Of a stretch of 64,000 bases of DNA, positions 1-64,000 are shown in pieces; the stretch's first letter is position 1; the number at the start of each line of letters is the position of its first letter. The DNA lies in assembly GCA_029959085.1 (NCBI GenBank), contig JARWIR010000023.1, positions 8,135,860 to 8,199,859 on the forward strand, given 5' to 3'. The notes beneath the pieces are model-generated. The model was not told the origin of the DNA. It saw nothing but the letters and a program-made list of their open reading frames with translations, and searched no databases. Position numbers and translations under genes: made by a program. The stretch comes from Nemophila menziesii. Taxonomy: Eukaryota; Streptophyta; Magnoliopsida; Boraginales; Hydrophyllaceae.

Positions 1-1140
1 GTATTAAAAACCCCGAGGGTGATTATAAGCTACCTTTGAATGTTCAAGTGTTTAACCCAATTGACTATAAGATTAACTAAGTCCGCAAGGATCAATAATT
101 ATATCTTACATCTATTACTTAGTTCAGTTATTAAACCCCCCTCCCGTCAAGGTGATCATTACGCCTCTATAATGAATAGCTTAATTACTAATTCCTATTT
201 TTGATTCATGACTTGAAAAACAGTATATAAATTCACGATAATAGAAAATACTAATTTACCCAATTCAAATAAAATCTTTCAATCCAAAATTCAAAAACAT
301 TAATTAAATAAATTGGGGCTTAGCCCATTAAAGCGATTCTCAATCACAAATGAGTTTAGCTCATAATTGAAATTAAAACTAAAGAAATAAAATAAAAGGA
401 ACTCGTGTTTTATAGAAAGAAAAATAAATAAAACCTAATTAAGAGGTTGTTGCATTGACTGTTGGTGGAAGAATTGCTTCTCCAGCTTCAGTTTTTTTTT
501 CTCTAGCTTCTGGCTTTTCTCTCTAACACTCTGCCTTTTGTAAAATGAATTGTGTGTAAAAATAAAGTCAAAAGGCCTATATATACTAATAAAATCGGAC
601 TTGGGCTTATTTTAAATGAATTAATGAAATATTAAATTACCCAAGTCCACTTTTCAAGTCCAAATCCTGTAACTGGTGTACACCATCCACTAAAATGGCT
701 GTAACTTTCTCAATTTAACTTCGAATTGACTCATTGAACTTGCTATTTTTTTTGTAACTCAATAAGGAACGAATCTTATTTACAACGCAATGGCTGAATC
801 CATGTTTAAGTGGCTCGAAATCAGCAATTATCATCAGCCTTCCAGATTTGTAGCTCCAGTTTGTCCACTCTTTGGGATATTTCTTCTCGCCTTCGACTTT
901 TTTACACGATCTAAGACTCCTGTTCTTGATTTCTGTCCTTGCTAGTATTAAAATCCTACAAACTTTACACTAAAACAAACCATTTAACGTGTAAAAGTGT
1001 AATAAATTAAAAATACTAAAATCCAAGGAGGAAAAATGATATATAACAATTTAATCCTAAAAGTATATCAAATTAGTCAAATAATCACCTAAAATGATGT
1101 CTCCTAAGGGAATATAATTAGAACAAACGAGGAGACATCA
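1..1140 (-). mobile_element. 3' LTR of non-autonomous gypsy element (cut by window edge)
   Basis: The element is read on the minus strand, so this left-hand LTR is its 3' LTR. The inner end reads GGAGACATCA (plus strand) at 1131-1140 and abuts a polypurine tract. The full-length version in the middle of the window (31941-33510) shows that about 430 bp are missing here at the left edge. It is only about 80% similar by eye to the partner LTR at 3017-4574, which is a large divergence for one element. Confidence 0.85.
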
Positions 1141-1154
1141 AGACCCCCAACTCC
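1141..1154 (-). promoter_or_regulatory. Polypurine tract of the minus-strand gypsy element
   Basis: On the minus strand this reads GGAGTTGGGGGTCT directly before the 3' LTR start TGATGTCTCC. This is the expected place for the plus-strand primer in LTR retrotransposons. An 8+3+8 inverted repeat (CTTTGTCGTCTCGACAAAG, 1158-1176) lies just upstream. The Athila-type element ending at 9795 has the same arrangement. Confidence 0.75.
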
Positions 1155-2550
1155 AACCTTTGTCGTCTCGACAAAGTAAACTTACAAACAAAGGTCTAAG
1201 GTGAATGCAGAGATGCAAAATCTAGTAAATACACCCAAAGCAATACTTAAAATAAATCTCATACAACAAACATTAGGAATTAATATACACATACACTTAT
1301 CATGCAAAATCAAACACAAACAATATCAATCTTAAAATTAACTTCACAATGCTAGAAGGTTACACTTGTACTTATATCAATATGATAGCTATAGGGTGTT
1401 CATTGATCCTCACTCGCTTTGAATGCTCCACTTAGTATACTCCCTATTAGCTTAATTATAAACTCACTATGCACCTAAGAATCACGAGGACATTATGGTT
1501 TTAGCGTAGGCTTAGGGACAATCTGGTATGTATATTTGGTAAATTTGAGGTGAGATTTTGGCTCTCTCCTCACTTACCATCAACAACTGTCCACAAGTTT
1601 GAGTTTACACTCGAATAATGTTCTCACTCAACCCATTTGATGCACTAATTTAGCATCCTCAAGTTAACCCAATATAGACTAAGATGATTTCCAAAAATTT
1701 CCACTTTGCCGGGTAAGTTAATCTTTCTTTTTCTTTTTCAAATTCTTTTTTTGTACAGTAGCTAACCAGGTTCCCGGTTTGTGATAATCGGGTTCCCGGT
1801 CCTTACTGTATTGACTTCTTCTTTTTTTTTTTTTTTAAATCTCGGCAAAGGGTTACAAATAATAATATCATCTGATATTGTTCCTTAATGTGTAAACACA
1901 AATAGTTACCTCCCAATATAATTTCCCAAAGATGGACCCGCCACCCCAAACTCAAGCTTGAGACAGGTCTCAGGATCGTGATTCAAGTGCGGGTCATTAG
2001 GAAAGACCTAATAAACTAAAGGGATATGGGCTTATATCGTGACGACAAAAGAAAAGGCTTTAAGGCTCAAAATTGGGCTAAGAAGGATTAAATTAATACA
2101 TGGGATAGAAGGCTAAAAGTGTCTAAAATTGCTTAACAAAGAACTGCCCCTATCATTTTCCTAGTTACATAGCTCGCCCCTAATTCATACCTAAGTGGGT
2201 TCTCTACTAATTTGGATCTCACGTTCCGCAAACCAAACATTTTCCTTAAGTACAAGTTTACTTCTTTTGAATTGTTCATTAATTCTTCCTATCAATTAAC
2301 TATGTTTGCATGCAATTAAAGTGTGTTTTCTACTAACTCCTAAAGTCCACTATTTACTATCATTGATTCATCAAAAGTATGCTTAAGTAAGTAAACTTAT
2401 TGAAAGCAATTAAAACACATAACACGTAAAATGGGATGAGGCAACGAACCCTACCCCAAACTCAAAAATGAGTCATGTCCTCACGACTCGAAAAGACTCA
2501 AAGTAAGTAAACTAATATACACTAAATGAGAAAGAGTTAGAAAACGTATC

Positions 2551-2898
2551 TCAGCCAGCACTAGGCTGGTTACCAATGTTGCGTCCAGATTGGGCATCTT
2601 TTGTGAGGATTGAGTAAATGACGTGTTGCATATTGCTCACCCTAAATAACATATTTTTCAACGTATCCAACTCTTTTGTGACTTTTCCTAAAGTGACAAT
2701 CATCGCATATTGTTTCTCTTCCAACACTTGGATTTTACTTTTCTTTTTCACGTTCTAACTGAATGCCAGGATTGTCAACGTGATGAATGTTCAATTCCTC
2801 CATTTCACGTTCTAACCTTGCTTTTTCTTTTGCTTCCCTGTCTCTCTTGGCTCTAACTAGTTTCTCGGGGTCCTTGAGTAGACACCAAACCTATAAAA
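2551..2898 (-). pseudogene. Degenerate gag N-terminus of gypsy element
   Basis: On the minus strand an open stretch from about 2898 to 2750 encodes DPEKLVRAKRDREAKEKA followed by a charged helix. This resembles the start of Athila/Tat-type Gag proteins. It runs into a stop after EREKEK. A second frame then stays open for 66 codons (2751-2551), encoding a Lys-rich start and a coiled-coil-like stretch. The two pieces probably formed one reading frame before a frameshift. No zinc knuckle, protease or RT follows. The gag assignment rests on the short motif and on the position 3' of the primer-binding site. Confidence 0.55.
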
Positions 2899-2991
2899 CC
2901 TTAGAAGTAGCAAAACAAAGAAAAGCGTAAAACTGAAAAGTAAAAATAACAATTGAAACACTTACTGATAACACCGTGGTCACACGCTAAA

Positions 2992-3010
2992 CTCCCCGGC
3001 AGCGGCACCA
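2992..3010 (-). promoter_or_regulatory. Primer-binding site of gypsy element
   Basis: The minus strand reads TGGTGCCGCTGCCGGGGAG, six bases inside the 5' LTR. It differs slightly from the TGGCGCCGTTGCCGGGGA type known from Athila/Tat elements, which is complementary to a tRNA 3' end. It fixes the orientation of the element as minus. Confidence 0.75.
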
Positions 3011-3016
3011 AAAACT

Positions 3017-4574
3017 TGGTGTCTCCTTATGTGTTCTAAAATAACACACCTAAAAAAGGCAAGACACGTACCGCAAGTGTATGGATCGTCCAAATAATAT
3101 CCGGTGAACAGGATTTCGATCTCAAAGACGGATTAGGAATGACTTTCGATGTTATGTAGTATGTGCGATTAATTGTTATATGAAGCGAAAAATAAATGAT
3201 ATAAAGATTTGTTTTGGTTTTTGATTATGAACCAAGATGGAATTAAAATAAAATACTAAATTAACTAATGCAAATAAATAAGACGCAAGTAAATAGAAAT
3301 GAATAGACTCAAATATTTAAACGCAGTACTTGAGTTTCGCAAGGGTTTCACTTAAATCTATTAAATCAATGTTTCTATTTAAGGGATGAATCAGAAATTA
3401 AGTACTAGTCGGGATTCTTTAGTCTCCTAACCCCCGTGAGGGTGGACTTAGGAGCTATTCTTAGGTGTTACGAATCCCGTTAGTGCGATCATAATCCACC
3501 TTCGAATGGTCAGGTATTCTACCCAATTTGCTATAAGGTAAACTAAGGCTGCCAAGGTCAATAATTTCTACCTTACGTCTATTATTTAGTTCGGTAATTA
3601 AACCCTCCGTCAAGGCGATCACTTCCCCACCAAAGTGAATAGCTTAGTTACTAATTCCTATATTTGATTCATGACTTCAAAGAGAGTATTTAATTGCAAA
3701 ATAATAGTCAATACGAAATTACCCAATTTAATTTAAGCTAATCAATCCCAAATTCAAAAATATAAATTCAATATACTTAGGTTCAACACATTAATGCGAT
3801 TTTCAAGCACAAGTTATGTTTAGCTCATACTAATAAAAATAACTGAATTAAAATAAAAGAAGTTCATACTGAATTACAGAAATAAGAAAAACCTAATTAA
3901 AGGGTTGATAATTGCTGTTGTTGGAAGAAGGAATTCTCTCTGACTTCTCCTAAGCGTTGCTTCTTCTCTAATATGAATTGTGTTTGTAAAAACTGAAGTT
4001 AAAAGCCTTTTTGTAGTGGGCAAATGGATTGGGCTATTAAAAATAAGGATTACGTTAATTAGAATAAAAGCCCAATCCATTTAATGAATTCCCGTAACTG
4101 GTTACTAGTTGTTACTGAAACAGTTGTAACTTTTGCGTCTGGACTCGGAATCAGTTGGTTCAACTTGAAAAATCTTCCTGACTTCAAGCTCTATCTACCT
4201 CATTTTATGCTCCAAGAATGACTAAGTGGCTAAGATGCTCAAAAACAGTGATTTCTGACAGCATTCCAGATTTCATTCTCCATTAATTAATTCTTCGAAT
4301 CCATTATTCTCGCCTTTGACTTCAACGCTTAATCAAAGACTTTATTTCTTGTTTCTTCTCCTTGTCTTGATACTCCAAAAAATCATAAACCTAAGAACTT
4401 TACACTAAAAATAAGCGAATTAACGCATAAAAGCTCTAAAACACAAATAATCCAAATTCAAGGAAAGAAATCGTAATATGACTAAATAAGCTTAAAAGTC
4501 TAGCAAATAAGTCAAATAATCACTAATTTGATGTCTCATAAGGGAATATAATTAGAACAATAAGGGAGACATCA
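3017..4574 (-). mobile_element. 5' LTR of non-autonomous gypsy element
   Basis: On the plus strand this runs from TGGTGTCTCC to GGGAGACATCA, so on the element's own strand it has TG...CA ends. It is 1558 bp long, against 1570 bp for its partner at 31941-33510. The outer side is followed by GTTAC (4575-4579), which matches GTTAC before the left LTR (31936-31940) and forms a 5-bp target duplication. The body shares blocks with its partner (for example 'cgtaccgcaagtgta') but with many differences. Short 60-70-codon frames inside it are not considered genes. Confidence 0.85.
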
Positions 4575-4575
4575 G

Positions 4576-7236
4576 TTACATGAAGAGATTGCCGAGGTTG
4601 TGGCAGATTTAGAGTCATATGGACAGGGAAGAAGAATGGCCCAAGATTACGAACAAGTCTGAGCCTCAAAGAAGATTAAACCACGAAAGAAACCATCTAT
4701 TATATGTCCTCTAAAACTTGAATAGAAACCTTTACCATCTCATTTTAGGTATATTTATTTGGGAAAAATGGTATATTACCTGTTATTTTTTCCGCTAATT
4801 TGATAGGTCCTCAAGAGGAAAACTTGTTACATGTGCTTCGAGCTAACAAGGAGGCAACTGGGTGGAATATTGCTGACATCAAAGGCATTAGTCCTACCAT
4901 TTTCCAACACAAGATCATTCTTAACAATGAGAAGGCACGATCAATTAAGGGCCAAAGGAGACTTACGCCGATAATGAAAGAAGTAATGAAAAAATATGTT
5001 ATCAAGTCGTTGGATGTTAGGATCATCTTCTACATATTCAACAGGGAATGGGTGAGCCCAGATCAATGTGTTCCAAATAAGGGAGAAATTACTACCGTTC
5101 TTAATGATCAGAATGAGCTCCTACCCTCAAAAACCGTTGTTGGTTGGAGAGTGTGTATGTATTATCGGAGGTTGAACAAGGCTACGAAGATAGATCGCTT
5201 TCCTTTACTGTTCATGGACCAGATGTTAGATAAGCTTGCACGAAGAGAGTACTATTGCTTCCTCAATGGCTATTTAGGTCATAATAAGGTTTGCGTGGAT
5301 CCAACTGATCAGCACAAAACTACATTCACATGTTTGTTTGGCACATTTGCATTTTAAAGGATGCAATTTGGATTGTGCAATTCACCACGTTTCAGCGTTG
5401 TATGATGGCGCTTGGAAGTATTCATGGGTAACTTCTCTGTGTTTGGTGATGACTTTGATAATTGTATCGACAACCTAGAGAAGGTTTGATTCGTTGCAAA
5501 GACACTGATCTTGTGTTAATTTGGAAGAAGTGACATTTCATGGCCTGAGAGGGAATCGTTTTAGGGTACAAGGTTTCGAGTAAGGGTATGGAGGTTGACC
5601 GTGCAAAGGTAGAGGTAATCAAAACCCTTCCACCACCCAATTATGTTAAGGGCGTGAGAAGTTTCTTAGGCCATGCAGGATTTTACTGCCGTTTTATTAA
5701 AGGTTTTTCAAATATTACCAAGCCACAATGTCACTTACTTGAGAAGGAGGTGAAATTTTATTTCAATGATGCATGTCATAAGGCGTTCTTGGCAATTAAA
5801 GAGAAACTTATCTCTACACCAGTAGTGACTCCTCTTGATTGGAGTCCGATCGAAATTATGTGTGATGCAAGCAATCATGCTATTGGTGTCGTGTTTAGTC
5901 TACGCAAGGATGAGGTATTTTATATTGTTTATTATGCGAGTAAGACTTTTACGGGTGCACAATTGAACTATGCCGTAACTGAGAAGGAGTTGTCGGCTGT
6001 GGTATATGTGTTTGATAAATTATGTTCCTATCTTCTTGGGGAAAAAGTAGTTGTATCCACGGACCATTCGGAAATCAAGTATCTCATGGAGAAGAAGGAC
6101 GCAAAGACGCTTCTTATCAGGTGTGTGCTTTTATTGCAATAGTTTGATTTGGAGATTCAAGACCGAAAGGGAAGAGAGAATCAAGTAGATGATCATCTAT
6201 CTCGCCCCAAAGGCTTTAATGTCACCAGTTGAACATAAATGGTCAAGGGGGCATTTCTTGATTAAATCATATTTGTGATAAATACGCAGAATGTTCCATG
6301 GTATGCAAATATTGTTAATCTTATTGTGAGTGGAGTATTTCCCATTAGAAGTAAACCTAAAAATAAGAATAGATTTATGCATCGTTCGGAACAATTATTT
6401 TGGGAGGATCTGCACCTTTTATAGGTATGTAGTGATCAGATGATTCGAATGTGTGTGCTGGAACATGAGATTCACGATATGGTAGCAAGTTGTCACAATT
6501 CGCCATATAGAGGATATTTGAAGAGTGATCGCGGTTTCTTAGGTACTTCAATCTAGTTTCTATTGGACCACTATCCATAAATATTTTCACATATTTGTTA
6601 AGCAATGTAAGCGACGCCAATTCACCAGAAATATTTCGAGGTTTGATGGAATACCGCTCAATAATGTATTGGAAGTTGAGAGATTTTTTGTGTTTGTGGC
6701 ATTGATTTCATGGGGCCCTTTGTTTAATCCCATGGGAATTAATATATTTTACTAGCAGTAGATTATGTATCAAAATATGGACCCCTCTATTAGGCGTAGA
6801 GAAAGTAATGATGAAGTTGAATGAACTTGATGATTTTCGCTGTCATGCTTATTAGAAGGCGAAGCTATACAACGAGATAACCAAGAAATGGCATGATAAG
6901 AAGATTCGAAAGAAGACGTCTGAAGTAGTGCAAAGAGTCCTAAATACAACTCTAAGTTCAGCAACTATCCGGGAAAGTTGAGATCAAAGTGGTCTAGTCC
7001 ATTCATTGTTATTAAATTCTGCCTCATGGAACCATAGAGATTGAACAGGTAACCGAAGAATGCCCCTATATGAGGAATGGTCATCGGTTGAAAATTTATC
7101 ATGAAGACGAAGATAACATCCTTGAGGAGGATCCAAATCCCGGAGAGCTCATTTACCTCGAAGAGGCAAGGTATGAAGCAACGTATCCGACAAGGTAACT
7201 CGTCGAGCTGAACGACGTGAAACAAAAGCCAAATAA
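4576..7236 (+). pseudogene. Athila-type pol relic: RT, RNase H, integrase
   Basis: Reverse transcription and integration polyprotein, now dead. Recognisable in order: the linker before RT (4576-4800, stops at 4660 and 4723 and a one-base loss in an A-run near 4766); RT N-terminal half (4800-5354, with WVSPDQCVPNKG and FTCLFGTFAF, stop at 5355); the catalytic box at 5421-5432, which reads FMGN instead of FMDD; RNase H (about 5780-6205, with MCDASNHAIG, YYASKTF and STDHSEIKYL); integrase zinc region (about 6420-6640, several stops); integrase core start (GIDFMGPF, VDYVSKY, about 6690-6780); then a deletion of most of the core; then the C-terminal part (WHDKKIRKK, then NGHRLKIYHED in shifted frames). 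The family call is firm and the absence of function is certain. Confidence 0.93.
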
Positions 7237-7425
7237 AGGTGAATTCTCATTTGTAGATTACTTTATTGCTTTTATAGTGTATAATACTGAATTTAGTGTT
7301 TTATTTATGTGTACTGGTGTAAATAATAGCTAATGGGAGAAGGGAGTATATTATTTTGGTGTGTAGGTAAGTATAAAATGAGTGTGGGGTAAAAGAAGCT
7401 TGATAATTATTTTACAATGCAATGT

Positions 7426-7685
7426 TGCGGTATACCACAGCAAAGGTGTGGTACACCACACCTCAGTGCAAACCGTGCGCCCTACCCTCCACGATGTGAA
7501 GGTCAGATAATTCAGAGTCGTACCATGCGAAATGCTGCGGTACACCGCACCCTATATAAAGTGTGTGCATGAGAATCCAAGCTTTAACAAGTCAGATAGT
7601 GTGTATATAGATTTGTGACAAACCGTCATGACAATTCGTCACGCTTCAGCTGTCATACACCGCAACATAGGTATGGTACACCGCA
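7426..7685. repeat. Cluster of TGYGGTACACCRCA quasi-palindromes
   Basis: Four copies of an inverted motif with a 2-base centre: 7426-7439 (TGCGGTATACCACA), 7445-7462 (GGTGTGGTACACCACACC, 8-bp arms), 7536-7549 (TGCGGTACACCGCA) and 7672-7685 (TATGGTACACCGCA). A half-site lies near 7655. A TATA-like box follows the third copy directly. Confidence 0.7.
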
Positions 7686-9165
7686 CGAGGTCCTTTCAGA
7701 CAAGAGAAAAAGGAAATATTAGGCTTTCTTAACACCGAGAATCTTAAAGCTTTTCATAAAATATTCAAACATTCAAACAAGATTCATTCATCTTCTATTC
7801 TTTACAAGATGGAATCCAAAATCCATTACAACCCAAAGAACAACAATCTTCAAAGTCTAAGAACCTCATCTCAAACTTAGTTGATCGTGAGTTGTGGGAG
7901 AGGAGAGATTACGAAAATAATATATGCAATTAAATCCAAGAGGGAAGTGCGAAGATTAGCAAATAAGAAGGCGAAGAAACAACTTAGGAAAACACAGGAG
8001 AATACACAACGAAATAAGAGGTATAACCTGAGAAAAAAAGTTCTAGAGGAAGAAATAAGAGAAACAACAAACTGAGAAGGATCATCTTTCTTCCTCCACT
8101 CCGCAAGAAGTTATGGATAGCTTTGAACCTAAAATTCCAAATTAGGCAGTGGCACTATTTAACAGGATGAAGAAAGTATAGAAGATACATCAAAGTAATG
8201 TCATTTGCCAATTGAGTATCATGCAAGATGTCAAGAAAATTCAAATGAAATTGGAGCGGAAATCAATGAAACCTCAGTCAATCGCGAATTCGAGAGGATG
8301 TGCTTCAGACACATACCATCTTCTAACCCGTATTCTTAATTACTTCTAATTGTGTTAGTGTCTACTAGTAATTTTATTACTTTTGAGTCTTTTTTGAGTC
8401 ATGGGGACACGAATCAGTTTGAGTTGGGGATGGAGTACTCGTTGTCCTCATTCCCGTTTTGCTTTTAGTTGTTTTTTAAAAATCAATGGAGTATAAAAAG
8501 TGTAGATAATGTAGTGAATGTGCCTTTTAAGAATCAATTTTAATAAGTTAATGATAGGAAATAGTGTGTTCATTAACTTTTTGACAAATTGTGTAGTGTT
8601 CATGCATGAAAGCATTTAATAAGGGATAAAAAGGATTAAGGAGCAATGCGTAAAAGTTAAGTTTGAACATAGGAAGATGTGAGTGGTGTGTAAAATGTGA
8701 GGTTGAAACTAGTGAAATAACCCGCTTAATTTATGAACTAAAAGTGAGAAAGTAACGAACCCTAGTAGTTTAGAAAATGATTAAGGATTTTCTTTGATAA
8801 CCCTTTGTTTCCTTTATCTTTCTTACTAATACTATTTTGTAATATCCTTCTTAGCCAAAGTCTAGCCTATGTAGCTTTTATTAGATAACCACGTTATAAG
8901 CCTTTACCCTTTAGTTTTAGGACTTGACCGTCTGACCCGCTCTCGAATCACATGCCAAGGACTAGTTGTCCTAAAGCTTGAGTTTGGAGTGTTTGATCTA
9001 ATTGATCTGAGGATATATTGGGTGGGTAGATTTTTATTTCGTGTTTATTCGTTGCGCGCTTATCTGTAATCCATGTCGGGTTATAAGAAAAGAGAAAGTT
9101 GAGAAAAAAAAGAAAACAAGCAACACAAAGTCTCACATAAAAAAGGGCCTTGTATTTGACTTACA

Positions 9166-9200
9166 ATATATATATATATGTATGTGTGTGTGTGTGTATG
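9166..9200. repeat. Compound TA/TG microsatellite
   Basis: A run of alternating TA followed by TG repeats inside the post-pol region. Confidence 0.85.
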
Positions 9201-9759
9201 AAAATAGTAAAATAAAAATCTGGCATATGACATTTTGTGATATCGATCAGGATTTGGAGATGCAACGCTTTAGCATCAAATGTGTTTAGTGAGAACGATT
9301 ATGAGCGGAAACTCAAGCTATAGGGCGATTAGTTGATGGATAGTGTGGAGAAGGCCAAAACCCACTCTAAATTATCCTAAATATTAATCACACCCTTCCT
9401 TAAGCCTACTCTACATCTTAAGACCGTAGGATTTTTAGCTATGTGGGTAAGTAACAGTTGAAAATTAGGGAGTAATTGAGTGGACCATAATAAACTAATG
9501 AAAAAAATTAACACCATATGGACGTCATATCAACCTAAGAGAGAACCGCTCTTTCTTGCATTGCGAAATTAATCCACTTTTGAACTTGTTAGATGTTGAT
9601 TGTTTGTATATTACGCATATTTCTTTTATTATTTCTTGAACACCACTATATGAAACTTGTTAGAATAGTTGCTTCAGGTTTATTCATTGTCTTTAGATTC
9701 CCACATTTCTTCTATGGTTACTTGGACTTAGGCCCTTTATGTTTTTCCTTTTCTTTTAT

Positions 9760-9793
9760 TTTGTCGAGACGACAAAACTTTAAGTTGGGGGTC
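9760..9793 (+). promoter_or_regulatory. Stem-loop and polypurine tract before 3' LTR
   Basis: TTTGTCGAGACGACAAA (9760-9776, 7+3+7 inverted repeat) is followed by AAGTTGGGGGTCT and the LTR start TGATGTCTCC at 9795. The pair repeats the arrangement in the minus-strand gypsy element (1141-1176). Confidence 0.7.
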
Positions 9794-9794
9794 T

Positions 9795-11535
9795 TGATGT
9801 CTCCTCTTTTTTTATATATTACTATACTCAAGAAACATCTTTTTGAGAGTTTATGGGACCTAAGTGGGGGATTTTTCTCTAATATTTTCCATATCTTACT
9901 TTTCTACATTATTTTGGGCAATATTTAAACTATAGTGTTTTTTTGTGTTAATTGGGTGTTAGGTGTGATTTTAGGTACATGGTTGACGCAAGTGTCCAAG
10001 AAGATTAGGAAAAGACAATAATTGAAGTCCAAACCCAAGCCAAGGTGCAAAAAGAGCTCGAAGTCACTTTTAGAAAGTTAGAGCATTTACCAGAAAAGTC
10101 CATTATCATATTGTTTGTCACCATAATTAATTAGTACCCTCTGCGTTCCTAGAAGGTTGTCACATTCTCTTTTGCTCACAAACTAATAAATGTCATTTAT
10201 TATTCATGTGATTACTAAAATGCCCTCAATAAAAAATCTTGATATCTTGAATATTTTTTGAGAGCATAAATTATAATATTTAATTAGGGGTAAAAGTGGT
10301 ATAAAGAAAAAGATGTGTCTTGATTTTCTAAAATGACAAACTTTTTGAAACAACTATTTATAGTATAAGTGACAACCTTTTAGGAATAGAGGGTAATAAA
10401 TATAAACCTGATTCCTTTTTATTTGGAATTAACTTTGAGTTAGTGTTGGGTGATAAGTAACGAAAGTCAATTTAGATTTGAGATGAGAATGTTATGTCAG
10501 TTTTACCAGTGTAAGCATGGTAAAAAACGGTTTGGGCCAATTTTAAGCCACTTAAGTGAGCCCATTAGGTCCAAAACGTTTTTGGACCAAGTATATAAAA
10601 TTATTTGAGCTCCTAAATCCAGTACGCTTCATATTTTATCAAATTTTATCATCTAGAGAGAGCTCAAGCGCCTGGAGAAGAGGGAAGAAGGATTTTGCAC
10701 CCAAATTTCACCTTCTTACTCCATTCTACAACCCATCAATTTTGTATTCTAGGTTAATTCGAGTCCATTTTATCTTTCGAACATGATTCTATCTTTATAA
10801 TAACTATATTTTCATTTATTTAGTATCAGTTAAGCATTATATGCTTGAGACTTGCAATGGGCATGGACCCCAATTGATTTTTTTCCATGTTTTGGTGATT
10901 TGGGAAAATTTATATTATTGAAATGATTTGAATTAAATTTTATTATTCCATTGTTTATCATATTTGTGCTTGTTACCTATTTATATCCTGATCAAATATA
11001 GGTAGTTTGAGACTTTTAGACTAACACCGGGGTGAAGGGTCGGGATTTCAGACATAATATATAAACGCCTATTGCCTCGAACCAGACGGATCTTGCATTC
11101 TAGGTAGTCAATAGGACCATGAACTTAATCCTACCAAAAAACCAAGAGATGAATAAGATAGAGAGCTAAGATCACCTGGGCGGGGTCTTAGATGATCTTG
11201 CATCCCGATTGATGTGAAACGTTGAATTCACCCTTATACCATAAACAGGATAATTATTGATTAGGAGGATTACTCATAAGGATCAGTCATTACTTCTCAT
11301 ACTTTATAATCTTTATAGCATTTTTAGTTAATTTCGCTTTAGTTTAATCTTTATTTATTTGAAACTTGGTCCTTTTAATAAAACCCCAAATACAAAATCC
11401 TTATTATTTGTATCGTTTCATTTGCAACTTAATGTTTTATTACATTGAAAACATACTATTCATAGCGTTAGTAGTCCCTAAGGACCGATAGCTTCCAGGC
11501 TTATAATATGTTTACCTGACGACACCTCGTACGCA
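9795..11535 (+). mobile_element. 3' LTR of Athila-type element
   Basis: Starts TGATGTCTCCTC right after the polypurine tract. It contains a Stowaway MITE (10137-10393) and a TATA-like TATATAAAA at 10592, and ends near ACGCA at 11535, where LINE sequence begins. Without the MITE it is about 1.48 kb. The right end is set by the start of LINE homology and by a CA dinucleotide. The family's usual GGAGACACCA end is not present, so the LTR may be cut. Confidence 0.65.
10137..10393. mobile_element. Stowaway-like MITE (257 bp) inside LTR
   Basis: Terminal inverted repeats CCCTCTGCGTTCCTAGAAGG at the left and CCTTTTAGGAATAGAGGG at the right, flanked by TA on both sides (10135-10136 and 10394-10395). 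This fits the Tc1/mariner-related Stowaway group. No coding capacity. It inserted after the LTR was in place. Confidence 0.85.
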
Positions 11536-13250
11536 TGTGGAAAGTCCTAGTTCAATTGATACCAATCTATTATTTTTATATTACACTGGGAACCCAAACA
11601 TATTTGAGTTTTCCAAAGGAGTTCTACAAGAGGATCGTGGAGAGAATGGGGGGATATTAGTGGCATGTAAGACAAAAACTCTATCACTAGCTGGGCATGT
11701 CACATTGGCAAAATTAGTCCTATGTGTATACCTACTTATTAAATAAAAAAGTGATTAAACTCTCGATATACGTGTGTGCCGAGATTGATAAGATTGTTAG
11801 ATATTTTATATGGGGGTCCTCGAATGAACAAAAGAAATCCTTGGGTCTCTTAGGAACAAATATGTAAACCTAAGTCAGCGGGTGGGCTAGGCATACGAGG
11901 GGAAAAAATTATAACATTGCACTACAGCTAAACTTAGATTGAAATTTCTTTAGGATCACAAAGTCGCATGGGACTAGGTCTTTAAGAACAAATATTTTGC
12001 GAACGGTATTCTACAAAAAGAAATGAAGGATAGTGATTCGAATGTGCGTAAATAGATTCTTACTGGAGTAAGTTTGCTAAAGGAAAGGGTTATTGAGATG
12101 GAAGGAGCAAACAGGGTTGATTACCGTTGGACACGTGAAGCTCCAGGCCTTTTTTTTTTGTAATCTGCGTCCAAATATATAGAAAATAGCATGGACCATA
12201 CAAGATTTAGGTGGGAGAAAATATTGAAAATTACTTTCTTTTATGTAGAATCACGAGAAATCATCTCCCTTCCGTAGAAAGATATATACATGAGGGATGT
12301 TATTGGGGATAGAGAATGTAGCATACGCGGCAATGTGAGCGAAGACGTGGTGCACATTTTCTTGGGTTGTACGGTGGCAAAAATTATATGGCAGGAGCTA
12401 GGTTTGCAGCAAGAATTGTCCAAGGGAAGGAATGATTCTAGTTAGTAGGGATATGCTGTCATAAATAGTAACATGTGGAGTGCGAATGAGCAAAAGGAAT
12501 TTCCTAGCAATATACTGAACGTGCAACAAATTTTGGAAAGGTGGTCACATATGGACAACTCCATCGCGAATCATGTGTTTGCACCAGGAGATAACATTTT
12601 ACTTGATGCAACAGTAAAGTCATGGTTGGAAGCTAACTTTTTGGCATTCATATATATGATAGCTTGAAGTGTTCAACGATTTTTGAATCTATGGAACACC
12701 AAAAAAGAGGCATGAGGAAAGGAACGAGATGGTAGGGTTATCATATCCTTGAAATGGGCTAAACCCGATGGTCATTATGATTTAATATGGAAGAAAGTTG
12801 CGATTCGAGGAAACGTAGAGCCGAGATATGAGGGATATGACAAGATAGAGATGGTCGTTCATAGCGAGATTCTCTCAAGTGTGTGTGAGTCACCTTTATT
12901 ATCATAAGCTTTGATGCTACATTATGGATTGAGATGGACGATTAATCGAGGCCTAAAATATCCAATTATCGAGATGGACTCGAGAGAGATTCATGCGCTA
13001 GCGAAGAAAGGTAGTACTTCTAAGAGTTGGACTTTTCATGTTGGGAGAATCCTACAAGAACATTAAGACTTTAAGGTGAATCACTTCTATTGGGAAGCGA
13101 ATATGTATGCAAACATACTGGAAAAGAAAGGAGTGTACTTGTTAGAGAGTCCTTATGAGTATGATGGCCCTCCAGAGTATTTTTGGAGCTTTTTAACACG
13201 TTATAGGAGCGGGTGTGCATTTCATTGGTCCTTTTTAGACTCCTCGTGAG
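11536..13250 (+). pseudogene. LINE remnant A: RT end, zinc region, RNase H
   Basis: A 5'-truncated plant L1-type LINE. The end of the RT domain shows LSLAGHVTLAKLVL and, after a stop, DIDKIVRYFIWGSSNEQKK (11770-11850). A Cys/His zinc region follows (about 12300-12410, CSIRGNVSEDVVHIFLGCT). The plant RNase H tail is at 12900-13230, with EMDSREIHALAKKG, NHFYWEANMYAN and PPEYFW. Stops and frameshifts break every domain. No poly-A tail or target duplication was identified. Confidence 0.85.
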
Positions 13251-13583
13251 GGAGTTAATTAGTGGTTAGGTAACGGAATTTCACGCCTCCGATGTATGCC
13301 TAAAAAAACTTATCATTTTATAAGTGCTTAAATATTTTAATTTCCTATGTGATTTTTGCTAGGTGGTGTACGAGGGCAAGATTTTATGGTTTTGATGCTC
13401 GAGCATTCAATATAATCAAACCCATAACATGAAAAATACACAAGGGAATTATAGGTGTTATCAGTTACCCCTTAAAATTATCAAATACCTTTTGATTTGG
13501 ACTTCCATGAATCTAGTCAACAAAGTATTAACTTCTATTAGAATATCAAAGAAAGTATCCCTCTATTATTTGGATCCATGTTA

Positions 13584-13885
13584 CTCCTCAGCCCATATTA
13601 TTTGTCCAACTTTCTAAAAAAATGTGTCCAATATTATTTGTCCATTTTTCATTACCAAGACAAATTTTTTAAACTTTTTCCAATATTATCCCTATTTAAA
13701 TAATAAAAAAAGTATTGTAATAAATATCCCATTTATATTAATTAAGGGAAATTGTGTAAATAAGAAGATTATAAAGTGTTTTTTTAAAACTTTATGCACC
13801 AAAAAGGTAAATAAGAAGATTGTAAAGTGTTTTTTTAAAACTTTATGCATCAAAAAGGTGGACAAGTAAAAATGGACGGAGGGAG
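13584..13885. mobile_element. Stowaway MITE with internal 51-bp duplication
   Basis: The right end GGACGGAGGGAG followed by TA is the classic Stowaway terminus. The left end (TA then CTCCTCAGCCCATATTATTT) is a diverged match. Between them is a direct repeat of 51 bp (13756-13806 and 13807-13857), differing at two positions. Short AT-rich frames reported here are products of the repeat, not genes. Confidence 0.8.
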
Positions 13886-13890
13886 TATTC

Positions 13891-16800
13891 TAAGCCCTGA
13901 AATATTATAGGGGACTTCAATATGTATATATTCTCCTCTGATAAATTAGGTGGTTTGGGACCTAATAAAACTAATATGAATAAATTAAACAAATGATTAG
14001 CTAGGCTGAATATGACAAATTGCATGCTAGAGGTTGTAAGTTCACATGGTTCAACAAAAGAAATAATTCTGAGCTAATCAAACAAGTTATTGATAGATTT
14101 TGTGTTAATATTGAATGAGATACTATTTTTCCTAACTCATAGGTGGATATTATTCCTCCTGTGGGGTCAGATCACTCAATACTTGTTTTGATTAAGATGC
14201 TAAGAAAATACATATATTAAAAAGATTTATTTGTAGTAAAACTTGGAATGGTATGAAGAATGTATTAAGATAATCACACACCACTAGCTTGAAATAATTT
14301 CCTTGAGGGGTAAAGGTATTAACAATTTTGGTTAGAAATTAAACTCTCTCACTGGTAATTTAACTATTTGGGCAAAATAATTGGCTAAGGAAAACAAAGA
14401 TGTTCTTAAAAAAGATAAAAAGTATTTACAAAAGATGATTAATTTCGGTGATCCTATTGATCTGGATATCATAACTATATAGTGAAATGGATAAGACAAA
14501 TATGGAAGAATGAAGAAATTCAATGGAAACTGAAATCTAAAATTAAATTGCTTACACTTGGTGATAAAAATACATCATATTTTCATTCTATAGATAAATC
14601 TAGAAGATTGAGGAATAAAATCACTAGTATATTTACTGAAAATGATATTTAGATTGATAAAAAGGGGATATAGAGAATGAGATTAAAAATTACTTTAACT
14701 CTATTGTTTTTACTAAAAGCCCTATAAATTATACCCTAGTCATTGACTCTCTTAATAGATGCATAATTAATGATATGAATTCCTCTCGGACTAGTCTTGT
14801 TAATTTAAATGACATAAATAATGTCTTATAGGAAATGCGGAGTGGTAGGTCGCTTGGCCCTGATGAGTACCTTGTATACTCTTACAAAAAACATTGGGAT
14901 CTTATCAAATTTGCTATACTTAGGTGTATATCGGATTTCCTTTGGAATGATGGTAATCATTATGAGATTAACAATAATTTGATTACTTTAATTCTTAAAG
15001 TTAAAAAATTCACAAAAATTGCCCATTACAGACCAATTAGTTGTTCTAATGTTATTTATAATATTTTCGCTAAAATATTAGTGAAAATATTACAACACCT
15101 GATGCCTTTTATTATTAGTGAGAACTAGTGTGCTTTTAATCCTGGAAAGGGAACTACTTAGAACATATTGCTAGCTCATGAGAAAATCATTTCTTAAAAA
15201 GAAAAAGAACAACTAAAACACATTAATATGGCCACTAAGGCAGATGTTGGTAAAGCTTATGATTTTATGTAAAATGAGAGTTTTTTAATGATATCTTATT
15301 AAAATGGGATTTTGTGATAGATAGGTTAAATGGATGATGGATGTGTTACCCCAGTCACTTATAGCGTACTTATGAATTATGACAAGCAGGCCAGATTCCC
15401 CTATCTAACCCCTCGAAAAGCCTTAGGCAGGGGGCCCCTTCTCACCCTTTGTCTTTTGTATTATAACTCAAGTTTTAACCTAACTTATGGATGATAAAAT
15501 TGTCATATATATGATTAGAGGATTGAGGATTAATAAACATTGTCCTACTTCAAGTCATATATTATTTGCGGATGATATTATTTTCTTGATAAGGGATGAA
15601 ACTGAGGATGTTGAAGACTTTAAAAATTTGCTTAATGATTATAGTCATGCCTCTAGTGAATGCAGTAACCTTAATAAAAGTGTTATTGTTTTTTGTAAAA
15701 ATACTCTAGTGGATAAAATACATCATTTACTTGATATTATAAGGGTGAATAAACTCGAAAACTTAGGAAAATATTTAGGACTAGCTGTTGATTTGAGTAG
15801 ATCCAATGTTATGTCTATTAACTGGATGATGAAATTGATAAATAGTAAAATGGAATACTATTTTTCTGTTAGATGCTGAGAAAGAGACTCTTACAAAGGA
15901 AGTGATTAATGCTATTCCCTCATATACTATGGATGATTTCTTGATCCCTATTAGTATATGTCATAAAATTGATTCTCTTATAGCTAAATTTTGGTGGAAT
16001 AAAAACAATAGAAAAAGGAATCATTGGATAAAATTGAGGGACATAACCATTAATAAACATAATAAGGGTATGGTTTTTAAAAGTATACGACTAAAACATA
16101 TAGCCCTACTAGATAGAAATGTTTGGAAGATCTTTAATAAACCAAAATCACTTTTGGCTAGGACACTGAAAGGAATATATTTTAAAAATTCTAGCTTCCT
16201 TGAAGCAAATCTAGGCTATAATCCCTCTTGGGGTTGGAGAAGTCTACTTGAGGGAAGAAATAATTTTAAGAAAGATTTAATTTGGAAAATGGAAACTCTA
16301 TAAATATATGGCATAATAGCTGGATTCCAGGTATTAAATCTCTTACTAATACTAGGAATTGTCCTTTTACATATGTATCGCAACTATTTTATGAAGGTTC
16401 TTACATTTGGGTTCATAATTTGCTCACAGAGTGGTTTGGAACAGATATTATAGAGAAAAAATTAAAAATAATGACCCCTATTTCTATAAGTGTTGATAAC
16501 GCTTCTTGGCTTTCTCTATAGATGGGGAGGTTAATTCTAAAGCTATATATAGGTATTTGAAGTAAAAAGAGATGGAAAAAGAAAAAATGAATAGGTGAGG
16601 TTACATAGTGGCTCCTATGCCACCCCGAACTCAGTTTGGAAGGAGGTTTAGAACCTTAAGGTACCTCCTAAGATTAGAATTTTTGTTTGGAAACTGTGTA
16701 AAAGAAAACTTTCTACTGAGGAGCTAAAATTTAAAAGAAAATGCACCACTTCTCTCCTGTGTAATGTTTGTAGAATAGAACCTGGATCTATTAAACACCT

Positions 16801-16939
16801 CTTGTTTAATTGTTCATGGACTAGAGTATTATGGCTCACCTCCCCAGTACAAATGCTGGTTAATTCAATTTGGACTTCTAGATTTGAGTCATGGTTTACT
16901 AAGTTAAAGAGTATGAAAAATCGTGAGGATATAGCTAGT

Positions 16940-16986
<47 letters not shown>

Positions 16987-17760
16987 ATCATCTTTGTAAT
17001 ACTTTGGAATATTTGAAAATCAAGAAAAAAAAGCTTACTTAGAAGGCGTTATACCAGAACCTATACTGGTTTTAAATTAGTCTTTAATTGCCTATGATGA
17101 GTACTGCAATTATAATAACAATTCCTTTGAGGCAAAAAATTTAACACAAATAAAGGTATTGAAATCCATTTCCAATACTTATACTACACTACATGTAAAT
17201 GTTAAATATTAACTCTAAACATGTAAAGAACAAAAACAAACTTGTAGTTATATGTGGAATAAAAATTTAAGTTATGACTTAGTCTTGTTATATATAGATG
17301 CTTTTTTTACTAATGACTCAAATTTTTCATCTGTGAGTGTTCTTATGGATAAAAATGATACTCTAACTCATGGTTATGCTTGGCCTTTTACTTTAACAGT
17401 CTTGAGAAAGTCGTGGTTATAGGAGTGCGCAATGGCCTTAGTTAAGCGATCAATCTTCATCGAGAAGACATTAGAATCCTTAGTGACAATAAGGTGGTAG
17501 TAGGGATGTTGAAATTTTCCAAAACTCCTCCTAATACTAGGCATAAATTGTTTTATTTTGATATCAAGAAATTGAGTTGTAATAGATTAATTTCTATTTA
17601 TTTTATTTCTAAAAAAGACAATGTTTTTGCGATTGAGCCGCGAGACAAAATCTCATGGGTGTTTTGTCTCGTGATTGGGTCTCTAACACCCCCACCAATT
17701 TTCTAGTTTTCTTTCAAAATTCTCAACTCGTAGGCATATTGGGTAAAATCTATCTTTTGT
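13891..17760 (+). pseudogene. LINE remnant B: endonuclease, RT, zinc region, RNase H
   Basis: A nearly full-length but decayed L1-type ORF2. The relic starts in the endonuclease domain at GDFN (about 13905), with GSDHSILVL at about 14165. The pre-RT link has LGDKNTSYFHS (about 14550). The RT fingers carry GRSLGPDEY and HYRPISCSNVIYNIFAK (14835-15128). The FADD catalytic box is retained at about 15565, within an open stretch (15487-15879). RT end and zinc region lie at 15902-16860 (FWWNKNN, WGWRSLLEGR, INIWHNSWIP). RNase H traces are at 17290-17740. Many stops separate the parts. An AT microsatellite (16942-16983) has expanded inside it. The endonuclease N-terminus is missing and the MITE lies directly upstream. 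Confidence 0.88.
16942..16983. repeat. (AT)n microsatellite
   Basis: A 42-bp run of alternating AT inside the 3' part of LINE remnant B. Confidence 0.95.
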
Positions 17761-17924
17761 AATGACTATTATTTCTATTTAATATCATATGCTTTTGACA
17801 AAAAAAAATTAGAGAAAAGAAAAGAATTGATGACGATGAAAGTACATGGATACTCATCATACTTGTAACGTGGCGAAACTATTGGAAGCCGATTTGTGTG
17901 GTCATACACTAATACAGTAAAACT

Positions 17925-18745
17925 TATATAAAAACTCATTTCGGTTGCATTTTTTTCATAAATCAAAAGTATAAATTTAAAGGAAGAGAAAAAGTTCCTT
18001 GGAGCAGCATAAGATTTTCGACATCCCCGTCTTCTCTTAAGAATAGAAGGTATCAAGAACTTTTATCAGCTATGCTTAAATCAGGTACCCCCGGATTCCT
18101 CCCTTCTTTCATATTTCCCACTTATTAAGTTGTAATAACTATGAAATATACAATCCTAAGGGAAAACAAAAGTAGGAGATATTAAGGAAGTGTTACAATT
18201 AAGAAAGAAAGTTTATGCGGTTTACTGGGTGAAACTCTAGATTTCTAGTGCACTGAACAATTTCAGTGTAGATGCTCGTTCTTGCTCTGTTATGGATTTC
18301 CTGACAATTTGGGTTAGTGGATTTGGCTGAAATATTATCACAATAGGGAAGATATCTCATCAATTGCCACCCCACCAATAGCCCTCCCAACAAGTCTTTT
18401 TCTCTATATGTGATATTTATGGATAATTGTTAATGTATTTTATCCATAAATTTAATCATTAAATTAGGATTATAGCTTGAATTTGAGCTAGATTTAAACT
18501 AATTACTCTTTACTTTTACATATTTACTTGATAATTAAAAAATATTAACATAGAGATAATGCTTCTTTATTTGGAAGGGATTAATAATGATTTTTTTTAT
18601 ATTTTGCACACAGGCAAAAACTCATGTCAAGAATAATATCATTACTGAACAAAAAAAACAAAACGAATAAGATCGTTGGCCATGACATTTCAGTTAACCA
18701 TGAAGGTTTAATAATTTCCATGGTAAGATTTAGTTTGTAGTTTAC
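17925..18745 (+). repeat. Local repeat family R, member a
   Basis: A diverged copy of the right half of the 1.5-kb repeats at 26426-29580. The shared order is: TATA box (17935-17941), a leader with AAAAGTTCCTTGGAGCA, the start ATGCTTAAATCAGGTACC (ATG plus a possible splice donor), a Lys-rich coding-like stretch, the block CTGCCACCCCACCAATAG-like near 18365, and a CACACAG acceptor-like site near 18612. Stops and indels exclude an intact protein. It is followed by the channel-gene fragment. Confidence 0.8.
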
Positions 18746-18807
18746 TTTTACGGTTATATACTGTTAAGTGGATGTATTTAGAATTGTTGGGTGGTTAATT
18801 CATGGTG

Positions 18808-19182
18808 TTATGTATTTAATATTGATTTACTGTGTGCGCTTTTTACTAGATCATTTATCGATAATAAAATCCAGGTCGGCTGGTTTTTGAAGCAGAATAG
18901 GTGAAATCCTCTCCTGGATTGATTAAGCCTCAAAGCACGAAGCGCATTAGCAGCAAATCTCAGCGCATAACATAAACTAGGTGAACTTCCGAACACCTTT
19001 AGCCAAAGCATTTTGTAATTCCTCAAGCTTCTTCCTAGAATAACGCCTCCATTAGTGGTCATGGTGAGTAATTTTCTGCGCATAATGAATAGCCTTTCAT
19101 CAACTGCATCACCTTCTCGTACGATAAAACTATCTTTAGTGTAAAGTGAATGGTTCCACATAAAAATCGTTGACCATGTCAT
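18808..19182 (-). pseudogene. Cyclic nucleotide-gated channel (CNGC) gene fragment
   Basis: A 124-codon open frame on the minus strand. Residues 16-45 (DSFIVREGDAVDERLFIMRR, then KLLTMTTNGG) match the start of the cyclic-nucleotide-binding domain of plant CNGC channels. Residues 66-92 (SSPSLCYALRFAANALRAL) match their cytoplasmic C-terminus. The roughly 100 residues that normally lie between (rest of the binding domain, calmodulin/IQ region) are missing, as are all membrane segments. It is a captured or deleted fragment, not a working channel. Imperfect ~40-bp direct repeats flank it (18672-18729 and 19166-19204). The match is from memory of the family. Confidence 0.75.
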
Positions 19183-19219
19183 TTCATAATTTACATGGTA
19201 AGATCTACTTCCTACCTTA

Positions 19220-19222
<3 letters not shown>

Positions 19223-19292
<70 letters not shown>
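19223..19292. repeat. (AT)n microsatellite
   Basis: 70 bp of pure AT alternation between the channel fragment and an AT-rich spacer. Same length in copy 2. Confidence 0.95.
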
Positions 19293-19294
<2 letters not shown>

Positions 19295-20466
19295 ATTGCT
19301 TACATACTCTATTTATGATATTATGAAGTTACTAATTAATTGCTTTGTTTCACAAATAGAATCTCTAAAGGAGTCACTTGCTGTTCACATGCACAAATCC
19401 TTCTCCGGCTTAATTCAACTAAAAACTTTGTTGCTTACTAATCAGACTTTCCTGCAGAATTTGTGTATGTCCATTTTTTACAACATGTTTCATTTGCATT
19501 TTGCTTTTTGCATTTGCAGGCCACCCGACTTTGAACATTTTTTTAACCATATTAAAAAATATATGTTTTATTTTGTAGTTTATTTGGTATAATAGGGGAT
19601 TATAGTGTAAATAATAAAAAAAATTAATGTCAAGGCATGTAGTGTAACTTTGCGTAATATAGGGACCTATAAAAACAATTCTTTTGCTGGTGAAATCCTA
19701 TTTTAGGATTTGTGTTTTTGTGTTTTTGTATTTTAGTAAGTCCTTATGTTATTAGTGAAGCATGAATTTAAGTGTAGCCTCTCCGCAAATAAATTCCTAT
19801 AGGGGTAAAGGAAGAGTTTGAAAACGAGAATTTGTAAAAGGTGTAGAACGATGACAATTCAGGAATAACCAAACTACATATCTTGCTTCTTTAATTATTA
19901 AATTTATGAAGACTGTCTAAATTTTTATATAAATTAGGGCTAAGAAGGTGTGTTAATTGGAAAAGAACAAGAGGATTCATATGCCGATCTGAGCAAAGAA
20001 GATGCGTGAGGAGGACACTATCATTTGCAAATAGTGTGTCTTGAGACCATCTTTTTTTGGTCAAATATTAGTATTAGATTGATAGTTCTAGTGGTTAGAG
20101 AAGCATTGACTCAATGGTTCTCAAATATGCTCATTATTATGTAACAATATATAAGATTGGATTTGGTCATCTTTTAATTCCGAGTGAAACATAACTTCTA
20201 CATTTGAGCCACATTATCTAAGACCCACTTATTTGTAATATCAAAACTATTTAGTTTTGAACTTCTGAGTGAAATTATTCATTCATTTCCTTTAAATTTA
20301 AATGTAAACTGGTTTAATTCACAGGGTTGAATTATTTTGATGCTAAACTAAATTCGACCCTTGTGATTATTATAGAAATAAAAAGTTGCAATGTCGGTAT
20401 ATGATTTTAGGTAAATTTTTCTAGACATTATGGAGTAATCCGTGATTTGAAGTAAACTCTACTTAA
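19293..20466. other. AT-rich spacer, no gene recognised
   Basis: A 98-codon open frame (19296-19592, plus) has no recognised domain and consists largely of Phe/Leu/Ile codons. I see no terminal repeats, no splice-supported exons and no transposon motif in this stretch. Confidence 0.5.
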
Positions 20467-20631
20467 CGGGAACGGGTAGCAAATATATGTGCGGATTTGC
20501 TAGCTAAGAGAGGTACGGAGATTGTTGGGGAACCATGCGTGTATGCAGATCCTCCAGAGTACCTAAAGAGCAGCTTAACGAGAGATAGGAGTCGTTGCGC
20601 AATTCATAGACTAGTTGTAGTTCTCCCGTAA
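20467..20631 (+). pseudogene. LINE remnant C: RNase H tail
   Basis: An open stretch ending at TAA (20629-20631) encodes VANICADLLAKRG and DPPEYLKSSLTRDRSR. It matches the C-terminus of plant LINE RNase H domains and the corresponding part of LINE remnant A (PPEYFWSFLTRYRS). It is strongly 5'-truncated. Confidence 0.75.
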
Positions 20632-20760
20632 AGGTTTAGTTAGTTGTTACTAATTTCGGCTTTAAAGCATCATATGTATGCAAAAGAAGAAGTTAGAGGA
20701 CTATTAAAAACCCCAAAACTCTTAAAATGACAAGTAGGTTGGAATGCATTATATGGAAGC

Positions 20761-20765
<5 letters not shown>

Positions 20766-20828
<63 letters not shown>
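20766..20828. repeat. (AT)n microsatellite, length differs between copies
   Basis: An AT run 2 bp longer than its counterpart at 53136-53196. This is the first difference between the two large copies. Confidence 0.95.
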
Positions 20829-20831
<3 letters not shown>

Positions 20832-20834
20832 TCA

Positions 20835-20938
20835 ATAATTTGTAATTGTATATTATTTATTGTGATTATTTAATGATTTGTAATTGTATATTATTTATTG
20901 TGATTATTTAATAATTTGTAATTGTATATTATTTATGG
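20835..20938. repeat. 38-bp tandem repeat, ~2.8 copies
   Basis: The core TTTGTAATTGTATATTATTT recurs at a spacing of 38 bp (20839, 20877, 20915), next to the AT microsatellite. Confidence 0.85.
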
Positions 20939-21585
20939 ATTTATTACCATTTACATCTCAAATCTTATATTAATATCTCTTTCCCATATTTACTTATTTA
21001 TTATATTGTCCATAAAAGTCCTAAAACAAGAAAATTATACTTATTATACCCCTCTTTTAATTTTAATTAGTCCTCTGCAAACCACCATTGTCCTCACCTA
21101 CGGCTTCTCCTACAGTTTCGCCACCATCTGAATCCTTTCTCTTCTACGCCTGCTCTACTCTATGTTGTTTATAGAGACTTCTCTCTCCTTTTTTGGTGCT
21201 GATACATATGGATAATGTACAATTTTGTATCAGCCGTAGTACTTAGTACTTCTTGTTGGGATGTGAAATTAGGGTTATTGTTTGTCGTATATCAACTTTT
21301 TTTATAATGAATTTTTACTGGATAATAGTGATGTGGATATGTAATATCTGTGTTTAGCTTAGCTGAACATATGCTGATATTTCTGGCTCTTTGAATGTTT
21401 ATGGGTTATGTTTTGCATAGGTTGTAATGAAGACAAACTTTCCTGGTAAGTCAAACTTTGAAGGCACGGAGTCAACAAGCACTTTCTGCATTTCGTGGGA
21501 TCACAATAGATTCAACTACATATTTTGAATTTTATAGCATAGAAATAAATAAAAAAATGCAGGGACTTGTTTGCAATTTTTTCAA
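20939..21585. other. Spacer, no gene recognised
   Basis: Pyrimidine-rich, then mixed sequence. A short frame at 20922-21131 has no domain. A stretch near 21420-21446 (acceptor-like AG, GTTGTAATGAAGAC..., donor-like GTAAGT) could be a 25-bp micro-exon relic but has no other support. Confidence 0.4.
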
Positions 21586-22155
21586 AATTCTGCAGAAAAA
21601 TTTAGCAAAGAGCCATGTGTTAGGTGAATAAATGGAGGACTAAACGATAATATTTTTGGCCAAATTTTTTCCCAGGAGTAGAACATATATTCTAGTTTTT
21701 GTATGTTGTTTCGGACTAGAAGAACCCGCTCGTTACCATCTCGTTAGATGCCCCGATAGATGTTTCAAATAGCTTAAAAAATAAAAATTCTGCAGAAAAA
21801 CTTAGTATAGTGTCATGTTTGGGTGATTAAATGGAGGACTAAATGATGATATTTTTTGTCATTTTTTTCTAGGAGTAAAACATATATTCTAGTTTCGTAT
21901 GTTGTTTCGGACCAGAGGAACCAGCTAGTTAGATGCCACAATAGATGTCTCAAAAACGCTAAAAAATGAAAATTCTGCAAAAAAGCTTAACATATAGTCA
22001 TTTTTGGGTGATTAAATGGAGGACTAAACGATGATATTTTTAGCCATTTTTTTTTCCGGGAGTAAAGCATATATTCTAGTTTCGCATGTCGTTTCGTACT
22101 AGAGGAACCAGCTCGTTAGATGCCCCAATAGATGTCTCAAAAACACTAAAAAAAA
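21586..22155. repeat. Triple tandem repeat, units 200, 185 and ~185 bp
   Basis: Units begin AATTCTGCAGAAAAA-like at 21586, 21786 and 21971. Each contains AAATGGAGGACTAAA, CATATATTCTAGTTT, TTGTTTCGGACYAGA-like and TTAGATGCC motifs in the same order. Unit 1 carries an extra ~15 bp. They lead straight into the GGTGGGAAAAA block. No protein is encoded. Confidence 0.9.
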
Positions 22156-22455
22156 TTGGTGGAATTTTTCCCACCAAACAATATAAACCCCCAATTATAA
22201 AATGGTGGGATTTTTTCCACCAAACGAAAAACATAAACTTCCAAAACAACATAAACCCCGATTTTTCACACCAAATAACAATATAAAAATTTGGTGAGAA
22301 GTTTGTTCGGTGGGAAAAAATTTGACATGATATTTTTTGGTGGAAAAAATTCTTTGGAAATTTTTTGGTGGGAAAAAAAAAAATTGGCCAGAAAATTTTG
22401 GCCGAAATTTTTTTGGCGGGAAAAATTGATTAGGAATTTTTTTGGTAGGAAAATT
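22150..22455. repeat. Array of TTTGGTGGGAAAAA motifs in both orientations
   Basis: At least eight degenerate copies of GGTGGGAAAAA or its complement TTTTTCCCACC in about 300 bp, including the palindrome GGTGGAATTTTTCCCACC (22158-22175). Such dense, bidirectional short motifs resemble subterminal repeats of CACTA-type DNA transposons. The block opens with CACTAAAAAAAATT (22144). No matching TAGTG end was identified. Confidence 0.6.
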
Positions 22456-23094
22456 CAGTGAGATGAAACTAATTCAATGGTATTATTATCTATTATGTCA
22501 TTTATATTATACATAACTTTTAAGGTCAATATCAACCCCTTCTAGGATGGTATTGGTAATTGCCTCATTATTTAATAATTCGTAATTATTTATTATTTAT
22601 TTTTATTGTAATAATTTTAGTAACAAATTTTCTTTGCATTATAAAATAAGAATTAAATCTACTTTAAAATTTATAGAAGTTGAAGTGATTATATATGAGT
22701 TGTTGAGTTTAAATGATAATTTTAATAAATAATTGATTTTTTTAATAACCAAATATTTAGAAATTGGCTATACATACACTTGATCACTATACAAAGGGTG
22801 CAAAATAATTTTTTTTAGAAATTAGACGTATACTGTGTTTGAAGCAACTCTGATGGTAGAAAAAAGATTTTGTGTAAGGAACAATATAAAGAGGTAAGTA
22901 ATTTTAACATTTCATTAAATGTATAATTTATTAGTTTATTTATATAAAATGAGCTAGTATGAAAGATTTGATATTTAAATATAACAATATATCATTAGGT
23001 TAATTATGTACGGCCTATAATGTAAGTATTTATTATTCATATATGTAAAAATTATATAATATAATTATAATAACAACATAAGAATATTATATCC
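22456..23094. other. Very AT-rich spacer, no gene recognised
   Basis: No open frame of interest, no terminal repeats and no motif beyond simple AT runs. Confidence 0.5.
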
Positions 23095-23483
23095 TTACTC
23101 TTTATTCCCATCTTCGCCCAGGCTAACAAGGCTTTACTTATTCAGGCGGGAGTGGAGCCTCGAAAAGCAATGTTGAGAGGAAGATCCTTGGCCTCTCTTC
23201 ATTCTCTACAGGGTTCTAAATCTTTCTTGAACATAGGTGACAACGAGCGAGGTAGATATGGAAGAGATCAAACATGGGAATAAGAAGCAAGCTCGCCTTC
23301 CTTTTTGATCATTTTGATAGAGGGGGATGAAGAAAGTGGACAAAACAAACTCGAATTTATTGATAGCGGAAAAAAATCATATTAAAAGCGCTCCTAACCC
23401 AACCCTTCCTTCTTAGAGCTGTGTATTGTAAGTGATTAGAACCTTCCCGGAGCGAGCCTCCCATATAGGCAAGTGAAGTTGGT

Positions 23484-23517
23484 GAGTCATATGATGGTTA
23501 ACTATCTCATGCGGGTC
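23484..23517 (+). ncRNA. Degenerate group II intron domain V (nad2 last intron)
   Basis: A 34-nt hairpin-like segment, GAGTCATATGATGG...CATGCGGGTC, about 60 bp before nad2 coding sequence. Length and ends match domain V (normally GAGCC...GGTTC). The AGC catalytic triad reads AGT here, and the partner strand has G for T, so base pairing at the foot is damaged. This is expected for a dead nuclear copy. Confidence 0.7.
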
Positions 23518-23574
23518 GGAGAGGACTCGGTTGTTACTGGTAGTTAGTACCCATATGGTTTCGGGGTGGACCGT

Positions 23575-23772
23575 TTCAATCTTTTTTATTATATACGCTT
23601 AGCGAAAAGAATGTTTTTTGATACACCTAGGACATGGATTCTATATAAACCGATGGATCATGACAAGTCGTTACTACTAGAAATGACTGCCTCTTTCATT
23701 GCTTCATTCTTTCCATATCATTCTCCTTTGTTCTAAGTTACTCATCAAATGGCACTCACTTCATATATTTAA
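23575..23772 (+). pseudogene. nad2: nad2 last-exon pseudogene (mitochondrial NADH dehydrogenase subunit 2)
   Basis: Reads FNLFYYIRLAKRMFFDTPRT, WILYKPMDHDKSLLL and, after an internal TAA (23734-23736), VTHQMALTSYI before the natural stop at 23770. This matches the C-terminus of plant mitochondrial ND2, a proton-pumping subunit of complex I. The internal stop replaces a serine codon (TCA to TAA). One substitution separates the two copies here: T at 23692, G at 56060. Confidence 0.85.
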
Positions 23773-24047
23773 GTTCGATCATTGGTCTGACTGGACGGAA
23801 TATTGGCTAATGAACTCTTTTTCCTCCTATAGTCTTGATCTCCCATGAAAGGAGCAAGCAAGAAAATTAAAGCGTTAGCGCACTCCAGCAAGAAAAGAAG
23901 GACAATATAGGAACGACTTCTAAGATAGAATAACAATAATGAGAATAACCCTGGACTAGACCTATTCTGATTCTTAATTATCCGTCGCTACGCTGTTCCC
24001 AAGGACTAGCAAAATCGAAATAGCGAAATTATTGGGTCATCTCAATG

Positions 24048-24417
24048 GGTTCAGAAACCACAACAATTATTACAAGCTTAGCTAGCGCTATACTTGTAGT
24101 TGGAGATACCACAGTAACATGGCTTTGGGGTGGTTTCTCCATGGACAATGCCACCTAAAATCGTTTTTTTAGTCTTCATCATTTACTCCCCTTTATTTTA
24201 GTAGGTGCCAATCTTTTTCATCTGGCCGCATTACATCAATATGGATCAAATAATCCATTGGGTATACATTCAGAGATGGATGAAATAGCTTCTTACCCTT
24301 ATATTTATGTAAATGATCTAGTAAGTTTGGAAGATTTTGCTATCTTTTTTTCCATTTTTGGTTTTTATGTTCCTAATGTTTTGGGGCATCCCGACAATTA
24401 TATACCTGCTAAACCGA
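24048..24417 (+). pseudogene. cob: cob pseudogene fragment (mitochondrial cytochrome b)
   Basis: An internal segment of plant cytochrome b (complex III): [26 protein letters not shown], a stop at 24156-24158 replacing Leu, FHLAALHQYGSNNPLG, HSEMDEIASYPYIYV and VLGHPDNYIPA. Neither end of the protein is present. Similarity stops after IPAKP near 24417, and the frame ends by chance at 24446. The Ser in IASYPY, where the mitochondrial protein as I remember it has Phe, could be an unedited C, which would suit transfer as DNA. Against the mature protein, copy 1 has changed Val to Ile and Ile to Gly, while copy 2 keeps those but has Leu changed to Met. Confidence 0.92.
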
Positions 24418-24630
24418 TATGGAAAATAACTAATTATAAGGGATAATTTCAATTAATTACAATTATTTCAAATTCTACTCACAGATTAGGAAGGAGGATC
24501 ATACTTTAAAAGATTAATTTTCAATTAAACATTCTGACATATTTACCTTCACAATTATCCTTGATGTCATTTTTATATTATATAATAATTAATATAATAT
24601 TTATTTATTTATTTTAATTATATTTTAAAG

Positions 24631-24830
24631 TCCGACCACCTCTACCATCCACTACCTCCACCACCACCTCTGGCATTTCACCACCGACTACTACCACCAA
24701 CTAATACATTCTCCATCAACCACCACCACAACCATCACCCATAACCCCACTACACAACCACTACCTCATGCATCGACCACTCCCACCCTCATTACTACCA
24801 CCATCTTATGCATCCACCACCACCACCACC
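24631..24830. repeat. CCA/CCACCA-rich low-complexity tract
   Basis: About 200 bp dominated by CCA, ACC and CAT triplets, ending in a pure (CCA)n run. The translated Trp-rich or Val-rich frames across it are artefacts of the repeat. Confidence 0.9.
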
Positions 24831-24869
24831 GATCTTTCTGTAAATTTGACCTCAAAATGTGGGTAACCT

Positions 24870-25375
24870 GATAGTCATTGAAAAAATTGGGAAACTTCTT
24901 AAGATATCGATCCTCTTCTAAAAAATTGAGCAGAGTTTCCACAAGAAAAAGGGAAAAATATGGATACACGACGAAAATTTATAGATGCACTAAAACATTT
25001 CACGACCATGTCAGAGAAATAATCGGTGAAAGTTCATTTTATTTATCGGAAATCCTAAAGACACAGATATCACTTCAAGAAATCAAGTACATGCGACCTT
25101 GTTTGACTACTTGACATCTTTATCTGGTCAAGGAAAAACACTTTGCATGTATTAGAAGATATTTGCGAATGTGGTGACATTTAGGGCGATAATTTTGCTC
25201 CGAGATAACCGATAAAGATATCAAAGATGCAATATTTGGTATTAAGTCCCCATCACCCGACAATTTTATCCAAATTCTTCATCAAGTCTTGGAATGTAGT
25301 AGGTGAAGAGTTGACCATATAAATAAGTAAATTTTTCATATAAGACTTTCTCTTAAAGAAACTTATCTATTATAT
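24870..25375 (+). pseudogene. LINE remnant D: link and RT start
   Basis: Traces of the region before RT (CTKTFHDHVREII, similar to the NTKFFH motif) and of the RT start (EITDKDIKDAIFGIKSPSPD, where functional LINEs have KSPGPDG). These are followed, in another frame, by FFIKSWNVVGEEL. Several frameshifts. Copy 2 has two extra bases near 57634, which place the two RT pieces in one frame (SPSPDNYLSKFFIKSWN), so copy 2 is closer to the ancestor at this site. Confidence 0.7.
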
Positions 25376-26834
25376 CATTAACAGACTTCTCCTTCTCTCC
25401 AATCACAGAGAGTTGTTCTTCCAAAGTCTCATTAACAAAATTATTTACTTCTTCTTTGTCACCTTCACCTTCAGTTACATTAACATCAGGCGTGTTTTGA
25501 TATTTGCAAACAACCTGAAAAGGTAAAAGAAATATACAATCAAATATATGTAAATTAAAGGGGTGGTTTGTCAATCAACTGAAATGTTAAGGGCTAAACT
25601 GTCAAATGACTGTATACCTTTATTGTTTCTTCTTCAACTATCTTTTCTTCCATGCTTTTCCCATAATGTCTTTCACCATTCTTTTCTTCCACGCTTTTCA
25701 TATCAGGCCTTTCATCACAGGTCTTTCCTCCTTCTTCCAAACCAACATTACATACCTTTTTTAGTTCTTTCTCAACAACTACTTTCTCTACAGTCTATGA
25801 AACTAAAGTATTTACTTCGTCGTTCTCACCTTCAGTTACATTAACATCAGTTGTGTTTTGATCTTCACAAACAACCTATAAAGTTAAAATAAATATATAG
25901 TCAAATATATGTAAATTAGGGGTTAAATTGTCAATCAACTAAAATGTTAAGGGCTAAATTGTCAAATGATTGTGTACCTTAACTGTTTCCTCTTCAAATG
26001 TCTTTTCTTACACACTTTTCTCACCATGCCTTTCATCACTCTTTTCTTCTACACTTTTTATATTAGGCCTTTCATCACAGGTTTTAACTACTTCTTTTTT
26101 CCCTTCATTACAGTTCTGGACTTCCATCTCATCCAGGCCATTATTGGTATGAACTTTATCTTCTTCTCGTTGCTGAACTATTTCCTCAACCTTATTTCCA
26201 AGTTAATAACAAAGGCATGAAATAAGGAGTTTGAATTTCGTGGTTTTCATGTATTACTGGTTTACTAACAACAAACATGTCAACAGTTACGTTGTTCTCT
26301 CCAATGCTACACATCTCCATACATTTATCCTTGCAATCTAAACAAACTAGACCATCAGGTAGTTTTTTCCCCAATTTCAAATAGTTTTACTCCAAGTTAC
26401 CTTTTATCCCTAACTTCGAAACAGACTTCTTAAGTACAGGTATACTAAATTTATCATATTCAGAACCATCTACATACTCAATCTTTAAATCATGGTAATT
26501 GCTCATGTCTTCATTAAATATCCCACAAAAGAGAATCCTCAGTGCAAATTTCTTTGTTACACGATCAATTTCGAATAAATTAGTTACCCATTACGTTAGG
26601 AACCAATTAATGGAAAAATAATTATCAAAGATGGATACACTATCAATATGGTAACCAAATCCCGTAAAATATACTCCTATTACTAACTAAATCCCGCCCT
26701 TCACGCGTGATATCTAAAAATGTAATAAATATACTCGTAAACCCTACATTTACAGATTAAAAGATTTTAACTTACAAGCAAAAATTTAGGGGTAGTAAAT
26801 AAACACACTTACTCCATAACGTAAACGGCGCCAT
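25353..26834 (-). pseudogene. Mutator-like transposase N-terminal pseudogene, multi-exon
   Basis: Minus-strand relic. ATG at 26834 opens MAPFTLW with a GTAAGT donor at 26812. A large exon (from about 26570 to 25978) carries FALRILFCGIFNED, EYVDGSEYDKFSIP and LGKKLPDGLVCLD, resembling the N-terminal region of plant MuDR/MULE transposases, then an acidic, Lys/Glu-rich tail. Introns 25876-25977 and 25515-25617 have clean GT...AG ends and near-identical sequence. Exon 3 (25618-25875) and exon 4 (25353-25514) begin alike (VVCEDQNTTDVNVTEGE, VVCKYQNTPDVNVTEGE). Stops: after GNLE, after HGEKSV, and TAG at 25795-25797 in exon 3. The catalytic DDE and zinc-finger parts are absent. The family call rests on the N-terminal pattern. 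Confidence 0.65.
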
Positions 26835-27937
26835 TGATTATATTTTAAGCTAAAGTATATCGGCTTATGCAATCTGGGTTCTTCGTCTTCTTGTTCTTCC
26901 CCAAACCAAACCCTCCCTTGTCTTTTGATTTTGTTTTAATTTTTTTGTTTTGTTTTTTGTGTATATAGGGTAGGAATTTTAGAATTACCTATTTTGCCCT
27001 TTTAAAAATATGGGGTTAAGATAATTAATTAAATAAAACGGATGAAGAATAAAAAAATAATAAAAATGCTCTTAACGGTGATTTTGGACGGAAAACGTTA
27101 GTAACGACCACGAGTCACGAAAAGAAAAGTTAAGGGTATCAAGTAGAATTAGACAATGGGGCAACTTGTTAATCGCATAAAAAATTATGAGCAAACGGGG
27201 TATTTCCTCAAACTTATATAAAACCCTCATTTCGGTTACCTTTTCTTCATAAATCAAAAGTAAGACAAAAAGTTCCTTGGAGCACCGTAAGATATTCGAC
27301 GATCTCCATCGTCTCAGTGATGTTTAAATCAGGTACACTCTCGAATCCTCACTTTTTTCATATTTTCCACTTATTAAGTTGTAATAACGATGAAATATAC
27401 AATCGATCTGCAAAACCTAAGGTAAAAAAAGTAGGAGATATTGAGAAATTGTTACAATTAAGAAAGAAAGTTTATGCGGTTTGCTGGGTAAAACTCTGGA
27501 TTTCTAGTCCATTGAACAATTTCAATGTAGATGCTCGCTATGTTATGGATTTCTCTGTTATGGATTTCCTGCTAAGAGAAATCAGAATTGTATCTTATAC
27601 AATATATTTGCACCATAGGGGACCATACCGGTGAAGAATGAGTTGGGTTAGTTGGGTTAGTGGATTTGGTTGAAACATTATCACAATCCGAAGATATCTC
27701 ATTAACTGCCACCCCACCAATAGTCCTCCCAACCAGTCTTTTTCTCTATATGTGATATTTATGGATAATCATTAATGTATTTTATCCATAAATTTAATCA
27801 TTAAATTGGGATTATAGCTTGAATTTGAGTTAGATTTGAACTAATTACTCTTTACTTTTACATATTTACTTGATAATTAAAAAATATTAACATAGAAATA
27901 ATGCTTATTTATTTGGAAGAGATTAATAGAAATAATG
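26426..27937 (+). repeat. Repeat family R, member b (tandem with member c)
   Basis: A 1512-bp unit repeated directly at 27938. The left third overlaps the MULE 5' end (minus strand). The right part carries a TATA box (27215-27221), a leader, ATG at 27319 followed after 13 nt by a GTAC donor-like site, and a 105-codon open frame (27317-27634) with a basic stretch and LWISSPLNNFNVDAR. That frame has no family I recognise. Unit b lacks the CACACAG block found at the end of units a and c, so the tandem copy is truncated there. Confidence 0.88.
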
Positions 27938-29580
27938 CTTCTTAAGTACAGGTATACTGAATTTGTCATATTCACAACCATCTACAAACTCAATCTTTAA
28001 ATCATGGTAATTGCTCGTGTCTTCATCAAATATCATACAGAAGCGAATCCTCAGTGCAAATTTCTCTGTTAGACGATTAATTTCGAATAAATTAGTTACC
28101 CATTACGTTAGGAAACAATTAATGGAAAAATAATTATCAAATATGGATACACTATCAATGTTGTAACCAAATCCCGTAAAATATACTCCTATTACTAATT
28201 AAATCACGCCCTTCACGCGTGATATCTAAAAATGTAATAAATATACTCGAAAACCCTACATTTACATATTAAAAGATCTTAACTAACAAGCAAAGATTTA
28301 GGGGTAATAAATAAACACACTTACTCCATAACGTAAATGGCGCCATTGATTATCTTTCGAGCTAAAGTACATCGACTTATGCAATCTGGGTTCTTCGTCT
28401 TCTTGTTCTTCCCCAAACCAAACCCTCCCTTGTCTTTTGATTTTGTTTTAATTTTTTTGTTTTGTTTTATGTATATATAGGGTAGGCATTTCAGAATTAC
28501 CTATTTTGCCCTTTTAAAAATATGGGGTTAAGATAATTAATTAAATAAAACGGATTAAGAATAAAAAAATAATAAAAATGCTCTTAACGGTGATTTTGGA
28601 CGGAAAAATGTTAGTAACGACCAAGTGTCACGAAAAGAAATGTTAAAGGGTATCTAGTAGAATTAAACAATGGGGCAACTTGTCAATAGCATTAAAATTT
28701 AGGAGCAAAAGGGGTATTTCCTCAAACTTATATAAAACCCTCATTTCGGTTACCTTTTCTTCATAAATCAAAAGTAAGAGGAAAAGTTCCTTGGAGCACC
28801 TAAGACGATCTCCATCGCCTCAGTGATGTTTAAATCAGGTACACTCTCGAATCCTCACTTTTTTCATATTTTCCACTTATTAAGTTGTAATAACGATGAA
28901 ATATACAATCGATCTGTAAAACCTAATGTAAAAAAAAGTAGGAGATATTGAGGAATTGTTACAATTAAGATAGAAAGTTTATGCGGTTAGCTGGGTAAAA
29001 CTCTGGATTTCTAGTCCATTGAACAATTTCAATGTAGATGCTCGCTCTGTTATGGATTTCTCTGTTATGGATTTCCTGCTAAGAGAAATCAGAATTGTAT
29101 CTTATACAATATATTTTCACCATAGGGGACCATACAGGTGAAGAATGAGTTGGGTTAGTTGGGTTAGTTGATTTGGTTGAAACATTATCACAATCCGAAG
29201 AATCTCATCAACTGCCACCCCACCAATAGCCCTCCCAACCAGTCTTTTTCTCTATATGTGATATTATGGATAATCATAATGTATTTTATCCATAAATTTA
29301 AACATTAAATTGGGATTATAGCTTGAATTTGAGTTGGATTTGAACTAATTACTCTTTACTTTTACATATTTACTTAATAATTAAAAAATATTAACATAGA
29401 AATAATGCTTATTTACTTGGAAGGGATTAATAGTAATTTTTTTATATTTTGCACACAGGCAGAAACTCATGCCAAGAACAATATCATTACTGAACAAAAA
29501 CATTAAACGAATAAGATCATTGGCCGTGACATTTCAGTTAACTATGAAGGTTTAATAATTTTCATGGTAAAATTTAATTG
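27938..29580 (+). repeat. Repeat family R, member c
   Basis: Begins CTTCTTAAGTACAGGTATACT as unit b does and contains a second copy of the MULE 5' end on the minus strand (27938-28350, including GGCGCCAT start context). It has a second TATA box (28729-28735) and ATG/donor-like start, then runs past the end of unit b through a CACACAG acceptor-like site (about 29457) to CATGGTAAAATTTAATT. Small indels break the frame seen in unit b. Confidence 0.88.
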
Positions 29581-29649
29581 ATAGGTCATTTTAAAACAAT
29601 AAATTTCATAAAGGCCTTTTTTGATATTTTCGTAGTATAAAATTCTCTC

Positions 29650-30496
29650 GCTTCTTCATATCGTGTACACAATTTGGGGATTCATTTGCTGTTTCGACAT
29701 TAAAAATCGAGGTTATTAACAAGGTAAATTTGGATTCTTATCTTTTCAATACTAAAATATTGTGCATTGTGTGAATTAGATCTTAATTATTTTATTGAAT
29801 TTGATAAACAGATTTCTTAGCTTCATTTGTTTCGATATTTTATGAGTAATTTCTCTATATTTGATGATAGATCTTGCATTTTACCCCCTTATCTAACGAT
29901 TTATCGAAGCGCATAGGTTATGTAATTAAGAAAAAATAGATTCTGAAATCTTCAAAGCAAACAAATCTGTATTTGATTTTTCATTAATTTTATCGATACT
30001 ATAATCTATGTCAGTAATCGAAACCAAATTTCAATTAAATAGCGTAATACATTCTTCGATCTTCGAATCCATCAAAAGAAAAACTCATATAAAGTGTTAT
30101 TAAGTTAGAAATCTCTGCTGTTTCATTTTTTTTCAATTGTGAAGTTGTATGATTGATTTAAACATGTTAGAGTATTCAAATTATTGCTATTTTGCACTTA
30201 TTTTTGTTTACAGAAACCAAATTTCAGGGAATAATCATTTTGCTACACATCTAGTGGAAAATTCAAGCCAAAGGAACTTTAGAAACAGTTCATCAGCTCC
30301 ATTTATTAAATCTATAAGAAGAAGCTCAAGGTTTTCAAATCAAAAAATGGATAAATCCGATAATTTTGTACCAATTGAAGATTTTACAGTGGATATTTAC
30401 TCCACAGATCAGCAATCTAGTGAGGGTAACTTTTTCCCTTGTGGGAATCTCATTATCACAAAATTACCACCTAATCTTCTCAACATTGCGTTTCAA
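29650..30496 (+). CDS. Candidate two-exon transcript, function unknown
   Basis: A leader-like stretch ends in AACAAG with donor GTAAAT (29724). A 490-bp AT-rich intron ends in TTTGTTTACAG (30213). Exon 2 is 30214-30496 with donor GTAAGT. The exon codes for a Ser/Asn-rich basic segment (SIRRSSRFSNQKMDKSD) followed by CGNLIITKLPPNLLNIAFQ. I recognise no domain, signal peptide or membrane segment. An open frame through the intron starts at 30149, but the splice signals argue that the exon is the real unit. Downstream, a further exon-like stretch (30612-30660) is possible. In copy 2 codon AAA (30353) is TAA. It may be part of a larger transposon gene. Confidence 0.3.
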
Positions 30497-31935
30497 GTAA
30501 GTAAAACTTATTAATTACATTGGGTTTTAAATTATTGTATCTTTTAATAGGATGCATTATTAACATTTTTTATGGGTTTTACTTAGAATAAACTCTGAAG
30601 TTTCCTATCAAGGTTCGCAACATAATTCTACTACCCAAATACGTAAGAGGCCTCAACTTTCCCTAATTGGTACTCTCTCTCTCTCTCATGTATTAATGTG
30701 TATTTATATGGTTGTAATTATATATTAAAGGCAAACTCAATTATCGAATGCATTCGTGTATGTAACCCAACATGTAATTTTCATTTTATTGTTTTAGTTT
30801 AGAAACAATAATTAGTCAGATATGCAACGTCTTATTATGAGTTCAGGGTACACTTAAAATTTTTGTTTGTGGGTGCTATAATATTAAAAGGATTTTAGTG
30901 AGATGGATGAGGTGAAGTAGGGTAGGGATTTTATTTACAATTTAACTATTAAATATAATTTTTATTCAATTTTGGTAAAGTTATCTTGAAAAAGTAATAT
31001 CCTATATATCAAAAAAATTATAATATGTTGTAAAATTATTTGAAAAACTTTATTCTCTAATGGATGAAGAAAAAAAGTTTAACTAATCATTCTAAAAAAT
31101 TATTTTATAAGAGTGAATTGTTTAAAAGGTCCAAAACTAAATTTTCTCATTTTTAATGGGTTTAAGTTTTTTTCCTTCCGCAAATGGTCAAATTTTTAAT
31201 GGGATATCTTTGTTTTTATAATAAGTTACGATTTTATTTAATGGTTTATACAAATTTTTTAATGGGTCACGTGTATTATTTTTTATAGATTAAACATATT
31301 TCTTAAAGGTTATGTGTAATAAATATTGTAAACTTTATTAGCTAACAATATTCTTGTAAAGACATTTGAATCAATAACCCATAAATACTTACATAACATA
31401 ATTTGGACTCATGAACAAACCATATATCACGACGAAGGGATCACTTGGTGTGATTAACAATAGGTAAATAGCCGATAAAAAGATATATAACAAGCAACTA
31501 TGATATATATAGATATATATGTGTGTATATATAATATATATCAACGTCAGTAAACAACCTGGATTACTGATAATTTATACAGGGATTTGTTGACCAAAAC
31601 AATAATATTTCATAGTATTTAAAATTTATACATTACCATAACATCAGCGTGAAAATCTAATAAATGGTCAAGTAAAAAATAGCAAAGGAAATGTCATCAA
31701 TAACGTGAGTAAAGATGAATAATTATGTGTTACTTGAATATACTTAACTAAATCATGTTTGATGTTTTTTTCTTGGTTTCTTATGTTTTTAATGTAAATA
31801 AATTAATTATATGATAAATTGCACCATTTATCTTTCAGTACGTGGGTGGTCCAGGCTTGCTTGCACGCACAACGAATAATCACACACGGATATAATTGCC
31901 TCCACATGCATATTCCCAATTAAATTCAGAACTAG
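30497..31935. other. AT-rich spacer, no gene recognised
   Basis: Holds a CT microsatellite (about 30671-30687), several TTTTTAATGGG-type short repeats (31160-31260) and an AT-rich tract (31500-31540). No open frame with a protein signature. It ends at the GTTAC target duplication of the gypsy element. Confidence 0.5.
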
Positions 31936-31940
31936 GTTAC
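31936..31940. repeat. Left target-site duplication GTTAC
   Basis: GTTAC directly before the left LTR, matched by GTTAC at 36945-36949. Confidence 0.75.
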
Positions 31941-33510
31941 TAGTGTCTCCTAACACCCCCATATAGGAAGGATACGTACCGCAAGTGTACAGATCGTCCA
32001 AGTAATATTCGGTAAACGGGAATTCGATCTCAAGAACGGATTGGATATGACTTTAGATGTTATGTAATAAGTTTTTGTAGTTGTTATATGATGCGGAAAA
32101 CAAAATAGATAAATATTTGTTTTGATTTTATTTAAGTATTAAAGTGCAAATAATGTAAAATACTAAATTAACTAATGCAAATAAATGAGATGCAAGTAAA
32201 TAAAATACGAGTAGATGCAAGGATGAGAAATAGTACTTGAGTTTCGCAAGGATTTCGCCTAAATCCATTCAATAAATGTTCTTGTTTAAGAGTCGAATTG
32301 GTAATTAATAATAGTCTAGATTCGAGTTTCTCCTAACCCCCGTTAGGGTGGACTTGGGAGCTATCCTAGGGTATTAAAAACCCCGAGGGTGATTATAAGC
32401 TACCTTTGAATGTTCAAGTGTTTAACCCAATTGACTATAAGATTAACTAAGTCCGCAAGGATCAATAATTATATCTTACATCTATTACTTAGTTCAGTTA
32501 TTAAACCCCCCTCCCGTCAAGGTGATCATTACGCCTCTATAATGAATAGCTTAATTACTAATTCCTATTTTTGATTCATGACTTGAAAAACAGTATATAA
32601 ATTCACGATAATAGAAAATACTAATTTACCCAATTCAAATAAAATCTTTCAATCCAAAATTCAAAAACATTAATTAAATAAATTGGGGCTTAGCCCATTA
32701 AAGCGATTCTCAATCACAAATGAGTTTAGCTCATAATTGAAATTAAAACTAAAGAAATAAAATAAAAGGAACTCGTGTTTTATAGAAAGAAAAATAAATA
32801 AAACCTAATTAAGAGGTTGTTGCATTGACTGTTGGTGGAAGAATTGCTTCTCCAGCTTCAGTTTTTTTTTCTCTAGCTTCTGGCTTTTCTCTCTAACACT
32901 CTGCCTTTTGTAAAATGAATTGTGTGTAAAAATAAAGTCAAAAGGCCTATATATACTAATAAAATCGGACTTGGGCTTATTTTAAATGAATTAATGAAAT
33001 ATTAAATTACCCAAGTCCACTTTTCAAGTCCAAATCCTGTAACTGGTGTACACCATCCACTAAAATGGCTGTAACTTTCTCAATTTAACTTCGAATTGAC
33101 TCATTGAACTTGCTATTTTTTTTGTAACTCAATAAGGAACGAATCTTATTTACAACGCAATGGCTGAATCCATGTTTAAGTGGCTCGAAATCAGCAATTA
33201 TCATCAGCCTTCCAGATTTGTAGCTCCAGTTTGTCCACTCTTTGGGATATTTCTTCTCGCCTTCGACTTTTTTACACGATCTAAGACTCCTGTTCTTGAT
33301 TTCTGTCCTTGCTAGTATTAAAATCCTACAAACTTTACACTAAAACAAACCATTTAACGTGTAAAAGTGTAATAAATTAAAAATACTAAAATCCAAGGAG
33401 GAAAAATGATATATAACAATTTAATCCTAAAAGTATATCAAATTAGTCAAATAATCACCTAAAATGATGTCTCCTAAGGGAATATAATTAGAACAAACGA
33501 GGAGACATCA
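31941..33510 (-). mobile_element. 3' LTR (full length) of gypsy element
   Basis: 1570 bp. On the element's strand it starts TGATGTCTCC and ends GGAGACACTA, the last bases being a change from CCA in the partner LTR. Bases 32371-33510 are identical to 1-1140 as far as checked. Confidence 0.85.
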
Positions 33511-33524
33511 AGACCCCCAACTCC
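33511..33524 (-). promoter_or_regulatory. Polypurine tract (copy 2)
   Basis: Same sequence as 1141-1154. The associated inverted repeat is at 33528-33546. Confidence 0.75.
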
Positions 33525-34920
33525 AACCTTTGTCGTCTCGACAAAGTAAACTTACAAACAAAGGTCTAAGGTGAATGCAGAGATGCAAAATCTAGTAAAT
33601 ACACCCAAAGCAATACTTAAAATAAATCTCATACAACAAACATTAGGAATTAATATACACATACACTTATCATGCAAAATCAAACACAAACAATATCAAT
33701 CTTAAAATTAACTTCACAATGCTAGAAGGTTACACTTGTACTTATATCAATATGATAGCTATAGGGTGTTCATTGATCCTCACTCGCTTTGAATGCTCCA
33801 CTTAGTATACTCCCTATTAGCTTAATTATAAACTCACTATGCACCTAAGAATCACGAGGACATTATGGTTTTAGCGTAGGCTTAGGGACAATCTGGTATG
33901 TATATTTGGTAAATTTGAGGTGAGATTTTGGCTCTCTCCTCACTTACCATCAACAACTGTCCACAAGTTTGAGTTTACACTCGAATAATGTTCTCACTCA
34001 ACCCATTTGATGCACTAATTTAGCATCCTCAAGTTAACCCAATATAGACTAAGATGATTTCCAAAAATTTCCACTTTGCCGGGTAAGTTAATCTTTCTTT
34101 TTCTTTTTCAAATTCTTTTTTTGTACAGTAGCTAACCAGGTTCCCGGTTTGTGATAATCGGGTTCCCGGTCCTTACTGTATTGACTTCTTCTTTTTTTTT
34201 TTTTTTAAATCTCGGCAAAGGGTTACAAATAATAATATCATCTGATATTGTTCCTTAATGTGTAAACACAAATAGTTACCTCCCAATATAATTTCCCAAA
34301 GATGGACCCGCCACCCCAAACTCAAGCTTGAGACAGGTCTCAGGATCGTGATTCAAGTGCGGGTCATTAGGAAAGACCTAATAAACTAAAGGGATATGGG
34401 CTTATATCGTGACGACAAAAGAAAAGGCTTTAAGGCTCAAAATTGGGCTAAGAAGGATTAAATTAATACATGGGATAGAAGGCTAAAAGTGTCTAAAATT
34501 GCTTAACAAAGAACTGCCCCTATCATTTTCCTAGTTACATAGCTCGCCCCTAATTCATACCTAAGTGGGTTCTCTACTAATTTGGATCTCACGTTCCGCA
34601 AACCAAACATTTTCCTTAAGTACAAGTTTACTTCTTTTGAATTGTTCATTAATTCTTCCTATCAATTAACTATGTTTGCATGCAATTAAAGTGTGTTTTC
34701 TACTAACTCCTAAAGTCCACTATTTACTATCATTGATTCATCAAAAGTATGCTTAAGTAAGTAAACTTATTGAAAGCAATTAAAACACATAACACGTAAA
34801 ATGGGATGAGGCAACGAACCCTACCCCAAACTCAAAAATGAGTCATGTCCTCACGACTCGAAAAGACTCAAAGTAAGTAAACTAATATACACTAAATGAG
34901 AAAGAGTTAGAAAACGTATC

Positions 34921-35268
34921 TCAGCCAGCACTAGGCTGGTTACCAATGTTGCGTCCAGATTGGGCATCTTTTGTGAGGATTGAGTAAATGACGTGTTGCA
35001 TATTGCTCACCCTAAATAACATATTTTTCAACGTATCCAACTCTTTTGTGACTTTTCCTAAAGTGACAATCATCGCATATTGTTTCTCTTCCAACACTTG
35101 GATTTTACTTTTCTTTTTCACGTTCTAACTGAATGCCAGGATTGTCAACGTGATGAATGTTCAATTCCTCCATTTCACGTTCTAACCTTGCTTTTTCTTT
35201 TGCTTCCCTGTCTCTCTTGGCTCTAACTAGTTTCTCGGGGTCCTTGAGTAGACACCAAACCTATAAAA
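34921..35268 (-). pseudogene. Degenerate gag N-terminus (copy 2)
   Basis: Same two open pieces and the same frameshift as at 2551-2898. Confidence 0.55.
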
Positions 35269-35361
35269 CCTTAGAAGTAGCAAAACAAAGAAAAGCGTAA
35301 AACTGAAAAGTAAAAATAACAATTGAAACACTTACTGATAACACCGTGGTCACACGCTAAA

Positions 35362-35380
35362 CTCCCCGGCAGCGGCACCA
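35362..35380 (-). promoter_or_regulatory. Primer-binding site (copy 2)
   Basis: TGGTGCCGCTGCCGGGGAG on the minus strand, six bases inside the 5' LTR. Confidence 0.75.
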
Positions 35381-35386
35381 AAAACT

Positions 35387-36944
35387 TGGTGTCTCCTTAT
35401 GTGTTCTAAAATAACACACCTAAAAAAGGCAAGACACGTACCGCAAGTGTATGGATCGTCCAAATAATATCCGGTGAACAGGATTTCGATCTCAAAGACG
35501 GATTAGGAATGACTTTCGATGTTATGTAGTATGTGCGATTAATTGTTATATGAAGCGAAAAATAAATGATATAAAGATTTGTTTTGGTTTTTGATTATGA
35601 ACCAAGATGGAATTAAAATAAAATACTAAATTAACTAATGCAAATAAATAAGACGCAAGTAAATAGAAATGAATAGACTCAAATATTTAAACGCAGTACT
35701 TGAGTTTCGCAAGGGTTTCACTTAAATCTATTAAATCAATGTTTCTATTTAAGGGATGAATCAGAAATTAAGTACTAGTCGGGATTCTTTAGTCTCCTAA
35801 CCCCCGTGAGGGTGGACTTAGGAGCTATTCTTAGGTGTTACGAATCCCGTTAGTGCGATCATAATCCACCTTCGAATGGTCAGGTATTCTACCCAATTTG
35901 CTATAAGGTAAACTAAGGCTGCCAAGGTCAATAATTTCTACCTTACGTCTATTATTTAGTTCGGTAATTAAACCCTCCGTCAAGGCGATCACTTCCCCAC
36001 CAAAGTGAATAGCTTAGTTACTAATTCCTATATTTGATTCATGACTTCAAAGAGAGTATTTAATTGCAAAATAATAGTCAATACGAAATTACCCAATTTA
36101 ATTTAAGCTAATCAATCCCAAATTCAAAAATATAAATTCAATATACTTAGGTTCAACACATTAATGCGATTTTCAAGCACAAGTTATGTTTAGCTCATAC
36201 TAATAAAAATAACTGAATTAAAATAAAAGAAGTTCATACTGAATTACAGAAATAAGAAAAACCTAATTAAAGGGTTGATAATTGCTGTTGTTGGAAGAAG
36301 GAATTCTCTCTGACTTCTCCTAAGCGTTGCTTCTTCTCTAATATGAATTGTGTTTGTAAAAACTGAAGTTAAAAGCCTTTTTGTAGTGGGCAAATGGATT
36401 GGGCTATTAAAAATAAGGATTACGTTAATTAGAATAAAAGCCCAATCCATTTAATGAATTCCCGTAACTGGTTACTAGTTGTTACTGAAACAGTTGTAAC
36501 TTTTGCGTCTGGACTCGGAATCAGTTGGTTCAACTTGAAAAATCTTCCTGACTTCAAGCTCTATCTACCTCATTTTATGCTCCAAGAATGACTAAGTGGC
36601 TAAGATGCTCAAAAACAGTGATTTCTGACAGCATTCCAGATTTCATTCTCCATTAATTAATTCTTCGAATCCATTATTCTCGCCTTTGACTTCAACGCTT
36701 AATCAAAGACTTTATTTCTTGTTTCTTCTCCTTGTCTTGATACTCCAAAAAATCATAAACCTAAGAACTTTACACTAAAAATAAGCGAATTAACGCATAA
36801 AAGCTCTAAAACACAAATAATCCAAATTCAAGGAAAGAAATCGTAATATGACTAAATAAGCTTAAAAGTCTAGCAAATAAGTCAAATAATCACTAATTTG
36901 ATGTCTCATAAGGGAATATAATTAGAACAATAAGGGAGACATCA
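35387..36944 (-). mobile_element. 5' LTR of gypsy element (copy 2)
   Basis: Same as 3017-4574. The right target duplication GTTAC follows at 36945-36949. Confidence 0.85.
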
Positions 36945-36945
36945 G

Positions 36946-39606
36946 TTACATGAAGAGATTGCCGAGGTTGTGGCAGATTTAGAGTCATATGGACAGGGAA
37001 GAAGAATGGCCCAAGATTACGAACAAGTCTGAGCCTCAAAGAAGATTAAACCACGAAAGAAACCATCTATTATATGTCCTCTAAAACTTGAATAGAAACC
37101 TTTACCATCTCATTTTAGGTATATTTATTTGGGAAAAATGGTATATTACCTGTTATTTTTTCCGCTAATTTGATAGGTCCTCAAGAGGAAAACTTGTTAC
37201 ATGTGCTTCGAGCTAACAAGGAGGCAACTGGGTGGAATATTGCTGACATCAAAGGCATTAGTCCTACCATTTTCCAACACAAGATCATTCTTAACAATGA
37301 GAAGGCACGATCAATTAAGGGCCAAAGGAGACTTACGCCGATAATGAAAGAAGTAATGAAAAAATATGTTATCAAGTCGTTGGATGTTAGGATCATCTTC
37401 TACATATTCAACAGGGAATGGGTGAGCCCAGATCAATGTGTTCCAAATAAGGGAGAAATTACTACCGTTCTTAATGATCAGAATGAGCTCCTACCCTCAA
37501 AAACCGTTGTTGGTTGGAGAGTGTGTATGTATTATCGGAGGTTGAACAAGGCTACGAAGATAGATCGCTTTCCTTTACTGTTCATGGACCAGATGTTAGA
37601 TAAGCTTGCACGAAGAGAGTACTATTGCTTCCTCAATGGCTATTTAGGTCATAATAAGGTTTGCGTGGATCCAACTGATCAGCACAAAACTACATTCACA
37701 TGTTTGTTTGGCACATTTGCATTTTAAAGGATGCAATTTGGATTGTGCAATTCACCACGTTTCAGCGTTGTATGATGGCGCTTGGAAGTATTCATGGGTA
37801 ACTTCTCTGTGTTTGGTGATGACTTTGATAATTGTATCGACAACCTAGAGAAGGTTTGATTCGTTGCAAAGACACTGATCTTGTGTTAATTTGGAAGAAG
37901 TGACATTTCATGGCCTGAGAGGGAATCGTTTTAGGGTACAAGGTTTCGAGTAAGGGTATGGAGGTTGACCGTGCAAAGGTAGAGGTAATCAAAACCCTTC
38001 CACCACCCAATTATGTTAAGGGCGTGAGAAGTTTCTTAGGCCATGCAGGATTTTACTGCCGTTTTATTAAAGGTTTTTCAAATATTACCAAGCCACAATG
38101 TCACTTACTTGAGAAGGAGGTGAAATTTTATTTCAATGATGCATGTCATAAGGCGTTCTTGGCAATTAAAGAGAAACTTATCTCTACACCAGTAGTGACT
38201 CCTCTTGATTGGAGTCCGATCGAAATTATGTGTGATGCAAGCAATCATGCTATTGGTGTCGTGTTTAGTCTACGCAAGGATGAGGTATTTTATATTGTTT
38301 ATTATGCGAGTAAGACTTTTACGGGTGCACAATTGAACTATGCCGTAACTGAGAAGGAGTTGTCGGCTGTGGTATATGTGTTTGATAAATTATGTTCCTA
38401 TCTTCTTGGGGAAAAAGTAGTTGTATCCACGGACCATTCGGAAATCAAGTATCTCATGGAGAAGAAGGACGCAAAGACGCTTCTTATCAGGTGTGTGCTT
38501 TTATTGCAATAGTTTGATTTGGAGATTCAAGACCGAAAGGGAAGAGAGAATCAAGTAGATGATCATCTATCTCGCCCCAAAGGCTTTAATGTCACCAGTT
38601 GAACATAAATGGTCAAGGGGGCATTTCTTGATTAAATCATATTTGTGATAAATACGCAGAATGTTCCATGGTATGCAAATATTGTTAATCTTATTGTGAG
38701 TGGAGTATTTCCCATTAGAAGTAAACCTAAAAATAAGAATAGATTTATGCATCGTTCGGAACAATTATTTTGGGAGGATCTGCACCTTTTATAGGTATGT
38801 AGTGATCAGATGATTCGAATGTGTGTGCTGGAACATGAGATTCACGATATGGTAGCAAGTTGTCACAATTCGCCATATAGAGGATATTTGAAGAGTGATC
38901 GCGGTTTCTTAGGTACTTCAATCTAGTTTCTATTGGACCACTATCCATAAATATTTTCACATATTTGTTAAGCAATGTAAGCGACGCCAATTCACCAGAA
39001 ATATTTCGAGGTTTGATGGAATACCGCTCAATAATGTATTGGAAGTTGAGAGATTTTTTGTGTTTGTGGCATTGATTTCATGGGGCCCTTTGTTTAATCC
39101 CATGGGAATTAATATATTTTACTAGCAGTAGATTATGTATCAAAATATGGACCCCTCTATTAGGCGTAGAGAAAGTAATGATGAAGTTGAATGAACTTGA
39201 TGATTTTCGCTGTCATGCTTATTAGAAGGCGAAGCTATACAACGAGATAACCAAGAAATGGCATGATAAGAAGATTCGAAAGAAGACGTCTGAAGTAGTG
39301 CAAAGAGTCCTAAATACAACTCTAAGTTCAGCAACTATCCGGGAAAGTTGAGATCAAAGTGGTCTAGTCCATTCATTGTTATTAAATTCTGCCTCATGGA
39401 ACCATAGAGATTGAACAGGTAACCGAAGAATGCCCCTATATGAGGAATGGTCATCGGTTGAAAATTTATCATGAAGACGAAGATAACATCCTTGAGGAGG
39501 ATCCAAATCCCGGAGAGCTCATTTACCTCGAAGAGGCAAGGTATGAAGCAACGTATCCGACAAGGTAACTCGTCGAGCTGAACGACGTGAAACAAAAGCC
39601 AAATAA
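36946..39606 (+). pseudogene. Athila-type pol relic (copy 2)
   Basis: All stops, the A-run frameshift near 37136, the FMGN box (37791-37802) and the integrase deletion near 39152 are shared with copy 1, so they predate the duplication. Confidence 0.93.
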
Positions 39607-42129
39607 AGGTGAATTCTCATTTGTAGATTACTTTATTGCTTTTATAGTGTATAATACTGAATTTAGTGTTTTATTTATGTGTACTGGTGTAAATAATAGC
39701 TAATGGGAGAAGGGAGTATATTATTTTGGTGTGTAGGTAAGTATAAAATGAGTGTGGGGTAAAAGAAGCTTGATAATTATTTTACAATGCAATGTTGCGG
39801 TATACCACAGCAAAGGTGTGGTACACCACACCTCAGTGCAAACCGTGCGCCCTACCCTCCACGATGTGAAGGTCAGATAATTCAGAGTCGTACCATGCGA
39901 AATGCTGCGGTACACCGCACCCTATATAAAGTGTGTGCATGAGAATCCAAGCTTTAACAAGTCAGATAGTGTGTATATAGATTTGTGACAAACCGTCATG
40001 ACAATTCGTCACGCTTCAGCTGTCATACACCGCAACATAGGTATGGTACACCGCACGAGGTCCTTTCAGACAAGAGAAAAAGGAAATATTAGGCTTTCTT
40101 AACACCGAGAATCTTAAAGCTTTTCATAAAATATTCAAACATTCAAACAAGATTCATTCATCTTCTATTCTTTACAAGATGGAATCCAAAATCCATTACA
40201 ACCCAAAGAACAACAATCTTCAAAGTCTAAGAACCTCATCTCAAACTTAGTTGATCGTGAGTTGTGGGAGAGGAGAGATTACGAAAATAATATATGCAAT
40301 TAAATCCAAGAGGGAAGTGCGAAGATTAGCAAATAAGAAGGCGAAGAAACAACTTAGGAAAACACAGGAGAATACACAACGAAATAAGAGGTATAACCTG
40401 AGAAAAAAAGTTCTAGAGGAAGAAATAAGAGAAACAACAAACTGAGAAGGATCATCTTTCTTCCTCCACTCCGCAAGAAGTTATGGATAGCTTTGAACCT
40501 AAAATTCCAAATTAGGCAGTGGCACTATTTAACAGGATGAAGAAAGTATAGAAGATACATCAAAGTAATGTCATTTGCCAATTGAGTATCATGCAAGATG
40601 TCAAGAAAATTCAAATGAAATTGGAGCGGAAATCAATGAAACCTCAGTCAATCGCGAATTCGAGAGGATGTGCTTCAGACACATACCATCTTCTAACCCG
40701 TATTCTTAATTACTTCTAATTGTGTTAGTGTCTACTAGTAATTTTATTACTTTTGAGTCTTTTTTGAGTCATGGGGACACGAATCAGTTTGAGTTGGGGA
40801 TGGAGTACTCGTTGTCCTCATTCCCGTTTTGCTTTTAGTTGTTTTTTAAAAATCAATGGAGTATAAAAAGTGTAGATAATGTAGTGAATGTGCCTTTTAA
40901 GAATCAATTTTAATAAGTTAATGATAGGAAATAGTGTGTTCATTAACTTTTTGACAAATTGTGTAGTGTTCATGCATGAAAGCATTTAATAAGGGATAAA
41001 AAGGATTAAGGAGCAATGCGTAAAAGTTAAGTTTGAACATAGGAAGATGTGAGTGGTGTGTAAAATGTGAGGTTGAAACTAGTGAAATAACCCGCTTAAT
41101 TTATGAACTAAAAGTGAGAAAGTAACGAACCCTAGTAGTTTAGAAAATGATTAAGGATTTTCTTTGATAACCCTTTGTTTCCTTTATCTTTCTTACTAAT
41201 ACTATTTTGTAATATCCTTCTTAGCCAAAGTCTAGCCTATGTAGCTTTTATTAGATAACCACGTTATAAGCCTTTACCCTTTAGTTTTAGGACTTGACCG
41301 TCTGACCCGCTCTCGAATCACATGCCAAGGACTAGTTGTCCTAAAGCTTGAGTTTGGAGTGTTTGATCTAATTGATCTGAGGATATATTGGGTGGGTAGA
41401 TTTTTATTTCGTGTTTATTCGTTGCGCGCTTATCTGTAATCCATGTCGGGTTATAAGAAAAGAGAAAGTTGAGAAAAAAAAGAAAACAAGCAACACAAAG
41501 TCTCACATAAAAAAGGGCCTTGTATTTGACTTACAATATATATATATATGTATGTGTGTGTGTGTGTATGAAAATAGTAAAATAAAAATCTGGCATATGA
41601 CATTTTGTGATATCGATCAGGATTTGGAGATGCAACGCTTTAGCATCAAATGTGTTTAGTGAGAACGATTATGAGCGGAAACTCAAGCTATAGGGCGATT
41701 AGTTGATGGATAGTGTGGAGAAGGCCAAAACCCACTCTAAATTATCCTAAATATTAATCACACCCTTCCTTAAGCCTACTCTACATCTTAAGACCGTAGG
41801 ATTTTTAGCTATGTGGGTAAGTAACAGTTGAAAATTAGGGAGTAATTGAGTGGACCATAATAAACTAATGAAAAAAATTAACACCATATGGACGTCATAT
41901 CAACCTAAGAGAGAACCGCTCTTTCTTGCATTGCGAAATTAATCCACTTTTGAACTTGTTAGATGTTGATTGTTTGTATATTACGCATATTTCTTTTATT
42001 ATTTCTTGAACACCACTATATGAAACTTGTTAGAATAGTTGCTTCAGGTTTATTCATTGTCTTTAGATTCCCACATTTCTTCTATGGTTACTTGGACTTA
42101 GGCCCTTTATGTTTTTCCTTTTCTTTTAT
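39607..42129 (+). mobile_element. Post-pol region of Athila-type element (copy 2)
   Basis: Contains the same palindrome cluster (39796-40055), TATA-like box (39921-39931), Lys/Arg-rich frame (40251-40445) and TA/TG microsatellite (about 41536-41570). Confidence 0.6.
39796..40055. repeat. Quasi-palindrome cluster (copy 2)
   Basis: Four TGYGGTACACCRCA-type sites at 39796, 39815, 39906 and 40042, as in copy 1. Confidence 0.7.
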
Positions 42130-42163
42130 TTTGTCGAGACGACAAAACTTTAAGTTGGGGGTC
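42130..42163 (+). promoter_or_regulatory. Stem-loop and polypurine tract (copy 2)
   Basis: Inverted repeat 42130-42146, then AAGTTGGGGGTCT before the LTR start at 42165. Confidence 0.7.
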
Positions 42164-42164
42164 T

Positions 42165-43905
42165 TGATGTCTCCTCTTTTTTTATATATTACTATACTCA
42201 AGAAACATCTTTTTGAGAGTTTATGGGACCTAAGTGGGGGATTTTTCTCTAATATTTTCCATATCTTACTTTTCTACATTATTTTGGGCAATATTTAAAC
42301 TATAGTGTTTTTTTGTGTTAATTGGGTGTTAGGTGTGATTTTAGGTACATGGTTGACGCAAGTGTCCAAGAAGATTAGGAAAAGACAATAATTGAAGTCC
42401 AAACCCAAGCCAAGGTGCAAAAAGAGCTCGAAGTCACTTTTAGAAAGTTAGAGCATTTACCAGAAAAGTCCATTATCATATTGTTTGTCACCATAATTAA
42501 TTAGTACCCTCTGCGTTCCTAGAAGGTTGTCACATTCTCTTTTGCTCACAAACTAATAAATGTCATTTATTATTCATGTGATTACTAAAATGCCCTCAAT
42601 AAAAAATCTTGATATCTTGAATATTTTTTGAGAGCATAAATTATAATATTTAATTAGGGGTAAAAGTGGTATAAAGAAAAAGATGTGTCTTGATTTTCTA
42701 AAATGACAAACTTTTTGAAACAACTATTTATAGTATAAGTGACAACCTTTTAGGAATAGAGGGTAATAAATATAAACCTGATTCCTTTTTATTTGGAATT
42801 AACTTTGAGTTAGTGTTGGGTGATAAGTAACGAAAGTCAATTTAGATTTGAGATGAGAATGTTATGTCAGTTTTACCAGTGTAAGCATGGTAAAAAACGG
42901 TTTGGGCCAATTTTAAGCCACTTAAGTGAGCCCATTAGGTCCAAAACGTTTTTGGACCAAGTATATAAAATTATTTGAGCTCCTAAATCCAGTACGCTTC
43001 ATATTTTATCAAATTTTATCATCTAGAGAGAGCTCAAGCGCCTGGAGAAGAGGGAAGAAGGATTTTGCACCCAAATTTCACCTTCTTACTCCATTCTACA
43101 ACCCATCAATTTTGTATTCTAGGTTAATTCGAGTCCATTTTATCTTTCGAACATGATTCTATCTTTATAATAACTATATTTTCATTTATTTAGTATCAGT
43201 TAAGCATTATATGCTTGAGACTTGCAATGGGCATGGACCCCAATTGATTTTTTTCCATGTTTTGGTGATTTGGGAAAATTTATATTATTGAAATGATTTG
43301 AATTAAATTTTATTATTCCATTGTTTATCATATTTGTGCTTGTTACCTATTTATATCCTGATCAAATATAGGTAGTTTGAGACTTTTAGACTAACACCGG
43401 GGTGAAGGGTCGGGATTTCAGACATAATATATAAACGCCTATTGCCTCGAACCAGACGGATCTTGCATTCTAGGTAGTCAATAGGACCATGAACTTAATC
43501 CTACCAAAAAACCAAGAGATGAATAAGATAGAGAGCTAAGATCACCTGGGCGGGGTCTTAGATGATCTTGCATCCCGATTGATGTGAAACGTTGAATTCA
43601 CCCTTATACCATAAACAGGATAATTATTGATTAGGAGGATTACTCATAAGGATCAGTCATTACTTCTCATACTTTATAATCTTTATAGCATTTTTAGTTA
43701 ATTTCGCTTTAGTTTAATCTTTATTTATTTGAAACTTGGTCCTTTTAATAAAACCCCAAATACAAAATCCTTATTATTTGTATCGTTTCATTTGCAACTT
43801 AATGTTTTATTACATTGAAAACATACTATTCATAGCGTTAGTAGTCCCTAAGGACCGATAGCTTCCAGGCTTATAATATGTTTACCTGACGACACCTCGT
43901 ACGCA
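42165..43905 (+). mobile_element. 3' LTR of Athila-type element (copy 2)
   Basis: Same LTR and TATA-like box (42962) as copy 1. It carries the MITE at 42507-42763. Confidence 0.65.
42507..42763. mobile_element. Stowaway-like MITE in LTR (copy 2)
   Basis: Identical terminal repeats and TA flanks to 10137-10393. Confidence 0.85.
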
Positions 43906-45620
43906 TGTGGAAAGTCCTAGTTCAATTGATACCAATCTATTATTTTTATATTACACTGGGAACCCAAACATATTTGAGTTTTCCAAAGGAGTTCTACAAG
44001 AGGATCGTGGAGAGAATGGGGGGATATTAGTGGCATGTAAGACAAAAACTCTATCACTAGCTGGGCATGTCACATTGGCAAAATTAGTCCTATGTGTATA
44101 CCTACTTATTAAATAAAAAAGTGATTAAACTCTCGATATACGTGTGTGCCGAGATTGATAAGATTGTTAGATATTTTATATGGGGGTCCTCGAATGAACA
44201 AAAGAAATCCTTGGGTCTCTTAGGAACAAATATGTAAACCTAAGTCAGCGGGTGGGCTAGGCATACGAGGGGAAAAAATTATAACATTGCACTACAGCTA
44301 AACTTAGATTGAAATTTCTTTAGGATCACAAAGTCGCATGGGACTAGGTCTTTAAGAACAAATATTTTGCGAACGGTATTCTACAAAAAGAAATGAAGGA
44401 TAGTGATTCGAATGTGCGTAAATAGATTCTTACTGGAGTAAGTTTGCTAAAGGAAAGGGTTATTGAGATGGAAGGAGCAAACAGGGTTGATTACCGTTGG
44501 ACACGTGAAGCTCCAGGCCTTTTTTTTTTGTAATCTGCGTCCAAATATATAGAAAATAGCATGGACCATACAAGATTTAGGTGGGAGAAAATATTGAAAA
44601 TTACTTTCTTTTATGTAGAATCACGAGAAATCATCTCCCTTCCGTAGAAAGATATATACATGAGGGATGTTATTGGGGATAGAGAATGTAGCATACGCGG
44701 CAATGTGAGCGAAGACGTGGTGCACATTTTCTTGGGTTGTACGGTGGCAAAAATTATATGGCAGGAGCTAGGTTTGCAGCAAGAATTGTCCAAGGGAAGG
44801 AATGATTCTAGTTAGTAGGGATATGCTGTCATAAATAGTAACATGTGGAGTGCGAATGAGCAAAAGGAATTTCCTAGCAATATACTGAACGTGCAACAAA
44901 TTTTGGAAAGGTGGTCACATATGGACAACTCCATCGCGAATCATGTGTTTGCACCAGGAGATAACATTTTACTTGATGCAACAGTAAAGTCATGGTTGGA
45001 AGCTAACTTTTTGGCATTCATATATATGATAGCTTGAAGTGTTCAACGATTTTTGAATCTATGGAACACCAAAAAAGAGGCATGAGGAAAGGAACGAGAT
45101 GGTAGGGTTATCATATCCTTGAAATGGGCTAAACCCGATGGTCATTATGATTTAATATGGAAGAAAGTTGCGATTCGAGGAAACGTAGAGCCGAGATATG
45201 AGGGATATGACAAGATAGAGATGGTCGTTCATAGCGAGATTCTCTCAAGTGTGTGTGAGTCACCTTTATTATCATAAGCTTTGATGCTACATTATGGATT
45301 GAGATGGACGATTAATCGAGGCCTAAAATATCCAATTATCGAGATGGACTCGAGAGAGATTCATGCGCTAGCGAAGAAAGGTAGTACTTCTAAGAGTTGG
45401 ACTTTTCATGTTGGGAGAATCCTACAAGAACATTAAGACTTTAAGGTGAATCACTTCTATTGGGAAGCGAATATGTATGCAAACATACTGGAAAAGAAAG
45501 GAGTGTACTTGTTAGAGAGTCCTTATGAGTATGATGGCCCTCCAGAGTATTTTTGGAGCTTTTTAACACGTTATAGGAGCGGGTGTGCATTTCATTGGTC
45601 CTTTTTAGACTCCTCGTGAG
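43906..45620 (+). pseudogene. LINE remnant A (copy 2)
   Basis: Same RT end, zinc region and RNase H relic as 11536-13250, with the same stops. Confidence 0.85.
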
Positions 45621-45953
45621 GGAGTTAATTAGTGGTTAGGTAACGGAATTTCACGCCTCCGATGTATGCCTAAAAAAACTTATCATTTTATAAGTGCTTA
45701 AATATTTTAATTTCCTATGTGATTTTTGCTAGGTGGTGTACGAGGGCAAGATTTTATGGTTTTGATGCTCGAGCATTCAATATAATCAAACCCATAACAT
45801 GAAAAATACACAAGGGAATTATAGGTGTTATCAGTTACCCCTTAAAATTATCAAATACCTTTTGATTTGGACTTCCATGAATCTAGTCAACAAAGTATTA
45901 ACTTCTATTAGAATATCAAAGAAAGTATCCCTCTATTATTTGGATCCATGTTA

Positions 45954-46255
45954 CTCCTCAGCCCATATTATTTGTCCAACTTTCTAAAAAAATGTGTCCA
46001 ATATTATTTGTCCATTTTTCATTACCAAGACAAATTTTTTAAACTTTTTCCAATATTATCCCTATTTAAATAATAAAAAAAGTATTGTAATAAATATCCC
46101 ATTTATATTAATTAAGGGAAATTGTGTAAATAAGAAGATTATAAAGTGTTTTTTTAAAACTTTATGCACCAAAAAGGTAAATAAGAAGATTGTAAAGTGT
46201 TTTTTTAAAACTTTATGCATCAAAAAGGTGGACAAGTAAAAATGGACGGAGGGAG
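45954..46255. mobile_element. Stowaway MITE with 51-bp duplication (copy 2)
   Basis: The internal repeat is at 46126-46176 and 46177-46227, with the same two differences between units as in copy 1. Confidence 0.8.
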
Positions 46256-46260
46256 TATTC

Positions 46261-49200
46261 TAAGCCCTGAAATATTATAGGGGACTTCAATATGTATATA
46301 TTCTCCTCTGATAAATTAGGTGGTTTGGGACCTAATAAAACTAATATGAATAAATTAAACAAATGATTAGCTAGGCTGAATATGACAAATTGCATGCTAG
46401 AGGTTGTAAGTTCACATGGTTCAACAAAAGAAATAATTCTGAGCTAATCAAACAAGTTATTGATAGATTTTGTGTTAATATTGAATGAGATACTATTTTT
46501 CCTAACTCATAGGTGGATATTATTCCTCCTGTGGGGTCAGATCACTCAATACTTGTTTTGATTAAGATGCTAAGAAAATACATATATTAAAAAGATTTAT
46601 TTGTAGTAAAACTTGGAATGGTATGAAGAATGTATTAAGATAATCACACACCACTAGCTTGAAATAATTTCCTTGAGGGGTAAAGGTATTAACAATTTTG
46701 GTTAGAAATTAAACTCTCTCACTGGTAATTTAACTATTTGGGCAAAATAATTGGCTAAGGAAAACAAAGATGTTCTTAAAAAAGATAAAAAGTATTTACA
46801 AAAGATGATTAATTTCGGTGATCCTATTGATCTGGATATCATAACTATATAGTGAAATGGATAAGACAAATATGGAAGAATGAAGAAATTCAATGGAAAC
46901 TGAAATCTAAAATTAAATTGCTTACACTTGGTGATAAAAATACATCATATTTTCATTCTATAGATAAATCTAGAAGATTGAGGAATAAAATCACTAGTAT
47001 ATTTACTGAAAATGATATTTAGATTGATAAAAAGGGGATATAGAGAATGAGATTAAAAATTACTTTAACTCTATTGTTTTTACTAAAAGCCCTATAAATT
47101 ATACCCTAGTCATTGACTCTCTTAATAGATGCATAATTAATGATATGAATTCCTCTCGGACTAGTCTTGTTAATTTAAATGACATAAATAATGTCTTATA
47201 GGAAATGCGGAGTGGTAGGTCGCTTGGCCCTGATGAGTACCTTGTATACTCTTACAAAAAACATTGGGATCTTATCAAATTTGCTATACTTAGGTGTATA
47301 TCGGATTTCCTTTGGAATGATGGTAATCATTATGAGATTAACAATAATTTGATTACTTTAATTCTTAAAGTTAAAAAATTCACAAAAATTGCCCATTACA
47401 GACCAATTAGTTGTTCTAATGTTATTTATAATATTTTCGCTAAAATATTAGTGAAAATATTACAACACCTGATGCCTTTTATTATTAGTGAGAACTAGTG
47501 TGCTTTTAATCCTGGAAAGGGAACTACTTAGAACATATTGCTAGCTCATGAGAAAATCATTTCTTAAAAAGAAAAAGAACAACTAAAACACATTAATATG
47601 GCCACTAAGGCAGATGTTGGTAAAGCTTATGATTTTATGTAAAATGAGAGTTTTTTAATGATATCTTATTAAAATGGGATTTTGTGATAGATAGGTTAAA
47701 TGGATGATGGATGTGTTACCCCAGTCACTTATAGCGTACTTATGAATTATGACAAGCAGGCCAGATTCCCCTATCTAACCCCTCGAAAAGCCTTAGGCAG
47801 GGGGCCCCTTCTCACCCTTTGTCTTTTGTATTATAACTCAAGTTTTAACCTAACTTATGGATGATAAAATTGTCATATATATGATTAGAGGATTGAGGAT
47901 TAATAAACATTGTCCTACTTCAAGTCATATATTATTTGCGGATGATATTATTTTCTTGATAAGGGATGAAACTGAGGATGTTGAAGACTTTAAAAATTTG
48001 CTTAATGATTATAGTCATGCCTCTAGTGAATGCAGTAACCTTAATAAAAGTGTTATTGTTTTTTGTAAAAATACTCTAGTGGATAAAATACATCATTTAC
48101 TTGATATTATAAGGGTGAATAAACTCGAAAACTTAGGAAAATATTTAGGACTAGCTGTTGATTTGAGTAGATCCAATGTTATGTCTATTAACTGGATGAT
48201 GAAATTGATAAATAGTAAAATGGAATACTATTTTTCTGTTAGATGCTGAGAAAGAGACTCTTACAAAGGAAGTGATTAATGCTATTCCCTCATATACTAT
48301 GGATGATTTCTTGATCCCTATTAGTATATGTCATAAAATTGATTCTCTTATAGCTAAATTTTGGTGGAATAAAAACAATAGAAAAAGGAATCATTGGATA
48401 AAATTGAGGGACATAACCATTAATAAACATAATAAGGGTATGGTTTTTAAAAGTATACGACTAAAACATATAGCCCTACTAGATAGAAATGTTTGGAAGA
48501 TCTTTAATAAACCAAAATCACTTTTGGCTAGGACACTGAAAGGAATATATTTTAAAAATTCTAGCTTCCTTGAAGCAAATCTAGGCTATAATCCCTCTTG
48601 GGGTTGGAGAAGTCTACTTGAGGGAAGAAATAATTTTAAGAAAGATTTAATTTGGAAAATGGAAACTCTATAAATATATGGCATAATAGCTGGATTCCAG
48701 GTATTAAATCTCTTACTAATACTAGGAATTGTCCTTTTACATATGTATCGCAACTATTTTATGAAGGTTCTTACATTTGGGTTCATAATTTGCTCACAGA
48801 GTGGTTTGGAACAGATATTATAGAGAAAAAATTAAAAATAATGACCCCTATTTCTATAAGTGTTGATAACGCTTCTTGGCTTTCTCTATAGATGGGGAGG
48901 TTAATTCTAAAGCTATATATAGGTATTTGAAGTAAAAAGAGATGGAAAAAGAAAAAATGAATAGGTGAGGTTACATAGTGGCTCCTATGCCACCCCGAAC
49001 TCAGTTTGGAAGGAGGTTTAGAACCTTAAGGTACCTCCTAAGATTAGAATTTTTGTTTGGAAACTGTGTAAAAGAAAACTTTCTACTGAGGAGCTAAAAT
49101 TTAAAAGAAAATGCACCACTTCTCTCCTGTGTAATGTTTGTAGAATAGAACCTGGATCTATTAAACACCTCTTGTTTAATTGTTCATGGACTAGAGTATT

Positions 49201-49309
49201 ATGGCTCACCTCCCCAGTACAAATGCTGGTTAATTCAATTTGGACTTCTAGATTTGAGTCATGGTTTACTAAGTTAAAGAGTATGAAAAATCGTGAGGAT
49301 ATAGCTAGT

Positions 49310-49356
<47 letters not shown>

Positions 49357-50130
49357 ATCATCTTTGTAATACTTTGGAATATTTGAAAATCAAGAAAAAA
49401 AAGCTTACTTAGAAGGCGTTATACCAGAACCTATACTGGTTTTAAATTAGTCTTTAATTGCCTATGATGAGTACTGCAATTATAATAACAATTCCTTTGA
49501 GGCAAAAAATTTAACACAAATAAAGGTATTGAAATCCATTTCCAATACTTATACTACACTACATGTAAATGTTAAATATTAACTCTAAACATGTAAAGAA
49601 CAAAAACAAACTTGTAGTTATATGTGGAATAAAAATTTAAGTTATGACTTAGTCTTGTTATATATAGATGCTTTTTTTACTAATGACTCAAATTTTTCAT
49701 CTGTGAGTGTTCTTATGGATAAAAATGATACTCTAACTCATGGTTATGCTTGGCCTTTTACTTTAACAGTCTTGAGAAAGTCGTGGTTATAGGAGTGCGC
49801 AATGGCCTTAGTTAAGCGATCAATCTTCATCGAGAAGACATTAGAATCCTTAGTGACAATAAGGTGGTAGTAGGGATGTTGAAATTTTCCAAAACTCCTC
49901 CTAATACTAGGCATAAATTGTTTTATTTTGATATCAAGAAATTGAGTTGTAATAGATTAATTTCTATTTATTTTATTTCTAAAAAAGACAATGTTTTTGC
50001 GATTGAGCCGCGAGACAAAATCTCATGGGTGTTTTGTCTCGTGATTGGGTCTCTAACACCCCCACCAATTTTCTAGTTTTCTTTCAAAATTCTCAACTCG
50101 TAGGCATATTGGGTAAAATCTATCTTTTGT
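46261..50130 (+). pseudogene. LINE remnant B (copy 2)
   Basis: GDFN endonuclease motif near 46275 and FADD box near 47935. All open pieces have the same lengths as in copy 1. Confidence 0.88.
49312..49353. repeat. (AT)n microsatellite (copy 2)
   Basis: Same length as at 16942-16983. Confidence 0.95.
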
Positions 50131-50294
50131 AATGACTATTATTTCTATTTAATATCATATGCTTTTGACAAAAAAAAATTAGAGAAAAGAAAAGAATTGA
50201 TGACGATGAAAGTACATGGATACTCATCATACTTGTAACGTGGCGAAACTATTGGAAGCCGATTTGTGTGGTCATACACTAATACAGTAAAACT

Positions 50295-51115
50295 TATATA
50301 AAAACTCATTTCGGTTGCATTTTTTTCATAAATCAAAAGTATAAATTTAAAGGAAGAGAAAAAGTTCCTTGGAGCAGCATAAGATTTTCGACATCCCCGT
50401 CTTCTCTTAAGAATAGAAGGTATCAAGAACTTTTATCAGCTATGCTTAAATCAGGTACCCCCGGATTCCTCCCTTCTTTCATATTTCCCACTTATTAAGT
50501 TGTAATAACTATGAAATATACAATCCTAAGGGAAAACAAAAGTAGGAGATATTAAGGAAGTGTTACAATTAAGAAAGAAAGTTTATGCGGTTTACTGGGT
50601 GAAACTCTAGATTTCTAGTGCACTGAACAATTTCAGTGTAGATGCTCGTTCTTGCTCTGTTATGGATTTCCTGACAATTTGGGTTAGTGGATTTGGCTGA
50701 AATATTATCACAATAGGGAAGATATCTCATCAATTGCCACCCCACCAATAGCCCTCCCAACAAGTCTTTTTCTCTATATGTGATATTTATGGATAATTGT
50801 TAATGTATTTTATCCATAAATTTAATCATTAAATTAGGATTATAGCTTGAATTTGAGCTAGATTTAAACTAATTACTCTTTACTTTTACATATTTACTTG
50901 ATAATTAAAAAATATTAACATAGAGATAATGCTTCTTTATTTGGAAGGGATTAATAATGATTTTTTTTATATTTTGCACACAGGCAAAAACTCATGTCAA
51001 GAATAATATCATTACTGAACAAAAAAAACAAAACGAATAAGATCGTTGGCCATGACATTTCAGTTAACCATGAAGGTTTAATAATTTCCATGGTAAGATT
51101 TAGTTTGTAGTTTAC
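50295..51115 (+). repeat. Repeat family R, member a (copy 2)
   Basis: Same as 17925-18745. TATA box at 50305-50311. Confidence 0.8.
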
Positions 51116-51177
51116 TTTTACGGTTATATACTGTTAAGTGGATGTATTTAGAATTGTTGGGTGGTTAATTCATGGTG

Positions 51178-51552
51178 TTATGTATTTAATATTGATTTAC
51201 TGTGTGCGCTTTTTACTAGATCATTTATCGATAATAAAATCCAGGTCGGCTGGTTTTTGAAGCAGAATAGGTGAAATCCTCTCCTGGATTGATTAAGCCT
51301 CAAAGCACGAAGCGCATTAGCAGCAAATCTCAGCGCATAACATAAACTAGGTGAACTTCCGAACACCTTTAGCCAAAGCATTTTGTAATTCCTCAAGCTT
51401 CTTCCTAGAATAACGCCTCCATTAGTGGTCATGGTGAGTAATTTTCTGCGCATAATGAATAGCCTTTCATCAACTGCATCACCTTCTCGTACGATAAAAC
51501 TATCTTTAGTGTAAAGTGAATGGTTCCACATAAAAATCGTTGACCATGTCAT
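51178..51552 (-). pseudogene. CNGC gene fragment (copy 2)
   Basis: The 124-codon frame is identical in translation to 18808-19182. The flanking imperfect repeats are at 51042-51099 and 51536-51574. Confidence 0.75.
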
Positions 51553-51589
51553 TTCATAATTTACATGGTAAGATCTACTTCCTACCTTA

Positions 51590-51592
<3 letters not shown>

Positions 51593-51662
<70 letters not shown>
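51593..51662. repeat. (AT)n microsatellite (copy 2)
   Basis: Same length as at 19223-19292, which is remarkable for so unstable a tract. Confidence 0.95.
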
Positions 51663-51664
<2 letters not shown>

Positions 51665-52836
51665 ATTGCTTACATACTCTATTTATGATATTATGAAGTT
51701 ACTAATTAATTGCTTTGTTTCACAAATAGAATCTCTAAAGGAGTCACTTGCTGTTCACATGCACAAATCCTTCTCCGGCTTAATTCAACTAAAAACTTTG
51801 TTGCTTACTAATCAGACTTTCCTGCAGAATTTGTGTATGTCCATTTTTTACAACATGTTTCATTTGCATTTTGCTTTTTGCATTTGCAGGCCACCCGACT
51901 TTGAACATTTTTTTAACCATATTAAAAAATATATGTTTTATTTTGTAGTTTATTTGGTATAATAGGGGATTATAGTGTAAATAATAAAAAAAATTAATGT
52001 CAAGGCATGTAGTGTAACTTTGCGTAATATAGGGACCTATAAAAACAATTCTTTTGCTGGTGAAATCCTATTTTAGGATTTGTGTTTTTGTGTTTTTGTA
52101 TTTTAGTAAGTCCTTATGTTATTAGTGAAGCATGAATTTAAGTGTAGCCTCTCCGCAAATAAATTCCTATAGGGGTAAAGGAAGAGTTTGAAAACGAGAA
52201 TTTGTAAAAGGTGTAGAACGATGACAATTCAGGAATAACCAAACTACATATCTTGCTTCTTTAATTATTAAATTTATGAAGACTGTCTAAATTTTTATAT
52301 AAATTAGGGCTAAGAAGGTGTGTTAATTGGAAAAGAACAAGAGGATTCATATGCCGATCTGAGCAAAGAAGATGCGTGAGGAGGACACTATCATTTGCAA
52401 ATAGTGTGTCTTGAGACCATCTTTTTTTGGTCAAATATTAGTATTAGATTGATAGTTCTAGTGGTTAGAGAAGCATTGACTCAATGGTTCTCAAATATGC
52501 TCATTATTATGTAACAATATATAAGATTGGATTTGGTCATCTTTTAATTCCGAGTGAAACATAACTTCTACATTTGAGCCACATTATCTAAGACCCACTT
52601 ATTTGTAATATCAAAACTATTTAGTTTTGAACTTCTGAGTGAAATTATTCATTCATTTCCTTTAAATTTAAATGTAAACTGGTTTAATTCACAGGGTTGA
52701 ATTATTTTGATGCTAAACTAAATTCGACCCTTGTGATTATTATAGAAATAAAAAGTTGCAATGTCGGTATATGATTTTAGGTAAATTTTTCTAGACATTA
52801 TGGAGTAATCCGTGATTTGAAGTAAACTCTACTTAA
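51663..52836. other. AT-rich spacer, no gene recognised (copy 2)
   Basis: Same content as 19293-20466. Confidence 0.5.
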
Positions 52837-53001
52837 CGGGAACGGGTAGCAAATATATGTGCGGATTTGCTAGCTAAGAGAGGTACGGAGATTGTTGGGG
52901 AACCATGCGTGTATGCAGATCCTCCAGAGTACCTAAAGAGCAGCTTAACGAGAGATAGGAGTCGTTGCGCAATTCATAGACTAGTTGTAGTTCTCCCGTA
53001 A
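52837..53001 (+). pseudogene. LINE remnant C: RNase H tail (copy 2)
   Basis: Same open stretch as 20467-20631. Confidence 0.75.
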
Positions 53002-53130
53002 AGGTTTAGTTAGTTGTTACTAATTTCGGCTTTAAAGCATCATATGTATGCAAAAGAAGAAGTTAGAGGACTATTAAAAACCCCAAAACTCTTAAAATGA
53101 CAAGTAGGTTGGAATGCATTATATGGAAGC

Positions 53131-53135
<5 letters not shown>

Positions 53136-53196
<61 letters not shown>
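53136..53196. repeat. (AT)n microsatellite, 2 bp shorter than copy 1
   Basis: Counterpart of 20766-20828. The shift between copies becomes 32368 after it. Confidence 0.95.
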
Positions 53197-53199
<3 letters not shown>

Positions 53200-53202
53200 T
53201 CA

Positions 53203-53306
53203 ATAATTTGTAATTGTATATTATTTATTGTGATTATTTAATGATTTGTAATTGTATATTATTTATTGTGATTATTTAATAATTTGTAATTGTATATTAT
53301 TTATGG
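53203..53306. repeat. 38-bp tandem repeat (copy 2)
   Basis: Same three units as at 20835-20938. Confidence 0.85.
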
Positions 53307-53953
53307 ATTTATTACCATTTACATCTCAAATCTTATATTAATATCTCTTTCCCATATTTACTTATTTATTATATTGTCCATAAAAGTCCTAAAACAAGAA
53401 AATTATACTTATTATACCCCTCTTTTAATTTTAATTAGTCCTCTGCAAACCACCATTGTCCTCACCTACGGCTTCTCCTACAGTTTCGCCACCATCTGAA
53501 TCCTTTCTCTTCTACGCCTGCTCTACTCTATGTTGTTTATAGAGACTTCTCTCTCCTTTTTTGGTGCTGATACATATGGATAATGTACAATTTTGTATCA
53601 GCCGTAGTACTTAGTACTTCTTGTTGGGATGTGAAATTAGGGTTATTGTTTGTCGTATATCAACTTTTTTTATAATGAATTTTTACTGGATAATAGTGAT
53701 GTGGATATGTAATATCTGTGTTTAGCTTAGCTGAACATATGCTGATATTTCTGGCTCTTTGAATGTTTATGGGTTATGTTTTGCATAGGTTGTAATGAAG
53801 ACAAACTTTCCTGGTAAGTCAAACTTTGAAGGCACGGAGTCAACAAGCACTTTCTGCATTTCGTGGGATCACAATAGATTCAACTACATATTTTGAATTT
53901 TATAGCATAGAAATAAATAAAAAAATGCAGGGACTTGTTTGCAATTTTTTCAA
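53307..53953. other. Spacer, no gene recognised (copy 2)
   Basis: Same content as 20939-21585. Confidence 0.4.
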
Positions 53954-54523
53954 AATTCTGCAGAAAAATTTAGCAAAGAGCCATGTGTTAGGTGAATAAA
54001 TGGAGGACTAAACGATAATATTTTTGGCCAAATTTTTTCCCAGGAGTAGAACATATATTCTAGTTTTTGTATGTTGTTTCGGACTAGAAGAACCCGCTCG
54101 TTACCATCTCGTTAGATGCCCCGATAGATGTTTCAAATAGCTTAAAAAATAAAAATTCTGCAGAAAAACTTAGTATAGTGTCATGTTTGGGTGATTAAAT
54201 GGAGGACTAAATGATGATATTTTTTGTCATTTTTTTCTAGGAGTAAAACATATATTCTAGTTTCGTATGTTGTTTCGGACCAGAGGAACCAGCTAGTTAG
54301 ATGCCACAATAGATGTCTCAAAAACGCTAAAAAATGAAAATTCTGCAAAAAAGCTTAACATATAGTCATTTTTGGGTGATTAAATGGAGGACTAAACGAT
54401 GATATTTTTAGCCATTTTTTTTTCCGGGAGTAAAGCATATATTCTAGTTTCGCATGTCGTTTCGTACTAGAGGAACCAGCTCGTTAGATGCCCCAATAGA
54501 TGTCTCAAAAACACTAAAAAAAA
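53954..54523. repeat. Triple ~185-200-bp tandem repeat (copy 2)
   Basis: Units start at 53954, 54154 and 54339. Confidence 0.9.
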
Positions 54524-54823
54524 TTGGTGGAATTTTTCCCACCAAACAATATAAACCCCCAATTATAAAATGGTGGGATTTTTTCCACCAAACGAAAAAC
54601 ATAAACTTCCAAAACAACATAAACCCCGATTTTTCACACCAAATAACAATATAAAAATTTGGTGAGAAGTTTGTTCGGTGGGAAAAAATTTGACATGATA
54701 TTTTTTGGTGGAAAAAATTCTTTGGAAATTTTTTGGTGGGAAAAAAAAAAATTGGCCAGAAAATTTTGGCCGAAATTTTTTTGGCGGGAAAAATTGATTA
54801 GGAATTTTTTTGGTAGGAAAATT
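54518..54823. repeat. TTTGGTGGGAAAAA motif array (copy 2)
   Basis: Same arrangement as 22150-22455. Confidence 0.6.
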
Positions 54824-55462
54824 CAGTGAGATGAAACTAATTCAATGGTATTATTATCTATTATGTCATTTATATTATACATAACTTTTAAGGTCAATAT
54901 CAACCCCTTCTAGGATGGTATTGGTAATTGCCTCATTATTTAATAATTCGTAATTATTTATTATTTATTTTTATTGTAATAATTTTAGTAACAAATTTTC
55001 TTTGCATTATAAAATAAGAATTAAATCTACTTTAAAATTTATAGAAGTTGAAGTGATTATATATGAGTTGTTGAGTTTAAATGATAATTTTAATAAATAA
55101 TTGATTTTTTTAATAACCAAATATTTAGAAATTGGCTATACATACACTTGATCACTATACAAAGGGTGCAAAATAATTTTTTTTAGAAATTAGACGTATA
55201 CTGTGTTTGAAGCAACTCTGATGGTAGAAAAAAGATTTTGTGTAAGGAACAATATAAAGAGGTAAGTAATTTTAACATTTCATTAAATGTATAATTTATT
55301 AGTTTATTTATATAAAATGAGCTAGTATGAAAGATTTGATATTTAAATATAACAATATATCATTAGGTTAATTATGTACGGCCTATAATGTAAGTATTTA
55401 TTATTCATATATGTAAAAATTATATAATATAATTATAATAACAACATAAGAATATTATATCC
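54824..55462. other. Very AT-rich spacer (copy 2)
   Basis: Same content as 22456-23094; nothing recognised. Confidence 0.5.
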
Positions 55463-55851
55463 TTACTCTTTATTCCCATCTTCGCCCAGGCTAACAAGGC
55501 TTTACTTATTCAGGCGGGAGTGGAGCCTCGAAAAGCAATGTTGAGAGGAAGATCCTTGGCCTCTCTTCATTCTCTACAGGGTTCTAAATCTTTCTTGAAC
55601 ATAGGTGACAACGAGCGAGGTAGATATGGAAGAGATCAAACATGGGAATAAGAAGCAAGCTCGCCTTCCTTTTTGATCATTTTGATAGAGGGGGATGAAG
55701 AAAGTGGACAAAACAAACTCGAATTTATTGATAGCGGAAAAAAATCATATTAAAAGCGCTCCTAACCCAACCCTTCCTTCTTAGAGCTGTGTATTGTAAG
55801 TGATTAGAACCTTCCCGGAGCGAGCCTCCCATATAGGCAAGTGAAGTTGGT

Positions 55852-55885
55852 GAGTCATATGATGGTTAACTATCTCATGCGGGTC
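55852..55885 (+). ncRNA. Degenerate group II intron domain V (copy 2)
   Basis: Identical 34-nt segment to 23484-23517. Confidence 0.7.
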
Positions 55886-55942
55886 GGAGAGGACTCGGTT
55901 GTTACTGGTAGTTAGTACCCATATGGTTTCGGGGTGGACCGT

Positions 55943-56140
55943 TTCAATCTTTTTTATTATATACGCTTAGCGAAAAGAATGTTTTTTGATACACCTAGGA
56001 CATGGATTCTATATAAACCGATGGATCATGACAAGTCGTTACTACTAGAAATGACTGCCGCTTTCATTGCTTCATTCTTTCCATATCATTCTCCTTTGTT
56101 CTAAGTTACTCATCAAATGGCACTCACTTCATATATTTAA
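55943..56140 (+). pseudogene. nad2: nad2 last-exon pseudogene (copy 2)
   Basis: Same internal TAA (56102-56104). Differs from copy 1 by GCCGCT instead of GCCTCT at 56060 (Ala for Ser). Confidence 0.85.
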
Positions 56141-56416
56141 GTTCGATCATTGGTCTGACTGGACGGAATATTGGCTAATGAACTCTTTTTCCTCCTATAG
56201 TCTTGATCTCCCATGAAAGGAGCAAGCAAGAAAATTAAAGCGTTAGCGCACTCCAGCAAGAAAAGAAGGACAATATAGGAAACGACTTCTAAGATAGAAT
56301 AACAATAATGAGAATAACCCTGGACTAGACCTATTCTGATTCTTAATTATCCGTCGCTACGCTGTTCCCAAGGACTAGCAAAATCGAAATAGCGAAATTA
56401 TTGGGTCATCTCAATG

Positions 56417-56786
56417 GGTTCAGAAACCACAACAATTATTACAAGCTTAGCTAGCGCTATACTTGTAGTTGGAGATACCACAGTAACATGGCTTTGGGGT
56501 GGTTTCTCCATGGACAATGCCACCTAAAATCGTTTTTTTAGTCTTCATCATTTACTCCCCTTTATTTTAGTAGGTGCCAATCTTTTTCATCTGGCCGCAT
56601 TACATCAATATGGATCAAATAATCCAATGGGTGTACATTCAGAGATGGATGAAATAGCTTCTTACCCTTATATTTATGTAAATGATCTAGTAAGTTTGGA
56701 AGATTTTGCTATCTTTTTTTCCATTTTTATTTTTTATGTTCCTAATGTTTTGGGGCATCCCGACAATTATATACCTGCTAAACCGA
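56417..56786 (+). pseudogene. cob: cob pseudogene fragment (copy 2)
   Basis: Same internal stop (56525-56527). Reads NNPMGVHSEMD and SIFIFYVPN where copy 1 reads NNPLGIHSEMD and SIFGFYVPN. The mitochondrial protein has NNPLGVHSEMD and SIWIFYAPN, so each copy has its own derived changes. Confidence 0.92.
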
Positions 56787-56999
56787 TATGGAAAATAACT
56801 AATTATAAGGGATAATTTCAATTAATTACAATTATTTCAAATTCTACTCACAGATAAGGAAGGAGGATCATACTTTAAAAGATTAATTTTCAATTAAACA
56901 TTCTGACATATTTACCTTCACAATTATCCTTGATGTCATTTTTATATTATATAATAATTAATATAATATTTATTTATTTATTTTAATTATATTTTAAAG

Positions 57000-57199
57000 T
57001 CCGACCACCTCTACCATCCACTACCTCCACCACCACCTCTGGCATTTCACCACCGACTACTACCACCAACTAATACATTCTCCATCAACCACCACCACAA
57101 CCATCACCCATAACCCCACTACACAACCACTACCTCATGCATCGACCACTCCCACCCTCATTACTACCACCATCTTATGCATCCACCACCACCACCACC
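57000..57199. repeat. CCA-rich tract (copy 2)
   Basis: Same as 24631-24830. Confidence 0.9.
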
Positions 57200-57238
57200 G
57201 ATCTTTCTGTAAATTTGACCTCAAAATGTGGGTAACCT

Positions 57239-57746
57239 GATAGTCATTGAAAAAATTGGGAAACTTCTTAAGATATCGATCCTCTTCTAAAAAATTGAGC
57301 AGAGTTTCCACAAGAAAAAGGGAAAAATATGGATACACGACGAAAATTGATAGATGCACTAAAACATTTCACGACCATGTCAGAGAAATAATCGGTGAAA
57401 GTTCATTTTATTTATCGGAAATCCTAAAGACACAGATATCACTTCAAGAAATCAAGTACATGCGACCTTGTTTGACTACTTGACATCTTTATCTGGTCAA
57501 GGAAAAACACTTTGCATGTATTAGAAGATATTTGCGAATGTGGTGACAAATAGGGCGATAATTTTGCTCCGAGATAACCGATAAAGATATCAAAGATGCA
57601 ATATTTGGTATTAAGTCCCCATCACCCGACAATTATTTATCCAAATTCTTCATCAAGTCTTGGAATGTAGTAGGTGAAGAGTTGACCATATAAATAAGTA
57701 AATTTTTCATATAAGACTTTCTCTTAAAGAAACTTATCTATTATAT
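57239..57746 (+). pseudogene. LINE remnant D (copy 2)
   Basis: As 24870-25375. The extra two bases near 57634 give one frame through KSPSPDNYLSKFFIKSWN. AAA replaces TTT near 57548. Confidence 0.7.
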
Positions 57747-59166
57747 CATTAACAGACTTCTCCTTCTCTCCAATCACAGAGAGTTGTTCTTCCAAAGTCT
57801 CATTAACAAAATTATTTACTTCTTCTTTGTCACCTTCACCTTCAGTTACATTAACATCAGGCGTGTTTTGATATTTGCAAACAACCTGAAAAGGTAAAAG
57901 AAATATACAATGAAATATATGTAAATTAAAGGGGTGGTTTTTCAATCAACTGAAATGTTAAGGGCTAAACTGTCAAATGACTGTATACCTTTATTGTTTC
58001 TTCTTCAACTATCTTTTCTTCCATGCTTTTCCCATAATGTCTTTCACCATTCTTTTCTTCCACGCTTTTCATATCAGGCCTTTCATCACAGGTCTTTCCT
58101 CCTTCTTCCAAACCAACATTACATACCTTTTTTAGTTCTTTCTCAACAACTACTTTCTCTACAGTCTATGAAACTAAAGTATTTACTTCGTCGTTCTCAC
58201 CTTCAGTTACATTAACATCAGTTGTGTTTTGATCTTCACAATCAACCTATAAAGTTAAAATAAATATATAGTCAAATATATGTAAATTAGGGGTTAAATT
58301 GTCAATCAACTAAAATGTTAAGGGCTAAATTGTCAAATGATTGTGTACCTTCATTGTTTCCTCTTCAAATGTCTTTTCTTACACACTTTTCTCACCATGC
58401 CTTTCATCACAGGTTTTAACTACTTCTTTTTTCCCTTCATTACAGTTCTGGACTTCCATCTCATCCAGGCCATTATTGGTATGAACTTTATCTTCTTCTC
58501 GTTGCTGAACTATTTCCTCAACCTTATTTCCAAGTTAATAACAAAGGCATGAAATTAGGAGTTTGAATTTCGTGGTTTTCATGTATTACTGGTTTACTAA
58601 CAACAAACATGTCAACAGTTACGTTGTTCTCTCTAATGCTACACATCTCCATACATTTATCATTGCAATCTAAACAAACTAGACCATCAGGTAGTTTTTT
58701 CCCCAATTTCAAATAGTTTTACTCCAAGTTACCTTTTATCCCTAACTTCGAAACAGACTTCTTAAGTACAGGTATACTAAATTTATCATATTCAGAACCA
58801 TCTACATACTCAATCTTTAAATCATGGTAATTGCTCGTGTCTTCATTAAATATCCCACAAAAGAGAATCCTCAGTGCAAATTTCTTTGTTACACGATCAA
58901 TTTCGAATAAATTAGTTACCCATTACGTTAGGAACCAATTAATGGAAAAATAATTATCAAATATGGATACACTATCAATATGGTACCCAAATCCCGTAAA
59001 ATATACTCTTATTACTAACTAAATCCCGCCCTTCACGCGTGATATCTAAAAATGTAATAAATATACTCGTAAACCCTACATTTACAGATTAAAAGATTTT
59101 AACTTACAAGCAAAAATTTAGGGGTAGTAAATAAACACACTTACTCCATAACGTAAACGGCGCCAT
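57724..59166 (-). pseudogene. Mutator-like transposase N-terminal pseudogene (copy 2)
   Basis: Exon 4 is 57724-57885, exon 3 57989-58246, and the large exon ends at 58349. Introns keep GT...AG. The large exon lacks 39 bp (13 codons) present in copy 1, lost between 12-bp direct repeats. The stops after GNLE and in exon 3 are shared. Confidence 0.65.
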
Positions 59167-60269
59167 TGATTATATTTTGAGCTAAAGTATATCGGCTTAT
59201 GCAATCTGGGTTCTTCGTCTTCTTGTTCTTCCCCAAACCAAACCCTCCCTTGTCTTTTGATTTTGTTTTAATTTTTTTGTTTTGTTTTTTGTGTATATAG
59301 GGTAGGAATTTTAGAATTACCTATTTTGCCCTTTTAAAAATATGGGGTTAAGATAATTAATTAAATAAAACGGATGAAGAATAAAAAAATAATAAAAATG
59401 CTCTTAACGGTGATTTTGGACGGAAAACGTTAGTAACGACCACGAGTCACGAAAAGAAAAGTTAAGGGTATCAAGTAGAATTAGACAATGGGGCAACTTG
59501 TTAATCGCATAAAAAATTAGGAGCAAACGGGGTATTTCCTCAAACTTATATAAAACCCTCATTTCGGTTACCTTTTCTTCATAAATCAAAAGTAAGACAA
59601 AAAGTTCCTTGGAGCACCGTAAGATATTCGACGATCTCCATCGTCTCAGTGATGTTTAAATCAGGTACACTCTCGAATCCTCACTTTTTTCATATTTTCC
59701 ACTTATTAAGTTGTAATAACGATGAAATATACAATCGATCTGCAAAACCTAAGGTAAAAAAAGTAGGAGATATTGAGGAATTGTTACAATTAAGAAAGAA
59801 AGTTTATGCGGTTTGTTGGGTAAAACTCTGGATTTCTAGTCCATTGAACAATTTCAATGTAGATGCTCGCTCTGTTATGGATTTCTCTGTTATTGATTTC
59901 CTGCTAAGAGAAATCAGAATTGTATCTTATACAATATATTTGCACCATAGGGGACCATACCGGTGAAGAATGAGTTGGGTTAGTTGGGTTAGTGGATTTG
60001 GTTAAAACATTATCACAATCCGAAGATATCTCATTAACTGCCACCCCACCAATAGTCCTCCCAACCAGTCTTTTTCTCTATATGTGATATTTATGGATAA
60101 TCATTAATGTATTTTATCCATAAATTTAATCATTAAATTGGGATTATAGCTTGAATTTGAGTTAGATTTGAACTAATTACTCTTTACTTTTACATATTTA
60201 CTTGATAATTAAAAAATATTAACATAGAAATAATGCTTATTTATTTGGAAGAGATTAATAGAAATAATG
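58758..60269 (+). repeat. Repeat family R, member b (copy 2)
   Basis: 1512-bp unit as in copy 1, with scattered substitutions. The 105-codon frame is 59649-59966. Confidence 0.88.
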
Positions 60270-61912
60270 CTTCTTAAGTACAGGTATACTGAATTTGTCA
60301 TATTCACAACCATCTACAAACTCAATCTTTAAATCATGGTAATTGCTCGTGTCTTCATCAAATATCATACAGAAGCGAATCCTCAGTGCAAATTTCTCTG
60401 TTAGACGATTAATTTCGAATAAATTAGTTACCCATTACGTTAGGAAACAATTAATGGAAAAATAATTATCAAATATGGATACACTATCAATGTTGTAACC
60501 AAATCCCGTAAAATATACTCCTATTACTAATTAAATCACGCCCTTCACGCGTGATATCTAAAAATGTAATAAATATACTCGAAAACCCTACATTTACATA
60601 TTAAAAGATCTTAACTAACAAGCAAAGATTTAGGGGTAATAAATAAACACACTTACTCCATAACGTAAATGGCGCCATTGATTATCTTTCGAGCTAAAGT
60701 ACATCGACTTATGCAATCTGGGTTCTTCGTCTTCTTGTTCTTCCCCAAACCAAACCCTCCCTTGTCTTTTGATTTTGTTTTAATTTTTTTGTTTTGTTTT
60801 ATGTATATATAGGGTAGGCATTTCAGAATTACCTATTTTGCCCTTTTAAAAATATGGGGTTAAGATAATTAATTAAATAAAACGGATTAAGAATAAAAAA
60901 ATAATAAAAATGCTCTTAACGGTGATTTTGGACGGAAAAATGTTAGTAACGACCAAGTGTCACGAAAAGAAATGTTAAAGGGTATCTAGTAGAATTAAAC
61001 AATGGGGCAACTTGTCAATCGCATTAAAATTTAGGAGCAAAAGGGGTATTTCCTCAAACTTATATAAAACCCTCATTTCGGTTACCTTTTCTTCATAAAT
61101 CAAAAGTAAGAGGAAAAGTTCCTTGGAGCACCTAAGACGATCTTCATCGCCTCAGTGATGTTTAAATCAGGTACACTCTCGAATCCTCACTTTTTTCATA
61201 TTTTCCACTTATTAAGTTGTAATAACGATGAAATATACAATCGATCTGTAAAACCTAATGTAAAAAAAAGTAGGAGATATTGAGGAATTGTTACAATTAA
61301 GATAGAAAGTTTATGCGGTTCGCTGGGTAAATCTCTGGATTTCTAGTCCATTGAACAATTTCAATGTAGATGCTCGCTCTGTTATGGATTTCTCTGTTAT
61401 GGATTTCCTGCTAAGAGAAATCAGAATTGTATCTTATACAATATATTTTCACCATAGGGGACCATACAGGTGAAGAATGAGTTGGGTTAGTTGGGTTAGT
61501 GGATTTGGTTGAAAAATTATCACAATCCGAAGAATCTCATCAACTGCCACCCCACCAATAGCCCTCCCAACTAGTCTTTTTCTCTATATGTGATATTATG
61601 GATAATCATAATGTATTTTATCCATAAAATTAAACATTAAATTGGGATTATAGCTTGAATTTGAGTTGGATTTGAACTAATTACTCTTTACTTTTACATA
61701 TTTACTTAATAATTAAAAAATATTAACATAGAAATAATGCTTATTTACTTGGAAGGGATTAATAGTAATTTTTTTATATTTTGCACACAGGCAGAAACTC
61801 ATGCCAAGAACAATATCATTACTGAACAAAAACATTAAACGAATAAGATCATTGGCCGTGACATTTCAGTTAACTATGAAGGTTTAATAATTTTCATGGT
61901 AAAATTTAATTG
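60270..61912 (+). repeat. Repeat family R, member c (copy 2)
   Basis: Counterpart of 27938-29580 with scattered substitutions. Confidence 0.88.
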
Positions 61913-61981
61913 ATAGGTCATTTTAAAACAATAAATTTCATAAAGGCCTTTTTTGATATTTTTGTAGTATAAAATTCTCTC

Positions 61982-62828
61982 GCTTCTTCATATCGTGTAC
62001 ACAATTTGGGGATTCATTTGCTGTTTCGACATTAAAAATTGAGGTTATTAACAAGGTAAATTTGGATTCTTATCTTTTCGATACTAAAATATTGTGCATT
62101 GTGTGAATTAGATCTTAATTATTTTATTGAATTTGATAAACAGATTTCTTAGCTTCATTTGTTTCGATCTTTTATGAGTAATTTCTCTATATTTGATGAT
62201 AGATCTTGCATTTTACCCCCTTATCTAACGATTTATCGAAGCGCATAGGTTATGTAATTAAGAAAAAATAGATTCTGAAATCTTCAAAGCAAACAAATCT
62301 GTATTTGATTTTTCATTAATTTTATCGATACTATAATCTATGTCAGTAATCGAAACCAAATTTCAATTAAATAGCATAATACATTCTTCGATCTTCGAAT
62401 CCATCAAAAGAAAAACTCATATAAAGTGTTATTAAGTTAGAAATCTCTACTGTTTCATTTTTTTTCAATTGTGAAGTTGTATGATTGATTTAAACATTTT
62501 AGAGTATTCAAATTATTGCTATTTTGCACTTATTTTTGTTTACAGAAACCAAATTTCAGGGAATAATCATTTTGCTACACATCTAGTGGAAAATTCAAGC
62601 CAAAGGAACTTTCGAAACAGTTCATCAGCTCCATTTATTAAATCTATAAGAAGAAGCTCAAGGTTTTCAAATCAAAAAATGGATTAATCCGATAATTTTG
62701 TACCAATTGAAGATTTTACAGTGGATATTTACTCCACAGATCAGCAATCTAGTGAGGGTAACTTTTTCCCTTGTGGGAATCTCATTATCACAAAATTACC
62801 ACCTAATCTTCTCAACATTGCGTTTCAA
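61982..62828 (+). pseudogene. Candidate two-exon transcript, broken (copy 2)
   Basis: Splice-like sites are conserved (donor after 62055, acceptor before 62546, donor after 62828). However, AAA at the counterpart of 30353 is TAA (62685-62687), ending the frame at residue 68 of the longest open frame. All other exon bases are nearly unchanged. Confidence 0.3.
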
Positions 62829-64000
62829 GTAAGTAAAACTTATTAATTACATTGGGTTTTAAATTATTGTATCTTTTAATAGGATGCATTATTAACATTT
62901 TTTATGGGTTTTACTTAGAATAAACTCTGAAGTTTCCTATCAAGGTTCGCAACATAATTCTACTACCCAAATACGTAAGAGGCCTCAACTTTCCCTAATT
63001 GGTACTCTCTCTCTCTCTCTCTCTCATGTATTAATGTGTATTTATATGGTTGTAATTATATATTAAAGGCAAACTCAATTATCGAATGCATTCGTGTATG
63101 TAACCCAACATGTAATTTTCATTTTATTGTTTTAGTTTAGAAACAATAATTAGTCAGATATGCAACGTCTTATTATGAGTTCAGGGTACACTTAAAAATT
63201 TTGTTTGTGGGTGCTATAATATTAAAAGGATTTTAGTGAGATGGATGAGGTGAAGTAGGGTAGGGATTTTATTTACAATTTAACTATTAAATATAATTTT
63301 TATTCAATTTTGGTAAAGTTATCTTGAAAAAGTAATATCCTATATATCAAAAAAATTATAATATGTTGTAAAATTATTTGAAAAACTTTATTCCCTAATG
63401 GATGAAGAAAAAAAGTTTAACTAATCATTCTAAAAAATTATTTTATAAGAGTGAATTGTTTAAAAGGTCCAAAACTAAATTTTCTCATTTTTAATGGGTT
63501 TAAGTTTTTTTCCTTCCGCAAATGGTCAAATTTTTAATGGGATATCTTTGTTTTTATAATAAGTTACGATTTTATTTAATGGTTTATACAAATTTTTTAA
63601 TGGGTCACGTGTATTATTTTTTATAGATTAAACATATTTCTTAAAGGTTATGTGTAATAAATATTGTAAACTTTATTAGCTAACAATATTCTTGTAAAGA
63701 CATTTGAATCAATAACCCATAAATACTTACATAACATAATTTGGACTCATGAACAACCTATATATCACGACGAAGGGATCACTTGGTGTGATTAACAATA
63801 GGGAAATAGCCGATAAAAAGATATATAACAAGCAACTATGATATATATAGATATATATGTGTGTATATATAATATATATCAACGTTAGTAAACAACCTGG
63901 ATTAAACCTTGATTAGTAAAATACTGATAATTTATACATGGATTTGTTGACCAAAACAATAATATTTCATAGTATTTAAAATTTATACATTACCATAACA
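62829..64000. other. AT-rich spacer to window end (copy 2)
   Basis: CT microsatellite 6 bp longer than in copy 1 (about 63005-63025), and 19 extra bases near 63907-63925. No gene recognised. Confidence 0.5.

What the first reader, a model, noticed from the sequence alone, without database searches (positions are those of the whole stretch)
20766..31643. Sharp identity boundary between the two copies
From 1 to ~23.69 kb I found no substitution, only a 2-bp AT-repeat length change. From 23692 to 31643 there are several dozen substitutions plus indels of 1, 2, 39, 6 and 19 bp. One duplication event with uniform mutation cannot give this contrast. Options: gene conversion homogenised the left three quarters; the array was rebuilt by unequal exchange between copies of different age; or an assembler reused one haplotype for the left part and took both haplotypes for the right.
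Basis: partly seen in the sequence, partly recalled or inferred. Interest (0 to 1): 0.82.

Follow-up and report, generated by a model that had tools for sequence, protein, structure and literature searches.

The report
Newborn unit in plant repeat array
The sharp identity boundary is most likely the scar of one recent misaligned exchange between neighbouring 32-kb repeats on a plant chromosome, which made a new hybrid repeat; this is a very clean example of a known process.

Summary
Window 1-23691 and its copy 32.37 kb downstream show 0 substitutions and one 2-bp microsatellite change; 23692-31643 shows 52 substitutions and 5 indels. The genome then explained it. The window lies inside an array of 26-33 kb head-to-tail units on a 21.6-Mb contig of a 1.52-Gb plant genome. 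Name seven units in order Z, U0, A (window 1-32370), B, C, D, E. A has no substitution of its own. Left of about 23.69 kb it equals B; right of it, it equals U0. Of 466 substituted sites among U0, A and B, 465 fit a single switch and 0 are private to A; the six other units have 33-221 private substitutions each. One unequal crossover between U0 and B predicts exactly this: U0 | B-left + U0-right | B. The 0.76% right-hand divergence of A and B is the older U0-B divergence, not haplotypes. Gene conversion of an old unit and haplotype mixing are disfavoured; an assembler loop is not excluded, though two markers separate the duplicated segments. The mechanism is textbook; the case is unusually clean.

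The parts
1..32370 (.). Repeat unit A (C140:8135860-8168229), the hybrid unit; the start point of the unit is arbitrary (window start)
   Evidence: period 32370; position in genome; 0 private substitutions against U0 and B and against six other units
1..23691 (.). Left part of A, identical to the left part of B (0 substitutions, one 2-bp microsatellite difference); differs from U0 at 399 substituted sites
23692..32370 (.). Right part of A, equal to the right part of U0 (1 substitution in 8679, at 23953; no indel); differs from B at 66 substituted sites and 6 indels
23530..24263 (.). Strict interval of the exchange point (between 23529, where A shares with B a base that the five other units lack, and 24264, where A shares with U0 a base that the five others lack); most parsimonious interval 23686-23691
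   Evidence: column listing
32371..64000 (.). Repeat unit B (continues to C140:8200584, beyond the window)
20762..20828 (.). TA microsatellite: one dinucleotide longer in A than in B (53132-53196), the only A-B difference in the left part
23100..24443 (+). Mitochondria-derived insert (approximate limits, from base composition) holding a partial cytochrome b reading frame at 24159-24419; the exchange lies in it
   Evidence: cytochrome b chains of solved structures, best E 2.1e-42 over 87 residues; Pfam; G+C step
26426..29437 (.). Internal tandem pair of about 1.5 kb (26426-27933 and 27938-29437), 94.6% alike, older than the A/B split
31941..36944 (-). LTR retrotransposon with 5-bp flanking repeats GTTAC (31936-31940, 36945-36949), unbroken across the 32370/32371 unit limit

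Best explanation
The boundary is the exchange point of one recent unequal homologous exchange between two neighbouring units (U0 and B) of a large plant macrosatellite. Two copies of the array, most likely sister chromatids or near-identical homologues, paired one unit out of register. The strand ran through B up to about 23.69 kb and continued in U0 of the partner at the same place, so the array gained one 32.37-kb unit: U0 | A = B-left + U0-right | B. Shown: the order and the identities in the assembly, the single switch, the lack of private substitutions in A. Inferred: that it was a crossover and not a copy-type repair giving the same product, that the partners were sisters, and that the assembly is right here.
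Against: One site breaks the pattern: at 23953 U0 alone differs from the six other units; it needs one mutation in U0 after the event, or a small repair patch. No reads are available, so an assembly loop cannot be ruled out. The reciprocal product (an array one unit shorter) was not looked for.
Confidence: 0.8

Rival explanations
1. Assembler loop: the segment U0-right + B-left was walked twice, creating unit A in silico.
For: Such a loop gives the same layout, and near-identical 32-kb tandem copies are hard to assemble. The two walks differ at only two places in about 32.4 kb.
Against: The two copies of the walked segment differ by a clean base (23953) and by a TA repeat unit (20766); one node used twice would be identical. 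A back-jump from B-left into U0-right needs reads that show that join (reasoning). [quoted passage not shown]
Confidence: 0.14
2. Long-tract copy repair (long-tract gene conversion or break-induced copying) between sisters, giving the same hybrid unit without a reciprocal product. This is a variant of the main explanation and its odds overlap with it.
For: Long tracts of more than 15 kb that can amplify tandem repeats are described in passages read of PMC12400953.
Against: Cannot be told apart from a crossover on the product alone.
Confidence: 0.2
3. Gene conversion of a pre-existing unit A: the left three quarters overwritten by B and the right quarter by U0.
For: Would also give two identities.
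Against: Needs two long conversions that meet at one place and leave nothing of the old unit: 0 private substitutions in 32.37 kb.
Confidence: 0.03
4. Haplotype mixing: a homozygous left part and a heterozygous right part laid out in tandem.
For: 0.66-0.76% would be a usual heterozygosity (recalled).
Against: A-right equals U0-right of the same contig, and the A-B difference equals the U0-B difference. Among the 40 scored places of the probe (of 1553 candidates), no full-length place outside the U0-A-B trio exceeds 98%; one partial place (C140:8031394, probe 988-2501) has 99% (identities are rounded). So no second haplotype of the trio was seen, within that capped list.
Confidence: 0.03

Closest known systems
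Unequal crossover in tandem arrays (Smith model; as told in passages of PMC8122249)
   Same: Out-of-register exchange between units adds a unit that is a hybrid of its two neighbours
   Different: The unit is about 32 kb, and one event can be read with hundreds of markers
Drosophila histone cluster, unequal sister chromatid exchange (passages of PMC12400953)
   Same: Adjacent units of a strain are the most alike, and exchange between sister chromatids is invoked
   Different: Units there are far smaller (recalled) and carry histone genes; here the unit is decayed transposons and organelle DNA, in a plant
Human RNU2 macrosatellite, 6.1-kb unit (abstract of PMC4132748)
   Same: Tandem macrosatellite that changes unit number
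   Different: Smaller unit; there the rate was estimated by tracing arrays in families (5e-3 per generation), here one event is read from sequence
False duplications of assemblies (passages of PMC9516828)
   Same: Near-identical neighbours in one contig
   Different: No gap between copies; two markers separate the duplicated segments; the hybrid pattern is not of the haplotype kind

Membership tests
Unequal crossover product in a tandem array | Three or more homologous units head to tail | tested here: met
   units Z, U0, A, B, C, D, E in C140:8075825-8285741, same orientation
Unequal crossover product in a tandem array | Hybrid unit with one switch between its two neighbours at homologous positions | tested here: met
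   465 of 466 sites fit one switch; exception 23953
Unequal crossover product in a tandem array | Hybrid unit without own mutations if recent | tested here: met
   0 private substitutions in A, 33-221 in the six others
Unequal crossover product in a tandem array | Reciprocal shorter product arises | not testable with these tools
   needs relatives of the plant
Macrosatellite | Tandem array of units of a kilobase or more | tested here: met
   26-33 kb units; larger than the range up to a few kb given in a passage of PMC8122249
Macrosatellite | Unit number varies between individuals | not testable with these tools
   one assembly only
False duplication of an assembly | Gap between the copies | tested here: not met
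   no N in 240 kb
False duplication of an assembly | Half or low read depth | not testable with these tools
   no reads

The most novel reading that the evidence does not exclude
The array is a readable layered record: each switch of divergence between neighbours dates a single exchange. The newest (A) would be of order a thousand generations old (recalled mutation rate). Older ones would include the break at 12.3-13.2 kb, right of which U0 and B differ by 0.66% and left of which by 2-3.6%. From such an array the rate, extent and position of exchanges of 30-kb repeats in a plant could be read from one genome.
Probability: 0.4. Interest if true: 0.55.

Novelty: new member of a known kind. Interest (0 to 1): 0.42.

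Why it matters
Unequal exchange is the standard account of how tandem arrays grow and stay alike, but single events are hard to see where units are short and alike. Here the units are long and differ by 2-3%, so one event can be placed to hundreds of bases (perhaps to six) and shown to have made a whole unit. It also warns that such boundaries need not be haplotype artefacts.

Tried and rejected
Two-copy reading: before the genome answered I counted placements: a 64-kb window lies wholly in a two-unit array at 741 positions and in a three-unit array at 33111; the genome then showed the longer array.

Different mutation spectrum: 20 transitions of 52 between A and B in the window, against 148 of 296 in three older repeat pairs (Fisher p 0.13). 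That pool left out two pairs (26 of 34, and 36 of 72, the latter the B copy of a pair already in the pool); with both in, p is 0.08. No claim is made.

Conversion between the internal 1.5-kb repeats: 0 sites of the copy-A-against-copy-B type, 61 of the repeat-1-against-repeat-2 type, 1 with more than two bases, so none seen.

Polarising A-B differences: internal repeats give 8 derived in A and 10 in B. By the cytochrome b alignment I first read 24360 and 24361 both as changed in A; the other units show 24360 as changed in B, so that protein reading misled at one site of four. The array itself gives 33 in B, 29 in U0/A, 4 unresolved of 66.

Species: among the 120 listed relatives of the Ty3 piece, those whose name gives an organism are flowering plants, 45-63% alike, and unnamed ones reach 65%; the LINE piece found nothing; no species is named. 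Rfam and tRNA scans were empty.

A first test for flanking repeats of the LTR element with an end at 31944 found none; ends three bases further out gave matching GTTAC. This was found by looking, so it is weaker than a preset test (chance of a 5-base match about 1 in 1000 per placement).

Full report
What the window shows. The window consists of a 32,370-base unit and most of its next copy. Between 1-31643 and 32371-64000 there are no substitutions up to 23691 and one 2-bp change in a TA repeat; from 23692 on there are 52 substitutions and 5 indels within the window; over the whole unit, with the part of B beyond the window, there are 66 substitutions and 6 indels. Uniform mutation is excluded (about 10^-31). 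The change is abrupt: differences follow each other from 23692 on at about one per 150 bases. The content looks like plant nuclear DNA: a Ty3-type RNase H piece, a LINE piece, a partial cytochrome b frame closest to chains of solved structures that I recall as plant mitochondrial, and an LTR element of about 5 kb that runs unbroken across the limit between the two copies, flanked by GTTAC on both sides (primer-site and purine-tract features that I also saw rest on recalled motifs). Of 20 open pieces scanned against Pfam, those with a match above the family's cut-off were these element and cytochrome pieces; other pieces were not scanned.

Its place in the genome. The window is C140:8135860-8199859 of a genome of 1.517 Gb in 361 contigs. 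A 2.5-kb probe across the boundary gave 1553 candidates, of which the tool scored 40; by my count these 40 lie on four contigs (23 on C140, 8 on C201, 5 on C317, 4 on C239), so counts are lower bounds. On C140 between 7.85 and 8.28 Mb scored places follow each other at about 26-32 kb, with one step of 63 kb; elsewhere they lie further apart. I read 240 kb (8060000-8299999). It holds units Z (27.4 kb), U0 (32.7), A (32.4), B (32.4), C (31.8), D (27.2) and E (26.1) head to tail; Z, D and E lack about 5-6 kb ending at unit position 22.7 kb, and left of Z lies a unit broken off at 6.8 kb and re-entered at 28.6 kb.

Where the exchange lies. At 23529 A shares with B a base that the five other units lack; at 24264 A shares with U0 a base that the five others lack. 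The exchange lies between them. Within this stretch 23685 and 23953 are private to U0, and 23692, an insertion at 23912 and 24258 are private to B. An exchange at 23686-23691 needs one later mutation (23953 in U0); one at 23954-24257 needs two (23692 and 23912 in B). The whole interval lies in the mitochondria-derived insert; with one event no meaning can be given to that.

Age and partner. The duplicated segment, U0-right plus A-left against A-right plus B-left, differs by 1 substitution in 32,368 compared bases (hand sum) and one TA unit. With a recalled rate of 7e-9 per site and generation this is about 2,000 generations, with an upper limit near 12,000 (hand calculation). Partners from diverged homologues would have left more differences, so sisters or near-identical homologues are likely; this is inference. 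By contrast U0 and B differ by 0.66% from 12.3 kb to the unit end and by 2-3.6% left of it. The 66 right-hand differences divide evenly when polarised by Z, C, D and E: 33 in B, 29 in U0/A, 4 unresolved.

Doubts. There are no reads. An assembler that walked U0-right + B-left twice would give the same layout. Against it stand the clean base difference at 23953 and the TA difference, which separate the two walks, and the lack of a gap; [quoted passage not shown] I put this at about one in seven. A copy-type repair with a long tract would give the same product (passages of PMC12400953); it is a variant, and its odds overlap with those of the main explanation.

Known or new. The process is old knowledge (Smith's model, in passages of PMC8122249), and unequal sister exchange is invoked for other arrays (passages of PMC12400953); RNU2 arrays change unit number often (abstract of PMC4132748). 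A hidden tandem duplication in Arabidopsis with uneven identity between its copies, SEC10, shows that such pairs are easily misassembled (abstract and passages of PMC3984084). Unusual here are the unit length, beyond the few kilobases given for macrosatellites in the passage read, and the clarity of one event. I saw no report of a plant macrosatellite of this unit size in the listings, which show only the best rows of open-licence papers; that is no proof of absence.

Noticed in passing
G000:C140:7.54-10.32 Mb, C201, C239, C317: A macrosatellite with units of 26-33 kb that carry a mitochondria-derived insert is spread over four contigs (40 scored places of 1553 candidates); on C140 left of the window long and short units seem to alternate (about 32 and 28 kb).
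   Followed up: partly
L030-L031 (C140:8064842-8075824) and L028 (C140:8285741-8285755): A broken unit runs from unit position 1 to 6777 and re-enters at 28638, about 11 kb in all; unit E also ends early, at 30515, and the next unit starts at unit position 3119.
   Followed up: no
window 31941-36944: Old LTR element, minus strand, LTRs 70.9% alike (K2P 0.37), GTTAC on both sides; LTRs far more diverged than the units, so probably present before the array grew.
   Followed up: partly
window 26028-26066 against 58399: 39-bp difference at a 12-base direct repeat: B alone lacks it, the six other units have it, so B lost it, probably between the two short repeats.
   Followed up: yes
window 26426-29437: Older 1.5-kb tandem pair inside each unit (94.6%), with a further relative at 18066-18732.
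   Followed up: partly
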